From assembly GCA_028281025.1 (NCBI GenBank), contig JANQKR010000031.1, forward strand, positions 124,001-188,000: a stretch of DNA of 64,000 bases, read 5' to 3'. Source of the DNA: Croceivirga sp. (GTDB lineage: Bacteria > Bacteroidota > Bacteroidia > Flavobacteriales > Flavobacteriaceae). The notes beneath the pieces were generated by a model. That model did not search any database, was not told the DNA's origin, and saw only the letters and a list, made by a program, of their open reading frames with translations. A program made the position numbers and the translations under genes. Below are positions 1 to 64,000 of this stretch, piece after piece. How positions within the stretch are numbered: position 1 is the stretch's first letter; each line of letters starts with the position of its first letter.

Positions 1-74
1 TTGGAGCTAAATGTTTGGGCGTTGATCTGTGACGACAGAAAAAATAAAAAGCATACCAATGAAACTATTTTCAT
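1..74 (-). CDS. N-terminus of a secreted protein (cut by left edge)
   Basis: Reading the minus strand from an ATG at 74-72 gives an open frame to the window edge that begins MKIVSLVCFLFFLSSQINAQ. This is a typical Sec signal peptide: one Lys, a hydrophobic stretch of about 14 residues, and an N-A-Q type cleavage region. Only about 24 residues are visible, so the mature protein and its function are unknown. It lies about 105 bases downstream of the DUF2867 gene on the same strand and may belong to that transcript. A plus-strand frame at 29-235 overlaps it and shows no protein-like features. Confidence 0.6.
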   Translation of the reverse strand, partial: MKIVSLVCFLFFLSSQINAQTFSS

Positions 75-178
75 ATCCTCAATTTGATGCGTTGTTGTTC
101 AAGAGACTTCTTTTTGATGGCAATGGTTGTCCATGGATAGACGAAATAGCCCGGTTTTTGTTTCAGGATTTCCGTAAT

Positions 179-1603
179 TCAGGCACTTGCGATATTCTTT
201 ATCATTCCTCCAAAAATGAAGTAGTGAAATGGTAGGACACTGTACCAATAGAGTCTTCCTTTAAGTCCTTTAGGCCGAAAGGTCGCGATTTGGTGCAGAA
301 CGTCCTTGTCATCTATTTTAAATTCGAGCCAAGCCTCACCGGGAAGCTTCATTTCGGCAAAAAGTAAGAGTCGTTTTCCCTTTTTGTCCGCAAGCAGGAC
401 CCTCCAAAAATCCAGGGCATCCCCAGGAAATAGTTTATCGGGATGGGTTCTTCCCCGTCGCAGTCCGGGACCTCCATTCAACTTGTCAAAAAAACCACGG
501 ATTTTCCATAACCAACTACCATAGTACCAGCCGGTGTCCCCACCTATACGCCATATATTATCCAAGGTCCTTTTACTGTCTTTCACCGCCAATTTCTGAA
601 CATCCTTTAAAACGCCATATTTAGGTACCTGAATGTATTTCTCCAGATCTTCTTGTACCTGCCCACTGGCAATACTGTCCTTCCAACTGCTAATGACGAG
701 ATTTTGTTCTATCCTTTTAGAGGCCATTTGTATGGCTTCTTGATAACTATGGGTCTGCAATCCCAATAGTTCCTGCAGCCTACTGTCCCTGGCCACAACC
801 TCCATTTTCATGCTGTCCACTAAGTTCATCGCCAATTTGTAGGAAGTTGAGGTTACAAAATAGAGCCAATAGGAAGACAGCTTTGGGGTCATAATGGGAA
901 CGGTAAAAATCCAATTTTTAAAACCGCGTACCTTGGCATATTGATGTAGCATTTCCTTGTACGTGAGTACATCTGGGCCACCAATGTCAAAAGATTGGTT
1001 GAAGGTGCTTTCATTGCCCAACACCCCTGTCAAGAAATTAATGACATCACGAATGGCAATAGGTTGACTTTTGGTAAGCACCCATTTGGGTGTGATCATA
1101 ATGGGGAGCTTTTCACACAGATCCCGGATAATCTCAAAAGATGAGCTGCCGGAACCAACAATGATCCCCGCCCTCAATACGGTAAGGTTAAAATTCCCCT
1201 GATACAAAATGTCCTCCACGTTTTTACGTGAGGAGAGGTGTTTGGAAAGTTTTTCCTCGTTAACAATGCCACTAAGGTAAATTACCTGCTTGCAGTGGGT
1301 TTCGGAAATATGGGCGTTGAAATTTCGAGCGGCGATGGCCTCTTTTTCATCAAAATCGGAAATGGAAGAGGTCATGGAATGGATAAGATAATAGGCGACA
1401 TCGATATCTATTGGGATTTTTCCCGGTCTGAAATCCTCCAAAAAATCAACTTCAACAATATCCACCAACGTTTTGGCCCTATTGTCAATGGATAGTCGGT
1501 TTTTGTCACGAACGGCACAGACAACTTTATGTCCCAACTCCAATAATCGCGACAATAGCCGCATTCCGATATAGCCATTGGCACCGGTAAGAAGGATTTT
1601 CAT
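179..1603 (-). CDS. SDR-type NAD(P)-binding protein with C-terminal DUF2867 domain
   Basis: The 474-residue product opens with a Rossmann nucleotide-binding motif, TGANGYIG at residues 6-13, as in atypical short-chain dehydrogenases of the YbjT/NmrA type. The N-terminal half (about 1-290) has the layout of that family, including a YLSG segment near residue 110. The C-terminal part (about 310-470) is rich in Trp, Tyr and Gly and resembles DUF2867. The substrate is unknown; relatives are annotated as NAD-dependent epimerases or oxidoreductases. Its start overlaps the stop of the upstream 141-residue gene by 4 bases, which suggests translational coupling. The length is usual for the two-domain family. 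Confidence 0.85.
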   Translation of the reverse strand: MKILLTGANGYIGMRLLSRLLELGHKVVCAVRDKNRLSIDNRAKTLVDIVEVDFLEDFRPGKIPIDIDVAYYLIHSMTSSISDFDEKEAIAARNFNAHISETHCKQVIYLSGIVNEEKLSKHLSSRKNVEDILYQGNFNLTVLRAGIIVGSGSSSFEIIRDLCEKLPIMITPKWVLTKSQPIAIRDVINFLTGVLGNESTFNQSFDIGGPDVLTYKEMLHQYAKVRGFKNWIFTVPIMTPKLSSYWLYFVTSTSYKLAMNLVDSMKMEVVARDSRLQELLGLQTHSYQEAIQMASKRIEQNLVISSWKDSIASGQVQEDLEKYIQVPKYGVLKDVQKLAVKDSKRTLDNIWRIGGDTGWYYGSWLWKIRGFFDKLNGGPGLRRGRTHPDKLFPGDALDFWRVLLADKKGKRLLLFAEMKLPGEAWLEFKIDDKDVLHQIATFRPKGLKGRLYWYSVLPFHYFIFGGMIKNIASA

Positions 1604-2025
1604 AAATCTTCAATATTGGTCGGGGCGTTGTCTGCCTTATAGTCTAACAACTTTCTAAAAAACTTCTGGACGGCTTTGGTGTCCGCCTCCACTTTTATAA
1701 AATAATTGTCCCTATAAATGGAATATACGGCCAGGTTCCCTTTGTAAATGGTAAGCTTGTAATAGGGAATGATCAGCGCATAGGACTCCAGAAGGGACCG
1801 AAACCCTACAATAATCCCTTTGGGGCGTATTTCGACATTGCAATAGTCCGCATTGTTGTCCAAAATGAGCAGGTTTCTAATTTCCATACTGGCCTCCACA
1901 ATCTTTAGTTTGGGGGAGCCAATGCCCCCCATTTTCCACCGCTCTTTTAAGGGAAAGGGTTTGCCGACTTCAGCGTCAATTTTTTGGGTAATCTTTTTGT
2001 CCGAGTAAGAAACATTCAAAAGCAT
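1600..2025 (-). CDS. Conserved-looking hypothetical protein, 141 aa
   Basis: I do not recognise a family. The protein has no signal peptide or membrane segment and is a mixed alpha/beta sequence with several basic and aromatic residues (YYKLTIYKGN near residue 88). It is the first gene of a minus-strand unit with the DUF2867 oxidoreductase, with a 4-base overlap (ATGA type). That arrangement points to a joint role, but nothing in the sequence shows what the role is. The divergent gene argS starts 94 bases away, so both share one short promoter region. Confidence 0.7.
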   Translation of the reverse strand: MLLNVSYSDKKITQKIDAEVGKPFPLKERWKMGGIGSPKLKIVEASMEIRNLLILDNNADYCNVEIRPKGIIVGFRSLLESYALIIPYYKLTIYKGNLAVYSIYRDNYFIKVEADTKAVQKFFRKLLDYKADNAPTNIEDL

Positions 2026-2066
2026 TCCCTAAAATTAGCGATTAGGTTGCGGTTCCCTCTTAAAAC

Positions 2067-2098
2067 TTCGCTAAAACAAGGTAAAAAATGTAGTTTTG
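2067..2098 (+). promoter_or_regulatory. Candidate argS promoter
   Basis: TAGTTTTG at 2091-2098 matches the Bacteroidota -7 consensus TAnnTTTG exactly. TTCG at 2067-2070, 20 bases upstream, is one base off the -33 element TTTG. The argS ATG lies 21 bases downstream, so the predicted leader is short. Confidence 0.5.
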
Positions 2099-2119
2099 CT
2101 GGCTGAAATGTGAATTGGA

Positions 2120-3898
2120 ATGGAGTTACAACAGGTCTTGGAACAAAAGGTAAAAGAAGCGGCAAATTCGATTTTTAAAACGGATTTGCCATCCGTGGAA
2201 TTTCAACCTACCCGAAAGGACTTTGAAGGGGACCTGACCGTTGTTGTTTTCCCCATGCTCAGGACTATAAAAGGCAATCCCGCTGAAATAGGGACAAAGA
2301 TCGGTCAGTACCTTCAAGAAAACGTTGAAGAGATTGCAAAGTTCAACGTGGTTAAGGGCTTTTTGAACCTGGTGGTTTCAGACTACTACTATCTTTCTTT
2401 CTTTAATTCGATATTGGGCAAGGACCGTTTTGGGTATCAGGAAGCGAATTCCAAAGATGCTGTTATGGTGGAGTATTCCTCACCAAATACCAATAAACCG
2501 TTGCATTTAGGACATATACGGAACAATCTTTTGGGGTATTCCGTAGCGGAAATATTAAAGGCTGCCGGGCATAAAGTGTACAAAACCCAAATCATTAACG
2601 ATCGGGGGATCCATATCTGCAAGAGTATGCTGGCATGGGAAAAATTTGGTAAGGGGGAAACTCCGGAATCAAGCGGTTTAAAAGGAGACCATTTAGTAGG
2701 GAAGTATTATGTGGAGTTTGACAAAACCTATAAGAATGAAGTGGCACGATTGATTTCCGAGGGGAAGGAAAAAGCCATAGCGGAAAAGGAAGCGCCTATT
2801 TTGTTGGAAGCCCAGGAAATGCTTCGAAAATGGGAAGCTGGTGATGAGGATGTGGTTTCCCTTTGGAAAAAGATGAATGGTTGGGTCTATGAAGGTTTTG
2901 ATACCACCTATAAAAATCTAGGGGTTGATTTTGACCATTTGTATTACGAGAGCAACACGTATTTGCTAGGGAGGAATGTGGTTAAGGACGGACTGGAAAA
3001 AGGGGTGTTCTTTAAAAAGGAGGACGGTAGTGTGTGGATAGATTTGACCGAAGAGGGATTGGATGAAAAAATCGTACTTCGTTCGGATGGGACTGCGGTG
3101 TATATGACCCAAGATATTGGTACGGCAATCCAACGTGTCACGGATTTTCCCGATATCAATGGAATGGTCTATACCGTGGGAAACGAACAGGACTATCACT
3201 TCAAAGTACTCTTTTTGATTTTGAAGAAGCTCGGCTATTCCTGGGCAGAAAAACTGTACCACCTTAGCTACGGTATGGTGGACCTACCTTCGGGAAAGAT
3301 GAAGAGCAGGGAAGGGACCGTTGTGGATGCGGACGACCTTATCAAGAATATGGAGGAAACCGCAGCTGCCATTTCCAGGGACCTGGGCAAGTTGGAAGGC
3401 TATTCGGAGGAAGAAAAGAAGGTACTGTACCGAACCATAGGACTCGGGGCATTGAAGTATTACATCCTTAAAGTGGATCCCAAAAAACGGATTTTGTTCA
3501 ATCCGGAAGAGTCCGTGGACTTTCAAGGCAATACGGGGCCATTTATCCAATATACCTATGCCAGAATCCAATCGATTCTTAGGAAAGCGGGGGATAGCAC
3601 TACGAGTGCGGTCGAGAACTCTTTTGAACTTCACCCAAAAGAAAAGGAGCTTCTGAAACAAATTCAACTATTTCCCGAAAAGGTGCTGGAAGCGGCAAAT
3701 GATCACAGCCCTGCATTGATTGCCAATTACACCTACGATTTGGTCAAGGAATTCAATTCGTTCTACCAACAGGTTTCCATTTTAGGCGAGTCGAAGACCA
3801 TAAAACGCGACTTTAGGGTTCAGCTTTCCAAAAAAGTCGGTGAAGTTATCCAAGATGCTTTCCATCTATTGGGAATACAAGTACCTGAGCGGATGTAA
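2120..3898 (+). CDS. argS: Arginyl-tRNA synthetase
   Basis: A class I aminoacyl-tRNA synthetase of 592 residues that charges tRNA-Arg in the cytoplasm. The N-terminal additional domain (about 1-110) is followed by the SPNTNKPLHLGH segment containing the HIGH-type motif HLGH at residues 129-132, then the catalytic domain with NDRGIHICKSML. A KMSK-like segment, GKMKSREG, lies near residue 393. The C-terminal alpha-helical anticodon-binding domain ends in the typical LLGIQVPERM. Length is normal for bacterial ArgRS. The stop codon overlaps the ATG of the next gene by one base (TAATG), so the two are probably coupled. Confidence 0.97.
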   Translation: MELQQVLEQKVKEAANSIFKTDLPSVEFQPTRKDFEGDLTVVVFPMLRTIKGNPAEIGTKIGQYLQENVEEIAKFNVVKGFLNLVVSDYYYLSFFNSILGKDRFGYQEANSKDAVMVEYSSPNTNKPLHLGHIRNNLLGYSVAEILKAAGHKVYKTQIINDRGIHICKSMLAWEKFGKGETPESSGLKGDHLVGKYYVEFDKTYKNEVARLISEGKEKAIAEKEAPILLEAQEMLRKWEAGDEDVVSLWKKMNGWVYEGFDTTYKNLGVDFDHLYYESNTYLLGRNVVKDGLEKGVFFKKEDGSVWIDLTEEGLDEKIVLRSDGTAVYMTQDIGTAIQRVTDFPDINGMVYTVGNEQDYHFKVLFLILKKLGYSWAEKLYHLSYGMVDLPSGKMKSREGTVVDADDLIKNMEETAAAISRDLGKLEGYSEEEKKVLYRTIGLGALKYYILKVDPKKRILFNPEESVDFQGNTGPFIQYTYARIQSILRKAGDSTTSAVENSFELHPKEKELLKQIQLFPEKVLEAANDHSPALIANYTYDLVKEFNSFYQQVSILGESKTIKRDFRVQLSKKVGEVIQDAFHLLGIQVPERM

Positions 3899-4680
3899 TG
3901 TGGGTTGTTAGGGGAGTGGACATATTCGCCTTTGCTTGCCTTTTTTTTCTTCTGAGCTATCTAATATATATTGTGTATTATGCCATTGGCCTGTATGACC
4001 TCAATCCCTTTCTGCGGCCGAATCCCTTAAACGAAAATGAAAAAAAACTCCTTCGCGAACGCATTGCCCGTGTCAGGCAACTCAATGGGGATGATGCCCA
4101 TAGGTTTTATAAAAGGGTCGCATGGTTTAGGACCAAAAAGGCCTTTTTGTACAAAGGGGTGGTGAATGATAAACATACCATGGAGCTTTTGATCAGTGGG
4201 GCAGGAATTCTATTGACCTTGGGGATGAAAAAGTACAAATACATTCGTTCGGTACATAAAATAGTCATATACCCCACGGATTATTACTCCATACTCAACA
4301 AGAAGCACCACGTTGGAGAGTATAATAGGGGGTTAAAGACATTGGTATTTGCCGCGGATAGTGTGGAATATGGTTTTAGGGAGGAAGGGGACAATATCAA
4401 TTTGGCCATTCATGAGTTTGCCCATGCGCTATATTTTGAGACAAGTGGTAGAAGTTCCTGGGAGTCCCTAAGGTTTCAATGGGGCTTTAAAAAATTAAGG
4501 GCGATGAAGTCTTTGGTCAATGATACCAATTACCTGAGATCCTATGCCCAGGTGAATGATTTTGAGTTTTTTTCGGTTTTGGTGGAACACTTTTTTGAAA
4601 CCCCGGAGGATTTAAAACGGCAACTGCCCGAAGCTTTTGAACTAATTGCACGCATGCTAAATCAAAAAGGAATGGCATAA
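3898..4680 (+). CDS. MtfA-like zinc metallopeptidase, membrane-anchored
   Basis: This 260-residue protein has one hydrophobic segment at residues 8-31, then a soluble domain with HEFAH at 172-176 inside IHEFAHALYFE. That matches the HExxH zinc site of the MtfA (DUF980, M90) peptidases. In E. coli MtfA binds the glucose regulator Mlc; that link cannot be assumed here. The start codon overlaps the argS stop by one base. A membrane anchor before the peptidase domain differs from cytosolic E. coli MtfA, so the active site probably lies on the cytoplasmic face. The family call rests on the zinc motif and general sequence character. Confidence 0.8.
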   Translation: MWVVRGVDIFAFACLFFLLSYLIYIVYYAIGLYDLNPFLRPNPLNENEKKLLRERIARVRQLNGDDAHRFYKRVAWFRTKKAFLYKGVVNDKHTMELLISGAGILLTLGMKKYKYIRSVHKIVIYPTDYYSILNKKHHVGEYNRGLKTLVFAADSVEYGFREEGDNINLAIHEFAHALYFETSGRSSWESLRFQWGFKKLRAMKSLVNDTNYLRSYAQVNDFEFFSVLVEHFFETPEDLKRQLPEAFELIARMLNQKGMA

Positions 4681-4685
4681 AACAA

Positions 4686-4716
4686 GGAAAAGTCCCTGTT
4701 TGTACAAGGACTTTCC
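4686..4716. terminator. Stem-loop between convergent genes
   Basis: GGAAAAGTCC at 4686-4695 pairs with GGACTTTCC at 4708-4716 with one bulged base and a 12-base loop. It sits in the 60-base gap between the MtfA-like gene and the rhodopsin gene, which converge, so it may end both transcripts. Neither side has a strong T-run. Confidence 0.55.
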
Positions 4717-4740
4717 CTAAATGTAACCAACTAAAAATAA

Positions 4741-5493
4741 CTACGAATCCGCTGTAGATGACTGCGATGCTACTGCAGCTCCGTAGACTACAAGGCCAAA
4801 GCCTATTTTGTTAATGGCATCACCAATATTATAGATGACATCCATATTTAAACCTTCAAAGAGACCATCATACCAACCTGTTGTCCCGGCCATATAGCCA
4901 ATGGGATAGATGGCCCATCCTACCAAGACGAACCAACACAAGGTTTTGTGGGCCTGTAGGACGGAACCTCCGGCAGATTCTGCCAGTTTTTTGGCATTTC
5001 CAAACCATATTTCATATACAATGTAGAAATAGGCCAGACCAGATACCAAGCCCCATAGTGCCGGACCGGAGCCTGTGGTATAAACGGCCTCCCCAAAGTA
5101 ACCTGTGACCAACATGATCACGGATGCCAGGATAAGTTTCCACATTAGGGACTTTTTGGCACCGGCCACTTTTAGGATAAGGTAAAACTCCACACACATT
5201 AAGGGAACGGTGAGCGTCCAATCCACATAGCGGAAAAAGGTGGGTGATTCTCCAACACCGGACCAATAATCCCGCATGTACCAATAATGTACTGCAGCAA
5301 TGAATGTAATCAATCCAGATACCAGGATTGAAGTTTTCCACTTTCGATCAAAGCTGTTCATGGAAAGAAAGAAAAAAGCGGAAGCGGCCATCATGGCCAT
5401 ACATCCCACAAAAAAGGTAAAGCCAACGTAGTCATCATTGGCAATCTTGGTGACATCGGCCAACAAGGGTAAACTAAATAACAAAGATTTCAT
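4741..5493 (-). CDS. Proteorhodopsin, light-driven proton pump
   Basis: A seven-helix retinal protein of 250 residues. Helix C reads RYVDWTLTVPLM followed by CVEFY and carries the proton-pump triad D91, T95 and E102 (DTE motif: proton acceptor and donor). The retinal Schiff-base lysine is K229 in DAINKIGFG, and H69 corresponds to the conserved His of helix B. The residue at the spectral-tuning position (105 in the SAR86 protein) is M99, which in flavobacterial rhodopsins goes with green absorption. The first 12 residues look like a short cleavable signal, usual in the group. The retinal-forming gene blh is divergent, 119 bases away. The protein would pump H+ outward in light. Confidence 0.97.
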   Translation of the reverse strand: MKSLLFSLPLLADVTKIANDDYVGFTFFVGCMAMMAASAFFFLSMNSFDRKWKTSILVSGLITFIAAVHYWYMRDYWSGVGESPTFFRYVDWTLTVPLMCVEFYLILKVAGAKKSLMWKLILASVIMLVTGYFGEAVYTTGSGPALWGLVSGLAYFYIVYEIWFGNAKKLAESAGGSVLQAHKTLCWFVLVGWAIYPIGYMAGTTGWYDGLFEGLNMDVIYNIGDAINKIGFGLVVYGAAVASQSSTADS

Positions 5494-5524
5494 ATATACA
5501 AGAGTTAATTAGAAAATGTTTAAT

Positions 5525-5588
5525 CAAATATAAAAAAAGTTAAACAATAAAATGATAATTTTTGTTTAAAATTTTTATCATATCTTTA
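5525..5588. promoter_or_regulatory. Divergent rhodopsin/blh promoter region
   Basis: This AT-rich gap carries promoter-like boxes for both directions. On the minus strand, TATATTTG (complement of 5525-5532) matches TAnnTTTG upstream of the rhodopsin gene, without a clear -33 box. On the plus strand, TTTG at 5561-5564 and TATCTTTA at 5581-5588 (spacing 16) precede blh. TGATAA at 5553-5558 and TTATCA at 5575-5580 form a 6-base inverted repeat across the middle, a possible regulator site. Joint light control is an inference only. Confidence 0.45.
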
Positions 5589-5612
5589 AACAAACTTATT
5601 TAGATTATTAAA

Positions 5613-6506
5613 TTGAAAAATATCACCCTGGTATCGACGTTTTTCTGCCTTTGGCTCTCCTCACAATTGAGCCCGGTCCTACAGGATTATTTGGCCTATA
5701 CCCTTATCCTGACATTTGGGGTTCTTCATGGTGCCAATGATATTACCCTTATCCATTCATTATCAAAAGGTAAAAAGCCAATTAGGGTGTTGTTGTTGGT
5801 CTACTTGGGGGCCATGGCCCTGGTCGCTTTTTTCTTTTTGCTTTCAAAAGGACTGGCACTACTTTTCTTTATCCTTATCAGTGCCTACCACTTTGGGGAA
5901 CAACATTTCAATAAGCAGTTCACTGGTCGTACCCGATGGAAGGCACCCTTGTTCATGAGTTATGGATTTTTAATATTGTTTATGATATTCAATATTAAGT
6001 TAGACAAAGTAATTGTTGTGATAGCGGATCTTACCGGCTTGGTTTTGACACCCTCCGTATTCCGAATAGTGCTTGTTGTGGCGTTGCTGGTCTTTTTGAT
6101 GCTATCAATTGTACTGTTCAAGAAAAGGATTTTGAACATAAACCCCCTAAGGGAGTTGCTTTACCTGACTGTATTGACCGTGGTGTTCACCACCTCCTCC
6201 CTTATCTGGGGTTTTGCGATTTATTTTATCCTATGGCATAGTTTGCCTTCAATGAAAGACCAACTGGGCTACCTTTATGGTGAGGCCACCAAAAAGAGCT
6301 TTGTACAATTTTTGAGAACCTCTTTTTTGTATTGGTTCCTTTCCATTGCCGGGTTGGCTTTATTGTATTGGCTATTGAAGGATAGTGTGCATTATTTTGT
6401 AACCGTGCTCCTGTACGTTCTTGCCGCAATTACCTTTCCCCATGTTATCGTAATGTCAAAGGTGGAATCCTCAGAAACTGACCCGAAAACTAATATTGGG
6501 CGTTAG
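5613..6506 (+). CDS. blh: Brp/Blh-family beta-carotene 15,15'-dioxygenase
   Basis: This 297-residue polytopic membrane protein belongs to the Brp/Blh family, which cleaves beta-carotene into two retinal molecules, the chromophore of the adjacent rhodopsin. Conserved histidines expected to bind iron appear as H39 in LHGAND, H48, H93 and H98 in YHFGEQHF, a later WHSLPS, and PHVIVM near the end. Only a TTG start at 5613 gives the full N-terminal helix; no in-frame ATG lies nearby. The 3' end overlaps the convergent TonB receptor gene by 36 bases. Carotenoid synthesis genes are not in the window. Confidence 0.93.
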   Translation: MKNITLVSTFFCLWLSSQLSPVLQDYLAYTLILTFGVLHGANDITLIHSLSKGKKPIRVLLLVYLGAMALVAFFFLLSKGLALLFFILISAYHFGEQHFNKQFTGRTRWKAPLFMSYGFLILFMIFNIKLDKVIVVIADLTGLVLTPSVFRIVLVVALLVFLMLSIVLFKKRILNINPLRELLYLTVLTVVFTTSSLIWGFAIYFILWHSLPSMKDQLGYLYGEATKKSFVQFLRTSFLYWFLSIAGLALLYWLLKDSVHYFVTVLLYVLAAITFPHVIVMSKVESSETDPKTNIGR

Positions 6507-9035
6507 GCCCAGGGAACTGTTGTCCACACGTTCAATTTCATTTTCGTCCGAAACCCGGAAATATCGGTTCAATACATTGGCGCGATCGGTAATATTGAGT
6601 AGGGAGATACCGGTCTTGGCCTTGACCCGGTCACTTAAGTCGAACTGATAGGTGGCCGAAGCATCTGCCCTGAAATATTCCGGTAACCGACTGCTATTGG
6701 GGATTTCAAAATTGATTTGGGCTGGAAAGACGGTCGTGTCCAATGGATTATCCTCCGTTGGTTGTGTAAAAGGCCTTCCGGTCCTATAGTTAATGCCAAT
6801 ACCGAGCTTTAGGTTTCCCAGATCATAGGTGCCCCCCAGGGTCAGGGTATGCCTCACATCCAGGTTATTGGGAAATACCGGGGGCACTATGCTATCAAAA
6901 GTGTAGTCATTTTTGTTGTAGGTATAGCTTAACCACGCACTGTAGTTATCCCCTTTTTGGTTAATAAGGAATTCCATTCCCCTAATCTCATAGCTTCCCA
7001 ATTCCCCATCAAATTGGTTTTCGTTCTGGAACCCTTGTGTCCTTGTACTTATACCATCCACTGTTTTATAAAAAGCTTCGGCACTTATATACAACCGTCT
7101 TTTGGCATAGTTCAGGCCAACGGAACCCTGCTTGCTCGTTGTCAATGGCAAATCGTTTTCATTGGCAAGGGTCCACCTTCTTCGTTCAATTCCCAAAAAG
7201 TTCTGTTGCAAATCGATCACCTGGTTGGTACTTTGACTTTTAAATTCACCAAGGATCTGGGCCCTTAAGAAATTGGCCATTTTAAAGTTGAGGTTGAGTC
7301 GGGGTTCCAATAACAGTCGATCAAAGGCGCCTCCCGCCTCTTCCAAATTTTGGATATAATTGGCCCTTAGTCCGATATTGGTAATAAAGCCATTGTTCCT
7401 GGTGTTGAACTGGAGCTCGGTAAAGGGAGCTTGTATCCTGACCACATCTTTTATATTGAGGTTAAACTCCGGTGTGGTGACATCCGCCTGGTTCGTAATC
7501 CCGGTCTCTATATATTGGTGCCCATTGATCCACTGCAGATTGTCCGAAAGACGAAAGAAAGTGGTGAGTTTGGCTTGCCGCTCCTCCACCGTATTTTTTT
7601 GGAACAGGCGTTGCTGTTGATCGGGAAAGAGACTTTGCGCATCCAAATCGTATTTGGAAAAATAGACATTGACATGGGTTGAAAATCGTTCCGACCAATC
7701 CCCAAACCATTGCAATCCTGCGGAAAGATTGGTCTGGTCCAAAAAGCTCCTTGAGGTTTCCGAAGTTTCGGTATTGGTGGTGGAAAAGTCCAGATCATTA
7801 TCAATCCCAATAAAACTCAATCGAAATTTGTGGTCTTCATTGAAATCGTACAATAGTTTGCCCGAAACATCATAAAAAAGAAACTTCTCATCAAACCTTA
7901 GATTTTCATTGACTTCCTGGTTTTGTTGGTTTTGCACTTCGGTATCCTGGAATGCCCTGTCGGTAAAGCTCACATAAGCCGGAGTGTCCAAAAAGTCCGT
8001 GGTGGACCTCCTTCCGGAAAACTGAAAGGCAAGTTTATCGGTTATGGGGATTTGCCCAAAGGCATCTCCACTGATCAGATTAAAACCCGCCCCACCGGAA
8101 AACCGATCGCCAATATCATTTTTGGTTTCCATACTGATAATGCCACTTACCCCATCCCCATACTCGGAAGGGGTTCCGTTTTTGTAGACCGAAACCTTTT
8201 CGGTAAGGTAGGGGTTAAAGGCAGAAATCAACCCGAAAAAATGTCCTGATTGGTACATTTTAATACCGTTCCAAAGGATGAGGTTTTGGTCGTTGGTGCC
8301 CCCGCGGATATTAATGTCGGACACGGTTTCATCGATACTTTTTACCCCGGGGAGCGTCTGGATGCCAAAAAGGACATCAGGTTCCACCAATCCGGGCAAT
8401 AATCCCAGTTTTTGGGTCTGGACGGTAATGCCGCCATCGGTCTCTTTGACAATACCCTTGGTCAAAAATTCGTAAACCACCACTTCCGTGAGTACTTCCC
8501 GACGTTCGGCCAATAGTATTTTTGGACATTCCCCTTGGTTCGCCAGCTCGGCAATGGGCACTATCCTTGTGGTATAGCCCAGATATCTGATTTGTAGCGA
8601 AGCAGAACGGTCCACCTCCTCCATCCTAAAAAAACCTTCTATATCCGTTACGATGGCCCTATCCATTCCAAGAACCTCCACGGTGGCCCCGGGAACGGTA
8701 TTTTTTGCGTAATTGTCCAGGACCCTGCCGCAGATTTCCACCAATCTGGGTTTGCTCAGGGCATAGTACCGGTCACTTAGCTGTTTGATTTCGATTCCGG
8801 TCTGCGCAGCAATGGCATTAAGGATTTCCTGGAGTTTCTTGGAAGAGGGAACCTTTATCTCAATTCCCTGGATATCGGCATCCACATAGGAAAACTTGAC
8901 GTCAAAACTATTTTCGAGCCGGGCAATGAAGGTCTTTAGCCCAAAAACCTCAACTTGGGCAAAGGTGAAAACGGGCGATAGTGACAATAGCACCATCGCA
9001 AATACAATAAAAAGCTTATGGAGTGTCCTTTGCAT
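6471..9035 (-). CDS. TonB-dependent receptor with STN signalling domain
   Basis: An outer-membrane receptor of 854 residues. A signal peptide ending in TFAQ (1-27) is followed by an STN domain (about 30-95), a carboxypeptidase-regulatory-like domain (about 98-170, CGRVLDNYAKNTVPGATVEV), a plug with IQTLPGVKSIDETVSDINIRGG near 225-245, and a beta-barrel ending in Phe (FRVSF). The STN domain is the part that signals to a FecR protein, and the gene follows FecR and sigma-factor genes, overlapping FecR by 20 bases. The ligand is unknown. It lacks the size and SusD partner of a SusC protein, so a siderophore, metal or peptide substrate is as likely as a glycan. Confidence 0.92.
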   Translation of the reverse strand: MQRTLHKLFIVFAMVLLSLSPVFTFAQVEVFGLKTFIARLENSFDVKFSYVDADIQGIEIKVPSSKKLQEILNAIAAQTGIEIKQLSDRYYALSKPRLVEICGRVLDNYAKNTVPGATVEVLGMDRAIVTDIEGFFRMEEVDRSASLQIRYLGYTTRIVPIAELANQGECPKILLAERREVLTEVVVYEFLTKGIVKETDGGITVQTQKLGLLPGLVEPDVLFGIQTLPGVKSIDETVSDINIRGGTNDQNLILWNGIKMYQSGHFFGLISAFNPYLTEKVSVYKNGTPSEYGDGVSGIISMETKNDIGDRFSGGAGFNLISGDAFGQIPITDKLAFQFSGRRSTTDFLDTPAYVSFTDRAFQDTEVQNQQNQEVNENLRFDEKFLFYDVSGKLLYDFNEDHKFRLSFIGIDNDLDFSTTNTETSETSRSFLDQTNLSAGLQWFGDWSERFSTHVNVYFSKYDLDAQSLFPDQQQRLFQKNTVEERQAKLTTFFRLSDNLQWINGHQYIETGITNQADVTTPEFNLNIKDVVRIQAPFTELQFNTRNNGFITNIGLRANYIQNLEEAGGAFDRLLLEPRLNLNFKMANFLRAQILGEFKSQSTNQVIDLQQNFLGIERRRWTLANENDLPLTTSKQGSVGLNYAKRRLYISAEAFYKTVDGISTRTQGFQNENQFDGELGSYEIRGMEFLINQKGDNYSAWLSYTYNKNDYTFDSIVPPVFPNNLDVRHTLTLGGTYDLGNLKLGIGINYRTGRPFTQPTEDNPLDTTVFPAQINFEIPNSSRLPEYFRADASATYQFDLSDRVKAKTGISLLNITDRANVLNRYFRVSDENEIERVDNSSLGLTPNISFRVSF

Positions 9036-9927
9036 AGAAAAGTACCTTATCCTGCTCCAATTTAAAACGAATTTGGGAAGGAGTACTAATACTTTTTAAC
9101 GCTAAATCAATATTTGTGTTGTCAAACGTACCCGTAAAAAGTTGTTCGATATTTATATCTTGGGTGGCCACTTCAATATTAAACTGACGTTCAAATTCCG
9201 CCAGGACGTATTTAAGGGGTATACTGGTGAACGAACTTTCGTTTTGGGTCCAGGAAGGGGCCAATGAAGTGACGGCATCCGTGGCCCTGATTTCCCCATT
9301 GATGACCACAAAGGAATTGCCTGCCGGTAGTTTGTGCTCGTTGGCATTATGGGTAACACTGACCAAACCTTCGTAACAGGTTACTTCAAAGAAACCGTCC
9401 CTACTTTCCACATTGAACTGGGTCCCTAGGACCGTTACCGTACCTGCTTCGGTGGAAACCGTAAAACGTTGTCCTTTGGCTACCTTAAAAAAGGCTTCCC
9501 CATCCAGTTCCACATTGCGGTTGTCGTCCCATTTTCTTTCCTTAAAGGACAAACGGGAATCCGCATTCAGGATAACTTCAGAGGCATCCGGAAGTACAAC
9601 CTCGGTGCGTTCTGCCAGTTGGGTAGTGAATACTTCGTCCTGTGAATTCAGGTAGACATAAGCTCCTGTAAGCAATACGGCAATTACGGCCGCAACACGG
9701 AGAAACTGCTTAAAGGGATGCAATGGAACAACCTTGGGACTTTGGGCAAACCGTCCATCCTTAAAAGTGTTCCATGCCTTGTCCATATTGAAATCCGGGG
9801 CTTCCAGTTTTTCGGAAGCCTCAGCAATTCTCTGATAGGAAGCATATTCGGCCGACTTTTTAAACTCGGCCAACTCCTTCTCCGAGAGCTCGTTGTTCAA
9901 CCATTTTGCCAAGTAATTCTCTTGCAT
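9016..9927 (-). CDS. FecR-family anti-sigma/sigma regulator
   Basis: This 303-residue protein has a short cytoplasmic N-terminal part (about 1-78) with a DUF4880-like start, one membrane helix (about 79-92) and a periplasmic FecR domain. The latter includes RTEVVLPDASEVILNADS, GEAFFKVAK and VLGTQFNV, all diagnostic of FecR. The C-terminus (about 230-303) resembles the DUF4974 domain that contacts the receptor STN domain. It should hold the ECF sigma factor encoded upstream inactive until the receptor encoded downstream binds its ligand. Gene order is sigma, fecR, receptor. Confidence 0.95.
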   Translation of the reverse strand: MQENYLAKWLNNELSEKELAEFKKSAEYASYQRIAEASEKLEAPDFNMDKAWNTFKDGRFAQSPKVVPLHPFKQFLRVAAVIAVLLTGAYVYLNSQDEVFTTQLAERTEVVLPDASEVILNADSRLSFKERKWDDNRNVELDGEAFFKVAKGQRFTVSTEAGTVTVLGTQFNVESRDGFFEVTCYEGLVSVTHNANEHKLPAGNSFVVINGEIRATDAVTSLAPSWTQNESSFTSIPLKYVLAEFERQFNIEVATQDINIEQLFTGTFDNTNIDLALKSISTPSQIRFKLEQDKVLFYAKDTP

Positions 9928-10028
9928 GATTTCTATGCTTTACAGTTTAATAACAACCCACTTTATAAAAACCCTACTTTACCATCATTAAAAATTTCAA
10001 GTATCCGGTTTAACCTTTTTGGGAACCC

Positions 10029-10529
10029 CTAAATTCCATCAATTTGCTCCCGCAATGTTTTTAGGGCCAAATGCATTCGTTTTTCAATGGCTTTTACGCT
10101 CACTCCCTCCATTTCTGCAATCTCACTGTATTTTTTTCCATCAATGCGGTTCAGCAAAAAAGTAGTACGTTGGTTTTCGGGCAGGGCATTTAAGGCATTA
10201 TCCAATTTTTTTTGGAACTGTTTTTCCTCCAACACGTATTCCGGGGATTCCTTGTTTATGGAATTGGAGTGCAGATCGGCGTATTTTAATCGTACTTTTT
10301 CCGCCTTAATGACATTCAGATACAAATTGTTCGCCACGGTATATAAATAGGACTTCGCCTTTTCCGGACTTACCTTGGCACAATTTTCCCAAAGTTTAAC
10401 AAAAGCCTCCTGAACGGCATCTGATGCCTTTTCCTCATTTCCAAACTTATAATAGATGTAATTAAAAACCGTTTTGGAATTATCCTTAAATACGGAACTG
10501 AAGACATGTTCTTCGCAAACGTTGGCCAT
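10029..10529 (-). CDS. ECF RNA polymerase sigma factor (FecI-like)
   Basis: A 166-residue sigma-70 family protein with region 2 (about 12-75, YYKFGNEEKASDAVQEAFVKLWEN) and region 4 (about 110-160, ALPENQRTTFLLNRIDGKKYSEIAEMEGVS). It belongs to the Bacteroidota sigma-70 group paired with FecR. It probably drives the receptor operon and perhaps the divergent Asp-rich lipoprotein genes that start 117 bases away. MANVCEEHVF is taken as the start. Confidence 0.95.
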   Translation of the reverse strand: MANVCEEHVFSSVFKDNSKTVFNYIYYKFGNEEKASDAVQEAFVKLWENCAKVSPEKAKSYLYTVANNLYLNVIKAEKVRLKYADLHSNSINKESPEYVLEEKQFQKKLDNALNALPENQRTTFLLNRIDGKKYSEIAEMEGVSVKAIEKRMHLALKTLREQIDGI

Positions 10530-10646
10530 GCATGGGTTTTTACAAGCTTTCCCAAAGATATTTTAAAAAATGTGAAAATTGGGGTAGGGTATTTTAACTA
10601 ATGATTGTTTTATGGTCGTACTAACAGAAAATAATCCAAAAACGTT

Positions 10647-12455
10647 ATGAAAAAGTATGTTAACAAGTTGATTCATGTAGGATTTGTTGCGATGGTCCTA
10701 CTTTTCAATGCCTGCCAAGATGAATTCGAGGAAGTGGGCAGTAACAACCAGGAAACACTGGAAGCCGGTTCCTCTACGGCCCAATTGATAATGAATACCG
10801 CCTCCAATGACGGTTCCTTTGATAATATTATTGATGAGGCCAGTTGTATTGCCATACAGTTTCCTTACACCGTTGAGGTTGCCGGTATTCAGGTGACCAT
10901 AGACAGTATTGAGGATTTAAAGGTGGTTGAAGAGATTTTTGATGAATTTGATGATGATGATGACATTCTAGAAATTATATTTCCGATCACCATTACCCTT
11001 GCTGACTTTACCGAAGTTGTCCTTGAAAACAAGGAAGCCCTGCGCGAACTCGCCGCCGAATGTACGGAAGGTGGTGATGATGATGATATTGAGTGTATAG
11101 ATTTTGTGTACCCCATTACCCTGTTCACTTTTGATATCGATGGGCAAGAACCCAATAGTACCGTTATCAACAGCGATAGGGAGTTGCGATTGTTCTTGAA
11201 GGAAAGGGACGATGATGAATTGATCAGCATCGAATTTCCAATCACGTTGAAGAAATATGACGGAACTGAGGTTCAAGTAAACAGTAATGCGGAATTGGCC
11301 CGTATTTTGGATGCCGCCAGCGATGAATGTGATGAAGATGATGATGATGATTTCAATGATGATGATTTTGACGAAGATGGATTCGAAGAGTTCATAACGG
11401 ACTGTGACTGGAAGATATACGAATTCGATAGGGACAATATGGACCAAACTGAGCAGTATGTCAACTATGAGTTTGATTTTGACGATGATGGAGAGGTAGA
11501 GGTTACCGATAGAATGGGCAATACCGTACAAGGTACTTGGAGCTTCATGTTCAGCGATCGTGGTGCCCTTTTAACCCTCCAGTTCGATACTTTGGTTGAT
11601 TTTAACCTCCAATGGCTGGTTTATGAATTGGACGAACACAAAATCAAATTCCTGTCGGATAATGGAAATAGGATCATTCTGAAGAAATCATGTGACGACG
11701 ATGACAATGACGATGGTGATGACGGTGATGATGGTGCAATCATCAGTGTGGAGACCTTGACCAATACCTTAAAGGAATGTGAATGGATTATTGGAGAGCT
11801 TGAGGTACAGGATGAGGATGTGGATAGGCTTCTGGGATATGAGTTCATCTTTGGAGACAATGGAATGGTGACATTGGGAGATGGGATTACCACTTTTGAA
11901 GGAACCTGGGAAGTAGGTACCAATGATAATGGCAAACGTACCCTCTTTATAGAAATCATGACTGAAACAGCAGTGAATTTGGAATGGCCACTTGAGGAGA
12001 TTTATGGGGAAAGCGTTGTTGAGACCACAAGAATTAAATTGGAAGATGATGTCTTGGGCTATGAGATGGTTCTTCAAAAAATATGTGAGGACAATGCCGA
12101 TGACGGTGATGTTGCCGAAATAAGGAACATTATGTTGGGTGGCCTTTGGAACGTGGCCTTGTACGACGATGAGGGAACCGATGAAACCGCAGATTATGCC
12201 GGTATGGACTTTGGGTTCTCCATGTTCAACCAAGTTGAGGTAAGCATTAATGATGACCCCGGCACTGCAGGTGTATGGAGGATTGCAAGGGATACCAACG
12301 GTAACTTGGTCTTTTACCTTAACCTGGGGGATGATGATCCCCTTGGCGATCTCACCGAACCATGGTACGTAATGGAAATTACCGCAGATCGTATGGAACT
12401 CGTATACGAAGATGAGGAGGTAAACTTTAAGACCTTGGTGTTCGAGAAGAAGTAA
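10647..12455 (+). CDS. Large Asp-rich repeat lipoprotein
   Basis: A 602-residue predicted lipoprotein with signal MKKYVNKLIHVGF and lipobox FNAC at C23. After the anchor come four related units of about 40 residues (about 65-230). Each carries an I-x-F-P-I/Y-T strand, a D/G-x-E-V segment and an E-L-x-x-L helix, and ends in an acidic run of three to five Asp. Three longer modules of about 105 residues follow (from about 250, 365 and 495), each with a W-x-I/V start, a G-T-W or G-V-W centre and an L-x-K/F end. These resemble lipocalin-like surface modules. The acidic linkers could bind Ca2+. The function is unknown. It is divergent from the sigma/FecR system and is followed by a terminator. Confidence 0.8.
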   Translation: MKKYVNKLIHVGFVAMVLLFNACQDEFEEVGSNNQETLEAGSSTAQLIMNTASNDGSFDNIIDEASCIAIQFPYTVEVAGIQVTIDSIEDLKVVEEIFDEFDDDDDILEIIFPITITLADFTEVVLENKEALRELAAECTEGGDDDDIECIDFVYPITLFTFDIDGQEPNSTVINSDRELRLFLKERDDDELISIEFPITLKKYDGTEVQVNSNAELARILDAASDECDEDDDDDFNDDDFDEDGFEEFITDCDWKIYEFDRDNMDQTEQYVNYEFDFDDDGEVEVTDRMGNTVQGTWSFMFSDRGALLTLQFDTLVDFNLQWLVYELDEHKIKFLSDNGNRIILKKSCDDDDNDDGDDGDDGAIISVETLTNTLKECEWIIGELEVQDEDVDRLLGYEFIFGDNGMVTLGDGITTFEGTWEVGTNDNGKRTLFIEIMTETAVNLEWPLEEIYGESVVETTRIKLEDDVLGYEMVLQKICEDNADDGDVAEIRNIMLGGLWNVALYDDEGTDETADYAGMDFGFSMFNQVEVSINDDPGTAGVWRIARDTNGNLVFYLNLGDDDPLGDLTEPWYVMEITADRMELVYEDEEVNFKTLVFEKK

Positions 12456-12482
12456 ACACCTTTTTTGCCCACAACCCCAATG

Positions 12483-12515
12483 AAAGGACGATCTTGATCG
12501 AGGTCGTCCTTTTTT
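12483..12515 (+). terminator. Rho-independent terminator
   Basis: AAAGGACGA at 12483-12491 pairs perfectly with TCGTCCTTT at 12504-12512 and is followed by more T. It closes the transcript of the large Asp-rich lipoprotein and separates it from its smaller paralogue. Confidence 0.85.
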
Positions 12516-12595
12516 AAAGCATATTCCCAAAGATTACCGAAACAACATCTCCATGTCGGCAAAAAATCAATTGCAAAAACTAAAAAATATTGAAA

Positions 12596-13087
12596 ATGAA
12601 AATTAAGTATTGGAAAAATGTTTTTCTATTGGGCACCCTGGCCCTAATCGTTTCCTGTGAAAATGATGATGACGATGGTGACATCATGGGCAATGGTCAA
12701 TTTGATAGCGCGGATGTGGCCGCACTCCAGAATTCCGTAGAAAGTGGTACCTGGCGCATCACACGTTTTGTGGATGATGGAGAGGATGAAACCAGCAATT
12801 ATGAGGGTTTTGTATTCACCTTTGGTGCGGACGGCAGTATTGTGGCGGACAATGGCACCACTTCCTTCAACGGAACATGGCGGGTTGAATTGGATGATGA
12901 CGATGACCTGGATGATCTCGATGACTTGGAATTGTACATTACTTTTTCCACATCGGATGAAGCTATTGATGAGTTGTCCGAAGACTGGTACGTTTTGGAA
13001 TTTAGTGATAACCGTATCCGTTTGGCGGATGATGACGATGATGATACGGATAATGATGACGATTTCTTGACTTTTGAGCGTAGCTAA
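12596..13087 (+). CDS. Small Asp-rich lipoprotein, paralogue of the preceding gene
   Basis: This 163-residue lipoprotein has lipobox IVSC followed by an acidic tether (ENDDDDGD). Its body is a single module matching the C-terminal modules of the 602-residue protein: G-T-W-R-I, an N-Y-E-G-F-V-F-T-F strand, FNGTWRVE, then WYVLEF and a closing FLTFE. The WYV-x-E-F/I segment is nearly identical in the last module of the larger protein, so the pair arose by duplication. ATG at 12596 is preferred over an in-frame TTG at 12590. Terminators on both sides imply its own promoter. No function is known. Confidence 0.8.
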   Translation: MKIKYWKNVFLLGTLALIVSCENDDDDGDIMGNGQFDSADVAALQNSVESGTWRITRFVDDGEDETSNYEGFVFTFGADGSIVADNGTTSFNGTWRVELDDDDDLDDLDDLELYITFSTSDEAIDELSEDWYVLEFSDNRIRLADDDDDDTDNDDDFLTFERS

Positions 13088-13112
13088 CTCAGTTCATAGT
13101 TCCTCAATATGC

Positions 13113-13140
13113 AAAAGCGACCCATTACGGGTCGCTTTTT
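13113..13140 (+). terminator. Rho-independent terminator
   Basis: AAAAGCGACCC at 13113-13123 pairs perfectly with GGGTCGCTTTT at 13129-13139 around a 5-base loop and ends in a T-run. It lies 25 bases after the small Asp-rich lipoprotein. Confidence 0.92.
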
Positions 13141-13176
13141 GGTTTTGTATAAAGCTGTGATAACACAGGTATTTCT

Positions 13177-13184
13177 TAAATTTG
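13177..13184 (+). promoter_or_regulatory. Candidate ffh -7 box
   Basis: TAAATTTG matches the TAnnTTTG consensus 26 bases before the ffh ATG. No -33 TTG lies at the expected spacing. Confidence 0.4.
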
Positions 13185-13210
13185 TCCTCCTTCAAAAATG
13201 ATGTAAGCCG

Positions 13211-14539
13211 ATGTTTGATAATTTAAGCGAAAAACTAGATAAAGCCTTACACAATCTTAAGGGGCATGGCAAGATAACGGAAATCAATATTGCCGAGACC
13301 CTTAAAGAGGTTCGTAGGGCCCTTTTGGATGCCGATGTCAATTTTAAGATAGCCAAGGAATTTACCAATACCGTAAAGGAAAAAGCCCTTGGTCAAAATG
13401 TACTGACCACTTTACAACCTGGTCAGTTAATGGTCAAAATCGTTAAGGACGAATTAACGGAATTGATGGGCGGTGATACGGAAGACATTGACCTTAGTGG
13501 TAATCCTACGGTCATTTTAATGTCTGGTCTCCAGGGATCGGGTAAGACCACCTTTTCCGGAAAACTGGCAAATTTCCTTAAAAAGAAAAAAGGGAAGAAA
13601 CCACTTTTGGTGGCCGGGGATGTCTATCGTCCTGCAGCAATAGATCAATTGCACATTGTTGGGGAACAGATAGGGGCCGATGTGTATTCCGACAGGGAGA
13701 ATAAAAACCCTGTGGCCATTGCCCAGGATGGTATCAAAAAGGCAAAGGAACTTGGCTGTAATGTGGTTATAGTGGATACGGCCGGTAGATTGGCGGTGGA
13801 CCAACAAATGATGGATGAAATATCCAACATCCATAAAGCGGTACGTCCGCAGGAAACCTTGTTTGTCGTGGATGCCATGACAGGTCAAGATGCCGTGAAC
13901 ACGGCCAAGGCATTCAACGATATCCTGAATTTTGATGGGGTTATTTTGACCAAGCTGGATGGTGACACACGGGGTGGTGCCGCCATTTCCATAAAATCCG
14001 TGGTCAACAAACCCATTAAGTTTATTGGTACCGGTGAAAAAATGGAAGCTATAGATGTATTCCATCCCTCACGTATGGCCGACCGGATTTTGGGTATGGG
14101 GGATGTGGTTTCCCTGGTAGAACGTGCGCAGGAACAGTTTGATGAGGAACAGGCCCGAAAAATCCAAAAGAAAATTGCCAAGAACAAGTTTGGGTTTGAT
14201 GATTTCTTAAGCCAGATCCAGCAAATCAAAAAGATGGGGAACATGAAGGATTTGATGGGCATGATCCCCGGTATGGGCAAGGCTTTAAAAGGTATTGATA
14301 TTGATGATGATGCCTTTAAACATATCGAGGCCATGATTCATTCCATGACCCCGGATGAGCGCTCAAACCCATCGAAACTCAATTCAAGCCGAAAAAAGCG
14401 TATTGCGGCGGGTAGTGGCCGTTCCATTCAGGACGTGAACCAATTGTTGAAGCAGTTCGACCAAATGAGCAAAATGATGAAAATGATGCAAGGGGGCCGG
14501 GGAAAACAAATGATGCAGATGATGCAAAATATGCGATAG
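13211..14539 (+). CDS. ffh: Signal recognition particle protein Ffh
   Basis: The GTPase subunit of the signal recognition particle, 442 residues. It has an N domain (1-95), a G domain with P-loop GLQGSGKTT at 106-114, DTAGR near 191 and TKLDGD near 248, and a methionine-rich M domain (about 325-442, ending MKMMQGGRGKQMMQMMQNMR). It binds 4.5S RNA and signal peptides at the ribosome and docks with FtsY. Length and motifs are standard. A four-helix-bundle gene lies between ffh and folD. Confidence 0.97.
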   Translation: MFDNLSEKLDKALHNLKGHGKITEINIAETLKEVRRALLDADVNFKIAKEFTNTVKEKALGQNVLTTLQPGQLMVKIVKDELTELMGGDTEDIDLSGNPTVILMSGLQGSGKTTFSGKLANFLKKKKGKKPLLVAGDVYRPAAIDQLHIVGEQIGADVYSDRENKNPVAIAQDGIKKAKELGCNVVIVDTAGRLAVDQQMMDEISNIHKAVRPQETLFVVDAMTGQDAVNTAKAFNDILNFDGVILTKLDGDTRGGAAISIKSVVNKPIKFIGTGEKMEAIDVFHPSRMADRILGMGDVVSLVERAQEQFDEEQARKIQKKIAKNKFGFDDFLSQIQQIKKMGNMKDLMGMIPGMGKALKGIDIDDDAFKHIEAMIHSMTPDERSNPSKLNSSRKKRIAAGSGRSIQDVNQLLKQFDQMSKMMKMMQGGRGKQMMQMMQNMR

Positions 14540-14550
14540 TATGTTTTGTT

Positions 14551-15016
14551 GTTCAATGTTTAAGGTTAAAGGGTTGCCAAACTTTTAAATTGATTGGGAT
14601 GGCAAAGGTTGAAATGTTTGAAGACCTTGAAATTTGGCAATTGGCAAGAGAAGTATGTAATGATGTTCATCACTTGATTGAAACTACCTCTTTAAGAAAA
14701 GATTATGCACTAAGAGACCAAATGAACAGATGCTCAGGGTCTGTGATGGATAATATAGCCGAAGGCTTTGAAAGAAATGGCAACAAGGAGTTCATTCAAT
14801 TTTTGAGTATAGCAAAAGCATCTTGTGGTGAGCTTCGTTCACAGCTTTATCGAACCTTGGATAAAAAATATATTGATGAGACTACCTTTGAAAACTTGAA
14901 AAACAAAGTACTTATCGAAAGTAGAAAGATAGGTTCGTTTATAAATTATTTGTCCAAATCTGAATACAAGGGACAAAAATTCAAGCATAGGTAACCTTAG
15001 ACTTTTAACATTGAAC
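14551..15016. repeat. Inverted and direct repeats bracketing the four-helix-bundle gene
   Basis: GTTCAATGTT at 14551-14560 is repeated in inverted orientation as AACATTGAAC at 15007-15016. The next left bases, TAAGGTTA (14561-14568), are the complement of the right-hand TAACCTTA (14992-14999), offset by seven bases. In addition ACTTTTAAATTGA (14581-14593), just before the gene start, recurs as ACTTTTAACATTGA (15001-15014), just before folD. The gene thus sits in a small bracketed unit of 466 bases. Whether this is a mobile cassette is an inference. Confidence 0.55.
14599..14994 (+). CDS. Four-helix-bundle protein (S23/IVP family)
   Basis: A 131-residue, almost wholly helical protein of the TIGR02436/PF05635 family. 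It shows the family's FEDLEIWQLAREV start, the central LRDQMNRCSGSVMDNIAEGFER and KEFIQFLSIAKASCGELRSQL segments. Relatives are encoded within intervening sequences of 23S rRNA genes, as stand-alone genes in Bacteroidota, and as the Avd accessory factor of diversity-generating retroelements. No reverse transcriptase or rRNA is nearby. ATG at 14599 fits the family start better than TTG at 14590. It lies between housekeeping genes ffh and folD and is bracketed by repeats. Its biological role is unknown. Confidence 0.9.
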   Translation: MAKVEMFEDLEIWQLAREVCNDVHHLIETTSLRKDYALRDQMNRCSGSVMDNIAEGFERNGNKEFIQFLSIAKASCGELRSQLYRTLDKKYIDETTFENLKNKVLIESRKIGSFINYLSKSEYKGQKFKHR

Positions 15017-15018
15017 TG

Positions 15019-15894
15019 ATGAACATTTTAGACGGACGTAAGATTTCAAACCAAATCAAAGAGGAGATTGCCGTTGAGGTGGCCCAAATGAAAGAACGTG
15101 GGGAAAAGGTGCCGCATTTGGCTGCAGTGTTGGTAGGGAATGATGGCGCTAGCTTGACCTATGTGGGCAGCAAGGTGCGTTCCTGTAAAAAAATAGGCTT
15201 TGAATCCACCCTCATCCACCTTCCCGAAGAAACTACGGAGGTAGATTTGTTAAGACAAGTGGAAGATTTGAACGCCAATCCGGATATTGATGGATATATT
15301 GTTCAGTTGCCCCTCCCAAAACATATTGACGAAGAAAAAGTCTTGATGGCCGTTCATCCGGATAAGGATGTGGATGGATTCCATCCCACGAATTTTGGAA
15401 AAATGGCACTGGGTATGGAAACCTTTATCCCAGCTACTCCCTTTGGGATCATGGAACTGTTACGAAGGTATGACATAGAGACCGAAGGTAAACATACGGT
15501 TGTCATAGGCCGGAGTAATATTGTGGGTCGTCCGATCAGTGTTCTAATGAGTCAAAAGGGAAAAGCGGCAAATGCCACGGTAACGGTCACACATAGTAGG
15601 ACAAAGGATTTAACGGAATTTACCCAAAAGGCGGATATCATTGTTTCCGCTCTGGGTTCCCCCGACTTTCTCAAAGCCGATATGGTCAAGGAAGGCGTGG
15701 TGATCATAGATGTAGGGATTACACGTGTTCCAGATGAAACCAGGGAAAAGGGATACTACCTTACTGGTGACGTTGACTTTGACCAAGTGGCACCTAAGGC
15801 CTCCTATATTACCCCGGTACCGGGAGGGGTGGGGCCCATGACCATTGCCATGCTCTTGAAAAACACGCTATTGGCAAGGGAACGCCACTCGTAA
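15019..15894 (+). CDS. folD: Bifunctional methylenetetrahydrofolate dehydrogenase/cyclohydrolase
   Basis: FolD interconverts 5,10-methylene-, methenyl- and 10-formyl-tetrahydrofolate with NADP. The 291-residue protein shows the catalytic [11 protein letters not shown] segment near residues 50-60, [20 protein letters not shown], the NADP-binding GRSNIVGRP near 170, and the C-terminal signature [11 protein letters not shown]. Its length is normal. It starts 24 bases after the four-helix-bundle gene, within the right-hand repeat. Confidence 0.97.
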
Positions 15895-15895
15895 A

Positions 15896-16057
15896 TCAGT
15901 CCTTTTGTTGCTCGGCTTCCTTTTCGGTCCGCACTAATAATTGCTCTTCCTCCTCTGTTGGGGTCAATACGTCCAAATCTTCCCCTTCATCATTGGTACA
16001 GCCCGTAACGGCCATAGTAGCGAATACTACCGTTAGCAAAAGTAAAATGGTCTTCAT
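15896..16057 (-). CDS. Small lipoprotein, 53 aa
   Basis: The minus-strand frame from ATG at 16057 encodes a 53-residue protein starting MKTILLLLTVVFATMAVTGC. The VTGC lipobox at C20 is followed by TNDEGEDLD and a charged tail rich in Glu and Gln. The mature peptide of about 34 residues is thus a short acidic lipopeptide. It begins one base after the folD stop codon, convergently. A clean lipobox and signal in so short a frame are unlikely by chance. The function is unknown. Confidence 0.65.
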   Translation of the reverse strand: MKTILLLLTVVFATMAVTGCTNDEGEDLDVLTPTEEEEQLLVRTEKEAEQQKD

Positions 16058-16200
16058 GGCACATAAAATTTGGGATTGCCTATAAAGCTAACGTTTAGAC
16101 CATAGCATTCTTGTTTTCAATGGCTTGAATTCGATAAAATACCCGTTTTAGGAAATACTGCATATTTTAATTGATTAACTTCAATGGCAAATAATCAATT

Positions 16201-17928
16201 ATGAAATACCCACTTATTGTACTTGCCCTGGTATGGCTTTGCGTTACTTCGTGTGAAAATCCGACCGGAAGAAGGGCCATTGCAGTCTCTTTTTCCGAAA
16301 ACGCAAATGGGCAAAGTCTGGATGGGCGTTTATTGTTACTACTTTCCACCAATGATGAAAAGGAGCCAAGATTCCAAATCAATGCCGGTTTACATACACA
16401 GTTGGTCTTTGGAATGGATGTGGAAGGCATGCAGCCAGGCCAACAACTGGTTTTTGATGAAACCACTTTTGGATTTCCCTATCCCAGTTTGGCCGATGCC
16501 CCGTCAGGGGAGTATTACGTACAGGCCCTGTTACACACCTATGAGACCTTTAATTTGAGTACGGGACATACCGTAAAATTACCCATGGACAATGGTGAGG
16601 GCCAACAATGGAACCGTTCGCCAGGAAATCTCTATAGTACACCCTTTAAAATTACCATTGGAGATAATGGAGTTAAGGATGTGGACGTGGTTATGGACCA
16701 GGTTATTCCACCGATTGAGGAACCACAGGATACGGAGTGGGTAAAACACATTAAGATTAAATCTGAAAAGCTTTCCGAGTTCTGGGGAAGGGATATGTAT
16801 TTAGGGGCGCATGTATTGTTGCCAAAAGGGTTCGAGGAACATCCTAAAGCTAAATATCCATTGATGATCTTTCATGGACATTTTCCGGATGACTTTGGAG
16901 GGTTTCGGACCACACCACCGGATTCCGATTTAAAACCCGACTATTCGGCCCGATTTGGAGTTGAGGGCTATAACATCATACAGCAACAAGAGGCGTATGA
17001 TTTCTATAAACGCTGGAACGAACCTGATTTCCCACGTTTTTTAATTGTTGAAATTCAGCATCCAACACCCTATTATGATGATTCCTATGCCGTGAATTCC
17101 GCTAGCCAGGGGCCCTATGGTGATGCCATAACCCATGAGTTGGTTCCCTATATTGAAGAACAGTTTAGGGGCATTGGTGAAGGTTGGTCCCGGTTTTTAT
17201 ATGGAGGTTCCACCGGGGGCTGGGAAGCCCTGGCGGTGCAGGTGAAATATCCAGACGAATACAATGGTTGTTTTGCCGCCTGTCCGGATCCCATCGATTT
17301 TAGGGCGTATTGCTTGACCAATATTTATGAAGATAAGAATGCCTATTACTATGAAAGTGAACATAAGGAACGGGAGGTTCCCGCGCACAGGGACTATTTG
17401 GGGCATGTACAGACCACCACTCGGGAATACAACCATTTGGAATTGGTATTGGGTACAAAGTCCCGTTCTGGGCAACAGTGGGATATTTGGGAGGCGACCT
17501 ATTCCCCTCAAGGGGATGATGGTTATCCAGAACGTTTATGGGATAAAATGACGGGTGATATTAATCCGGAAGTGGCCAATTATTGGAGGGAAAACTATGA
17601 CTTGCGCCATATTCTGGAACGGGATTGGGATAAATTGGGGGAACGACTTCAGGGTAAGATCCATATTTATTGTGGGGATATGGACAATTACTATCTCAAT
17701 AATGCAGTGTATCTCATGGAAGATTTCTTGGAAAGTACCACAGATCCTTATTATGGGGGCGAAGTGGATTACGGAGATCGGGCGGAACACTGTTGGAATG
17801 GCGACCAAGAAAATCCCAATCATATCAGTCGCTTGCGATATAATAGTATGTATGTACCCAAAATAATGGAACGGATTGCTGAATCCGCACCCAAAAATGC
17901 GGATTTGACCAGTTGGAGATACCAATAA
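16201..17928 (+). CDS. Lipoprotein esterase-like alpha/beta hydrolase
   Basis: This 575-residue protein has a lipoprotein signal with C18 in VTSC. The N-terminal half (about 25-180) is beta-rich. The C-terminal half resembles the putative-esterase (Esterase D/feruloyl esterase-like) fold, with KYPLMIFHGHFP near 220 and the nucleophile elbow YGGSTGGWEA near 333-342. A final RAEHCWNGD could supply the catalytic His. It is surface- or periplasm-exposed. The substrate is unknown. The downstream DUF2306 gene starts 4 bases after the stop, so they form an operon. Confidence 0.75.
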   Translation: MKYPLIVLALVWLCVTSCENPTGRRAIAVSFSENANGQSLDGRLLLLLSTNDEKEPRFQINAGLHTQLVFGMDVEGMQPGQQLVFDETTFGFPYPSLADAPSGEYYVQALLHTYETFNLSTGHTVKLPMDNGEGQQWNRSPGNLYSTPFKITIGDNGVKDVDVVMDQVIPPIEEPQDTEWVKHIKIKSEKLSEFWGRDMYLGAHVLLPKGFEEHPKAKYPLMIFHGHFPDDFGGFRTTPPDSDLKPDYSARFGVEGYNIIQQQEAYDFYKRWNEPDFPRFLIVEIQHPTPYYDDSYAVNSASQGPYGDAITHELVPYIEEQFRGIGEGWSRFLYGGSTGGWEALAVQVKYPDEYNGCFAACPDPIDFRAYCLTNIYEDKNAYYYESEHKEREVPAHRDYLGHVQTTTREYNHLELVLGTKSRSGQQWDIWEATYSPQGDDGYPERLWDKMTGDINPEVANYWRENYDLRHILERDWDKLGERLQGKIHIYCGDMDNYYLNNAVYLMEDFLESTTDPYYGGEVDYGDRAEHCWNGDQENPNHISRLRYNSMYVPKIMERIAESAPKNADLTSWRYQ

Positions 17929-17932
17929 CGTC

Positions 17933-18553
17933 ATGGGAAGAACGAACAAATTAGCGTGGTTTGTGTTTGCCTTTTTGGCCATTGGTGTGGGCCTTTATCC
18001 AATGGCTTATTTTTTTGTCGCCGGTAAGTTTGGTCTGCTATATTCCAAATCTGATGCCCTTTTGGCAGATACGCTATGGAACATCGGTTTTTATGGCCAC
18101 ATTACTTTTGGCGGTTTGGCCTTATTGACGGGTTGGTCCCAGTTTAGTAAGAAGTTGCGGAACAAACGTTTGCAACTGCACCGCAATCTGGGAAAAATTT
18201 ATGTAGGTTCCGTGGTGGTAAGTGGAATCTGCGGTGTGGGCATAGGATTTTTTGCTACGGGAGGATGGGTAAGCGCATCCGGTTTTGTTCTTTTGGGTCT
18301 GATTTGGTTATACACTACACTATCGGCCTATGCCGCCATTCGCAGAAAGGATATGGCATTACATCAAGGAATGATGATTTACAGTTATGCCGCTTGCTTC
18401 GCTGCAGTGACGTTGCGAATATGGCTGCCATTATTGCAATTTACCTTTGGGGAGTTTTTGATTGCCTATAAAATTGTGGCCTGGCTCTGTTGGGTGCCGA
18501 ATATGGTATTTGCTTTTTTTTGGGTAAAAAAAAGAGGTCTGGTATTGGGGTGA
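17933..18553 (+). CDS. DUF2306 integral membrane protein
   Basis: A 206-residue protein with about six hydrophobic segments. The first helix is LAWFVFAFLAIGVGLYPMAYF. The segment QLHRNLGKIYVGSVV after helix 2-3 and the histidine-bearing helices (GFYGHITFGG, ALHQGMMIYSYAACF) are typical of DUF2306 membrane proteins, whose activity is unknown. It follows the esterase gene by 4 bases and is probably co-transcribed. Confidence 0.8.
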   Translation: MGRTNKLAWFVFAFLAIGVGLYPMAYFFVAGKFGLLYSKSDALLADTLWNIGFYGHITFGGLALLTGWSQFSKKLRNKRLQLHRNLGKIYVGSVVVSGICGVGIGFFATGGWVSASGFVLLGLIWLYTTLSAYAAIRRKDMALHQGMMIYSYAACFAAVTLRIWLPLLQFTFGEFLIAYKIVAWLCWVPNMVFAFFWVKKRGLVLG

Positions 18554-18607
18554 TGCTCTGTAGTGGAAGTATCTTTAAGCCGGAAAACAATTTGACAATA
18601 CATACAT

Positions 18608-19579
18608 ATGAAGTTTAGAAGGTTTGGTAGAACGGACTGGCAGGTAAGTGAAATAGGTTATGGTATGTGGGGCATGGGGGGTTGGAAGGAATCCGATGAC
18701 CGACAATCCGCAAAATCGTTGGACTTGGCCGTAGAAAATGGCGTAAATTTTTTTGATACGGCGTGGGGTTACGGAGAAGGACATAGCGAAAAACTTCTGG
18801 GGGCATTGGTACGAAGGCATCCAAATACAAAATTGTACACGGCAAGTAAGATACCTCCCAAAAATTTTAAGTGGCCGGCCAAACCGGAATATCGGTTTGA
18901 GGATTCCTACCCACGGGAACATATCGTGGAATACACAGAGAAGACCTTGCAAAATTTGGGATTGGAACAAATAGATCTGATGCAGTTGCATACTTGGGAC
19001 GATACCTGGGCCGAAAGGGAAGAATGGCAACGTGCCATTGAGGATTTAAAAACATCGGGCAAGGTAGTCGCTATGGGAATAAGTATGAATCGATGGGAGC
19101 CCGAAAATGGCATTACCGCCTTACGCACCAAAAAGCTGGATGCGGTACAGGTGATCTACAACATTTTTGACCAAGCCCCTGAGGACAAGCTTTTTCCCAT
19201 TTGTGAGGAATTGGATATTGCCGTAATTGCGCGTGTGCCTTTTGACGAGGGAACATTGACCGGAAACCTTACCAAGGAAACCACTTTTCCCGAAGGGGAT
19301 TGGAGGGGGACCTATTTTGTCCCTGAAAACCTGAGTGCAAGTGTGGAAAAAGCGGATGCGTTGCGACCTATTGTGCCTGAAGGAATGACCATGGCCGAAA
19401 TGGCCCTTCGCTTTATCCTCATGAATAAAACAGTAGGTACCGTTATTCCCGGCATGCGAAAAGAACGCAATGTATTGGCAAATACGGCTACTAGTGATGG
19501 TACGGGCCTTCCCTTGGAATTGTTCAATACATTACGAAATCACCGTTGGGACAGAAAGCCAACAGCTTGGTCCCAATAA
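18608..19579 (+). CDS. Aldo/keto reductase
   Basis: A 323-residue NADPH-dependent oxidoreductase of the AKR superfamily. The catalytic tetrad is visible as Asp and Tyr in FFDTAWGYGEGHSE (near residues 48-61), Lys in YTASKIPP (near 80) and His in LMQLHTWDD (near 120). The C-terminal IPGMRKERN segment is the cofactor-phosphate region. The substrate is unknown. It starts 54 bases after the DUF2306 gene and may be its own unit. Confidence 0.92.
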   Translation: MKFRRFGRTDWQVSEIGYGMWGMGGWKESDDRQSAKSLDLAVENGVNFFDTAWGYGEGHSEKLLGALVRRHPNTKLYTASKIPPKNFKWPAKPEYRFEDSYPREHIVEYTEKTLQNLGLEQIDLMQLHTWDDTWAEREEWQRAIEDLKTSGKVVAMGISMNRWEPENGITALRTKKLDAVQVIYNIFDQAPEDKLFPICEELDIAVIARVPFDEGTLTGNLTKETTFPEGDWRGTYFVPENLSASVEKADALRPIVPEGMTMAEMALRFILMNKTVGTVIPGMRKERNVLANTATSDGTGLPLELFNTLRNHRWDRKPTAWSQ

Positions 19580-19613
19580 ATCCCGGGGGTAAGTTCGATA
19601 AAAGAAAGCTGTA

Positions 19614-20039
19614 CTATTTGGCGAATAATTGGTCCATGTCCTTAAAAGCCTTGAATTCCAAGGCGTTTCCTGCGGGGTCCAGGAAAAACATCGTGGCCTG
19701 TTCCCCAACTTCGCCCGCAAAGCGGATATAGGGCTCTATGACAAACGTTACGCCTTTGGACTTTAAATCTTCCGAAAAAGTTTGGAACGTATCCCAGGAT
19801 AAAACAACACCATAATGGGGAACGGGGACATTTTTTCCATCCACGGGATTGGTATGTAAATCTTCTTCTACTTTTGGTTTGTAATGAATGACCACTTGAT
19901 GGCCAAATAGGTCGAAATCTACCCAATGTTCACTGCTCCTGCCTTCCTCACAACCCAGCACTTCGCGATAAAAAGTTCGGCATTCCGCTAGATTGTGAAC
20001 TGGAATTGCGACGTGGAAAGGGGTGATCGTTCTTTTCAT
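19614..20039 (-). CDS. VOC-superfamily (glyoxalase/dioxygenase-like) protein
   Basis: This 141-residue protein starts [36 protein letters not shown], the usual first beta-alpha-beta-beta unit of a vicinal oxygen chelate protein. The second unit follows with HYGVVL and ends [15 protein letters not shown], containing the metal-binding Glu. ATG at 20039 is chosen over 20096 because the family motif begins there. Its activity (glyoxalase-like or resistance protein) cannot be read from the sequence. It lies downstream of the hydrolase gene on the same strand, 59 bases away. Confidence 0.9.
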
Positions 20040-20098
20040 TGTTAGGGTGCTGAAAATCTGTTTGCTAAAAATAAGGGATTGTTCCCTGTCCCCCAATT

Positions 20099-20938
20099 TT
20101 ACGATTCCAAAAAAGCAATAATTTGGTCATTCACCTTAGGCTGATGCATGGAATGTCCCAAACCTTCGGTCAAGACCAACTCACTTCCTTTCCAGTGTTC
20201 GTGGACTCGAACAGATTCCGTATAAGGGACCTGCTGATCCAATTTGTCATGGAAGAGTAAGCCTTTTTTGGTGTTATTGGCCACAAAACGGGCACTGGAG
20301 AATTCCTTGAAATGGTAGCCGAACCAGATTTTGAGTCGTTTGTCCATCGCCTTCCAAACCCTTTTGTTGAATTTAAGAATGCTTTTGTAATGGTGCATAA
20401 ATTGCTCAAATTCACAAGGCGAACCAATGGTGACGATTTTTTCGACCGAGGATTCCGGATGAAGGAAATGATTGTAGAGGATGGTCATACCACCAATGGA
20501 ATGGGCCACCACCATCTGGGGTTGAAATTTTTCCAAAAAATGCTTGAGGGTATGGGCATACAAGGGAACATGTAGCATTTCCCCAGTGGAATATCCGTGG
20601 GCCGGGGCATCGAATGCGAGGATATCAAAATGATGCTCCTTTAGTTTTTTGATAAGATTCCGCCAACGGTGCGTATTGCTCTCCCAACCGTGTAACAAAA
20701 GCACTGTTCCTTTACTTCCAGGCCACTTATAGGACTGTATCTGTTGTTCCATGACATTTTCAACGCTAAATTTTGCACTGTCCAAGAAGTCTTTTTGTTC
20801 TGGTCGAACGCGACCTTTCCGTATCGTACAAAAAATATCAAATGCGATTTTAGCGGCTTTTTGCTTGTTAAATAAAGCCACAAAATTCAACCACTGACCG
20901 TAAAAGAGGGGAATGACTTTGGTTAGAAATTTTTTCAT
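20099..20938 (-). CDS. Alpha/beta hydrolase
   Basis: A 279-residue hydrolase-fold protein. The oxyanion-hole region is LLLHGWESN near residue 80. The nucleophile elbow is VVAHSIGGM near 143, an AHSIG variant of GxSxG, and [10 protein letters not shown] precedes it. The catalytic Asp lies in [10 protein letters not shown] and His in GLGHSMHQP near the end. No signal peptide is clear, so it is probably cytoplasmic. It is transcribed divergently from an HxlR regulator 97 bases away, with an operator-like dyad in its leader. Confidence 0.88.
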
Positions 20939-20941
20939 AAA

Positions 20942-20960
20942 AGTTACTTTTTGTAACTTA
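20942..20960. promoter_or_regulatory. Operator-like inverted repeat, HxlR/hydrolase
   Basis: AAGTTAC (20942-20948) and GTAACTT (20954-20960) form a perfect 7-base inverted repeat around five T. It begins 3 bases upstream of the hydrolase start codon and lies between it and the divergent HxlR gene. HxlR-type regulators commonly control the divergent neighbour, so this is the best operator candidate. Confidence 0.5.
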
Positions 20961-21035
20961 CTCTTTAATTGAAACTAAAATACACAATCCTTTGGTAAGA
21001 AAAAAGGGGTGATCGTTCCAAAACCAAGTAGCAAA

Positions 21036-21470
21036 ATGGAAACTGTAATTGAGAATCAACGGGATAGGACATCCAGAAAATTGGAAAAAATGTTTGGACA
21101 TATAGATTATAAAAATCCACCTGAGCTATGTCCGGTACGTGATGTGATGTCAGTGGCATCCGATCAGTGGAGCACATTGATTTTGCTTTGGTTGGGTTAT
21201 TTTCCGGTTTTGCGTTTCAACAAGTTAAAAAAATACGTGTATGGTATTTCCAACAAGGTGCTGAGCCAACGGCTAAAGGTTTTGGAGGCCGATGGCTATA
21301 TTGAACGCAATGCCTATCCCGAAGTCCCCATTCGTGTGGAATACAATCTTTCGGATTTTGGACAATCCTATGTGGAACGATTGTTGGAACTTACGGAGTG
21401 GATGCAAAAAAATAGTCCAAAGGTGTTGGCCAATAGGGAGAAGTACGGACTTACTCCCAACCAATCATAA
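21036..21470 (+). CDS. HxlR-family winged-helix transcriptional regulator
   Basis: This 144-residue protein has the HxlR signature: CPVRDVMSVASDQWSTLILLWL with an N-terminal Cys, then RFNKLKKYVYGISNKVLSQRLKVLEADGYIERN (recognition helix and wing). HxlR proteins sense redox, aldehydes or small molecules through the conserved Cys in some members. ATG at 21036 is preferred over GTG at 21009. The gene diverges from the hydrolase and overlaps the convergent lipoprotein gene by 20 bases. Confidence 0.92.
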   Translation: METVIENQRDRTSRKLEKMFGHIDYKNPPELCPVRDVMSVASDQWSTLILLWLGYFPVLRFNKLKKYVYGISNKVLSQRLKVLEADGYIERNAYPEVPIRVEYNLSDFGQSYVERLLELTEWMQKNSPKVLANREKYGLTPNQS

Positions 21471-21999
21471 GATATTTTATTTTGGCCTCATGCGGAATTT
21501 GTACAGCTTCAATGCTACCAGAGGTATAACGCAAATTTCCCGGTAGTTCGGATTTGTCTATGGTGAAGTACAAATTGCTTCCCTTTGGAAAAATGACCAC
21601 ACTGTTCAATGTGGTCACTACTTTCTTGATGTCATATTGGTTTTGAATGTCCCCGAAAGTACTTTTAAGTCCTATTCCACCTTCGGTTTCAAATCTTGGA
21701 TCTTTAATGGATACATTTTCTATGGAGGGAATACTATCGGAGGTAGGGGTAAGGGTCAGCAGCTGTTTTCCACCTTTTTCAAAAACCTGTATTTTTTTGA
21801 TGCGGCGACCTATTTGTGATTGCAGCATATCCTTAACTATGGAATCATCTTCATAAATGAGTTCCAAATCCCGTACCAGGCTTATTTTGTCCAGCTTTCC
21901 CACTTTTTCATCAGTTATCAGGAAAGTGGTGTCCTTTTCCCCACAACCCATAAGAAATCCCAAAAAACAAATTCCAGAAACTAAAAAGATATTTTTCAT
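21451..21999 (-). CDS. Hypothetical lipoprotein, 182 aa
   Basis: The signal MKNIFLVSGICFLGFLMGC has a lipobox Cys at 19, followed by GEKDTT. The mature part is beta-rich with no domain I recognise. The gene starts 39 bases after the HerA-like gene on the same strand, and that gap is filled by a perfect heptamer array, so no ordinary ribosome-binding site precedes it. Its 3' end overlaps the HxlR gene by 20 bases. Confidence 0.75.
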   Translation of the reverse strand: MKNIFLVSGICFLGFLMGCGEKDTTFLITDEKVGKLDKISLVRDLELIYEDDSIVKDMLQSQIGRRIKKIQVFEKGGKQLLTLTPTSDSIPSIENVSIKDPRFETEGGIGLKSTFGDIQNQYDIKKVVTTLNSVVIFPKGSNLYFTIDKSELPGNLRYTSGSIEAVQIPHEAKIKYLMIGWE

Positions 22000-22000
22000 T

Positions 22001-22042
22001 CAACTAACAACTAACAACTAACAACTAACAACTAACAACTAA
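22001..22042. repeat. Perfect heptanucleotide tandem array (6 copies of CAACTAA)
   Basis: Six identical CAACTAA units (TTAGTTG on the minus strand) run without error from 22001 to 22042. The array starts one base from the lipoprotein ATG (21997-21999) and its far end supplies the TAG stop codon (22039-22041) of the HerA-like gene. It shares an AGTnG core with the arrays at 35166 and 36314. Confidence 0.95.
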
Positions 22043-23550
22043 CGAATTACTTTTTTTAAAACGCCCAATACGCCCCGGATAAAGGTAGCACTGGTAAGCA
22101 CTTTGACCACGGGATTCATGCGTGTACTTCGGCTTCGTGAAGAAGTCCGCCGGGCGGTGGTTTTTTTGGCTTCTTCCCTTTCTGCTTCTTTCTCTGCCTT
22201 TTCAATTTTCCCGTTGAGGATTTCATAGGCACTTTCCCTATCAATTTCCTCATTGTATTTTTTGACCAAAGGCGATTTCCCTATGACCTCTTTTAGCTCT
22301 TTTTCCGTTAAAACATCCATTCGGCTCATGGGTGCGCGAAGCATGGTCGCAGAAAGTGGGGTAGGCCTACCTTTTTCATCCAGAGCGGAGATTAGGGCCT
22401 CACCGATTCCCAATGAGGTCAAAATCCCTTCCGTATCGTAAAACTCGGAATCGGGATAGTTTTGGGCGGTCAGTTTTATGGCCTTTCGGTCCTTGGCAGT
22501 GAATGCCCTGAGCGCATGCTGCACCTTTAGCCCCAATTGTGCCAGTACATCATCTGGGATGTCGGTTGGGTTTTGTGTTACAAAATATAGCCCTATACCT
22601 TTGGAGCGTATCAATTTTACAATACTTTCAATTTGGTCCAAAAGGGCCTTTGACGCATTTTCAAAAATAAGGTGTGCTTCATCGATAAACAGTATCAATT
22701 CGGGTCGATCACTATCACCTTGCTCGGGAAATGTGCTATAAATTTCGGCCAGCAGACTCAACATAAAGGTCGAAAATAATTTTGGCTTGTCCTGAATATC
22801 CGTAAGGCGAATGATATTGATATACCCTCGACCGTTTTCATCGATCCTAGTGAGGTCATCCACTTCAAAGGACTTTTCCCCAAAGAACAGGTCGGCCCCT
22901 TGTTGCTCCAGTTCAATAACCTTTCTAAGGATGGTACCTGTTGAACTCGTGGAAATCCGACCGTAATCCTTTTGAAATTCCTTTTTTCCTTCCCCAGTGG
23001 CATATTGCAGCACTTTTTTAAAGTCGTTCAAATCCAACAAAGGCAATTTGTGGTCATCACAATATTTAAAAACCACGGCGACAATACCTTCTTGGGTAAC
23101 GGTCAAATCCAGAATCCGTGACAAGAGTACGGGACCAAATTCCGATACTGTGGCCCGTAATCGAACGCCGTCCTGTTCTGAAAGGGATAGAATTTCCACG
23201 GGGAAACCTTTGGGTTCAAAAGGAAGTCCAATGGCTTCATGACGTTCATCAATCTTTGGATGGCCCGGACTCGGTTGGGCAATACCACTCAAATCCCCCT
23301 TCAAATCCATTAGCAGTACGGGAACCCCTTTTTCGGAGAGGTTTTCGGCAATGACCTGCAAGGTTTTGGTCTTTCCGGTACCCGTTGCCCCGGCAATAAG
23401 ACCATGACGGTTTAAGGTTTTTAAAGGGATTTTGATGAAAGCTTCTTTTACCGTTTCCTCATTTACCATACCAGCGCCCATGGTGATGTAATCGCCTTTC
23501 ATGGCATACCCTTTTTCGATATGGGCAAAGAATTGTTCTTTTTGGTCCAT
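22039..23550 (-). CDS. HerA-like DUF853 ATPase
   Basis: A 503-residue P-loop ATPase of the DUF853 (HerA/VirB4-like helicase) family. Walker A is GATGTGKT at residues 54-61 and Walker B is ELILFIDEAHLIF near 285. LAQLGLKVQHALRAFTAKD matches the family's C-terminal segment, and the tail is Arg/Lys/Ser-rich (ARRTSSRSRS). ATG at 23550 (MDQKEQFF) is chosen because the open frame farther upstream runs antisense through the RidA gene. The role in DNA handling is not defined. The stop codon lies inside the heptamer array. Confidence 0.9.
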   Translation of the reverse strand: MDQKEQFFAHIEKGYAMKGDYITMGAGMVNEETVKEAFIKIPLKTLNRHGLIAGATGTGKTKTLQVIAENLSEKGVPVLLMDLKGDLSGIAQPSPGHPKIDERHEAIGLPFEPKGFPVEILSLSEQDGVRLRATVSEFGPVLLSRILDLTVTQEGIVAVVFKYCDDHKLPLLDLNDFKKVLQYATGEGKKEFQKDYGRISTSSTGTILRKVIELEQQGADLFFGEKSFEVDDLTRIDENGRGYINIIRLTDIQDKPKLFSTFMLSLLAEIYSTFPEQGDSDRPELILFIDEAHLIFENASKALLDQIESIVKLIRSKGIGLYFVTQNPTDIPDDVLAQLGLKVQHALRAFTAKDRKAIKLTAQNYPDSEFYDTEGILTSLGIGEALISALDEKGRPTPLSATMLRAPMSRMDVLTEKELKEVIGKSPLVKKYNEEIDRESAYEILNGKIEKAEKEAEREEAKKTTARRTSSRSRSTRMNPVVKVLTSATFIRGVLGVLKKVIR

Positions 23551-23631
23551 CCTTTCAAGTTTGCGATAAAAATAGGGTAATTTGGACGAAGACAAAAGAT
23601 GTTGGATATTAGGGAGAACAAAGACTTTGAT

Positions 23632-24087
23632 ATGAAGAAAAAATATGGACTGATCATTTGGATCACTGCAGTGTTTTTTGGTTTTGAACCACTTGTGGGA
23701 CAGGAAAAAACGGAAATTATATTTCATAAACCTGAAAATCCGGCTAGGGCCACTGCACCTTTCAGTGAAGCGGTACAAGCTGGGAACCTTTTCTTTTTGG
23801 CCGGACAGATTGGAATGGATAGAACTGTGGGCAAACTTGCAGAAGGGGGTATACAGGGAGAAACGGAACAGACCATAAAAAACATTCAAGGGGTTTTGGA
23901 GTTTCATGGCCTAAGCCTGGATAATGTGGTCAAGTGTACCGTTATTCTAAGTGATATCAAGGATTTTAAGGCCTTTAATGAGGTCTATATAAAATACTTT
24001 ACCAAGAAGCCCGCACGTACCACCTATGCGGCCGCCGGATTGGCCGTTGGGGCAAAGATTGAGATTGATGTGATTGCGGTTAAGTAA
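23632..24087 (+). CDS. Exported RidA (YjgF/YER057c/UK114) family protein
   Basis: The 151-residue product has a signal peptide (MKKKYGLIIWITAVFFGFEPLVGQ) followed by a complete RidA domain: APFSEAVQAGNLFFLAGQIGMD, IKNIQGVLEFHGLSLDNVVKCTVIL and KKPARTTYAAAGLAVGAKIEIDVIAVK. The last segment includes the Arg that contacts the carboxylate in enamine/imine deaminases. Cytosolic RidA removes 2-aminoacrylate; an exported form must have a different substrate. The start at 23632 is chosen because it gives the signal peptide. Confidence 0.9.
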   Translation: MKKKYGLIIWITAVFFGFEPLVGQEKTEIIFHKPENPARATAPFSEAVQAGNLFFLAGQIGMDRTVGKLAEGGIQGETEQTIKNIQGVLEFHGLSLDNVVKCTVILSDIKDFKAFNEVYIKYFTKKPARTTYAAAGLAVGAKIEIDVIAVK

Positions 24088-24126
24088 AACCAACTTGTCC
24101 ACACCCAATTATCGAGCCATGCGACC

Positions 24127-24134
24127 TATCTTTG
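24127..24134 (+). promoter_or_regulatory. Candidate queE -7 box, near-leaderless
   Basis: TATCTTTG is an exact TAnnTTTG match ending 4 bases before the queE ATG, so the transcript would start at or inside the start codon. No -33 box is at normal spacing. Confidence 0.4.
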
Positions 24135-24138
24135 CAAT

Positions 24139-24771
24139 ATGGCAAAAGAAGCGATGATGCAACTGGTGGATGAAGGGATAATGCTCCCCTTAATGGAAGA
24201 GTTTTATACCATACAGGGAGAGGGATACCATAAAGGAACCGCGGCCTATTTCATTAGGGTAGGCGGTTGTGATGTAGGTTGCCATTGGTGTGATGTGAAA
24301 GAAAGTTGGGATGCCGATAAACATCCTCCAACCAAGATCGATCGGATAATTGAAAATGGGGCCAAACACTCCGATACCATTGTTGTCACTGGAGGGGAAC
24401 CCCTTACCTGGGACATGGCCCCATTGACCCAAGGGCTCAAATCAAAAAACCTAAAAACCCATATTGAAACTTCGGGGGCTTATCCTTTGACCGGGCAATG
24501 GGACTGGATTTGCCTGTCACCCAAAAAACTGAAACCTCCTGTAGGGGACATTCATTCCAAGGCCCACGAGCTTAAGGTCATTGTCTATAACAAAAGTGAT
24601 TTTGCCTTTGCCGAAACACACGCGAAACACGTGGGGCAAGATTGTGTATTGTACTTACAACCGGAGTGGAGCGTGCGGGAGAAGGTAACCCCCTTGATTG
24701 TGGATTATGTGATGCAAAATCCCAAATGGAAGGTATCCCTACAGACCCATAAGTATTTGAACATTCCCTAG
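24139..24771 (+). CDS. queE: 7-carboxy-7-deazaguanine synthase QueE
   Basis: A radical-SAM enzyme of 210 residues that converts 6-carboxytetrahydropterin to 7-carboxy-7-deazaguanine in queuosine synthesis. It shows FYTIQGEGYHKGTAAYFIRVGGC, the cluster-binding cysteines C44, C48 and C51 (CDVGCHWCD), and TGGEPL near residue 85. The C-terminal SLQTHKYLNIP is typical of QueE. No other queuosine gene is near. A -7 box lies immediately upstream. Confidence 0.95.
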   Translation: MAKEAMMQLVDEGIMLPLMEEFYTIQGEGYHKGTAAYFIRVGGCDVGCHWCDVKESWDADKHPPTKIDRIIENGAKHSDTIVVTGGEPLTWDMAPLTQGLKSKNLKTHIETSGAYPLTGQWDWICLSPKKLKPPVGDIHSKAHELKVIVYNKSDFAFAETHAKHVGQDCVLYLQPEWSVREKVTPLIVDYVMQNPKWKVSLQTHKYLNIP

Positions 24772-24823
24772 GTTTTCCAGGCTACCGGAACTGTACGGTA
24801 CCCCGAAGCTATTTTAGTATGGG

Positions 24824-25588
24824 TTATTGTGAGGTCCAACCCCCATCAATAACAAGGGTAGTCCCTGTGACCATGCCGGAATGGGTGTTTGACAGGTAGA
24901 GAATTGCTGCTCCAATATCTTCAATCGAGGCTACTTTTCCCACAGGGATTCTATTCAATACACCTGCCAGGTAATCAGGATCATCCAAACGTTCCGCCGT
25001 CCCAGGGGTATAGGTGAAGGTAGGCGCTATTCCATTTACCGTGATACCTTTATCCGCCCATTCCAAGGCCAAAGTTTTGGTCAATAAATTGACACCACCT
25101 TTTGAAGCACAGTATACCGCATGGTCCTTAATACCCACAAGGCTCGCCTGTGAACTCATATTGATAATACGGCCATAAGAACTTTTGATCATGTATTTTG
25201 CTGCTTGTTGGCAGCTGAAGAATACCCCTTTTAGATTAACGTCCATCATTTTATCCCAGTCTTCTTCTTTTACATCCAAGGCTGCATGGTTATATCCGAG
25301 ACCTGCATTATTGATTAAAACATCCAATCGTCCAAAGCGCTTATGGATCTCGGCAAAGGTCCTTTTGATATTGGGAACCGAATTGAGGTCCAGCAGAAAA
25401 ACCGAAGCCTTGCCATTTTCTTTATGGATTTCCTTTTCCAGGGCAATCAACTCCTTTTCGCTCCTGGAACATAACACCACCTGGGCACCGGCTTGAGCCA
25501 GTACTTTTGATACACCCCGACCAATACCCTTGCTGGCCCCTGTTATCACCACGACTTGGTTCGTTAACTTAAAATCTGGGTTTTCCAT
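24824..25588 (-). CDS. Short-chain dehydrogenase/reductase
   Basis: A classical SDR of 254 residues with NAD(P)-binding TGASKGIGRG at about 16-25, NNAGLG near 92, the catalytic Ser region INMSSQAS and YCASKGG (Tyr/Lys) near 160. The sequence (NGIAPTFTYTPGTAERLDDP; GTTLVIDGGWTSQ) is closest in character to gluconate 5-dehydrogenase or 3-oxoacyl-ACP reductase-like sugar/alcohol dehydrogenases. The substrate is not determinable. It is a single gene on the minus strand. Confidence 0.92.
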   Translation of the reverse strand: MENPDFKLTNQVVVITGASKGIGRGVSKVLAQAGAQVVLCSRSEKELIALEKEIHKENGKASVFLLDLNSVPNIKRTFAEIHKRFGRLDVLINNAGLGYNHAALDVKEEDWDKMMDVNLKGVFFSCQQAAKYMIKSSYGRIINMSSQASLVGIKDHAVYCASKGGVNLLTKTLALEWADKGITVNGIAPTFTYTPGTAERLDDPDYLAGVLNRIPVGKVASIEDIGAAILYLSNTHSGMVTGTTLVIDGGWTSQ

Positions 25589-25667
25589 GGTTTGCTATAC
25601 TACTCGGAAATTACTATAGTTTTTTTAAAAAAGGGATGCCTCATTGAAAGGCAGGACCATATTAGAG

Positions 25668-25699
25668 CAGAAGGAGTAGCGCAACGGCTACTCCTTCTG
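25668..25699. terminator. Strong perfect stem-loop
   Basis: CAGAAGGAGTAGC (25668-25680) pairs perfectly over 13 bases with GCTACTCCTTCTG (25687-25699) around a 6-base loop. It lies 17 bases past the stop of the long beta-propeller gene. No T-run follows on either strand, so it may stabilise the mRNA 3' end as much as end transcription. Confidence 0.7.
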
Positions 25700-25716
25700 T
25701 ACAACAACTATTTTTC

Positions 25717-28700
25717 CTACTCCAAAAAATGGATATTACCAGGAGTATATGGTGCTCCAACGTCCTTAAGCCGCTTCCTAAAGGCATCAAATTTGGTATT
25801 CACCAAATTCCTGGCTTGTTCATACACTGGTGCAAATTCCTCTTTGGCAATGGCAAACGTGCTTTTATGGGTATGGGTGGGCGTTCCTGTCGAGTTCGAT
25901 TGTTCATACACCAAATAGCCTACCCTACTCCCCACGGAAGGGGGAGTCCCCATATCCAAACGATTGGCAATTCGATCCCCGTTGATTTTTTTTCGGATTT
26001 CGGATAACTCCCGATCCAAAGCTTTCCATCCTTTCATGAGGTCAATATGTGAGGTAGGTGTGCGCTTGATCGCCTCTTTCATATAGCGTAACTCCTTTGA
26101 CAGCTCGGAAAGTGAGTTTCGAACACTTCTTACCTTCCCCGATAAATCGTTTACTTCTTGTTGGAATTCCGCCAACGCTTGCCGGTCGGTAGCCGGAAGT
26201 ACCGTATTGTTTAAAGGGACCACCTCAAACGAAACAGGTTGCGAAAGGGGTGTCTCCACCTCGTCCACAATTTTTGAAAGTGCAATGGTATAGGTGCCCG
26301 GAGGAACTAAAGCCCCTTTGTTTTCACCCCCGAAAGGATTATAAAATGGGGGTTTGTCAAAATTGATGGGTTCTTGTGATGCAAAGCGCAAATCCCAATG
26401 CATTCTTTTTAAACCAGCTTTTGGGGAAGCGAACAGTTTACGCACAATATCCCCTTTGCCATCGCTTACGGTAAGTACCAATTGGGGGTCTATTTCCTGG
26501 GCTTCGTTTTTCAAGGCTTCATAGGTGGGATAGGGGTCATCCTTTCCTTCTTTGACCAAGTCCTTGGAAGCCGCCTTACGTTGATTGGCTTTGGTTTTAA
26601 TATCCTCTTTTAGATACCATGTAAAAATGGCTTCGGCACCCAGGTTATCACCAATGAAAAAGTTATCGCCCATAAATGCTTTGTCAGGTAGGCCCAAAGG
26701 GTAGGACATCTCAAATTGAAGTGCATCACGGACACCGAAGAGGGTGGCTTCGTCATTTAGCTTTTTTTGGATGCCCCGTAGGCCAGAATAATCATCCAAT
26801 ACATAAAAACCCCTTCCAAAGGTGCCCAGCACCAAATCATTGTGCTCTTCCTGAATGGCAACATCGCGCACCGCAATTGTGGGTAAACCACCCTTTAATT
26901 GCTTCCACTCGCCACCTTGATCATCGGAAAAGAAAACACCAAATTCAGTGCCGACGAACAACAAATTTTCATCGATATGGTCTTCTTCAATGGCATATGT
27001 GGATCCTCTCTCGGGAAGGTTATTGCTTATCGAAGTCCAAGTGGCCCCCTTGTCCCTACTGACATAAACATAGGGTTTGAAATCACCATTTTTATGATTG
27101 TTGAAACAAGCGTAGACCACATTTTCATCATGCTTGGAAGCAAATACCGCATTGACATAGGTCCTGGCGGGAACTCCAGGAAATGTCCCAACTTTTCGCC
27201 AGTTTGTTCCTCCGTCCGTTGTAATCTGAATCAAACCATCGTCGGTACCTACATACAGCAAGTTTTCATTTTTTGGCGATTCCGAAAAGGCCACAATGGT
27301 TCCATATGGCGAGGTGGATTGGTTTTTCATCACAGCATCAACCCCCCATATTTTACCCATTACCGGCAGTTGGTTACGATTGAGATTGCGGGTAAGGTCA
27401 TCGCTGATGACTTCCCAACGGTTCCCCATATCATCGCTTTTGAACAACTTGTTCGCAGCAAAATATACCCTACCGGATTTATGGTGGCTTACGGCCAAGG
27501 GGGCATCCCAGTTCCATCGGTAGCTGTTTTCCCCTTTCCTTTCCTTGGGCTGAATCCCCTTTTCCTCCCCGCTTAGTTTATCATAGCGTACCAAATTGCC
27601 ATATTGGGATTGGGCATAGACAATGTTTGGATTCTCGGGGTCAACCTGTGATTCGAAGCCATCGCCTCCATGGGTGATGAACCAGTCGAAATTATTTGGG
27701 CCATTACCACTCACCGTCCTAGAGGGGCCGCCTAGGCTAAAATTGTCCTGGGTGCCCCCATAGATATTGTAGAAGGGTTTTGCATTATCAACGGCCACTT
27801 TATAAAATTGGGTAACGGGCAAATTCGGTTTAAATGACCAATGTTTTCCACTGTCCCAGGATTCGTATATGCCGCCATCATTTCCCGATAGCAGGTGCTT
27901 GTTGTTGTTGGGGTTGATCCAAATGACGTGGTTGTCGATATGCTTGAAATCCTCCCCTACATAATCAAAGGTCTTTCCTCCATCACTGGTAACGCGCATC
28001 CAATTGTTCATGGCATAAACCCGATTTGGGTCGACCGGGTCCGCGATAATTTCCTGATAGTAATTTCCGCTGGTCGTATAGTCACCTCTTTTATCCCAGG
28101 ATGCTCCGCGATTTGTGGAAATGTAGAACCCGCCTTTTCCCTGGGCCGCTTCCACAATCGCATACAAATACTCGGGATTGGCAGGGGAAATTGCCAGGCC
28201 AATTCTGCCCAGCATGGTGGAAGGCAAACCCTTGTTGATTTTATTCCAGGTTTTTCCGCCGTCCTCGGACTTATGAATTCCAGAACCGGGCCCACCGCCC
28301 ACATAGGTGAAAACATGACGCCTTCTCTGGAAAGCACTTGCATACAAAACATCGGGATTTCGTGGGTCCATCACCACATCGTTTACCCCGGTATGTTCAT
28401 CGACCGTTAAAACGGCATTCCATGTGGCACCTCCATCCTCTGTCTTGTACAGCCCGCGCTCGCCCCCGGAACTCCACAATGGGCCAATGGCGGCCACGTA
28501 GACCACATCGGAGTTATCGGGATGCACAATGATCTTGCCGATATGTTCAGAGGTCTTCAATCCCATATGCTCCCAGCTTTTTCCTCCGTCTTTGGATCGG
28601 TATACACCGTCTCCGTACGATACGCTACGCTGATTGTTATTTTCGCCCGTACCTACCCAAACGATATTTGAATTGTTTGGATCGAGGGTAATGCAACCAA

Positions 28701-28998
28701 TGGAATAGCTTCCTTCTCCGTCGAAAATGGGTCGAAAGGTATTTCCGGCATTGTCGGTTTTCCAAACCCCTCCCGAGGAGGTGGCAACGTAATATTCGTT
28801 GAAGTTGTCTGGATTTACGGCCAAATCCGAAATTCTACCTGAAGTTAGTGCAGGGCCTAGACTCCTAAATTTTAGGCCGGACAGATCCGCTTTCCCTAAA
28901 ATGGATTTGTTTTCGGATTGCGCTTTGGATTTTTTCTTCCGTTGTGGAAGGACCTGTATTGAAAGTAAAACAAACAGGAATAGAATAATTTTTTTCAT
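25717..28998 (-). CDS. Secreted VPS10/sortilin-like beta-propeller protein
   Basis: This 1093-residue exported protein (signal MKKIILFLFVLLSIQVLPQ) has about ten Asp-box repeats of the S-x-D-x-G-x-x-W type, for example SKDGGKSW, TEDGGATW, SEDGGKTW, TTDGGTNW and SRDKGATW, spread over residues 100-720. These fold into BNR/VPS10-like propellers. The C-terminal third (about 780-1093) is a different, helix-containing region seen in large Bacteroidota glycosyl-hydrolase-annotated proteins. No sialidase Arg triad is evident, so a hydrolase activity should not be assumed; it may bind proteins or glycans at the surface. Confidence 0.85.
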   Translation of the reverse strand: MKKIILFLFVLLSIQVLPQRKKKSKAQSENKSILGKADLSGLKFRSLGPALTSGRISDLAVNPDNFNEYYVATSSGGVWKTDNAGNTFRPIFDGEGSYSIGCITLDPNNSNIVWVGTGENNNQRSVSYGDGVYRSKDGGKSWEHMGLKTSEHIGKIIVHPDNSDVVYVAAIGPLWSSGGERGLYKTEDGGATWNAVLTVDEHTGVNDVVMDPRNPDVLYASAFQRRRHVFTYVGGGPGSGIHKSEDGGKTWNKINKGLPSTMLGRIGLAISPANPEYLYAIVEAAQGKGGFYISTNRGASWDKRGDYTTSGNYYQEIIADPVDPNRVYAMNNWMRVTSDGGKTFDYVGEDFKHIDNHVIWINPNNNKHLLSGNDGGIYESWDSGKHWSFKPNLPVTQFYKVAVDNAKPFYNIYGGTQDNFSLGGPSRTVSGNGPNNFDWFITHGGDGFESQVDPENPNIVYAQSQYGNLVRYDKLSGEEKGIQPKERKGENSYRWNWDAPLAVSHHKSGRVYFAANKLFKSDDMGNRWEVISDDLTRNLNRNQLPVMGKIWGVDAVMKNQSTSPYGTIVAFSESPKNENLLYVGTDDGLIQITTDGGTNWRKVGTFPGVPARTYVNAVFASKHDENVVYACFNNHKNGDFKPYVYVSRDKGATWTSISNNLPERGSTYAIEEDHIDENLLFVGTEFGVFFSDDQGGEWKQLKGGLPTIAVRDVAIQEEHNDLVLGTFGRGFYVLDDYSGLRGIQKKLNDEATLFGVRDALQFEMSYPLGLPDKAFMGDNFFIGDNLGAEAIFTWYLKEDIKTKANQRKAASKDLVKEGKDDPYPTYEALKNEAQEIDPQLVLTVSDGKGDIVRKLFASPKAGLKRMHWDLRFASQEPINFDKPPFYNPFGGENKGALVPPGTYTIALSKIVDEVETPLSQPVSFEVVPLNNTVLPATDRQALAEFQQEVNDLSGKVRSVRNSLSELSKELRYMKEAIKRTPTSHIDLMKGWKALDRELSEIRKKINGDRIANRLDMGTPPSVGSRVGYLVYEQSNSTGTPTHTHKSTFAIAKEEFAPVYEQARNLVNTKFDAFRKRLKDVGAPYTPGNIHFLE

Positions 28999-29237
28999 GC
29001 GGTTGTGTATTATGGATAATCAAATTATCGAAAGGTAGGGATTATTCGGAACTGTTTATGGGAAATTTTGGGTAAAGCATCCTCTAATCTTTTTGAGGCC
29101 AATAGGTATTGGAAAAGCCAAAAATCCCGACTATCCTGGGATTGCGGAATGAAGGCATTTGCTCCCGGGGATATCAAGGGTAGCGCAGCGCTGCTTTTGG
29201 GCAGGGGTTATGTGATCATACGGTGTGCAAGAATGGT

Positions 29238-30482
29238 CTAGCGACCTCCGTTATTCTGTAAATCCAAAATACATTCGGCATCCAAGTTGGGAACGGTGCT
29301 CAGACCACGGGCAGCTCTATCTTCCAATAATCGGATCATTGCAATTCCCGAAAGGGAGCACGCGGAGACGATTTCTTCTTTGGTGGAAGCCATAAAAGCT
29401 CTCAGGGCCGCTGGGGCTTGAAAAGTCAATTGGGCTTGCATCAGACAACCATCCACATTGCAATGGTTATTGCCCTGTTCATTGCCGTTTTCATCCAAAA
29501 CGGGATTTCCGTCGGCATCGCGAAGAATGTCCTCATGGTCATTAACTGGAACGGTGCCTAAATCCACCAGTCCAAAAAGGTGGCCAAATTCATGGTTTAA
29601 GGTGGCGGTTTCAACATCCGTAAGGGGAATGCCGCTCCTTGAGGAGAGGGTTCTTATCGTTTGTTCAAAAATCACCATTGAAGTATTTCTGTAAACCGCA
29701 CCAAGTGTGACAAGGCCCCGATCAAGGTCGTCCCCATCAGAAGGACTATCGGCGAAATAAATGTAAATTGCCATTGTGTTGGTCCCATTGTTGTAGGCCG
29801 TTCTGTTTTCAGACTCCAAATCTGCAATTTCCTGTAAGGTAAGTGTTTCTTCCTCAGGAGAGTCAAGCTCTAAAAAGTCGATTTCAATATCTTGTTTAAA
29901 CGTACGCTCGCTCAGATAGTCGGAAAAATTCGCTATGGTCTGTTGCGTGGGTCTAAATCCGTCTACATATGCTATTTGAACAAGAAGCCTGTCAAAATTG
30001 GAATTGGTCAGGATATCATTTGCAGAACTCCCGGAAGACAATAAGTTCCCGGATAGGTCGATGTCATCAAGGATTAGCCCCGTGGCGGTAGCAGGATCAA
30101 TATCAATTTGGTTTGTAGAGATTCCCGAGAGTGCTACAATAAAGTCTTCGGTGTCCTCCCTAAAGGTATCTTCATTGATATTGATTACTATATTCTGCCT
30201 CTCCCCATTGTTTCCATTAAAAGTAAGGGTTCCGGTGTTACTGGTATAGTCGCCGGGTTGGGTCGCCGTTCCGTCCCTGGTCTCAAAGTTTACGGTGAAC
30301 CCTCCTTCAACATTCCCACTGAGCCTTACAGGGAAGGTAACCGTACCGGCGTTTTCATTAATGGTGATTTCAGTACTCTCGAAAGAAAGGGTATTTGCCG
30401 CGGGACCATTGTCATTATCATTGGAAGAACAACTTGCCAAGAAGAGCGAGGCAAGTAAGGCAAGGGCAAAAATCTTTTTCAT
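29238..30482 (-). CDS. Calx-beta lipoprotein with metzincin-like zinc site
   Basis: A 414-residue lipoprotein (lipobox LASC, C18). Residues about 30-140 form a Calx-beta domain (SFESTEITINENAGTVTFPVRLSG and an ED-rich end), a Ca2+-binding beta-sandwich. The C-terminal part carries HEFGHLFGLVD at 297-307, an extended HExxHxxGxxD zinc motif, and a later GCLMQ that could be the Met-turn. This is the plan of a metzincin-type protease. Cysteine pairs (HCNVDGC) lie between. The order of a Calx-beta domain before the protease is unusual. The substrate is unknown. Confidence 0.82.
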   Translation of the reverse strand: MKKIFALALLASLFLASCSSNDNDNGPAANTLSFESTEITINENAGTVTFPVRLSGNVEGGFTVNFETRDGTATQPGDYTSNTGTLTFNGNNGERQNIVININEDTFREDTEDFIVALSGISTNQIDIDPATATGLILDDIDLSGNLLSSGSSANDILTNSNFDRLLVQIAYVDGFRPTQQTIANFSDYLSERTFKQDIEIDFLELDSPEEETLTLQEIADLESENRTAYNNGTNTMAIYIYFADSPSDGDDLDRGLVTLGAVYRNTSMVIFEQTIRTLSSRSGIPLTDVETATLNHEFGHLFGLVDLGTVPVNDHEDILRDADGNPVLDENGNEQGNNHCNVDGCLMQAQLTFQAPAALRAFMASTKEEIVSACSLSGIAMIRLLEDRAARGLSTVPNLDAECILDLQNNGGR

Positions 30483-30528
30483 AGTTTATTTTTAGTACAA
30501 ACGGTTCTGCTTTGTATCTAGTATTCAT

Positions 30529-31230
30529 TTAAAGGGTAAGTCTGGCCAAATAGTCGAAATGTTTTCCTTCAACTATCAACTCACAATTAAAGTTTTCCTT
30601 TTTAGCATACGTTAGCAGGGTGTTGAAATCCACGTAGAGCCAATCAAAAATTGGACCCTTTTTATTTTTATACTGCATTTGGAACTGAACCTCTCCGTAA
30701 TAATCCGTGTTTCCGGGAACCCAATACCCGCCATCTTGGTCTTGATCAAACATATAGATAATATCGCTTGAATCCAGTAATATTTGGCCGTTTACCGATA
30801 TCAGTTGTTTTAAATGGGCAAGGAATTTGAGCAATTGACTTAATTTACCTGCAATTCCAATACCGTTCATCAGTAATAAAAGGGTATCGAACCTTTTTCC
30901 AGTATAGTTGCGTATATCCGTACAAACCGTGTGTTTCACCCCCCTTTTTTGGCAGATATCGATGGCGCCTTTGGATTGGTCCAGGCCAATGGCATCAAGA
31001 CCTTTTTCCTGCAAATAAAGCAAATGGTTTCCAGCACCACAACCAATATCCAATACGCGTCCCCTTGAAAGCCGCAGTGCCTCTTGCTCAATTAGGGGCA
31101 TTTGTCCAAAATCCCGAAACAAATAGGGCAGGGGAAGGACATCATTTTCATCCAGGGAAGAGGTTGTGGAAATATCTTCGGTGTAATTTCCAGCGTAATA
31201 GTCTTGTAGGGCCATTCCAAAAACATCCAT
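30529..31230 (-). CDS. SAM-dependent methyltransferase (class I)
   Basis: This 233-residue protein has the SAM-binding motif I VLDIGCGAGNHLLYL near residues 62-76, motif II IGLDQS and a following DIRNY acidic segment. It is a generic class I methyltransferase with unknown substrate. ATG at 31230 (MDVFGMALQDYYAG) is chosen because the longer frame overlaps the divergent YkgJ gene. Gap to that gene's start is 64 bases. Confidence 0.88.
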   Translation of the reverse strand: MDVFGMALQDYYAGNYTEDISTTSSLDENDVLPLPYLFRDFGQMPLIEQEALRLSRGRVLDIGCGAGNHLLYLQEKGLDAIGLDQSKGAIDICQKRGVKHTVCTDIRNYTGKRFDTLLLLMNGIGIAGKLSQLLKFLAHLKQLISVNGQILLDSSDIIYMFDQDQDGGYWVPGNTDYYGEVQFQMQYKNKKGPIFDWLYVDFNTLLTYAKKENFNCELIVEGKHFDYLARLTL

Positions 31231-31281
31231 TTTCCAAAGGTGTAACTTTTTATTGATGCAAAAGGTTTGGGCTTCATTTTT

Positions 31282-31289
31282 TATGTTTG
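31282..31289 (+). promoter_or_regulatory. Candidate -7 box for the YkgJ-family gene
   Basis: TATGTTTG matches TAnnTTTG and ends 5 bases before the ATG at 31295, which predicts a leaderless or nearly leaderless mRNA and argues against the upstream in-frame start at 31253. Confidence 0.35.
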
Positions 31290-31294
31290 CAGGG

Positions 31295-31789
31295 ATGCAA
31301 GAAGTAATTAAGGATTTACCGAAAGCTGCGGCCATAAAACGGACGGAGAACAAAAAGTTTTTCCAAAAGTTAAAAAAGAGACCGCCCAAGGATTTGGATT
31401 ATGTGATGCAGGAGTTGCATGAAGCCGAGTTTTCCAGAACGGATTGCCTACAATGTGCCAATTGTTGTAAGACCACGGGACCATTGTTCACCAATACGGA
31501 CATCAATCGTATTTCCAAACATTTTAGAATGAAACCCTCGGCATTTGTTGAGGCCTATCTCAAGATGGATGAAGATAATGATTATGTGTTGCAACAGCTG
31601 CCCTGTGCGTTTTTGGATAGCGATAACCATTGTTCCATTTACGATGTACGGCCCAAAGCTTGCCGGGAATTTCCCCATACGGATCGGAAGAAGTTCCATC
31701 AAATCAGTCATCTTACATTAAAGAATGTGGCGATTTGCCCTGCAGCCTTCAATATTGTGGAAGCCATGAAGGCCAGGATCAAGACTTGA
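31295..31789 (+). CDS. YkgJ-family cysteine-cluster protein
   Basis: A 164-residue soluble protein with the cysteine set of the YkgJ/CxxCxxCC family: CLQCANCCKTTGP, a middle CAFLD, HCSIYDVRPKACREFP and a final CPAAF. These probably bind a zinc or Fe-S centre. No activity is established for the family. ATG at 31295 is chosen from the -7 box position. It is followed 20 bases later by the sterol-desaturase family gene. Confidence 0.9.
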   Translation: MQEVIKDLPKAAAIKRTENKKFFQKLKKRPPKDLDYVMQELHEAEFSRTDCLQCANCCKTTGPLFTNTDINRISKHFRMKPSAFVEAYLKMDEDNDYVLQQLPCAFLDSDNHCSIYDVRPKACREFPHTDRKKFHQISHLTLKNVAICPAAFNIVEAMKARIKT

Positions 31790-31809
31790 TGTTTTTGTAT
31801 TTTTAGGGT

Positions 31810-32655
31810 ATGGAAGAATTGATACGTTATTTTGAGACCATTCCGCCCTTGCACCGTAGTTTGATCTTGGTGGGCGGAATTACGTTCTTTTGGATTTTGG
31901 AAGGAATAGTTCCGCTGTTTTCAGTGAAATATAAAAAATGGCGGCATGCCATACCCAACTTCTTCTTTACCCTTACCACCATTATTGTGAATTTACCACT
32001 GGCCTTTATATTGCTCAAAACGTCGGATTGGACCGTGGCCAATGATTTTGGTATTATCAACTGGTTGCCGGAAATGCCACTCTGGCTCTATGTCCTCGCG
32101 GGGGTGCTATTGCTGGATTTAATAGGTGCGTATACGGCCCACTTGGTGGAGCATAAGGTAAAACCATTATGGATGATTCATTTGGTACACCATTCCGATC
32201 ATCACGTGGATACGACAACGGCCAATCGACATCATCCTTTGGAGAGTGTTATTCGATATCTATTCACATTGATCGGCGTTTTTGTTGTGGGGGCACCCAT
32301 AGGAATCATTATGTTGTATCAAAGCCTTTCCGTGGTACTGTCGCAGTTCAATCACGCCAATATCAAACTGCCCAAAAAAGTGGATAAGGCCCTGAGTTGG
32401 ATTATTATATCGCCCGATATGCATAAGGTACACCATCACTACGTTTTGCCTTATACGGATTCCAATTACGGCAATATTTTTTCCATTTGGGACAGATTGT
32501 TTGGGACATACATGTATTTGGAGCCCGAAAAGATCATCTATGGGGTGGATACCTTTCCCGATGAAAAGGAGAATAGCAGTATCGATGGACTCTTAAAACA
32601 GCCTTTTAATAAATATAGGAGGCCAACCACAGTGGTGCAGGAACAGCATCAATAG
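31810..32655 (+). CDS. Sterol desaturase/fatty acid hydroxylase family protein
   Basis: This 281-residue membrane protein has three or four helices and the eight-histidine di-iron pattern of the superfamily: HLVEH, HLVHHSDHH, NRHHP and HKVHHHY. The enzymes insert oxygen or desaturate lipids at the membrane. In Flavobacteria such proteins act on fatty acids, carotenoids or ornithine lipids; the substrate here is open. It is probably co-transcribed with the YkgJ gene. Confidence 0.92.
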   Translation: MEELIRYFETIPPLHRSLILVGGITFFWILEGIVPLFSVKYKKWRHAIPNFFFTLTTIIVNLPLAFILLKTSDWTVANDFGIINWLPEMPLWLYVLAGVLLLDLIGAYTAHLVEHKVKPLWMIHLVHHSDHHVDTTTANRHHPLESVIRYLFTLIGVFVVGAPIGIIMLYQSLSVVLSQFNHANIKLPKKVDKALSWIIISPDMHKVHHHYVLPYTDSNYGNIFSIWDRLFGTYMYLEPEKIIYGVDTFPDEKENSSIDGLLKQPFNKYRRPTTVVQEQHQ

Positions 32656-32714
32656 TTTACCCTTTGATTACACTGCATTTTGTAGCGTAGGACACAAAAT
32701 TTAGAAAACAGGTG

Positions 32715-33920
32715 TTAAGGGTACAACAAATATTTTTTCCTCACGGAATGAAAGCGGTTTAGGTCCTTTTGCCATGTGGCCTTGATTTCAGCTTCGGAGC
32801 GTCCGGCTTCAATTTGTTGTTGGAGTGTTGAGGTGCCGGCGTGTTTCGTAAATCCCGAAGTGTTGAAAAACCTGGACTTGTCCGTACAGTTTTGATACGC
32901 ATCAATGAGCCATTGCAAGGAGACTTCCTGCATTCTGGAATGTGTTGATAGGTCCTTTCCGAAACAGGTCTTGCCTTCTTCCTTAGGATATTTGGAACCA
33001 AAATTCGGTTTGGGAACATAACTAAAATCATAAGCAGTACTATCCAAAAAAGAAGCGCCATAGCGTTGAAATTGGAATTCCGTTCCTCGTCCAGAATTGA
33101 TGTTGGTCCCCTCAAAAAGACCTAAACTTGGATAAAGGGTGATGGCCGTGTCATTGGGTAAATTAGGGGAAGGACGAATGGACAGGGAATACTCGGATTC
33201 ATGATGGTAGTTTTCCAAAGGAACCACGGTGAGATCGGCTTTCAAATCATTCTCCAGCCAACCTTCCCCATTGATCATTTGCGCATATTCACCAATGGTC
33301 ATTCCATAGACCAAGGGTATCTCGTTCATCCCCAAAAAAGAGGTGTGTTCCGGGGCCATAGTGGGACCATCAACATAATGCCCATTCGGATTGGGGCGGT
33401 CCAACAGTACCAATGGAACATTGGCCTCGGCACAGGCCTCCATCACCAGCTGTAAGGTGGCGATATAAGTGTAAAATCGGACGCCAACATCCTGTATGTC
33501 AAAAAGTACAATGTCCAGGCCCTGTAGCTGTTCCTGGGAAGGTTTCCTGTTTTTTCCATACAGTGAAATAATGGGTAACCCAGTTTTGGTATCCACCCCG
33601 TCACTAACTTTTTCCCCGGCGTCTGCCTTACCCCTAAAACCGTGTTCCGGGGCAAAGACTTTTTTAATTGCTATGTTGTGGGAAAGCAGGGAGTCCACCA
33701 AATGGGTGTATCCATCAGAATGAAAAACCACGGATGTTTGGTTGGCCACAACCCCTACTTTTTGGTCCTGTAGCAGAGGCAAATAGTCCATAGTCCTATT
33801 AGCTGCAACAACAATTCCCCTTCGTTCCTCCGCAGGTTTTGGATTTTGTTTTTGCCCGCAGGACACAAAACAAAAACATAGGCTTAAAACAGTAACTTTG
33901 AAAATAGAAAAAATCGACAT
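32715..33920 (-). CDS. DUF1343 exo-beta-N-acetylmuramidase (NamZ-like) lipoprotein
   Basis: A 401-residue lipoprotein (lipobox FVSC) of the DUF1343 family, whose characterised member NamZ removes terminal MurNAc from peptidoglycan fragments (GH171). Family segments include VGVVANQTSV, FAPEHGFRG, DIVLFDIQDVGVRFYTYIATL, LVLLDRPNPNG and INSGRGTEFQFQRYGA. It would help cell-wall recycling. Its start codon is only 3 bases from the divergent ABC permease start, so each promoter must lie inside the other gene. Confidence 0.9.
   Translation of the reverse strand: MSIFSIFKVTVLSLCFCFVSCGQKQNPKPAEERRGIVVAANRTMDYLPLLQDQKVGVVANQTSVVFHSDGYTHLVDSLLSHNIAIKKVFAPEHGFRGKADAGEKVSDGVDTKTGLPIISLYGKNRKPSQEQLQGLDIVLFDIQDVGVRFYTYIATLQLVMEACAEANVPLVLLDRPNPNGHYVDGPTMAPEHTSFLGMNEIPLVYGMTIGEYAQMINGEGWLENDLKADLTVVPLENYHHESEYSLSIRPSPNLPNDTAITLYPSLGLFEGTNINSGRGTEFQFQRYGASFLDSTAYDFSYVPKPNFGSKYPKEEGKTCFGKDLSTHSRMQEVSLQWLIDAYQNCTDKSRFFNTSGFTKHAGTSTLQQQIEAGRSEAEIKATWQKDLNRFHSVRKKYLLYP
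33893..33900 (+). promoter_or_regulatory. Candidate -7 box for the ABC permease, inside the NamZ-like gene
   Basis: TAACTTTG is an exact TAnnTTTG match 23 bases before the TTG start of the permease. It lies within the signal-peptide codons of the divergent gene. No -33 TTG is at normal spacing. Confidence 0.4.
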
Positions 33921-33923
33921 CCG

Positions 33924-35165
33924 TTGAATTTAGCGTTTTTTATTGCCAAGCGACTCATCACCGGTAAGGAAACTAAAAATAGTATTTCCGCACCAATCCT
34001 AAAAATAGCCATAGCAGCTATTGCCATTGGATTGATCATGATGTTGATCGCCATTGCCACAAGCCTGGGGCTCAAGCTTAAGATTCGGGAAAAGATTGCG
34101 GCCTTCAATGGGCACATCCAAATCTATAACTATGACAACAATCGTTCCGATGTCTCGGTAACCCCCGTATCGTTGAATCAGGATTTCTATCCAGAGTTTA
34201 CCAATGTTGATGGCGTTGCACATGTGCAAGGAGTGGCCGTAAGGGCGGGAATTATCAGGACCGATGAAACCTTTGAAGGTATTTTGGCCAAAGGGGTCGG
34301 GGCGGATTTCAAATGGGACAATTTCGAAGAATTTTTGGTAGTTGGGGAACTGCCGGATTATTCCGGGGGATTGAATGAGGAAACCTTGATTTCCCAAACG
34401 TTGGCAAATAAGCTCAACCTAAATGTTGGGGATACCTATCTTTCCATCTTTTTAAAGGATGGTGACCTCTCGAAACCCCCTAATAATAGAAGGTTCAAGG
34501 TCAAGGGAATCTATCAAAGTGGATTTGAGGAATTGGATGCCAGTTATGTCTTGATTGACCTAAGGCATATCCAACGAATGAATAAATGGGAAGCGGACCA
34601 AGTGGGCCACTTTGAAGTTTTTTTACAGGATTTTAATCAATTACAGCAGAAAACTGCAGAAATCTATGGAAAAACGGTTTCCAGTTTGGATACCCAAAAC
34701 CTTGGAAACAAATATTTTAAGATTTTTGAGTGGTTGGAGTTGTTTGATTTGAATACGGCGCTCATCATCGGAATTATGATCGTTGTGGGAGGAATCAATA
34801 TGATTACCGCTCTTTTGGTCCTTATACTGGAGCGCACACAGATGATAGGGATACTAAAGGCGCTGGGGTCCCAAAATTGGACCATACGCAAAGTGTTTTT
34901 GATCAATGCCACTTACCTCATAGGCCTAGGTCTATTTTGGGGGAATATCATAGGACTTGGACTTATTTTTATGCAACAAAGGTTTCAGTTCTTAAAATTC
35001 CCCAATCCCGAGGAATACTATGTTACCAATATCCCGGTGGACCTATCACTTTTTAATATCCTATTGCTCAATATAGGTGTCATGGTACTCTGCCTTTTAA
35101 TGCTTTTGGTACCCTCTTATGCGATTTCCAAAATTTCCCCTGTGAAGGCCATTAAGTTCGAGTAG
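33924..35165 (+). CDS. ABC transporter permease, LolC/FtsX type
   Basis: This 413-residue protein has an N-terminal helix (IAIAAIAIGLIMMLIAIATS), a large periplasmic MacB-PCD-like domain (about 55-270) and three C-terminal helices of FtsX type, ending in SYAISKISPVKAIKFE. The layout matches LolC/LolE-like permeases for lipoprotein release or MacB-like export. A TTG start at 33924 is used because no other start precedes the first helix. The cognate ATPase gene is not adjacent. The stop codon is directly followed by a heptamer array. Confidence 0.9.
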   Translation: MNLAFFIAKRLITGKETKNSISAPILKIAIAAIAIGLIMMLIAIATSLGLKLKIREKIAAFNGHIQIYNYDNNRSDVSVTPVSLNQDFYPEFTNVDGVAHVQGVAVRAGIIRTDETFEGILAKGVGADFKWDNFEEFLVVGELPDYSGGLNEETLISQTLANKLNLNVGDTYLSIFLKDGDLSKPPNNRRFKVKGIYQSGFEELDASYVLIDLRHIQRMNKWEADQVGHFEVFLQDFNQLQQKTAEIYGKTVSSLDTQNLGNKYFKIFEWLELFDLNTALIIGIMIVVGGINMITALLVLILERTQMIGILKALGSQNWTIRKVFLINATYLIGLGLFWGNIIGLGLIFMQQRFQFLKFPNPEEYYVTNIPVDLSLFNILLLNIGVMVLCLLMLLVPSYAISKISPVKAIKFE

Positions 35166-35284
35166 GGTTGTTAGTAGTTAGTAGTTAGTAGTTAGTGGTT
35201 AGTGGTTAGTTGTTAGTGGTTAGTGGTTAGGTGTTGGGTGTTGGATTCTGGATGCTGGGTGTTGGAAATTGGATGTGAGATGCC
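35166..35284. repeat. Degenerate heptanucleotide array, about 17 units
   Basis: From the base after the permease stop codon, the sequence reads in unbroken 7-base register: AGTAGTT (3 copies), AGTGGTT (4, one interrupted by AGTTGTT), then drifting units such as GGGTGTT, GGATGCT, GGAAATT and GGATGTG. The left part has the same AGTnGTT core as the 22001 array. No indel breaks the register. Confidence 0.92.
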
Positions 35285-35342
35285 GCGTAGCAGGGATTCA
35301 TAGTATAATTTTTCATTTTTTCCTGATTGCTCAACAATATGC

Positions 35343-35633
35343 CTAATACTTTAAATTCAGGTATTTTTTCATTTGATGAACATAGTTCTCAAAAGCATTT
35401 CTTCCTTTTTCAGAAAGTCTACAATATGTTTTAGGGTAATTATTTTCAAAGGTCTTATCAATATCGATGTAACCTGACTCTTTTAGTTTTTTTAATTGAT
35501 GACTTAGATTTCCCTGGGTTGTGCGCGTCTGTTCGCGCAAAAAGGTAAAATCAGCTTTTTTGACCTTGATTAGAATGGACACCACGGCAAGACGTACTTG
35601 TTGGTTAAGTACTGGATCCAAATCGTCGTACAT
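35343..35633 (-). CDS. Winged-helix transcriptional regulator
   Basis: A 96-residue single-domain regulator of the ArsR/MarR-like winged-helix type (HTH_27-like). ADFTFLREQTRTTQGNLSHQLKKLKESGYIDI is the helix-turn-helix with its recognition helix, and TYCRLSEKGRNAFENYV follows the wing. It lies 2 bases after the membrane-protein gene, so it is the second gene of that operon. It probably represses the operon through the dyads upstream. Confidence 0.9.
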   Translation of the reverse strand: MYDDLDPVLNQQVRLAVVSILIKVKKADFTFLREQTRTTQGNLSHQLKKLKESGYIDIDKTFENNYPKTYCRLSEKGRNAFENYVHQMKKYLNLKY

Positions 35634-35635
35634 GG

Positions 35636-36208
35636 CTATTTGGCGTTTTTTAATAAATAAGCTGGAATTAAATAACCAATGATTACGGCGAAACCTGTTA
35701 GCAAAAGTGTAGTGGCCTCATTAACATACAGTGACGCTATTGTAAATAGGAAAAAGATGATTCCACCAATTTTAAGAGGTTTAAATTTCATGGTAAGTCC
35801 TGAAATCAATGTTCCAACTCCCGCTAAAAGAAGTACAAAACCCGTTGGATTTGTTTTTAATTGTATCGCGATGAATACAATAGGTATAAATGCAATACCG
35901 ATGACAACCCATAGGTATTTTAGAAAAACTTCAAAGTAGGTTTCATAATGTTTGTTTCGTTCCCTTCGCATGGCGTGGATAATACTTATTGCCCAACCCA
36001 AGGGAATCAACACCAACCAAGGAAGGTAATGGTACTTAAGGTCGGTAAGTGTAACGAGTAGATAGTTGCAGAATGCCGCAATTGAGATTATCCAACCCCA
36101 TAGTGTAAAGTAAAATCCCTGCTCTTTAATGTTCTCTTTAGTTTGCTCCATTGCCTTTGAAATAATGGCCAAACTTTCTGCTGGATGAAGTTTTTCAGTA
36201 TTTTCCAT
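35636..36208 (-). CDS. Hypothetical polytopic membrane protein
   Basis: This 190-residue protein has a charged N-terminus (MENTEKLHPAESLAIISKAMEQ) and five or six hydrophobic segments, for example WLVLIPLGWAISIIH and YLWVVIGIAFIPIVF. I recognise no catalytic motif. Bacteroidota often pair such a protein with a small winged-helix regulator, as here. ATG at 36208 is preferred over the frame start at 36223. Two inverted repeats lie just upstream. Confidence 0.8.
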   Translation of the reverse strand: MENTEKLHPAESLAIISKAMEQTKENIKEQGFYFTLWGWIISIAAFCNYLLVTLTDLKYHYLPWLVLIPLGWAISIIHAMRRERNKHYETYFEVFLKYLWVVIGIAFIPIVFIAIQLKTNPTGFVLLLAGVGTLISGLTMKFKPLKIGGIIFFLFTIASLYVNEATTLLLTGFAVIIGYLIPAYLLKNAK

Positions 36209-36223
36209 ATAAAAAGATTGCAA

Positions 36224-36262
36224 ATTACTTTGTAAAAGTAATGTAGTTTGTATTACAAACTA
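36224..36262. promoter_or_regulatory. Two operator-like inverted repeats
   Basis: ATTACTT/AAGTAAT (36224-36242, 5-base spacer) and TAGTTTGTA/TACAAACTA (36244-36262, 1-base centre) are perfect dyads side by side, 16 and 36 bases upstream of the membrane-protein start. On the minus strand TACTTTTA lies within the first dyad as a possible -7 box. This fits autorepression by the operon's own winged-helix protein. The rest of 36209-36313 shows nothing else clear. Confidence 0.6.
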
Positions 36263-36313
36263 AATATTTTTATTGAATTCTGAAGGTCCAAAGATTTTAA
36301 AGATGCCCATTTT

Positions 36314-36523
36314 AAATTCGTACTTCCCACTTCCCACTTCCCACTTCCCACTTCCCACTTCGCATTTCGCAATTCCCACTTCCCACTTCCCACTTCGCAT
36401 TTCGCAATTCCCACTTCCCACTTCGCATTTCGCAATTCGCAATTCGTACTTCGTACTTCGTACTTCGTACCTCAAATTTCGTACCTCCCACTTCCTACTT
36501 TTAAATTCGTACTTCTGACTTCT
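36314..36523. repeat. Heptanucleotide array, about 30 units
   Basis: Thirty units in perfect 7-base register follow the pattern YAYTTCS: CACTTCC is commonest, with CACTTCG, CATTTCG, CAATTCC, CAATTCG and TACTTCG variants. Higher-order blocks occur, such as CACTTCG-CATTTCG-CAATTCC repeated. The complement AGTGGGA resembles AGTGGTT of the 35166 array, in inverted orientation around the two genes between. The array ends 6 bases before the cysteine synthase -7 box. Confidence 0.95.
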
Positions 36524-36529
36524 TAAGCC

Positions 36530-36537
36530 TACCTTTG
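36530..36537 (+). promoter_or_regulatory. Candidate -7 box of the cysteine synthase gene
   Basis: TACCTTTG matches TAnnTTTG exactly and ends 8 bases before the ATG. Its -33 region therefore falls inside the heptamer array. Confidence 0.5.
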
Positions 36538-36545
36538 CACCCGTT

Positions 36546-37523
36546 ATGGAATATGCTGAGAATATATTGGAAACCATTGGTAATACGCCATTGGTAAAGC
36601 TTAATAAAATAACGGCTGAACTTCCCTGTTTGGTTTTGGCCAAGTATGAGACTTTTAACCCAGGGAATTCGGTCAAAGACCGTATGGCATTGCAAATGGT
36701 GGAAGATGCCGAGGCCGATGGACGCCTTAAACCGGGTGGAACCATTATAGAAGGAACTTCGGGCAATACGGGAATGGGTTTGGCCCTGGCGGCCATCGTA
36801 AAAGGTTATCGTATGATCTGTGTCATCAGCGATAAGCAATCCAAGGAAAAAATGGACATACTTAGGGCTGTGGGAAGTGAAGTCCATGTCTGTCCAACGG
36901 ACGTTGCCCCGGACGACCCAAGAAGTTACTATTCCACGGCCAGAAGATTGGCAGAGGAGATTCCCAACGCATGGTATGTCAATCAGTATGACAATCCCTC
37001 AAACACCAAAGCACATTATCAAAGTACGGGCCCGGAAATTTGGCAACAGACCCAAGGAAAGGTGACGCATTTTGTGGTAGGTGTTGGAACGGGGGGAACC
37101 ATTTCCGGAGTGGGCAAATATCTAAAGGAACAAAACCCTGAAGTAAAGGTTTGGGGAGTGGATACCTATGGTTCGGTTTTTAAAAAATACCATGAAACCG
37201 GTATTTTTGATGAGAATGAAATCTATCCGTATATAACCGAGGGAATAGGGGAAGATATCCTACCTAAAAATGTAGCCTTTGATATTATTGATGGTTTTAC
37301 CAAGGTAACGGACAAAGACGCTGCGGTATTCACACAACGCCTTTCCAAGGAGGAGGGTATGTTTTTGGGGAATTCTGCCGGAGCGGCCATAAAAGGCGTG
37401 CTACAGCTTAAGGAACATTTTACCAAAGATGATGTGGTGGTCGTTTTGTTCCATGATCATGGAAGTCGTTATGTAGGGAAAATATATAATGACGATTGGA
37501 TGCGCGCCCAGGGGTTCTTATAG
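36546..37523 (+). CDS. PLP-dependent cysteine synthase / cystathionine beta-synthase-like enzyme
   Basis: A fold-type II PLP enzyme of 325 residues with ETIGNTPLVKLN, the Schiff-base lysine K44 in NSVKDRMALQM, the TSGNTGMGLAL substrate loop, and the phosphate-binding GTGGTISG near 180. The C-terminal NDDWMRAQGFL and the EIPNAWYVNQYDNPSN segment are closer to the catalytic core of cystathionine beta-synthase than to CysK, but CBS regulatory domains are absent. It makes cysteine from O-acetylserine or cystathionine from homocysteine and serine; sequence alone does not settle which. It is preceded by a heptamer array and a -7 box. Confidence 0.9.
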   Translation: MEYAENILETIGNTPLVKLNKITAELPCLVLAKYETFNPGNSVKDRMALQMVEDAEADGRLKPGGTIIEGTSGNTGMGLALAAIVKGYRMICVISDKQSKEKMDILRAVGSEVHVCPTDVAPDDPRSYYSTARRLAEEIPNAWYVNQYDNPSNTKAHYQSTGPEIWQQTQGKVTHFVVGVGTGGTISGVGKYLKEQNPEVKVWGVDTYGSVFKKYHETGIFDENEIYPYITEGIGEDILPKNVAFDIIDGFTKVTDKDAAVFTQRLSKEEGMFLGNSAGAAIKGVLQLKEHFTKDDVVVVLFHDHGSRYVGKIYNDDWMRAQGFL

Positions 37524-37542
37524 ATCTGTGAAGGGCAAGGGG

Positions 37543-38175
37543 CTAATAGTCAAAATAATCATCAACACTGATTTTTTTCTTTGGTTCCTTTGTGGTTATG
37601 GGCTTGTCAAATCGTTTAAACCTAAATTTTTGTCCCCCTATGGCCACCTCTCCCATAATCCCCTTCTTGGGCTTTGCAAAAACCTGTATTCCCTCCGCCA
37701 TTTCCAATTTTGTGGAAGTGCCTTTGCTGTCGGCCAAGGCTGCGGCCTGCGCCCTGAACTCGATTTTATTGGCCTTAAGGCGACTGAACGCCTCGTCATT
37801 ATCATAAAAAATCACTAATTGGAAAGCCTGTCCGCCTAATTGGAGGCCCACACTGACTTCCCGTAGTTTCGCTTCCCCAATGAGTTCTTCGTTTTGCCAT
37901 ACCAAACCACTGCCAGCAGAAACCCCTAGGATAAAAGCGCCTTTTCCCAAATTGGGAAAAATGGCATATCCATAGGTATTTGCAAACAGGTCTTCCATGT
38001 CGGGATTGGATTCAATGAACGATAGTTTTGCCGTTTCGGCATCAGCAATTAAAAGCTGTAGTTTCTTATTCTCTTGGGCGAAAATTGTGGCAATAGGGGG
38101 CAATACCAATAGCAACAGCACTATGGTCCCCTTTAATCCAAGCGGTAAAAAGATATTCTGAATGCTTTTTGCCAT
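37543..38175 (-). CDS. SYLF-domain lipid-binding protein
   Basis: This 210-residue exported protein (signal ending TIFAQ) consists of a SYLF (Ysc84-like) domain, with LFANTYGYAIFPNLGKGAFILGVSAGSGLVW, SVGLQLGGQAFQLVIFY and DSKGTSTKLEMAEGIQVFAKPKKGIMGEVAIGGQKF. The family binds phospholipids. ATG at 38175 is chosen because it gives a proper signal peptide; the upstream frame is unconvincing. It converges with the cysteine synthase gene. Confidence 0.9.
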   Translation of the reverse strand: MAKSIQNIFLPLGLKGTIVLLLLVLPPIATIFAQENKKLQLLIADAETAKLSFIESNPDMEDLFANTYGYAIFPNLGKGAFILGVSAGSGLVWQNEELIGEAKLREVSVGLQLGGQAFQLVIFYDNDEAFSRLKANKIEFRAQAAALADSKGTSTKLEMAEGIQVFAKPKKGIMGEVAIGGQKFRFKRFDKPITTKEPKKKISVDDYFDY

Positions 38176-38386
38176 ATCCCTCTTTTTAAGAATGTACAAC
38201 TGCCGAACCAAGTGCAATTTTTTGATATATTTATCAAAAATCATTCCAGAATAACAGCTGGGTGTTCCAGTAATCTTGAGACAACATTTACCCATATCTG
38301 CGAAGTCCCAGGGGGGACTTTGAACTATGGTCTTTTGGATGATTTGAAGAGGAAAAACCCACTTTGCAATCAATGATCGATTAAAA

Positions 38387-39163
38387 ATGACACAATTACG
38401 GCTTGGGAATCAAATTGTACAAATAACGGACGGCGAACTGACCGGTTATAAGGTAGGGGGGCATGAATTCATCCATCAGAAGGGAAGTCCGGGATGGGGA
38501 AGCGCGGACACGGAAATGTTTCCTATCATTGGCCCAGTAAATGAGGCAGGGTTTCAAGTGCAGGTTTCCAAAGGCACTGCCATCCAGGATCAGCATGGCC
38601 ATTTGAGGCAATTTCCCTATGACTTGCTCGCGGTTTCGGAGACCGCGGCAATCTTTAAAAAGGAATATAGGGCGGGAACTCCCATAAAAAACTCAAAGTA
38701 TCCCGGGAAATCTACCCAGGAATGGTTGGTTTGGCCTTATTCGTTTGGGTTTGAAAAGCGATTTCAACTTCATGGGGATGCTTTGGAAATTACCTTCACT
38801 ATTTCGGGAGAACGGGACATGCCCTTTATGTTAGGCTATCATCCGGCGTTTAAGTTACATGCCAAGGACCCAACAATTGTAACCAAGGAAAAGACCATTA
38901 CCTTGGATGAGGTTTTGGCCGTTGGAAGTAGGGCACTACTGGTAGCGGACCATGATGAACTTACCTTGGAGGATAAGAAAAGAGTCACCATAAAAACCGA
39001 AGGATTTGGTCATTTTATGTGTTGGACGGAAGTCAGGAATATGGTTTGTATTGAGCCCATCACTTTTTATCCCTATGCTGTGGAACAACGAGATTTACAT
39101 GAAGGTTTTCAATATCTTAAGGGAGATCAGGTCCTAAAGGTGTGGATCAAACCCAATGGTTAA
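38387..39163 (+). CDS. Aldose 1-epimerase family protein
   Basis: A 258-residue galactose-mutarotase-fold protein. MFPIIGPVNEAGF and GHLRQFPYDLL carry the conserved residues near the active site, and MLGYHPAFKL contains the catalytic-type His. It resembles LacX/YeaD-like epimerases rather than GalM, so it may act on sugar phosphates or other aldoses. Its stop overlaps the stop of the convergent ScfR gene by 3-4 bases. Confidence 0.88.
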   Translation: MTQLRLGNQIVQITDGELTGYKVGGHEFIHQKGSPGWGSADTEMFPIIGPVNEAGFQVQVSKGTAIQDQHGHLRQFPYDLLAVSETAAIFKKEYRAGTPIKNSKYPGKSTQEWLVWPYSFGFEKRFQLHGDALEITFTISGERDMPFMLGYHPAFKLHAKDPTIVTKEKTITLDEVLAVGSRALLVADHDELTLEDKKRVTIKTEGFGHFMCWTEVRNMVCIEPITFYPYAVEQRDLHEGFQYLKGDQVLKVWIKPNG

Positions 39164-40635
39164 CTGAATTTTTGTTGTAGCTCCTCCACAACAACCGCTG
39201 TTCTCCTGTTGCGTTCCATATGATTTAAAATAGTGGGTGGTGCCTCCCGGACCTCACAATCTTTTATGGCGCAACGTTCACAGGTGACCCCAACCTCGAA
39301 CGACTTTATGGAAGTATCCTCCAGGAAATGTACCTTTTTGCGTAGCTCATTGTTAATTTGCAATCCTATGCTCACGCTTCGGTATTCGTTCTTTTTAAAG
39401 GGATCTTTTGTGGCCGAAGCAAAGATTAGATACGAAAGTCCATCGTCAGGATAATGGGAAATCTGTACATCCATATGGTGTTCCCCATCATTTTTGGCAA
39501 TTTCCTTTAAAACCCGGATGGAGACCCACCTTCTACAGTATTTCTCGTCGGTCTCATTTCCATGTGGGGAATGCTTATGGGTCAGGTGCAATTCCTTGTT
39601 AATGTCAAAACGATCGCTCCCCTTCTTATGGCCAAAGCGGAGAAAAAACAAGTTTTCCAAGTGATAATCATTGGGTAAAATATTGGTCAACCTTTGATAG
39701 AGGGATTCTGGGGAGGCATTGTAATGGTTCTTTATCCCTGTTAAAAACGTCTTATCGAATTTTGGTTTTCCCAAAAAGGTGTCGATATGTTTTCTAAAAA
39801 GTGTTCGTGGAATAATCAATGCCCCGGCGAAATAGGAGGCATAAAAATTATTCAGTACCTGATCAAAACTTTCAAAGGAAATCCACGTAAATGTGTACAG
39901 GCGTTCCGTTATCTTCAGGAAATTATATCCCAACTCTTTGGCATAAATAAAGGTGCGTTGTGCTTCGTCCACATGGTCGGCGACCAAAAGGGTTTTGGTC
40001 TTTGGAACAAAAACGGAACGGAGATTGTCCAATTCTTGATGCTCCCTTAGGTTCTCATTGTTTATGGTGTACCCATATTCTTCAATCAAGATCTCTTCCA
40101 GTTCTTTTGAGGCCACGGATGCCCTTAAATCTATCTGGTAGGCTTTTGCAAAATCCATGGCCGCCTTTTCCAATTCCGGGAAAAAGTTGTTGTTGGCCTC
40201 CTGGTACGATCTTAAGGAAGCCAAATAGAAACTCTCTTTCCCAAAATTATATTGTTTGGCAATCTCAATGATCGTACTGATAAAAGCATTGACCTTGGTC
40301 GGGGCATTGGCCACAATATCGATCAAATCACCCTCTTTCACCCCAAAGAGTTCCAACGGCAGTTCCTTTAGAATATTGGACCGCAGCAATGCGCCAACGG
40401 GAGCCAGGTTTTTATCCAGTTTTAAAGAGACAAGACTGTCATAGGGAACTTCCAGCTTTTCGGCCAACAGGGCAATCTTATCGGTCTTGGGGTATTTTTT
40501 GCCTTTTTCTATTTCGTTCAGATAGGATTTGGAAAGCCCGGAAAGCTTGGAAAGCCCAAATAGGGATAGCTTTCTTTTGAGTCTTAGCTGCTTGAGTTTG
40601 AGCCCAAATATTAATTTAATGTATTGTTCTTCCAT
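39160..40635 (-). CDS. XRE/ScfR-family regulator of the glyoxylate shunt
   Basis: This 491-residue regulator has an XRE helix-turn-helix (about 8-62, LKQLRLKRKLSLFGLSKLSGLSKSYLNEIE) and a central IrrE/ImmA-like region. Its C-terminal ScfR (short-chain fatty acyl regulator) domain bears C452, C455 and C460 in CERCAIKDCEVREAPP. RamB of Corynebacterium and related proteins control acetate and propionate genes in response to acyl-CoA levels. It is divergent from aceB-aceA, and repeated TTGCGAATT elements and an AGCGAAC palindrome fill the intergenic region. Autoregulation is likely. Confidence 0.92.
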   Translation of the reverse strand: MEEQYIKLIFGLKLKQLRLKRKLSLFGLSKLSGLSKSYLNEIEKGKKYPKTDKIALLAEKLEVPYDSLVSLKLDKNLAPVGALLRSNILKELPLELFGVKEGDLIDIVANAPTKVNAFISTIIEIAKQYNFGKESFYLASLRSYQEANNNFFPELEKAAMDFAKAYQIDLRASVASKELEEILIEEYGYTINNENLREHQELDNLRSVFVPKTKTLLVADHVDEAQRTFIYAKELGYNFLKITERLYTFTWISFESFDQVLNNFYASYFAGALIIPRTLFRKHIDTFLGKPKFDKTFLTGIKNHYNASPESLYQRLTNILPNDYHLENLFFLRFGHKKGSDRFDINKELHLTHKHSPHGNETDEKYCRRWVSIRVLKEIAKNDGEHHMDVQISHYPDDGLSYLIFASATKDPFKKNEYRSVSIGLQINNELRKKVHFLEDTSIKSFEVGVTCERCAIKDCEVREAPPTILNHMERNRRTAVVVEELQQKFS

Positions 40636-40645
40636 TATTCACGAT

Positions 40646-40741
40646 CAAAGATAGGCTATTTTGCGAATTCCATAAAAATTGCGAATTATTTCAATTTAGC
40701 GAACGTTCGCTTGTTTTTTACAAAAAATTGAAATATCCTTG
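40646..40741. promoter_or_regulatory. Divergent scfR/aceB promoters with GCGAA operator array
   Basis: Three related sites, TTGCGAATT at 40661 and 40679 and TTAGCGAAC at 40696, are spaced 18 and 17 bases apart. The last is half of a perfect palindrome, AGCGAACGTTCGCT (40698-40711). Its end abuts TTG at 40711-40713, which with TATCCTTG at 40734-40741 (spacing 20) forms the aceB promoter. On the minus strand TATCTTTG (complement of 40646-40653) is the regulator gene's -7 box, 10 bases from its ATG. The palindrome would block the aceB -33 box. Confidence 0.65.
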
Positions 40742-40763
40742 TATGGACAAAAAACATACTATC

Positions 40764-42362
40764 ATGGAAGAGACATTGATTGCCAGCACCCAGTTACAGT
40801 TTTCTGAAGAGGTAACAAACTACTATCCCGAAATACTGACGGATGGTGCCTTGGAATTTTTAGTAGGTCTACATCAACGGTTCAACAAAGGAAGATTGCA
40901 GTTATTGCAGGAACGAATAAAAAGACAGTCGCTATTGGATGGGGGGGCCTTTCCCACATTCCCCAAGGAAACGGAACAAACCCGCAAGGCAGATTGGAGT
41001 ATTCCTTACATCCCCGAGGATTTACAGGACAGAAGGGTGGAAATAACCGGTCCCGTAGATAGAAAAATGGTCATCAATGCCTTGAATTCAGGTGCCAAAA
41101 CCTTTATGGCGGATTTTGAGGATAGCAATGCTCCCTCCTGGGAAAACTGTATGGAAGGGCAGTACAATTTAATTGATGCCAATAAGGGTACCATTAGTTA
41201 TTATGATATCAAAAAGGAAAAATCGTACAAACTAAATGACCAAGTTGCCGTTCTTTTGGTACGGCCCCGTGGGTTACATCTCAATGAACGTCACCTATTG
41301 ATCAATGGGGAAGAGGCCTCGGGCAGTTTGGTGGATTTTGGCCTTTATGTTTGCCATAATGCCAGGACACGTATTCAGAATGGTACGGCTCCCTACTTTT
41401 ATTTGCCCAAACTGGAACATTACCTGGAGGCAAGATGGTGGGATGAGGTTTTCACTTTTGCCGAAGAGTATTTGGGTATTCCCGTAGGGACCTTCAAGGC
41501 CACGGTACTCATTGAAACCATTACTGCCAGTTATCAATTGGATGAAATCATTTATGAGCTTAAGAATCATATTGTGGGCCTTAACTGTGGTCGATGGGAC
41601 TATATATTCTCCTATATCAAAAAATTTAAGAACCACCCGGAGTTCATTTTACCAGATAGGGACCAAGTGGGGATGACCGTTCCCTTTATGGACGCCTATT
41701 CCAGATTGGTGATTCAGCGTTGCCACAAAAGGGGAATCCATGCCATGGGGGGAATGGCGGCCCAGATACCCATTAAGGACAATCCTGTGGCCAATACCGC
41801 CGCCCTGGAAAAAGTACGCCTTGATAAGGAAAGGGAAGTTAAAAATGGCCATGACGGTACCTGGGTGGCACATCCGGCCTTGGTTCCAATAGCAATGGCC
41901 GAATTTGATAAGCATATGCCCGCCGCCAATCAATTGGATAAGATGAGGGAGAATGATACCATTACCGAAGCGGATTTAATTGCCATTCCAAAAGGTACCA
42001 TTACCGAAGTCGGTATTCGAAAAAACATCAATGTTGGCATCTTATACCTGGAAGCCTGGTTACGGGGCAATGGATGTGTGGCCCTTTACAACTTAATGGA
42101 GGATGCCGCTACGGCCGAAATTTCAAGAACGCAAATCTGGCAATGGCGCAAGTATCAGGCACAATTGGAGGACGGTAGGAAGTTCACCAACGAACTCTAT
42201 GATCGAATTTTTACTGAGGAGGTGGAAAAGATCAAACACTTAATAGGAGAAGCCAACTTGGCCAATACCAAGTTTAATATGGCATTTGAACTCTTTGATG
42301 GATTGGTAAAATCCAGGGAGTTTCAAGAATTCCTTACCCTAGAGGCCTACGATAAGCTTTAA
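40764..42362 (+). CDS. aceB: Malate synthase A
   Basis: Malate synthase condenses glyoxylate with acetyl-CoA in the glyoxylate shunt. The protein has RPRGLHLNERHLLING, the catalytic-site segments KATVLIETITASYQLDEI and GLNCGRWDYIFSYIKKF, MTVPFMDAYSRLVI, and GTWVAHPALVPIAM, all diagnostic of the A form. Starting at ATG 40764 gives 532 residues, the usual length. An upstream ATG at 40743 lies within 2 bases of the -7 box and would not be on the transcript. It is followed by aceA in the same direction. Confidence 0.96.
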   Translation: MEETLIASTQLQFSEEVTNYYPEILTDGALEFLVGLHQRFNKGRLQLLQERIKRQSLLDGGAFPTFPKETEQTRKADWSIPYIPEDLQDRRVEITGPVDRKMVINALNSGAKTFMADFEDSNAPSWENCMEGQYNLIDANKGTISYYDIKKEKSYKLNDQVAVLLVRPRGLHLNERHLLINGEEASGSLVDFGLYVCHNARTRIQNGTAPYFYLPKLEHYLEARWWDEVFTFAEEYLGIPVGTFKATVLIETITASYQLDEIIYELKNHIVGLNCGRWDYIFSYIKKFKNHPEFILPDRDQVGMTVPFMDAYSRLVIQRCHKRGIHAMGGMAAQIPIKDNPVANTAALEKVRLDKEREVKNGHDGTWVAHPALVPIAMAEFDKHMPAANQLDKMRENDTITEADLIAIPKGTITEVGIRKNINVGILYLEAWLRGNGCVALYNLMEDAATAEISRTQIWQWRKYQAQLEDGRKFTNELYDRIFTEEVEKIKHLIGEANLANTKFNMAFELFDGLVKSREFQEFLTLEAYDKL

Positions 42363-42394
42363 CTAAGGATCAATAATTAACTATAACAATAAAA

Positions 42395-42433
42395 AATCCC
42401 AGAAATGGGCGAACATTAGCTGGGATTCATTTC
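42395..42433 (+). promoter_or_regulatory. aceB-aceA intercistronic hairpin with second operator-like site
   Basis: AATCCCAG (42395-42402) pairs with CTGGGATT (42420-42427). An alternative stem, GAAATG (42402-42407) with CATTTC (42428-42433), cannot form at the same time. In the loop lies GGCGAACATTAGCT (42408-42421), which matches 11 of 14 bases of the aceB palindrome. It may be a second regulator site, an RNA processing site, or both. Confidence 0.45.
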
Positions 42434-42453
42434 AAATTCGAAAATTTAAAATT

Positions 42454-43731
42454 ATGGAAAAAAGAGAGAAAATTCAAGCATTGGTAACCGATTGGACCGT
42501 AAATCCAAGGTGGAAAGGTGTAGAAAGACCTTATACTGCAGAGGAGGTAATCAACCTTCGCGGTTCCTATGACATTGAGTACTCCATTGCGCGGATGGGA
42601 GCCGAAAAATTATGGGAAAAGCTTACGACCCAGGATTTTGTGGCGGGACTGGGGGCACTAACTGGAAACCAGGCCATTCAAGAGGTGGAAGCAGGTCTTG
42701 AAGCCATTTACCTAAGCGGATGGCAGGTAGCTGCCGACGCCAACCTGGCCGGTGAGATGTACCCGGACCAATCCCTTTATCCTGCCAATAGTGTCCCCAT
42801 GGTAGTAAAGCGCATTAACAATGCTTTACTGCGTGCGGACCAAATACAAACGGTCAATAAGACCAAAGGAAAAAAGGACTATTTGGTGCCTATAGTTGCC
42901 GATGCGGAAGCTGGATTTGGAGGAAACCTAAATGCCTTTGAATTGATGAAGTCCATGATTGAAAATGGCGCTTCCGGAGTACATTTTGAAGACCAGCTGA
43001 GTTCTGCAAAAAAGTGTGGCCATTTAGGGGGAAAGGTATTGGTGCCTACCCAGGAAGCCATAAATAAATTGATAGCAGCACGTTTGGCTGCGGACGTTAT
43101 GGGCGTTCCTTCGGTAATCATTGCAAGGACAGATGCGGATGCCGCTAACTTATTGACGAGTGATGTTGATGAACGCGATCATAAATTCATAACAGGAAAG
43201 CGGTCCCCGGAAGGCTTTTTCTATGTAAAGAATGGCTTGGAACAAGGTATTGACCGCGGATTGAGTTACGCTCCTTTTGCCGATCTAATTTGGTTGGAAA
43301 CCTCTACCCCGGATTTGGAGCAGGCCAGAAAATTTGCAGATGCAATCCATGCCCAATATCCAAATAAAATGTTGGCGTACAACTGTTCCCCTTCGTTTAA
43401 TTGGGCGGCCAAACTAAGTGTGGCGGAAATGGAAACCTTTAGGGAGGAACTGGCTGCTATGGGCTATAAATTCCAATTTATTACCCTGGCAGGGTTCCAT
43501 GCCTTGAATACCAGTATGTTCGAGCTTTCCAAATCGTACAAGGAACGCGGAATGGCAGGATATTCCGAATTGCAACAACGGGAGTTCGCCTTGCAAAAAG
43601 AAGGATTTAAAGCGGTGAAACATCAAGGCTTTGTTGGAACCGGTTATTTTGATGCGGTTCAAAATATTGTTACCTCCGGAACGGCAAGTACAGTAGCTAT
43701 GAAAGGAAGCACAGAGACTGCTCAGTTCTGA
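42454..43731 (+). CDS. aceA: Isocitrate lyase
   Basis: Isocitrate lyase splits isocitrate into succinate and glyoxylate. The 425-residue protein shows [22 protein letters not shown], the catalytic [10 protein letters not shown] loop with its Cys, [15 protein letters not shown], and the Asn-Cys-Ser-Pro-Ser-Phe-Asn-Trp substrate segment. Length is typical of the short bacterial form. It lies 91 bases after aceB and ends before a strong terminator, so aceB-aceA is the full operon. Confidence 0.97.
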
Positions 43732-43754
43732 TCTATCCTGATTTTAGTTGGTTG

Positions 43755-43784
43755 AAAATGCCCCTTTTTTGGGGCATTTTTTTT
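43755..43784 (+). terminator. Rho-independent terminator of aceBA
   Basis: AAAATGCCCC (43755-43764) pairs perfectly with GGGGCATTTT (43771-43780) around six T, and four more T follow. It lies 23 bases after the aceA stop. Confidence 0.93.
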
Positions 43785-43889
43785 GTGGGTCCCGGAAGAT
43801 CTAAAAAATGTTAAGAAAATCACAATATTGTTAACATTTTCTACGTTTTAATACCTACCTTTATAAGGTAACATTACGGGTTCTTTTAA

Positions 43890-44072
43890 ATGTTTAAGCG
43901 TTTTGTAAAGAGGGTGGGGACAATGAATTGTATTATGCTATTGGTTGTGCTTTCAATTATCATTGTCTCTGAAGTACTTTTCCTGAGTGGAAAAAAGATG
44001 GATGCTATTTTTATTGCATTCTGGGCACCAACCATTTTAGGTTTTATGAACTACCTGAAGTATAAGAAATAA
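43890..44072 (+). CDS. Small membrane protein, 60 aa
   Basis: A 60-residue protein with a basic start (MFKRFVKRVG) and two hydrophobic segments, CIMLLVVLSIIIVSEVLFL and AIFIAFWAPTILGFM, separated by SGKKMD, ending LKYKK. The positive ends suggest both termini face the cytoplasm. It has no family I recognise. Its stop codon overlaps the start of the next tiny gene by one base (TAATG). It lies alone between the aceA terminator and the convergent LytTR regulator gene. Confidence 0.55.
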   Translation: MFKRFVKRVGTMNCIMLLVVLSIIIVSEVLFLSGKKMDAIFIAFWAPTILGFMNYLKYKK

Positions 44073-44167
44073 TGGATTTTATCCTCATATACTCAATTAT
44101 AGTTGCACTGATCTTTATAGTGTGGTTGGTCTTTGTGGCCAGAATGTACGATAAAATGAAAAAATAG
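44072..44167 (+). CDS. Single-helix micropeptide, 31 aa
   Basis: The ATG at 44072 shares its first base with the preceding stop codon. The 31-residue product is one membrane helix (FILIYSIIVALIFIVWLVFVA) with a basic tail (RMYDKMKK) and so should place its C-terminus in the cytoplasm. Coupling to the 60-residue protein suggests a two-part membrane complex. The stop is 3 bases from the convergent response-regulator stop. Function unknown; the size resembles small subunits of larger membrane complexes. Confidence 0.5.
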   Translation: MDFILIYSIIVALIFIVWLVFVARMYDKMKK

Positions 44168-44170
44168 CGA

Positions 44171-44947
44171 TTACGATACTCCCTTTAACCAGCTCTTAAA
44201 ATCCCTGACCCTATTTCTGCTGACCACCATATCCATCTTAAACCTGCTGTTCAATCGAATTTTTAGGCGATTGTTGAAGTAATCCTCAACGGAATGGATT
44301 TCATCAATGGAAACGGTAATCTTTCTATTGATCCTAAAAAATTGCTCCGGGTCCAATAACTCCTCAAGACGTTCCAAGGTATAATCAATAATATGGTTAT
44401 TCCCCGATTTGTCCACTAAATGGGTCTGTCCCTCATCGGAATAGAAACAGGTAATCTGATTTAAGGTTACAAGTCTCAATTTATTCCGCACCCGTACCAA
44501 AAACCTTTTCTTGTATTTGGGTGTTGAAATGGAGGACACCATCTGGTCCATCCTGGCCAAATATTCGTCCTCGTCCACTTTTTTAAAGGACCAATACTTG
44601 TTTAGGGCGTCATTGATATCTTGGAGCTTTGCCGGTTTCAGGATGTAATCGATACTGTTGTACCTAAAGGCTTCAATCGCATAGGAATCAAACGTGGTCA
44701 AGAATATTATGGGCTTTTCTATGGTCAGGGAGTTCAACAATTCGAAACAGGTGCCGTCACCCAAATGGATATCCATAAAAATGATATCGTAAATCGGTTG
44801 TTCACTAAAGAAGATCAGGCAATCCGCAATACTATCGAGTTCGGCGACAATTTCATGCTCAATTCCGGAATCGTTGATAAGCTTCTTAAGATATGCCGAA
44901 GATATTGGTTCATCCTCTACAATGACTATTTTCAATAATTTCCCCAT
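44171..44947 (-). CDS. LytTR-family response regulator
   Basis: This 258-residue regulator has a receiver domain with the phospho-acceptor D59 in IIFMDIHLGDG, acidic residues in VIVEDEP, and the Thr and Lys positions TTFDS and LKPAK. A C-terminal LytTR DNA-binding domain (about 155-258) includes FLVRVRNKLRLV and EQFFRINRKITVSID. ATG at 44947 is chosen because a -7 box overlaps the upstream GTG. It pairs with the histidine kinase encoded upstream on the same strand. Confidence 0.95.
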   Translation of the reverse strand: MGKLLKIVIVEDEPISSAYLKKLINDSGIEHEIVAELDSIADCLIFFSEQPIYDIIFMDIHLGDGTCFELLNSLTIEKPIIFLTTFDSYAIEAFRYNSIDYILKPAKLQDINDALNKYWSFKKVDEDEYLARMDQMVSSISTPKYKKRFLVRVRNKLRLVTLNQITCFYSDEGQTHLVDKSGNNHIIDYTLERLEELLDPEQFFRINRKITVSIDEIHSVEDYFNNRLKIRLNSRFKMDMVVSRNRVRDFKSWLKGVS

Positions 44948-44964
44948 TTTTATAACTGAATTCA

Positions 44965-44972
44965 CAAACCTA
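44965..44972 (-). promoter_or_regulatory. Candidate -7 box of the response-regulator gene
   Basis: The minus strand reads TAGGTTTG, an exact TAnnTTTG match 17 bases before the ATG at 44947. It overlaps the alternative GTG start at 44965, which is therefore unlikely. It implies that the regulator can be transcribed apart from the kinase gene. Confidence 0.4.
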
Positions 44973-45023
44973 GTTTTAAATTATTACTTAGTTGATAAAT
45001 GAGACACCAATTTTGTCGTAGTG

Positions 45024-46067
45024 TCACATTTTGATGAGGGGGATTTTAAGGATGAAATCATTTTCTCCTTTTACTATTTCTATTTTTTTATTGGTTAATA
45101 ACTTATAGCGGTTGGCTATATTTTTTAGCCCAAAACCGTTGTTGAACATGTCATTGGACTTTCTTTGCAGGTTGTTCCTTACAATGAGACAATCGTTTTG
45201 TGAAATGACATCTATGGTCAAAGGTTTTTTTCTGGAAATAATATTGTGTTTAACCGCATTTTCAATACCTACTTGAAGGGCCAATGAAACAATTTTCTTT
45301 TCCCGTTCGTTGTCTTCAATCTGAAAGTTGAAGTTTAGGTTGTTTCCAAAACGTTGACTGAGCAGTTCAGAATACGCATTGATATACTCCATTTCTTCCT
45401 TGACGGAGACCAGGTCCTTGTCCGAGGCTTCCAAAATACATTTGTAGATATAAGAAAGTTTGTGCACAAATTCTTTTCCTTTTTCTTTATCCTCATCAAT
45501 AAGATAAACCAACGTATTTAAGCTATTGAAAAGAAAATGAGGGCTTATTTGATTTCTTAGACTTATCAACTGCGAGGATATCCGCTCTTTTTCCATTCTT
45601 TCTTCCTTGATTTTAACCTCGTTGAGTTCAGCGTACATGTGGAGCGATTCGTATATACAGATGTCCACCAGAAGAATGATGCCCCCCACAACGATTTCCA
45701 TTCCAATAAATGGATCTGCATATCCGGGCAATTTTACATCTGCCAAGGGCCTTAAATACAAAATGGAAAACAGCATTAATGCCCAAAAAGGAAGGTATAA
45801 TAAGGGTAATAAGGTCCATCTTCTATGCCTATTGGTATATCCGGGATATTTTTTTACGATTGCTATATAAAAATTTCTGGTCATGATCCATAAAATGGAT
45901 ATTCCTATGAGTTGTATGGTCCATCTTAGGACAAAAGGAACGAAAGAAACTTCAAACAGGGCCCCACCAAAATAAATGCCCATGGAAATCGAAGTATTGA
46001 GGATTATGCCTACTATGGACAATAAGGTATCGTCAAAACCTAAAATTTTTTTTGCATTGGAAAGCAC
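45024..46067 (-). CDS. LytS-like sensor histidine kinase
   Basis: A 347-residue kinase of the His_kinase (PF06580) group. It has four N-terminal membrane helices (about 15-140), then the phospho-acceptor H177 in ISPHFLFNSLNTL, and an ATPase region with GIENAVKHNI and FGLKNIANRYKLL. A short coiled region (about 145-165) links the two. The start is GTG at 46067; no in-frame ATG precedes the first helix. It lies 76 bases upstream of its response-regulator gene. The signal is unknown. Confidence 0.93.
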   Translation of the reverse strand: MLSNAKKILGFDDTLLSIVGIILNTSISMGIYFGGALFEVSFVPFVLRWTIQLIGISILWIMTRNFYIAIVKKYPGYTNRHRRWTLLPLLYLPFWALMLFSILYLRPLADVKLPGYADPFIGMEIVVGGIILLVDICIYESLHMYAELNEVKIKEERMEKERISSQLISLRNQISPHFLFNSLNTLVYLIDEDKEKGKEFVHKLSYIYKCILEASDKDLVSVKEEMEYINAYSELLSQRFGNNLNFNFQIEDNEREKKIVSLALQVGIENAVKHNIISRKKPLTIDVISQNDCLIVRNNLQRKSNDMFNNGFGLKNIANRYKLLTNKKIEIVKGENDFILKIPLIKM

Positions 46068-46112
46068 GGATATTGGTTAGTTAATGTTGGCTGTCCTAAG
46101 GTACTAAATAAT

Positions 46113-47480
46113 CTAAAACAAGGTTTTTAAATCATCCATTTTCAGTACGGCATTTTCCAGAATCCGTTGGGTCTCAAATGTATTCTTTTGAGGTATAAGA
46201 AAGGCCTTGAGGTCCTCAATCGAAGAAATGGAATGTGCCATATCGATAAAACCATATCCCACGTACACATTGTTTTCCATCAGGATAAATGCGTTTTCTT
46301 GGGCATTTCTTCCCGGTTGTCTAAGTACCAATTGTGCCATGGGCCTTGAAATGGAAGCCATGGCATTCCTGACCTTGGAATTGTATTCCGAAATGTTCTC
46401 CTTGTTTTGACAGTCGCCTTTACAGTTGTTTTGTAGACATAAACCACTGCTTGGGGTGGCGGGTACCAACTGGCAGTATTTGGGGCAGAGTCCGTGATCA
46501 TCACATAGTCTTTTCAAAAAGACCCGACAATCGGTTGGATTGCCAAAGGCCACCAAGGGTTTCGTTAGTTGCTTTGTAGGCGTAAACCCTAAATGTAAGA
46601 TGCCATTTCGGTCTTCATAACTAAAAATACCGTACCGTTTTACCATACGTTTTTGTGCACGGTTGTATTTGGGAAAATGCTCCTTTATGGCAGCAGATTC
46701 CATAAGCAATGCAATAAGTTCGCTTCCGGATAGCTCAAAATCAATATTCGCAATTTCCCTACATAGGCGTACCTCATGTTCGGATTTATCATAAAAATGA
46801 CCGAGGACCCTTTTTTTAAGGTTTTTGGCCTTGCCTATATATATGATGCTGCCAACCTGGTCCAGGAAGAAATAAATTCCAGGTTTATTGGGAATTTTGT
46901 CCACTATTTTTTTGTCCAAATGAGGTGGAAGGGTAGCTTCTTGGTTCTTTGAATTCAGAAAATCGGTCAGGATTTTCTGGGCATTTGGCCTTTGTAAAAG
47001 TTGTTTGAAAAGAAGAACGGTTGCCTCGGCATCCCCTTTCGCCCTGTGTCTATTTCTTATGGGAATACCCATGGCGGAACACAGTTTTCCCAGACTATAG
47101 GACTGTAAACCGGGAACCAGTTTTCTGGAAAGGCGAACCGTGCAAAGCTTTTTGCGGATAAAGTCCACACCCAATTGTCGGAATTCCTCCTTTATGACCC
47201 CATAATCAAAATTAACGGCATGTGCCACAAATACACAATCTTTGGTTATTTCCAGGACCTCATGGGCAATTTGATGAAATGTAGGTGACCGTCTCACCAT
47301 TTGGTCGTCGATTCCTGTAAGTCCCGTAATAAAGAAGGGAATGGGGCATTCAGGATTCACCAAACTCGTAAATTCATCAATAATGTCCTCCCCATCGAAT
47401 TTAAAAATGGAAATCTCAGTGATCTTATTCCCCTTTAGACCATTTCCAGTGGTTTCTATGTCAACAATTGCGTAATGCAT
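46113..47480 (-). CDS. DnaQ-type exonuclease fused to GIY-YIG nuclease domain
   Basis: This 455-residue protein starts with a DEDDh 3'-5' exonuclease domain (about 1-165; D7 and E9 in YAIVDIETTG, HRAKGDAEAT as the last motif). A GIY-YIG domain follows from about residue 200 (KPGIYFFLD and IIYIGKAKNLKKRV), as in UvrC and Cho. The C-terminal part has a Cys cluster (CPKYCQLVP, CLQNNCKGDC). Such fusions are annotated as DNA polymerase III epsilon-like proteins with UvrC-like ends and probably act in repair. ATG at 47480 is chosen over 47528 because the exonuclease motif starts there. Confidence 0.92.
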   Translation of the reverse strand: MHYAIVDIETTGNGLKGNKITEISIFKFDGEDIIDEFTSLVNPECPIPFFITGLTGIDDQMVRRSPTFHQIAHEVLEITKDCVFVAHAVNFDYGVIKEEFRQLGVDFIRKKLCTVRLSRKLVPGLQSYSLGKLCSAMGIPIRNRHRAKGDAEATVLLFKQLLQRPNAQKILTDFLNSKNQEATLPPHLDKKIVDKIPNKPGIYFFLDQVGSIIYIGKAKNLKKRVLGHFYDKSEHEVRLCREIANIDFELSGSELIALLMESAAIKEHFPKYNRAQKRMVKRYGIFSYEDRNGILHLGFTPTKQLTKPLVAFGNPTDCRVFLKRLCDDHGLCPKYCQLVPATPSSGLCLQNNCKGDCQNKENISEYNSKVRNAMASISRPMAQLVLRQPGRNAQENAFILMENNVYVGYGFIDMAHSISSIEDLKAFLIPQKNTFETQRILENAVLKMDDLKTLF

Positions 47481-47567
47481 GCGGTAGGGCAAGTTACATA
47501 AAGCCCATGAAGTCACCCTAAAAAACAAGGAAGTAAACCGGAAACCGTATCATTTGATGTTACAACT

Positions 47568-48362
47568 TTACTCGAAGCATAGCCTTTTATCTTCACAGAA
47601 AGTTTGTTTGATCTGTTCCTCGGTCAATCCCAATAGTTCAAACTCAAGACGAACCCCACTAAGTGCTTTCATCTTTTCCTCAAAACTTTTTTCTCCCAGG
47701 AGATAAAAGGAATAGTATTCCAAATCCTCTGGGTTTGGGTTGGGTTCGGACGCAACGGACCAATAATAGGTGGTGTCGGGTTTTAGGGAAATGCTCTGTG
47801 GGCCAATCACAATGGTATTTCCATTGGTGGCTATTTTAAAAGGACTTTTTGTATCGCCCTCTTGCAGAAAAAAGTAGTTCAGGTCCGTAGGATTTGGTTT
47901 TGTCCATACAAAGGGAATTTCACGCATGAAAAGGCTTACGTCATTTCGCGGACTTTGTTGGGATGCGGAATTGATCGACTTCAACACTATATTAGTGCCC
48001 TGTTTTTCATTCTCATCCCACAGTTTTTTCCATATATCCTTCAAATACGAGAAAGAAAAGGGCCCCTGTTTTTCCTTTTTGGTGTAACGCTTTATACGCG
48101 TATAAGGAACAATGACCTTTTTTTTCAATTCGTACATTACACCATTGGTATCGGTAAGAAGTACTTCATCCCCCTCGTCCAATGTCAGAAAATGACCAGC
48201 TTTGATAAACATACCCTTGCTTAGGACAATGGAGTCGTTCAACATCGCCCCACCTTGTACCTGAAATACGCAATAACCGGTTTCCATCTGTTGTGCCCAT
48301 GAGGATTGAATGCCTGCAAAGCTTCCAATGACCAACAATACCGCTAAAAAAGACTTTTCCAT
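47568..48362 (-). CDS. Hypothetical secreted protein
   Basis: A 264-residue exported protein (signal MEKSFLAVLLVIGSFAGIQSSWAQ). The N-terminal mature part (SIVLSKGMFIKAGHFLTLDEGDEVLLTDTNGVMYELKKK) resembles the beta-rich start of FecR-like domains, without other FecR motifs. No domain is certain. ATG at 48362 gives the signal peptide. It follows the ECF sigma gene on the same strand after a gap of about 200 bases, in which I see nothing clear. Confidence 0.72.
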   Translation of the reverse strand: MEKSFLAVLLVIGSFAGIQSSWAQQMETGYCVFQVQGGAMLNDSIVLSKGMFIKAGHFLTLDEGDEVLLTDTNGVMYELKKKVIVPYTRIKRYTKKEKQGPFSFSYLKDIWKKLWDENEKQGTNIVLKSINSASQQSPRNDVSLFMREIPFVWTKPNPTDLNYFFLQEGDTKSPFKIATNGNTIVIGPQSISLKPDTTYYWSVASEPNPNPEDLEYYSFYLLGEKSFEEKMKALSGVRLEFELLGLTEEQIKQTFCEDKRLCFE

Positions 48363-48565
48363 ACTTACTTTTCTTTTATATTGTCGAGGGTCCAATGGTA
48401 CACAAGTTACTTATGTTTTCGTTAGTGAAAAAAGGAAAACCTTATGGATCGATGCGCTTTTTGTCCCGGTGACGTAAAATACAAGGTAAAAGGTGCATAG
48501 GTATTGGGCCTGTTCGCCTTGCCGGGGATGGAAAGAATAATGGGAAGTCCCTGGTCCAAAAAGTT

Positions 48566-49144
48566 TCACTTTCCCTTAAAAACGAGAAAAAGCAGTGCTC
48601 GGATTTTTGGACGAAGTTGCTTCCGAAGTCTTGAAAACGCCTTTGTGATTTGTCCCTCTACGGTTTTGACGGAGATGTTGAGGTATTGGGATATTTCCTG
48701 GTTGGTCAATCCCTCTTTTTTACTCATCACGAATATGCGCCTGCACTTCTCAGGAAGTTTGTTGATTTCTGAATTAACGAGTTCAATGAGTATATCGTTC
48801 TTGTCGGAATTCTCATGGGCCATTATCGAATTCAAGGTTTTAAAGTAGCGCTCTTCAAGTGAGGACATGGACTTTTGTTTTCGATAGGTATCCACAAACT
48901 CATTGTAGGTAAGCTTATGAAGGTATGCCTTTAGGGATTGTTCGGGTTTAAGTCCCGCTCGGTGCTCCCATACCTTCAAAAACACATTTTGGACAATATC
49001 CTGGGATTTTGCCTCATCCCGTATTAAACTAAAAGCAAACACACAAAGTAGATGATGGTATTCCTGGATAAGGAAAGAAAATGCCCTTTCGTCCCCCATC
49101 CTTAGAAATTCAATCAGAACACTATGTTCCCTGAATTCCAACAT
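48566..49144 (-). CDS. ECF RNA polymerase sigma factor (SusCD locus)
   Basis: A 192-residue sigma-70 family protein of the Bacteroidota group, with region 2 (ALIRDEAKSQDIVQNVFLKVWEH-like, about 35-60) and region 4 (LPEKCRRIFVMSKKEGLTNQEISQYLNISVKTVEGQI, about 125-165). It is divergent from its FecR gene at 49360 and should activate the fecR-susC-susD operon once the signal arrives. The 215-base gap between the two starts holds no motif I can name with confidence. Confidence 0.95.
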   Translation of the reverse strand: MLEFREHSVLIEFLRMGDERAFSFLIQEYHHLLCVFAFSLIRDEAKSQDIVQNVFLKVWEHRAGLKPEQSLKAYLHKLTYNEFVDTYRKQKSMSSLEERYFKTLNSIMAHENSDKNDILIELVNSEINKLPEKCRRIFVMSKKEGLTNQEISQYLNISVKTVEGQITKAFSRLRKQLRPKIRALLFLVFKGK

Positions 49145-49359
49145 ACGGTCTATTTTGATGATTCATAGAGCGGAACACGATTTGTCACGAGGGAACGCAT
49201 AAAAACCATGCTGCCCTCTTAAAGGGGTTGAATTTTGGTTAAATGGAAGAATCCTTAAATGTCCAGATTGTTCACTACTAAATGTACAATTTTTAAAAAA
49301 AACATAAAAAAAGAAAGGGTGTTGACGATTTGCTTCGTATTAAGTTAAAAAGGTGTTAA

Positions 49360-50514
49360 ATGTCTACCCAAAAAGCGTATTACCTTATTGTTAAATTTCT
49401 TTCTGATAAGTTGAACGAAGAGGAAAGAAAACAACTTGAAACCCTACTTGAAGATCCTGAAAATGAAAACTTATTTTCAGAACTGGTACACGCCAACTTT
49501 ACCTCCGAGTACAGCCTAAAGGAATTTTCCTCTGCCGGACTTCAAAAAGTCCTTCGGGAAAAAATCCGTAGTGAAAAGCGTCCTGGTCCTTTACGGATAA
49601 AAAGAATGCAACCTATCCTGAAATATGCTGCCGTATTGGTCCTTGTTTTGGGAATCGGCTACTTTTTTAGTGAATACCTTTTTGTCACGGATCAAGGGAA
49701 CGGTAAAATTGTCCCGAAAGATGATGCCATTGTGCTTGAGCTGGAAGATGGGAAAACCGAGATTTTGAACCCATTGGTTTCCAAAGTAGTTCAAAACGAT
49801 GACGGCATGGTTGTAGGCCAACAGGAGAAAAATGTAATTAGGTACACGAGCAATTCGGACGTTGAAACCTTAGTGTACAATACCCTACGGGTACCCTATG
49901 GTAAACGATTTGACTTGGTCCTTTCGGACGGGACAAAGGTTTATCTCAACGCCGGGACCTCATTAAAGTATCCAGTGAAGTTTTTGCCTAAAATGAAACG
50001 GGAGGTGTTTCTGAGTGGGGAAGCATTCTTTGATGTGGAAAAAGACAAGGAACATCCCTTTATTGTTAATGCGCATGAAATGGATGTTGAGGTACTGGGG
50101 ACCAAATTTGTGGTTTCCTTGTACGAAGAGGATGAAATGACCTCAGTTGTGCTGATCGAGGGCGCTGTTGATCTCTCTAAAGAAGATGCTCCCGAAAAAG
50201 TTAAGCTAACTCCAGGTACACGGGGTGTGTTGGACCATCACTCGGGACGTATAAGCAAAGGTGCCGTGAACACTGATTTTTACACCGCTTGGATGGACAG
50301 TGTACTGGTCTTTAGAAACCAGACCTTCGATAATATAGCCAAAAAGTTGGAACGTGTTTTTAATGTTACCATCATCACCAGGAACAGGGAGTTTGGTCAA
50401 GAAGTCTTTAATGCGAGTTTTGACAATGAAACGATAGAGGATATTTTGAGCTATTTCCAAGAAACCCACGACATGGATTATTCCATTGAGAACAATGTAA
50501 TCTATATAAACTAA
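49360..50514 (+). CDS. FecR-family anti-sigma/sigma regulator (SusCD locus)
   Basis: This 384-residue protein has a cytoplasmic N-terminus, one membrane helix (about 87-103, YAAVLVLVLGIGYFF), and a periplasmic FecR domain with LRVPYGKRFDLVLSDGTKVYLNAGTSLKYPV, REVFLSGEAFFDVEKDKEHPF and VEVLGTKF. The C-terminal DUF4974 (about 310-384, FRNQTFDNIAKKLERVFNV) contacts the receptor. It should gate the divergent ECF sigma factor in response to the SusC receptor encoded next. Confidence 0.95.
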   Translation: MSTQKAYYLIVKFLSDKLNEEERKQLETLLEDPENENLFSELVHANFTSEYSLKEFSSAGLQKVLREKIRSEKRPGPLRIKRMQPILKYAAVLVLVLGIGYFFSEYLFVTDQGNGKIVPKDDAIVLELEDGKTEILNPLVSKVVQNDDGMVVGQQEKNVIRYTSNSDVETLVYNTLRVPYGKRFDLVLSDGTKVYLNAGTSLKYPVKFLPKMKREVFLSGEAFFDVEKDKEHPFIVNAHEMDVEVLGTKFVVSLYEEDEMTSVVLIEGAVDLSKEDAPEKVKLTPGTRGVLDHHSGRISKGAVNTDFYTAWMDSVLVFRNQTFDNIAKKLERVFNVTIITRNREFGQEVFNASFDNETIEDILSYFQETHDMDYSIENNVIYIN

Positions 50515-50592
50515 CTAAACGAACCCATTATGAATGAAAAATAACCCAGCAGGAAGTTAAAAATGCCAGCACACGAAAAATAATCTCAAAAA

Positions 50593-50618
50593 CCGGAAAA
50601 TGTTGCACCATTCTCCGG
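50593..50618 (+). promoter_or_regulatory. Stem-loop between fecR and susC
   Basis: CCGGAAAATG (50593-50602) pairs with CATTCTCCGG (50609-50618), one mismatch, 6-base loop, in the 159-base gap. No T-run follows. It may be an attenuator or an RNA end that lets susC be expressed more highly than fecR. Confidence 0.45.
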
Positions 50619-50673
50619 CTGTATTAAGCGATTATTTCGAAAGGAAATAACCAAACATTAACACTTTAAAAAT

Positions 50674-53600
50674 ATGAAAAAACTTCGATTTGAATGGAGG
50701 CGTCACGCTCCATCTTTCAAATTAAGCTTGAAGATGAAACTAACTACGTTCTTACTTGTGGCCATGGTGTTTTGTATGCATGCCAATGATAGTTATTCGC
50801 AGCGAACCAGAATCAGTTTGGATTTAAGGAATAGCACGGTCGCAGAGGTTTTGGATGAAATTGAAAAAACCACAAAATTCAAGTTCATTTACAATGTAAA
50901 ACACGTTGATTTAGCCCGTGAAGTATCGGTTAAAGTAGAAGAACTTCGAATTCAGAATGTTTTGATTTCATTGTTCAACAATACCGAGACCGCTTTTAAA
51001 ATAAGGGGCAAACAAGTGATACTCAACAAAAAGGCCCCCAGGATTCCAGTCAATGGGGAATCTTCGGTAGCGGACTCATTACAATTACAGAACAAAATTA
51101 GGGTAACGGGTCTGGTGACCGATAATTTCGAGGTCCCATTGCCGGGAGTATCCATTGTGGAAAAGGGAACGGTCAATGGTGTGGCATCCGATTTTGACGG
51201 CAATTTTACCCTGGAGGTTGAACGGGGTGCCATTCTGGTTTTTACCTCCATTGGTTTCACGCCCTTGGAGCTACCGGCAACAGAACAGTTCATGAATGTG
51301 ACCATGAAGGAAACCACGAATGAATTGGAAGAGGTGATCATAGTGGCGCAAGGGATTACCCGATCTAGAAAGGCCTTGGGCTATTCCGTTTCCAAAGTGG
51401 ATACCAAAGAAACCGAAGGACGTCCTGAAGCAAATATTGCCAATACCTTACAAGGTAAAATATCCGGGGTACGGATTACGGCCGATAATGGGAGCAGTGG
51501 TGCGGATACCGATATCATCGTAAGGGGTAGTCTATCATTGAGCCAGGGGAACGAGGCATTGATCGTATTGAACAATGTTCCTTTTGACGGTACTATTTTG
51601 GATATCGATCCCAATGACATCAAGAATATCACCGTGCTAAAAGGCCTCAATGCCGCCGTTTTGTACGGTAGCCTAGGTAGGAATGGTGTGTTGTTGATAG
51701 AGACCAAAAGTGGAAATGCCGGTTTGGGCGAAAAGAGCTTTAAGGTCAATGTTTCCCAAACAACCTATACCAACAACGTTGCAAACATACCGGATTTTCA
51801 AAACGAGTATGGTGTAGGAAACAATTTCATTACAGATGCCGCTACCATAGCAAACAATGGTAGCTATGGTGCACGTTTCAGTGATGTGGATGTTGTTCCC
51901 CACCCTTATGCATTTGACCCTCGGTTTCCTGAATTTTCGGGCGTAGAGGTGCCTTTTGTTGCCGTACCGGACAATGTCAATGATTTTTTTAGGACGGGAA
52001 TAGGGCAGAATCTATCCGTAAATGTAAGTGCCACGGGAGAGAATGCTTCCTTTAACTCGTCCGTGAACTATACAGGTGAAGGAGGAATCATTGGAAACAA
52101 CAACTTTCAACGGTTCAATATTAATGTTGGTGGTACGGCACGATTGAATGATAAGATTTTGCTGTCCACGGCTTTGGGATATAATACAAGGGTAAGAACA
52201 TCACAGTCCGGCACGGATGTATTTGAGTTTTTGTACCGAATACCGAGGAATTTGGATATCCATAATTTGCCTTTCGAAGATCCTTTGACAGGTGAAAACG
52301 TTTTCTACAGACAGGCCGAAAACCCATTATGGACCTTAAATAATACGGGTAGGGAGCGCACGGTTAGCCGGGTCACGGCAAGTGTCAACCTAAGTTATCA
52401 ATTGGGCGATCATCACACCTTGAAGTACCGGGGTGGACTTCAGACCGAGACGGAAAGCATCTTTGATTATAGGAACCGGGGCGGACTCGCACCAGCTGAA
52501 AGGAATAACATTGATGAAGCTACCCGAAATACGGGGACTTTGGAATTGGGGGCCGGAACCGAGTTTGTGGTGGACAACACCTTGATTTTAAGCTCCGAAT
52601 ATGACCTCACGGAAAAGCTGGGGCTTAACTCACAACTAGGGGTGAATTCAAGGTTTGAACGGGATCAGAGCCAAGAATCCATATTTACCAATCAGATTGT
52701 ATTTGACTTTTTTAGGCCCGATAATTTCAGGAACAATAGTGATGCCGATTATCAGTTTGGTCGGGACAACCTGGTTGGCCTATTCGCCCAACTCGATTTT
52801 GATTACAATGATTATCTGTATTTAGGGCTATCCGGTAGGTATGATATTGCGTCCACCTTGGAAAAGGACAATCAAACCTTGTTCTACCCGGGTGTTTCGT
52901 TGTCCTTTATACCAAGTTCGGCTTTTGATTTTGGGGGAAACGTTGTCAACTACTTAAAACTTAGGGGAGCCTATGCTACATCGGCCGGCTTTCCCGGAAG
53001 GTTTAGGACAAGGAATTTCCTTATTTCGGACCCAAGGGCCTTTGAAGATCCCCAGGACGGTCTTATCGTTACCAATTCGTTTCCCTCCAGATTGGCGAAC
53101 CCGGATTTGGAGCCGGAATTGCACCGGGAAATAGAACTTGGTTTGGAAGGTAAATTCTTCAACAATGTGGTGACCCTTAGTACATCGGTATTTAAAAGGA
53201 TTTCCGAGAATCAAATCTTTGATGCTGAATTGGCCCCCGAAACCGGATTTCGCGAGACAACCATTAATGCAGGTAGGGTAGATACCGAGGGACTGGAAAT
53301 AGACTTGTCCATAGACCTCTTTAGAAACTCGGATTTTAACTGGAGCATTAGAAATGCCTTTACGGCCTTTGAGACCACGGTGGTGGAATTGCCCAATAAT
53401 GCGGAGCGCATACTTCTGAATACGGCCGGAGATCGGGCTGCCATAGTAGGGGAATCCCTGGGAGTACGTTTGGGTTCTTATGTGGTAAGGGATAGCCAGG
53501 GCAATCCCCTAATAAACCCGAGCAATGGGGTACTTTTGGTAAGTGATGAGGTGGGGCTCCAGGATGAAATCATTGGTGATGTCATCCCGGACTGGACGGC

Positions 53601-54117
53601 AACCACAATCCATACCTTCAGTTATAAAAATTTCACGTTATCCGGACAGTTCGAATATACCAAGGGAGGAACTGCCATATCCCCGGTGGTCGAGGAACTT
53701 TTTGAAAGGGGTACAGGACTATCCACCGTAAATAGGGAAGGAACTTTTGTTATACCCGGGGTATACGGTGACCCCGCAACAGGGGAGCCCATATTGGATA
53801 TCAACGGAAATACCATACCAAACACCATCCAACAGAACAGTAACCGGGTTGCTTTCAGCAATTTTTACGAATCGGAAGAAGGTTTCACGTTTGATGCTTC
53901 GGTATTTCGAATTCGTGAGGTAGCGTTGTCCTATACTTTGGATAGATCGGTTTTCAAGAAACTACCTGTGGAGAGCATCTTGTTCACCCTGACCGGTAGA
54001 AATGTTTTCTTCTATGCACCCAATTTTCCAAAGTCGGCAAACATTGATCCAGCCGAGGCTGGAAATAACTTTCCCACTACCAGACGCTATGCTTTTGGAA
54101 TAGCGGTTAATTTTTAA
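50674..54117 (+). CDS. SusC-family TonB-dependent outer-membrane transporter with STN domain
   Basis: A 1147-residue SusC/RagA transporter. Signal and STN domain (about 1-120) precede a carboxypeptidase-regulatory-like domain (RVTGLVTDNFEVPLPGVSIVEKGT), a plug with the SusC signature near 285-345 (DIIVRGSLSLSQGNEALIVL and ITVLKGLNAAVLYGSLGRNG), and a barrel ending FGIAVNF. The plug signature deviates from the usual VIDGVP (here VLNNVP) and SRAANGV (here SLGRNGV). The STN domain allows signalling to the FecR protein. The partner SusD follows 11 bases later. Substrate unknown. Confidence 0.96.
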   Translation: MKKLRFEWRRHAPSFKLSLKMKLTTFLLVAMVFCMHANDSYSQRTRISLDLRNSTVAEVLDEIEKTTKFKFIYNVKHVDLAREVSVKVEELRIQNVLISLFNNTETAFKIRGKQVILNKKAPRIPVNGESSVADSLQLQNKIRVTGLVTDNFEVPLPGVSIVEKGTVNGVASDFDGNFTLEVERGAILVFTSIGFTPLELPATEQFMNVTMKETTNELEEVIIVAQGITRSRKALGYSVSKVDTKETEGRPEANIANTLQGKISGVRITADNGSSGADTDIIVRGSLSLSQGNEALIVLNNVPFDGTILDIDPNDIKNITVLKGLNAAVLYGSLGRNGVLLIETKSGNAGLGEKSFKVNVSQTTYTNNVANIPDFQNEYGVGNNFITDAATIANNGSYGARFSDVDVVPHPYAFDPRFPEFSGVEVPFVAVPDNVNDFFRTGIGQNLSVNVSATGENASFNSSVNYTGEGGIIGNNNFQRFNINVGGTARLNDKILLSTALGYNTRVRTSQSGTDVFEFLYRIPRNLDIHNLPFEDPLTGENVFYRQAENPLWTLNNTGRERTVSRVTASVNLSYQLGDHHTLKYRGGLQTETESIFDYRNRGGLAPAERNNIDEATRNTGTLELGAGTEFVVDNTLILSSEYDLTEKLGLNSQLGVNSRFERDQSQESIFTNQIVFDFFRPDNFRNNSDADYQFGRDNLVGLFAQLDFDYNDYLYLGLSGRYDIASTLEKDNQTLFYPGVSLSFIPSSAFDFGGNVVNYLKLRGAYATSAGFPGRFRTRNFLISDPRAFEDPQDGLIVTNSFPSRLANPDLEPELHREIELGLEGKFFNNVVTLSTSVFKRISENQIFDAELAPETGFRETTINAGRVDTEGLEIDLSIDLFRNSDFNWSIRNAFTAFETTVVELPNNAERILLNTAGDRAAIVGESLGVRLGSYVVRDSQGNPLINPSNGVLLVSDEVGLQDEIIGDVIPDWTATTIHTFSYKNFTLSGQFEYTKGGTAISPVVEELFERGTGLSTVNREGTFVIPGVYGDPATGEPILDINGNTIPNTIQQNSNRVAFSNFYESEEGFTFDASVFRIREVALSYTLDRSVFKKLPVESILFTLTGRNVFFYAPNFPKSANIDPAEAGNNFPTTRRYAFGIAVNF

Positions 54118-54128
54118 ATGACACAACG

Positions 54129-55727
54129 ATGAAAAAAATACAAATCATAGGTTTGCTACTGTCAGTAGTATTTGTTTCATGCGAAATCACGGACTTTGGC
54201 GAAGAATTTCAAATTGACCCGGATAATCTCTCCCCTTCCTCAGCAGATCCCAATTTTTTGTTGAACAAGGTTCAGCTTGAATTTGCGGATATCCTACAGG
54301 ATATTGAACGTACAACGGATGAGGTGATGCGCTACAAAGTGCTGAATGATACCTACTCCGAGGTTTCTGACCAGGGTGTTTTAAATACCGAGTGGATCAA
54401 TTATTACGAATTTCTTGAAGATGCCAGCACATTGGACGATTTGGTCGCCAACGACGACAATTTGCTTTTTCACAGGGGCATTTCAAACATCATCATTGCT
54501 TACGGAACGGTTACCATGGTAGATCATTTGGGTGATATCCCCTTTTCCGAGGCCAATTCGGCGGCCGAAGGTATTATTAACCCCGTTGTGGATGACGATG
54601 AAGTGATTTATAACTCCGTATTGGAACTGCTGGACCGTGCCAAGGAGGACTTAAGTGCGGGTACCCCGGCTCCCGTAAACGATCTCTACTATAGGGGGGA
54701 TAGGGAAAAATGGATTCGACTGGCCAATTCCCTACAATTGAAAATGTTGGTAAATATGGGGAACCAGGCCGCTATAAATGCCCTGATTGCCCAAAATAAT
54801 TTCATTGAAACGGAATCTGATGATTTTCAATTTAGCTATAGCACCCAAACGGATCCGCTGAGTCAACATCCCAATTTTGTTGATGGCTATATTGTTGGTG
54901 GACAGGCCACCTATATGGGAAATTCATTTATGAATTTGCTGTTAAATGGTAAATCCGAACCCGATCCAAGAATCCGCTACTATATTTTTAGACAGTCCAG
55001 TCTTGACCCTATAGCCTCGGCCATCCCTTGCGTTAATGACCCAATGTTCGATTTTTGCTATTTGGGGAACTCTTACCTGGGAAGGGACCATGGGGATTTA
55101 AGGCCAAATTCCTCGGACCAGCAGTTTAGGGCAATCTATGGCCTGTATCCCGTTGGAGGGGCCTTTGATGAGGACAATCCTGTCACGGATCCCGATAACA
55201 TTGTTTTTGGTGTGGATGCCCCCAACCAATTGGGCGCGGGAATACTGCCCATATTGCTATCGTCCTTTGTGGATTTTTTACGGGCAGAAGCTGCCATCTC
55301 TTTGGGCACTTCGGATGATCCCAGGGCATTTTTGGAGTCTGGGATCAGAAAATCCATGGACAAGGTGTTGAACTTTGCCGATGGGGTTGCTACATCTTCT
55401 GATTTTGCGGCGACGTCGGACGATGTCGATGCCTACGTGGGAGAAGTTTTGGCAGCCTATGACGCTGCGGATGACCAAGGGAAACTGGACATTGTCCTGG
55501 AGGAATATTACATTGCTTCCTATGGGAATTCCACCGAAGCCTACAATGGGTACAGGAGAACCGGTTTTCCTTCAAGCCTTCAGGTCCCCATAGAAGTTAC
55601 GGGAGCCCCTTTTCCAAGGACGTTTGCCTATCCAACGGACGCAATCAATAACAACACCAATTTAAGTGCAAGACCAATCACCGTACAGGTGTTTTGGGAT
55701 ACCAATCCAGCAGGCTTCATAGAATAA
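54129..55727 (+). CDS. SusD-family (SusD/RagB-like) surface lipoprotein
   Basis: This 532-residue lipoprotein (lipobox FVSC) belongs to the SusD/RagB-like group, nearer to the SusD-like_2 type: DPNFLLNKVQLEFADILQ, NIIIAYGTVTMVDHLGDIPFSEA, YRGDREKWIRLANSLQLKMLVNM and YNGYRRTGFPSSLQVP are the characteristic segments. It caps the SusC pore and binds the substrate at the cell surface. The type found here is often linked to peptides or other non-starch substrates as well as glycans. Confidence 0.95.
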   Translation: MKKIQIIGLLLSVVFVSCEITDFGEEFQIDPDNLSPSSADPNFLLNKVQLEFADILQDIERTTDEVMRYKVLNDTYSEVSDQGVLNTEWINYYEFLEDASTLDDLVANDDNLLFHRGISNIIIAYGTVTMVDHLGDIPFSEANSAAEGIINPVVDDDEVIYNSVLELLDRAKEDLSAGTPAPVNDLYYRGDREKWIRLANSLQLKMLVNMGNQAAINALIAQNNFIETESDDFQFSYSTQTDPLSQHPNFVDGYIVGGQATYMGNSFMNLLLNGKSEPDPRIRYYIFRQSSLDPIASAIPCVNDPMFDFCYLGNSYLGRDHGDLRPNSSDQQFRAIYGLYPVGGAFDEDNPVTDPDNIVFGVDAPNQLGAGILPILLSSFVDFLRAEAAISLGTSDDPRAFLESGIRKSMDKVLNFADGVATSSDFAATSDDVDAYVGEVLAAYDAADDQGKLDIVLEEYYIASYGNSTEAYNGYRRTGFPSSLQVPIEVTGAPFPRTFAYPTDAINNNTNLSARPITVQVFWDTNPAGFIE

Positions 55728-55736
55728 AAAACCATT

Positions 55737-56888
55737 ATGAAAAAAGCATATATACTTACATTAGTTTTACTCGGGCTGTCCTGTGATGGAACGGATGATA
55801 TCTTCGAGGAAGATTTTGCCCGTGGTGGATTTGCCCAATTTGCCCAAGACCTTGAAACGACACGGTTCAATTTATTGACCTTTAATGAGGCGACTTTTTC
55901 AGCCGAAGTCATAGATCCCAACAACAATATTATTTCATATGCACTATCCTTGATTTATGGGGATATTGTTGTTGATGATTTTATTGTACTGAACGCACTT
56001 CCCGGAACGGTACAGTTTACCGGGCAAGAAGTTTTAACGGCCTTGGGTCTAACCTTGGATGACCTTGATACGGCCATTTCATTACGGTTTCTGGCAACCA
56101 TCACCACCCCGGACGGTGTTTTTTCCGGTAATCGACCTGCCTTTGATGGCGATACCAACGCTATAGTGGGGGGAGATACCGCCAATGAAATCTTTGCCTC
56201 TGCCATGCGACAGGCAGTGGATTTCAATTTCTCCTTTTTCCTGCCACCCCCAAAGAAACTAAGGGGAACCTCCTTTGAAGAACCTTTTGGCAATGATGAG
56301 CCATATACCAAACCTGGCGGTGTAACGGAGAGTGAGGAATTGACAAACAACCCTGGAGAACGGGCAGTTCAATATACGGCACAAGGAACGGGTGTTGATG
56401 ATGAAATTGGGTTTAGGACAGAGGTATTCTTTGTGGACGGTGATAGTGGCTTTACCAGCGAAAGAATAGGGGTAAGCACCGACGTGGATGCGGTGGGAGG
56501 AGCATTTGTGGATGGTGTTCAGGGATACCAGATAGAAGATGTGGATGGCTTGCTCAGGCTAACTTTTGATCGGGTTCCCGTGGACAACAGCGCTAATCCA
56601 ACTTCGGGCGTGCAGATACAGTACTACCCCATAGAAGCGGACCATGAGAGTGGGGACAACCTAACCATCATTGCAGAAATTGAACGAGCGGATGGAAGTT
56701 CCGAAACCCTGGAGTTATTGAACATAAGCGGAACGGACATCGATAACGGGCTGGAGGAAAGGTGGAATCTTGCAGATTCCGGTTTTTTAAATGATGTAGT
56801 TGCCTATACGCTAATTGTGGAAACCAATATCGACAGTGGTGCCGAGGATGTCTATTTGGATCAAATGTTGGTATATATTCCAGAATAA
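55737..56888 (+). CDS. Surface lipoprotein of the SusCD locus
   Basis: A 383-residue lipoprotein with C16 in LGLSCDG. The N-terminal half is beta-rich. The C-terminal half (about 175-383, from GTSFEEPFGNDEPY) contains FVDGVQGYQIEDVDGLLRLTFD, which matches the C-terminal module of the next gene. The module resembles a carbohydrate-binding jelly roll. It lies 9 bases after susD and is co-transcribed. It is probably an accessory surface-binding protein; the ligand is unknown. Confidence 0.75.
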   Translation: MKKAYILTLVLLGLSCDGTDDIFEEDFARGGFAQFAQDLETTRFNLLTFNEATFSAEVIDPNNNIISYALSLIYGDIVVDDFIVLNALPGTVQFTGQEVLTALGLTLDDLDTAISLRFLATITTPDGVFSGNRPAFDGDTNAIVGGDTANEIFASAMRQAVDFNFSFFLPPPKKLRGTSFEEPFGNDEPYTKPGGVTESEELTNNPGERAVQYTAQGTGVDDEIGFRTEVFFVDGDSGFTSERIGVSTDVDAVGGAFVDGVQGYQIEDVDGLLRLTFDRVPVDNSANPTSGVQIQYYPIEADHESGDNLTIIAEIERADGSSETLELLNISGTDIDNGLEERWNLADSGFLNDVVAYTLIVETNIDSGAEDVYLDQMLVYIPE

Positions 56889-56910
56889 CCCGCCAAAACA
56901 AGAATAGAAA

Positions 56911-58692
56911 ATGAGAAAATCACATAAGTATATCGTAACCCTTTCCATCCTGTTTGCCATGGTATTTGGCATGTCCACTATATCTTGTGAGGATGAGAAA
57001 GACTTTAGAATTATTCCTGAGGAACGGACGGAATTTACCATTACGGCCATAGAACCCGATTTATCCGATATAGGGACCACCGTAACCATATCGGGGACCA
57101 ATTTTAGCCCGGTTCGAGGGAACAACAGGGTGAGCTTTAACGGAACTGCGGCTATTGTGGATGAAGCCAATCCAGATGGTACCAGCCTGATCGTTACGGT
57201 TCCCGAAGGGGCAATGACAGGTCCTATTACCATTTCCATTGGACAAGTAACCGTTGAAGGACCCAATTTTAACGTAGTGGGTGCTCCAGTGATTACGGAC
57301 TTAAACACTACTGGCGGTAGTCCTGGTGATACGATTGTCATAACCGGCGGGAATTTTAGTGAAGTTCCCACAGAGAATACGGTACAATTTGGCGGTGTTG
57401 ACGCGGAAGTCACCGCAGCTTCCCTCACAGAGCTAACGGTTATCATACCGGAAGGGGCACTGTCAGGGGAATTGACTGTGATCGTTTTTGGCCAAGGGAC
57501 AAGCAACGGTTTTACCATTGCCCCGGAAGTGACCGGTTTTAGTCCCGAAATGGGAATAGTGGACACGGAAATTACCATTACGGGAACAAACTTCAATCCC
57601 GATCCCGAGAATAATCAAGTAACCCTAAACGGTGCTATTGCCACTATTGTAAGCGTATCACCTACGGAGCTGATCGTTCAGGTGCCTGCTGAAGCTACTT
57701 CGGGTGCCATTGCCATTGAAATAGATGGGTTGATTGGGATAAGTACCACCAATTTTACAACGGTTCCAAGTATCTTGTCATTGGAACCCAATACCGGTTC
57801 GGAAGGGGATCTGGTAACCATTGATGGTGCCAATTTTGGCACCGTGGCGTCCAACTTGGAAGTACGCTTCAATACTTCGGCTGTGGAGATTGTCGAAAAC
57901 AACTTCAACTCCATTTCGGTAGTTGTTCCAAGTGGGTTGGAAATCGGAACCGCCAATGTTACCGTATCATTGGCTGGGCAAACTTCCGAAGCTATTGAAT
58001 TTACCGTTGTAGAACCGATACCATTGACCACTTTTGGGTTTACCAGCTTTGAGGAAGTGCCCACTTTTGGACTGCGTGATGATGGTGGTGCCTTTAGATA
58101 TCCAAGACCCGGTGTTCCCACCGATCCTTTGATAAATCGCCAGGAAATTGAGCCCGATACCTTATCCCCGTTTGTAAGTTTTTCCCAAAATATAGCGGAA
58201 CTTGGGTTTACAGCGTCCTTTACGAATGAAACAGGTGATGCCACTGTTGTGGAAGGAGAACGTCTCGGCGTTTACAACAATACTTCCATCAACGCCGAAC
58301 CGGAGAATTTTGGACTCCCATTTGAAGATGGGGTACAGGGTTATGTTACCTCCGATTTGGACGGTACGATCACATTACGATTTGATACCATGACCAATTT
58401 AAACGCCAATGTCACCCGGGCCGTTTTGGAAGCACGTGTGTTTTTTAGGGAAACCTCCTGGGAAGAAGGCGATGGAATTGAAATATTTTACGAAACCGCA
58501 GACGGACTGGGAGAACCCATAATATCGATACTTGCGGAAGAAGTGGAAGCCATTGCAGGCCAATCTACCTTGGTTTCGGTCCCGTTCCCTGAGGATAGGT
58601 TACAAGAAGGAAGATTGGTGATAACCTTTACCAATGGAGCAGGAAATGAAACCGCTTCCCTTGACTATGTGGCCATTAAAGGGATTCCCTAA
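56911..58692 (+). CDS. IPT/TIG-repeat surface lipoprotein of the SusCD locus
   Basis: This 593-residue lipoprotein (lipobox TISC) has four IPT/TIG immunoglobulin-like repeats (about 45-375). Each shows a G-x-x-x-T-I-x-G-x-N-F strand pair: DIGTTVTISGTNFSPV, SPGDTIVITGGNFSEV, IVDTEITITGTNFNPD and SEGDLVTIDGANFGTV. The C-terminal module (about 380-593) shares SFEE and F-E-D-G-V-Q-G-Y-x-x-x-D-L-D-G-x-I-T-L-R-F-D with the preceding protein. This is the plan of a SusE/SusF-like surface glycan-binding protein. It is followed by a terminator. Confidence 0.85.
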   Translation: MRKSHKYIVTLSILFAMVFGMSTISCEDEKDFRIIPEERTEFTITAIEPDLSDIGTTVTISGTNFSPVRGNNRVSFNGTAAIVDEANPDGTSLIVTVPEGAMTGPITISIGQVTVEGPNFNVVGAPVITDLNTTGGSPGDTIVITGGNFSEVPTENTVQFGGVDAEVTAASLTELTVIIPEGALSGELTVIVFGQGTSNGFTIAPEVTGFSPEMGIVDTEITITGTNFNPDPENNQVTLNGAIATIVSVSPTELIVQVPAEATSGAIAIEIDGLIGISTTNFTTVPSILSLEPNTGSEGDLVTIDGANFGTVASNLEVRFNTSAVEIVENNFNSISVVVPSGLEIGTANVTVSLAGQTSEAIEFTVVEPIPLTTFGFTSFEEVPTFGLRDDGGAFRYPRPGVPTDPLINRQEIEPDTLSPFVSFSQNIAELGFTASFTNETGDATVVEGERLGVYNNTSINAEPENFGLPFEDGVQGYVTSDLDGTITLRFDTMTNLNANVTRAVLEARVFFRETSWEEGDGIEIFYETADGLGEPIISILAEEVEAIAGQSTLVSVPFPEDRLQEGRLVITFTNGAGNETASLDYVAIKGIP

Positions 58693-58770
58693 AAGGCCAA
58701 GACCAAAGGTGATTTTATAGTAAGTTTTAGTAAAAAAGATTTGTAGTGATTAGTTGAGTTAGTTTGGTTC

Positions 58771-58805
58771 AAGGCCCGGTTTTAGTAATGGACCAGGCCT
58801 TTTTT
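58771..58805 (+). terminator. Rho-independent terminator of the susCD unit
   Basis: AAGGCCCGGT (58771-58780) pairs with ACCAGGCCTT (58792-58801), one mismatch, and is followed by four more T. It lies 79 bases after the TIG protein gene. Confidence 0.8.
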
Positions 58806-58864
58806 CCAAGAGGGCCGAACAATCATTCAAATCATTGTATAGCATTAATACCAATTTGTGAGTT

Positions 58865-60349
58865 ATGGATAAGAGAACTGTAGGAGTGATGGCCATAATG
58901 GCCATACTATTGATAATATGGGGCTGTGATGACGATGATACCCCCGGAATTGTAACGACCCCATCGGATAGGGAACTACGTGTGTACTTTGCAAGTCAGG
59001 ACTTGACCGTAGACAGATCCCAAAGGGGGCCTGTAATTGCCGATTTACGTTACGAGGGCCCGCAGATTGTAGAAAATATAACGGTGGCCTATCATGTTGA
59101 ATTCCCTGGTGCGAATAACGCTGTAGAGGGGGAGGATTTTAATTTGCCCAAGACCAATATGTTTACCATTAATCAAGGTAGGGCATCAACGGAAGTGACC
59201 TTATTGCAACAGGTTTTACCCAATGACCGGGCAACAACGGATCGATCGCTCGTGTTCCGGTTGCAGGATAGCGAGAATGTTGCAATCGGCGATGCCGCGG
59301 GGAATGGAAATTCCATTGCCGTTACCATTTCCGCAACAGCCAACACAATTGCCAATGACCCCAATGATCCCGATGACTTCATAGGAGACAAAAAATTTAC
59401 CTTTACCGGGGAATTGGGCATTCCATTGAAAATACCCTATTTCTCCAATGTGGATGAGGTGAGGGATGTTGGTAATACAGCTGTTACAAGAGCGGTAGTA
59501 GTGCTTCAAGGGGCCAACCGAAACGCCGGAAGCTATTACAGTAGTATGCTTGGGGCAGCACAAATGGAATCATCACAATTGGACAGTATTCTCATTGTTT
59601 CCCCGCAATTCGTCACGGAAGAGGACATTGATCGGTTTCAACTGGACGACGAACATATCTATTGGACCAGTAGTTGGAGGCTCGGCGCGAATTCAAGGGA
59701 TGAGGACTCCAATCCCCGGCCAGAGCGTATGTCGTCCTTTACGGTTATGGATTCCCTGATGCTAAAAATTTCGGAATATCCAAACATTAAAAAAATCGTA
59801 TTTACCGGACATTCCGCCGGGGGGCAATACGTGAATCGGTATTCGGCAGCTTCACCAATTACGGATGAACTGGAAACCAGGGGTGTTGCATTGAGTTTTG
59901 TGGTCAACAACCCCAGTTCCTATGTCTATATGGACAATAAAAGAAAAGTCCCTGGGACACAAAAAACATTTGCGGTGCCTACTTCCGTGGATATATGTCC
60001 AACGTACAATGAATATAGGTACGGCCTAGAAGGGTTGTTTACGTATTTGGAAGAAACGGGCGGAGGTGAGGACGCCATACGGGATAGGCTTTTGACCAGA
60101 AAAGTGACGTATTTGGTTGGGCAAGAGGACAACGATCCCAATGCCAACTTATTGGATATGGATTGTGAAGCACTGTTACAGGGGGCCGATAGGTTTGAAA
60201 GGGGCAAAAACTACTTCAACCATCTCTTGGATTTTTATGGACCATCCATAGAAGAAAATCAAGAATTTGGTGTGGTGCCAGGTGTTGGTCATAGCAGTAG
60301 GGGAATGTTTCAGTCGGAGAAGGGACGCTCCGCTGCTTTTAGAAATTGA
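58865..60349 (+). CDS. Lipoprotein alpha/beta hydrolase next to the SusCD locus
   Basis: A 494-residue lipoprotein (IIWGC, C21, then DDDD). The N-terminal domain (about 35-165) is beta-rich and Calx-beta-like. The C-terminal hydrolase domain has the nucleophile elbow TGHSAGGQY (S317), a likely catalytic Asp in VGQEDNDPNA and His in VPGVGHSSRG. It is probably a surface esterase or lipase-like enzyme acting on the locus substrate. The gene has its own start region after the terminator. No known family name fits with certainty. Confidence 0.78.
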   Translation: MDKRTVGVMAIMAILLIIWGCDDDDTPGIVTTPSDRELRVYFASQDLTVDRSQRGPVIADLRYEGPQIVENITVAYHVEFPGANNAVEGEDFNLPKTNMFTINQGRASTEVTLLQQVLPNDRATTDRSLVFRLQDSENVAIGDAAGNGNSIAVTISATANTIANDPNDPDDFIGDKKFTFTGELGIPLKIPYFSNVDEVRDVGNTAVTRAVVVLQGANRNAGSYYSSMLGAAQMESSQLDSILIVSPQFVTEEDIDRFQLDDEHIYWTSSWRLGANSRDEDSNPRPERMSSFTVMDSLMLKISEYPNIKKIVFTGHSAGGQYVNRYSAASPITDELETRGVALSFVVNNPSSYVYMDNKRKVPGTQKTFAVPTSVDICPTYNEYRYGLEGLFTYLEETGGGEDAIRDRLLTRKVTYLVGQEDNDPNANLLDMDCEALLQGADRFERGKNYFNHLLDFYGPSIEENQEFGVVPGVGHSSRGMFQSEKGRSAAFRN

Positions 60350-60498
60350 TCGTTTTAAAAACATTGGGTCGTGGAAGTTAAGGGAAGTAGGGCCCATTCA
60401 TGGAAGGAAAGTTGTACAAACAAAGGGGTACCAAGAATATTAAGCTTACCTTACCGGTTCTATTGGCCGAAGCCGGTTTACTATAAATAAATGACTTT

Positions 60499-61899
60499 AT
60501 GAGAACACGGAAAGAGATCGATTTGATCGGGAGCTTGGAGGTGCCCAAAGAATCATATTATGGGATTCATACCATAAGGGCACTAAATAATTTTCAAATA
60601 TCAAAAGGAGTAATAGGCGACTATCCCATTTTTGTAAAAGCCATGGTACTCACCAAAAAGGCCTGTGCATCGGCGAATAGGGATTTGGGCATCCTTTCCA
60701 AGTCCAAAGCAGGGATGATCGTTAAGGCTTGCGATACTATCCTTGAGGATGTGGAAAATTATAGCAAGTTTTTTCCTGTTGATGTTTTTCAAGGAGGTGC
60801 CGGGACCTCCGTGAATATGAACACAAATGAGGTCGTTGCCAATGTAGCGCTCGAACTACATGGCCATCCGAAGGGCAGTTATGACATCCTTCATCCCAAT
60901 GACGATGTGAACATGTCGCAATCCACCAATGATGCCTATCCCACGGGATTTCGTTTGGCACTTCATTATTATTTGGAAATCCTTTTGGAAAGGATTGAAA
61001 AATTGATACTGGCGTTGGAGGATAAGGCCAAAGAATTTGCCAAGGTCCTAAAAATGGGACGTACTCAACTACAAGATGCCGTACCCATGTCCTTAGGTGA
61101 TGAATTTCATGCTTGGGGCGTAAACCTATGGGAAGAGATAAAAAGCTTGAAAGCGACCAAAGCGCTGATTTTAGAAGTGAATTTGGGAGCCACGGCCATT
61201 GGAACCGGAGTTAATGTACCCAAAGGATTTGGTGGGCTTGCCATTAACTATCTGACCCAGTTTACCGGAATAGGTTTTGTGCCATCGGAAAATCTTATTG
61301 AGGCCACATCGGACTGTGGTGCATATGTCATGATCTCCGGTGCGTTAAAAAGGACGGCGGTCAAGCTCTCCAAAATTTGCAATGATTTAAGATTGTTGTC
61401 CTCGGGGCCAAGATGTGGTTTAAATGAGATAAACCTACCAGGCATTCAGGCAGGTTCTTCCATTATGCCCGCTAAGGTAAACCCTGTGGTACCTGAAGTG
61501 GTAAACCAGGTTTGTTTTAAAATTATAGGCAACGATGTAACGATTTCGTTTGCCGCTGAAGGGGGGCAACTACAGCTTAATGTTATGGAACCGGTCATAG
61601 CACAATCCCTATTTGAATCCATTGAGCTGTTATCCAATTCCTGTGTGGGTTTAACGGAAAAGTGTATCGTGGGAATCACGGCCAATGCGGAACATACCAA
61701 GACAATGGTTATGAATTCCGTAGGCTTAATCACATTTTTGAATCCCCATATTGGACATCATATGGGGGATATAATTGGAAAGGAAGCGGTTAAAACAGGT
61801 AAATCCATACGTGAATTGGTATTGGAGAAAAAATTATTGACCGAAGAGGAATTGGATCGTATCCTGGCAATTGAAAATCTAATGCACCCAGAGTTGTAG
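60499..61899 (+). CDS. aspA: Aspartate ammonia-lyase (aspartase)
   Basis: Aspartase deaminates L-aspartate to fumarate and ammonia. The 466-residue protein shows the superfamily signature [28 protein letters not shown] near residues 316-343, the substrate-binding [11 protein letters not shown] and [12 protein letters not shown] segments, and the N-terminal [15 protein letters not shown]. These fit AspA better than fumarase C (its neighbour family). Length is typical. It converges with uxaB; 88 bases between hold no clear terminator. Confidence 0.95.
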
Positions 61900-61987
61900 T
61901 GTTTTTTTATGGCGTAACAGGTATACATTGTTATCGGGCGAACACTACATATTTGATCTGGTGGAATGGAAAACCTTTAAGGAAAGG

Positions 61988-63382
61988 CTAAATGAGGCTT
62001 TTTACACGTCGTTCTATAAAATCCGATAACGACTCCTTTTGGGTTAAGTCCATACCCCATAAGGCCTTATTGGATAGAATTTTATGGACGGCTAACTCCG
62101 CATTGTCCATTTTCCATACCGCTTTAAAGAAGGAAAGGGTGGTGCTATCATCCTTGATCGCAATGTTTTGGGGATTTCTGTGGAACACCAGTAGGTAGGC
62201 AAATGCGGTTGCGAGGCCCTTCGGAACTTCTTGATGTAGTTCCATATAGTTCAATATACTGGGCAAGACACGGACCCGAAATTTTGAAACTGAATTTAAG
62301 GCAATGTCCAACAGTTTATGGCGAATAAAGGGATTTCGAAATCGGTCAAGCACGGTATTGGCATAAATTTCCAGTTCGGTTTGGGGCATATCCAATGTGG
62401 GAATGATTTCATTAAATATGATTTCTTTTAGAAAAGTGCCCATCTTTTCATCTTCCATAACCTCCCTAACTTCTGTAAAGCCGTTCAAGTACGCCACAGG
62501 AACCATGATGGTATGTGCACCGTTTAAAATTCGAACTTTTCGGGTGCGGTAGGGAGTTAGATTGTCCGTGAAGACCACATTTAAACCGGCCTTATCAAAT
62601 GGCAGTCTTTCCTGAATCGTATCAGGGCCTTCAATGACCCATAAATGAAAAGGCTCGGCCTTGACCACAAGGGTATCGGTATAACCTATGTTATTTTGGA
62701 TATCGTGGATAAACTCTTTTGGAAATCCCGGAACAATACGATCCACCAGGGTATTACAAAAAACCACGGTCTTGGATATCCATTTTTTAAAGGCTTCCGA
62801 GAGTGTCCAATATTCACTGTATTGGAGGATGCAGTCCAGCAACCTTTCTCCATTCCTGTCAATCAACTCACAGGGAAGAACGGTCAATTGTGTTGGGGGA
62901 TTCCCTTTAAAATAATGGAATCGATGATTCAAAAACAATGTAAGTTTCCCTGGAAAGGAATTTGGTAGGGCCGAAGGGGTAGTATCATTTTCATCAAAAA
63001 AAATGCCGGCTTCCGTAGTATTGGAAACAATGAATTCCAGATGGGGATTCTCGGCCAGGCGCAGGAAGCCTTCAAGGTCTTGATAAGGATCTAAAACCCC
63101 TCTTACGGAAGTGATCAATCTAGTACTTTGAACGTTTTTTTCCTGGTCCATCCCTTCCAAAAGCACATGGTACAATCCCTCCTGACCATTGATTGCTTCG
63201 CCCATCCCTTTTGGAATGGGTTGGACCATTTGGACATCGCCATTAAAATCCGTTTTCTCATTCAAAATATCAATCATCCAATCCACAAAACCCCGGAGAA
63301 AGTTTCCCTCCCCAAATTGCAGGATCCTAACAGGTCGTTCTGGCACGGTGTCCACCGTAGTTCTATTGAGCAGTAGGTTCAT
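61988..63382 (-). CDS. uxaB: Tagaturonate reductase
   Basis: UxaB reduces D-tagaturonate to D-altronate with NADH in galacturonate breakdown. The 464-residue protein starts RILQFGEGNFLRGFVDWMID, the mannitol-dehydrogenase-family nucleotide site, and has the catalytic-type segment KVRILNGAHTIMVPVAYLNG near residue 285 (Lys and His), plus RFRNPFIRHKLLDIALNSVSKFRVRVLPS. It follows uxaC by 15 bases on the same strand, and the two form a hexuronate operon. Confidence 0.95.
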   Translation of the reverse strand: MNLLLNRTTVDTVPERPVRILQFGEGNFLRGFVDWMIDILNEKTDFNGDVQMVQPIPKGMGEAINGQEGLYHVLLEGMDQEKNVQSTRLITSVRGVLDPYQDLEGFLRLAENPHLEFIVSNTTEAGIFFDENDTTPSALPNSFPGKLTLFLNHRFHYFKGNPPTQLTVLPCELIDRNGERLLDCILQYSEYWTLSEAFKKWISKTVVFCNTLVDRIVPGFPKEFIHDIQNNIGYTDTLVVKAEPFHLWVIEGPDTIQERLPFDKAGLNVVFTDNLTPYRTRKVRILNGAHTIMVPVAYLNGFTEVREVMEDEKMGTFLKEIIFNEIIPTLDMPQTELEIYANTVLDRFRNPFIRHKLLDIALNSVSKFRVRVLPSILNYMELHQEVPKGLATAFAYLLVFHRNPQNIAIKDDSTTLSFFKAVWKMDNAELAVHKILSNKALWGMDLTQKESLSDFIERRVKSLI

Positions 63383-63397
63383 GGTAACATTTGGTCT

Positions 63398-64000
63398 TTA
63401 AAATCCAAAATAGGCTTTAGCATTATGATAACAGATATCACTGACAATTTTCCCCAACCATTTGGCATCTGCGGGTAATTCCCCATTTGCTACATCAATG
63501 CCAATGAGATTGCATAATATCCTCCGGAAGTACTCGTGGCGGGGGAACGACAAAAAACTTCGGGAATCCGTGAGCATTCCAATAAAACAACTGAGCAAAC
63601 CAAGATTGGAAAGGCTGTTCAATTGCTTCTCCATACCATCTTTTTGATCTAAAAACCACCAGGCCGATCCAAATTGCATCTTACCTTTGGTGCTCCCATC
63701 ATTGAAATTGCCTATCATGGCGGCGAACACTTCATTGTCGGCCGGGTTCAAGTTATAGACAATGGTTTTGGTCAATTGATCGGTACTATCCAGGTGATTT
63801 AGAAAGCGCGCCAAGGGCATTGCTTGTTCAAAATCGCCAATACTGTCAAAACCGGTATCGGGTCCCAATCTTTTGAGCATTCGTGTATTGGTGTTTCGCA
63901 GGGCACCCAAATGGAACTGTTGTACCCAACCCAATCGATGATAGCTTTTGGATAGGTGTATCAGGGTTTCGAACTTAAAGTAAGCCATCTCTTGGGGCGA
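63398..64000 (-). CDS. uxaC: Uronate isomerase, C-terminal part (cut by right edge)
   Basis: The visible 200 residues are the C-terminal part of UxaC (usual length about 470), which isomerises D-galacturonate to tagaturonate and glucuronate to fructuronate. Diagnostic segments are WVQQFHLGALRNTNTRM, GSAWWFLDQKDGME, LLSCFIGMLTDSRSFLSFPRHEYFRRILCNLIG and NAKAYFGF at the end. The frame stays open to base 64000, so the gene continues outside. It lies upstream of uxaB in one operon. Confidence 0.95.
   Translation of the reverse strand, partial: SPQEMAYFKFETLIHLSKSYHRLGWVQQFHLGALRNTNTRMLKRLGPDTGFDSIGDFEQAMPLARFLNHLDSTDQLTKTIVYNLNPADNEVFAAMIGNFNDGSTKGKMQFGSAWWFLDQKDGMEKQLNSLSNLGLLSCFIGMLTDSRSFLSFPRHEYFRRILCNLIGIDVANGELPADAKWLGKIVSDICYHNAKAYFGF

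Follow-up and report, generated by a model that had tools for sequence, protein, structure and literature searches.

Two arrays of heptanucleotide repeats face each other across a pair of minus-strand genes in the genome of Croceivirga sp. (NCBI GenBank assembly GCA_028281025.1), which raises the question of whether arrays and genes together make up a mobile cassette, with the arrays as its ends, or whether the genes were inserted between simple repeats. The window analyzed is a stretch of 64,000 nucleotides (contig JANQKR010000031.1, positions 124,001 to 188,000 of the forward strand), and coordinates given without a locus name refer to it. We designate the genome of the window G000 and ten other genomes of the genus G001 to G010; L numbers denote fetched loci. 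An initial annotation had read the arrays as an unnamed repeat system and a possible cassette boundary. Our comparisons point to another history: the genes, an operon, were most likely inserted between pre-existing arms, and the arms are probably heptanucleotide simple repeats, not dedicated integration sites.

Layout of the locus and its arrays

The left flank of the locus is an FtsX-like permease gene (33924-35165, plus strand), the stop codon TAG of which abuts the left heptamer array (35170-35275, plus strand). The G-rich strand of this array leads away from the permease stop codon. TTAGTNG heptamers span 35170-35230 on the plus strand, and a degenerate period-7 pattern with TGGATNN units continues to about 35265-35275. 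It is followed by a non-repeat region (35276-35342), 3' of the gene pair and absent from the corresponding spacers of G002 and G004, which probably came in with the gene pair. The right array (36310-36524, minus strand) is built of GAAGTNN, GAATTGC and GAAATGC units, read as NACTTCN on the plus strand, where such heptamers span 36317-36522, with higher-order blocks of 28 and 35 bp; its terminal 17-mer is copied in phase at 36310 and 36499, 189 bp or 27 x 7 apart. A cysteine synthase-like (PALP) gene, cysM, forms the right flank (36546-37523, plus strand). No transposase or integrase gene was found between the two flanking genes, and no target-site duplication could be made out in the arrays, which are degenerate at their edges.

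The initial annotation's view that the arrays enclose two minus-strand genes is confirmed, both genes being plausible. The first encodes a winged-helix regulator of 96 amino acids (35343-35633; HTH_34, PF13601, E 4e-28) and the second a membrane protein of 191 amino acids (35636-36208), for which Pfam and NCBIfam gave neither a match nor a family name. The upstream region (36224-36262, minus strand) contains two palindromes, ATTACTTT-GTA-AAAGTAAT and TAGTTTGTA-T-TACAAACTA, which are partly conserved in an alignment with Nonlabens and may serve as operators. The gene pair is likely a self-contained, self-controlling operon, self-control being suggested by the palindromes and the gene order. A regulator encoded a few genes off the locus (39160-40635) combines an XRE domain with IrrE-like and ScfRs (short-chain acyl-CoA regulator) domains.

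A third array in the window, six copies of TTAGTTG (22001-22043, minus strand), runs from the stop TAG of a HerA-like ATPase gene to the ATG of a lipoprotein-like gene, and the arrays proved real at all three places. The 5.1-Mb genome has exact TTAGTNG arrays at just two places, 22001 and 35170, both inside the window, and GAANTNN arrays at four. As to the AGTnG family claimed for the three arrays, the left and right units have five of seven bases in common, and the left and 22001 units six of seven. As a sign of one system, the left-right kinship was rejected, since random heptamer pairs reach five of seven in 17% of cases when rotations and both strands are allowed (P 0.17), so that this single pair is not beyond chance. 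Three other units of the right array have three to four bases in common with the left unit. The trinucleotide GGG is absent from both strands of 22001-22043 and 35170-35234, where no quadruplex-type unit with runs of at least three G was found, and occurs in the degenerate part of the left array (35235-35275) and on the minus strand of the right array.

The unit length of seven is preferred over other lengths both in the window and in a sample of the relative G002. Using a single detector for periods 4 to 14, the window gave three arrays of period 7, a harmonic of 14 at the same places and nothing at other periods; 380 kb of G002 (19 of 20 sampled stretches) gave two segments of period 7, one of period 9, one of period 14 and none of the others. 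The shuffled-sequence control of this detector gave 0.0, and locus L102, which contains 75-bp coding repeats, was excluded from the spectrum. TRF detected one period-7 array in the full 400-kb G002 sample, and short repeats with periods of 9-18 elsewhere in the window.

The same site in other genomes of the genus

All 11 genus genomes have a permease orthologue, and in seven of the ten other than G000 (G004, G002, G005, G006, G008, G003 and G001) it lies next to cysM with the gene pair missing between the two. The remaining three, G010, G007 and G009, have the permease without a neighbouring cysM and are uninformative on the site. The accessory character proposed for the gene pair is thus borne out by an empty site in seven of ten genomes. 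The two closest genomes, G002 and G004 (permease 98% identical), have permease-cysM spacers of 529 and 207 bp, in which both kinds of array stand face to face with no genes between them. Their arm next to the permease stop consists of TTAGGAG, TTAAAAG or TTGAGAG units, the arm toward the cysM start of TTCGCAC, TTCCCAC or TTCGCAG units, and both spacers end before cysM in the same ~50 bases as that of this genome. In the more distant G005, G006, G008, G003 and G001 the spacers measure 64-120 bp and contain no visible repeats. The locus exists without the genes in seven genomes, with the arrays present in two of them and absent in five. The arms arose first or independently, and the gene pair lies between them only in this genome.

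Comparison of the window with G002 (positions 1-64000) and G004 (4678-64000) showed the gene pair to be the sole gene-sized presence/absence difference outside 52-60 kb. Within that interval, the alignable parts of a SusC/SusD/TIG-domain region (52122-60361) are 64-71% identical to the two sisters and the flanks 90-96%, which suggests an exchanged or fast-diverging uptake locus.

One alternative is that the gene pair is ancestral between the arms and was lost in G002 and G004. The arms are indeed common to all three species. However, the pair is missing from five outgroups in which the neighbouring genes are the same, and a homologue of the membrane protein occurs in just two of the ten other genus genomes (G005 and G008), at 25% identity and in other places. 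Moreover, this alternative needs two losses or a grouping of G002 with G004 that the two flanking genes do not support; pairwise identities among G000, G002 and G004 differ between these genes, which single out no sister as outgroup. From this and the five outgroups without the genes we infer insertion rather than loss, and consider loss quite unlikely.

Another possibility is a functional RNA hairpin made of the two arms, which would act as a terminator or processing element between permease and cysM, two genes read in the same direction. When folded, the G004 spacer gives a single long stem (z -3.7; G002, z -2.5), and none of 200 arm-wise shuffles was as good for G004 or for another two-arm locus, L121. 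Against this, shuffles were as good in 30 of 200 cases for G002, 13 of 200 for this genome, 28 of 200 for L130 and 49 of 200 for L134, the arm unit sequences differ among the sisters, and the five outgroups have no arms. With only two of six arm pairs beating their arm-wise shuffles, a hairpin or terminator is not general, and a functional hairpin at this locus appears improbable.

Homologues of the gene pair

Membrane-protein homologues were found in seven of 40 relatives of all ranks and, at a threshold of E 1e-20, in six of 299 genomes of the family sample, this genome being counted in both cases. In the named genome collection the single match was Nonlabens antarcticus (L088), with the same two-gene order, a membrane protein 61% identical and a winged-helix protein 81% identical. 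The DNA match to Nonlabens runs from 36284 to 35351 of the window and covers the palindromes. The membrane-protein gene adjoins the winged-helix gene in 12 of 12 fetched homologous loci, none of which has a heptamer array at the gene pair within the flanks covered (~1.5 kb each, 5 kb for Nonlabens); TRF likewise detected no heptamer array in the Nonlabens locus. No donor of the gene pair was found, the nearest homologue being that at 61% identity. A plasmid donor was considered and rejected, as the one plasmid record is 28% identical.

Since G002 and G004 have the arrays but not the genes, and 12 of 12 loci elsewhere the genes but not the arrays, the most likely event is an insertion of the pair between arrays that were already there. 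In the scenario that fits these observations, the permease-cysM spacer would have gained two-armed heptanucleotide tandem repeats in the ancestor of the three close species, with one G-rich arm pointing away from the permease stop codon and the facing arm away from the cysM start. The two-gene operon with its upstream palindromes would then have been inserted mid-array, in reverse orientation, in the lineage of this genome. The arrays may lengthen and shorten in place in 7-base steps, by slippage or unequal exchange, and would be tolerated past stop codons and ahead of starts without being dedicated integration sites.

The contrary reading, a mobile cassette with the gene pair as its cargo and the inverted arrays as its ends, has in its favor that in this genome the accessory genes are just what the arrays enclose. 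Both arms without cargo in two sisters and cargo without arms in every other fetched locus speak against it, and so do other loci with paired arrays. A second array pair flanks a core gene of the NA37 family, shared by all 11 genus genomes; the array pair occurs in G000, G002 and G004 and in none of the other eight genomes. In G000 (L145, contig C23) the arrays lie around the NA37 gene at 4595-4682 and 5784-5852, with GTTAAAG and TTAGGTG on the G-rich strand. Since arrays flank a core gene here, flanking arrays are no marker of cargo. The initial annotation had suggested testing whether arrays elsewhere flank other insertions; when G000, G002 and G004 were compared at ten further array-locus groups (22001 is one of them, and three compare G002 with G004 only), none showed a gene-sized difference between the arms. 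Given also the general rule of placement described below, a cassette boundary can be dismissed with considerable assurance, and the cassette is highly improbable.

Turnover of arrays in place

Among the 11 genus species, seven carry an array in the 22001 spacer, with three different units in three to nine copies. TTAGTTG is repeated six times in G000, eight times in G002 and three times in G004, so copy number varies at the same site among close species. G005 has eight copies of TTAGATG, one of them altered to TTGGATG, starting 33 bases past the stop; TTAGGTG is found nine times in G008, five times in G001 and seven times in G006, and there is no array in this spacer of G003, G007, G009 or G010. 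One 725-aa gene has a different unit at its stop in each of three species, always after an identical TAGTTTTGTTAG. A constant position with changing unit and number is what would be expected of local slippage or unequal exchange rather than of jumping elements, and local slippage fits as the cause of array turnover, to judge from the changes in copy number and unit.

In G001, G006 and G008 (L209, L210 and L211) an extra gene for a 114-aa cupin lies between the array of the 22001 site and the lipoprotein gene. The cupin belongs to PF07883 (E 6e-15 for the G001 protein), and only a few bases separate its ATG from the last heptamer.

These spacers could also be seen as recombination-prone landing sites, the arrays themselves being static and breaks or microhomology within them promoting gene gain and loss. 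The only gene-sized spacer insertion of the window falls in one of its two array-bearing spacers, the cupin gene sits at the 22001 spacer in three species, and ~2.9 kb of G000 including the first array of L144 corresponds to ~0.7 kb in the more distant G008. However, the ten further array-locus groups, none with a gene-sized segment differing between the arms in G000, G002 and G004, argue against such a role, and two insertions near loci of this kind in this genome are in array-free spacers, ~0.8-0.9 kb from the arrays. In the available part of Rehm et al. (PMC4692102), ~10% of heptamer regions had changed compared with roughly 30% of control spacers. As a general explanation, landing sites of this kind are unlikely; a hotspot role of array spacers is possible, and the observations in the window and in G008 are suggestive of one.

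Placement of heptamer arrays

GAANTNN arrays occur in at least nine of the 11 genus genomes and TTAGNNG arrays in at least seven of 11; in the family, TTAGNNG arrays with a sharp 5' end were found in 50 of 299 genomes and 48 of 236 genera. The surveyed genus loci have their arrays between open frames and near gene edges, with one overlap (L119). In the genus, the G-rich strand leads away from the nearest gene edge in 24 of 30 array segments, three of which are the window's own. The proportion is 21 of 27 without those three and 19 of 23 with one vote per spacer or cluster. In the family loci, distances to a gene are shorter from the 5' end of the G-rich strand than from its 3' end in 23 of 28 (medians 8.5 and 118.5 bp), two of the 30 loci having been left out for lack of a gene on one side. 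The G-rich 5' end lies within 15 bp of a stop in 14 of 30 loci and of a start in five of 30, compared with four and three of 28 for the 3' end. The gene's stop TAG doubles as the TAG of the first TTAG unit in six of 30, and the matched 22 bases lack GGG in 29 of 30. A G-rich strand in the sense orientation behind stops or antisense before starts was thus found in the window, the genus and the family sets, and the left and right arms look like an inverted pair because each obeys this rule.

The polarity counts of genus and family give P values of 0.0009-0.0014 against one half (0.0009 for 23 of 28 in the family). Ordinary spacer edges of G002 lean slightly the same way (124 of 212 unequal edges, 58.5%), and against this background P is 0.012-0.016 (0.012 for the family), the 58.5% being a base-composition count that differs in statistic from the distance comparison. 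Genus loci for the array survey and the orientation count were hand-chosen among the matches listed for the GAANTNN and TTAGNNG patterns. The orientation count comprises the window together with 18 loci. Each orthologous group of G000, G002 and G004 contributed one and the others are single loci, except that L152 was included together with its orthologue L132. It excludes L117, L118, L119, L136, L150, L153 and the other remaining orthologues, as well as L124 and L129, which have stretches of N that the detector scores as repeats. At the detector threshold, L118 and L133 showed no array. The family orientation set consists of 30 loci from 83 TTAGNNG matches, one per genome, one of them being another place in this genome. 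In both the survey and the orientation counts, genes are open reading frames defined by length and not by annotation. Because TTAG repeats put a stop codon into every frame of either strand, an open frame necessarily ends where an array begins; nearness to stops is thereby inflated equally at both array ends, an effect that cannot produce the polarity.

Reversed control patterns were informative about the unit itself. Among the matches listed, the reversed GAANTNN pattern gave 29, 10 and 49 matches in G000, G004 and G002 compared with 35, 14 and 54 for the true pattern, and none in the other eight genomes, six of which match the true pattern. The reversed TTAGNNG pattern gave three genus matches among those listed, all in G010; in the family, a count by eye put it at about 75 matches from about 24 genomes, the true pattern having 83 from 50. 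A sequence-specific heptamer family was rejected on these grounds, as the controls match heptamer arrays too. The unit sequence therefore appears loosely constrained, the period being special and the TTAG and GAAGT motifs only partly so.

The orientation rule is not predicted by simple slippage alone. One speculative explanation, which we regard as rather doubtful, is that a polar process starting from gene edges, chiefly stops, generates flavobacterial arrays with the G-rich strand outward. If this were true, the same placement in Xanthomonas, Nostoc and the genomes studied here, despite differing units that here mostly lack GGG, would point to one shared mechanism stepping in seven bases, tied to the termination of transcription or translation and not to quadruplexes or passive slippage. 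In L119 (G009, contig C16; 1009-1492), heptamers of the TTGTTGG and ACTTCTT types alternate twice, resembling a duplicated two-arm element.

Relation to known heptanucleotide repeats

The STRR sequences of cyanobacteria are tandem heptanucleotide repeats. The arrays described here are likewise tandem heptamers, although in another phylum and with other units. Heptanucleotides of Calothrix are cited in the available part of Rehm et al. (2015; PMC4692102), where G-rich heptamers of the types GGGAATC and GGGANTN in Xanthomonas and GGGGA(C/T)T in Nostoc are described as quadruplex-forming, mostly intergenic and variable in length between close species, with an example of an inverted pair. Preferred placement is sense behind a stop codon or antisense before an open reading frame, and gene neighbourhoods of heptamer regions are reported to be more stable than controls (PMC4692102). 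Our arrays resemble these in having 7-base units with conserved and free positions and the same placement. Unlike those repeats, as they are given in this part of the paper, the units here are TTAGNNG and GAAGTNN, and GGG is absent from the 22001 array and from the TTAG part of the left array, where three-layer quadruplexes therefore cannot explain the placement.

A second precedent is the TAACTGA heptamer, arrays of which MacGregor (2015; PMC4679880) describes in marine Beggiatoaceae, Cyanobacteria and five Bacteroidetes; according to the available part of that paper, they also occur in Gramella and Aequorivita alongside other heptamers, with spacers of close relatives lacking the arrays. In the main species these arrays have two to six copies, mostly just 5' of starts, and were proposed as binding sites of a post-transcriptional regulator (PMC4679880). 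The arrays studied here are also intergenic heptamers beside genes that may be missing from the same spacer in close relatives, with a different unit from the TAACTGA described in that part (PMC4679880). A 2007 survey cited there found heptanucleotides to be the most abundant class in most genomes, and PMC6749651 is a paper on prokaryote satellites. Among the literature matches listed, judged by title and the start of the abstract and with subscription journals outside the search, there were no other papers on such arrays in Flavobacteria.

Calling the arrays an unnamed repeat system was thus too strong, since heptamer arrays with such placement are described in the available portions of PMC4692102 and PMC4679880. 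The arrays belong with known intergenic heptanucleotide repeats; what is new is the empty-site history of this spacer and the placement with units mostly lacking GGG. This removes a false mobile-element reading and provides a natural experiment in which one spacer is found bare, with two repeat arms, or with two arms and a captured operon. In addition, the gene-edge placement known from the literature is extended to mostly GGG-free units, so that the question of why the unit has seven bases becomes easier to test.

Relative G002 also contains tandem repeats of longer period. The region of L102 from 3950 to 18956 (G002:C1:3692001-3712000) holds twelve stretches of 75-bp tandem repeats over ~15 kb. 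Positions ~4219-6759 of L117 (G002:C1:5085000-5097000) give thirteen overlapping alignments, in steps of ~154 bp, onto positions 240-500 of L144, which indicates a ~154-bp tandem repeat in G002.
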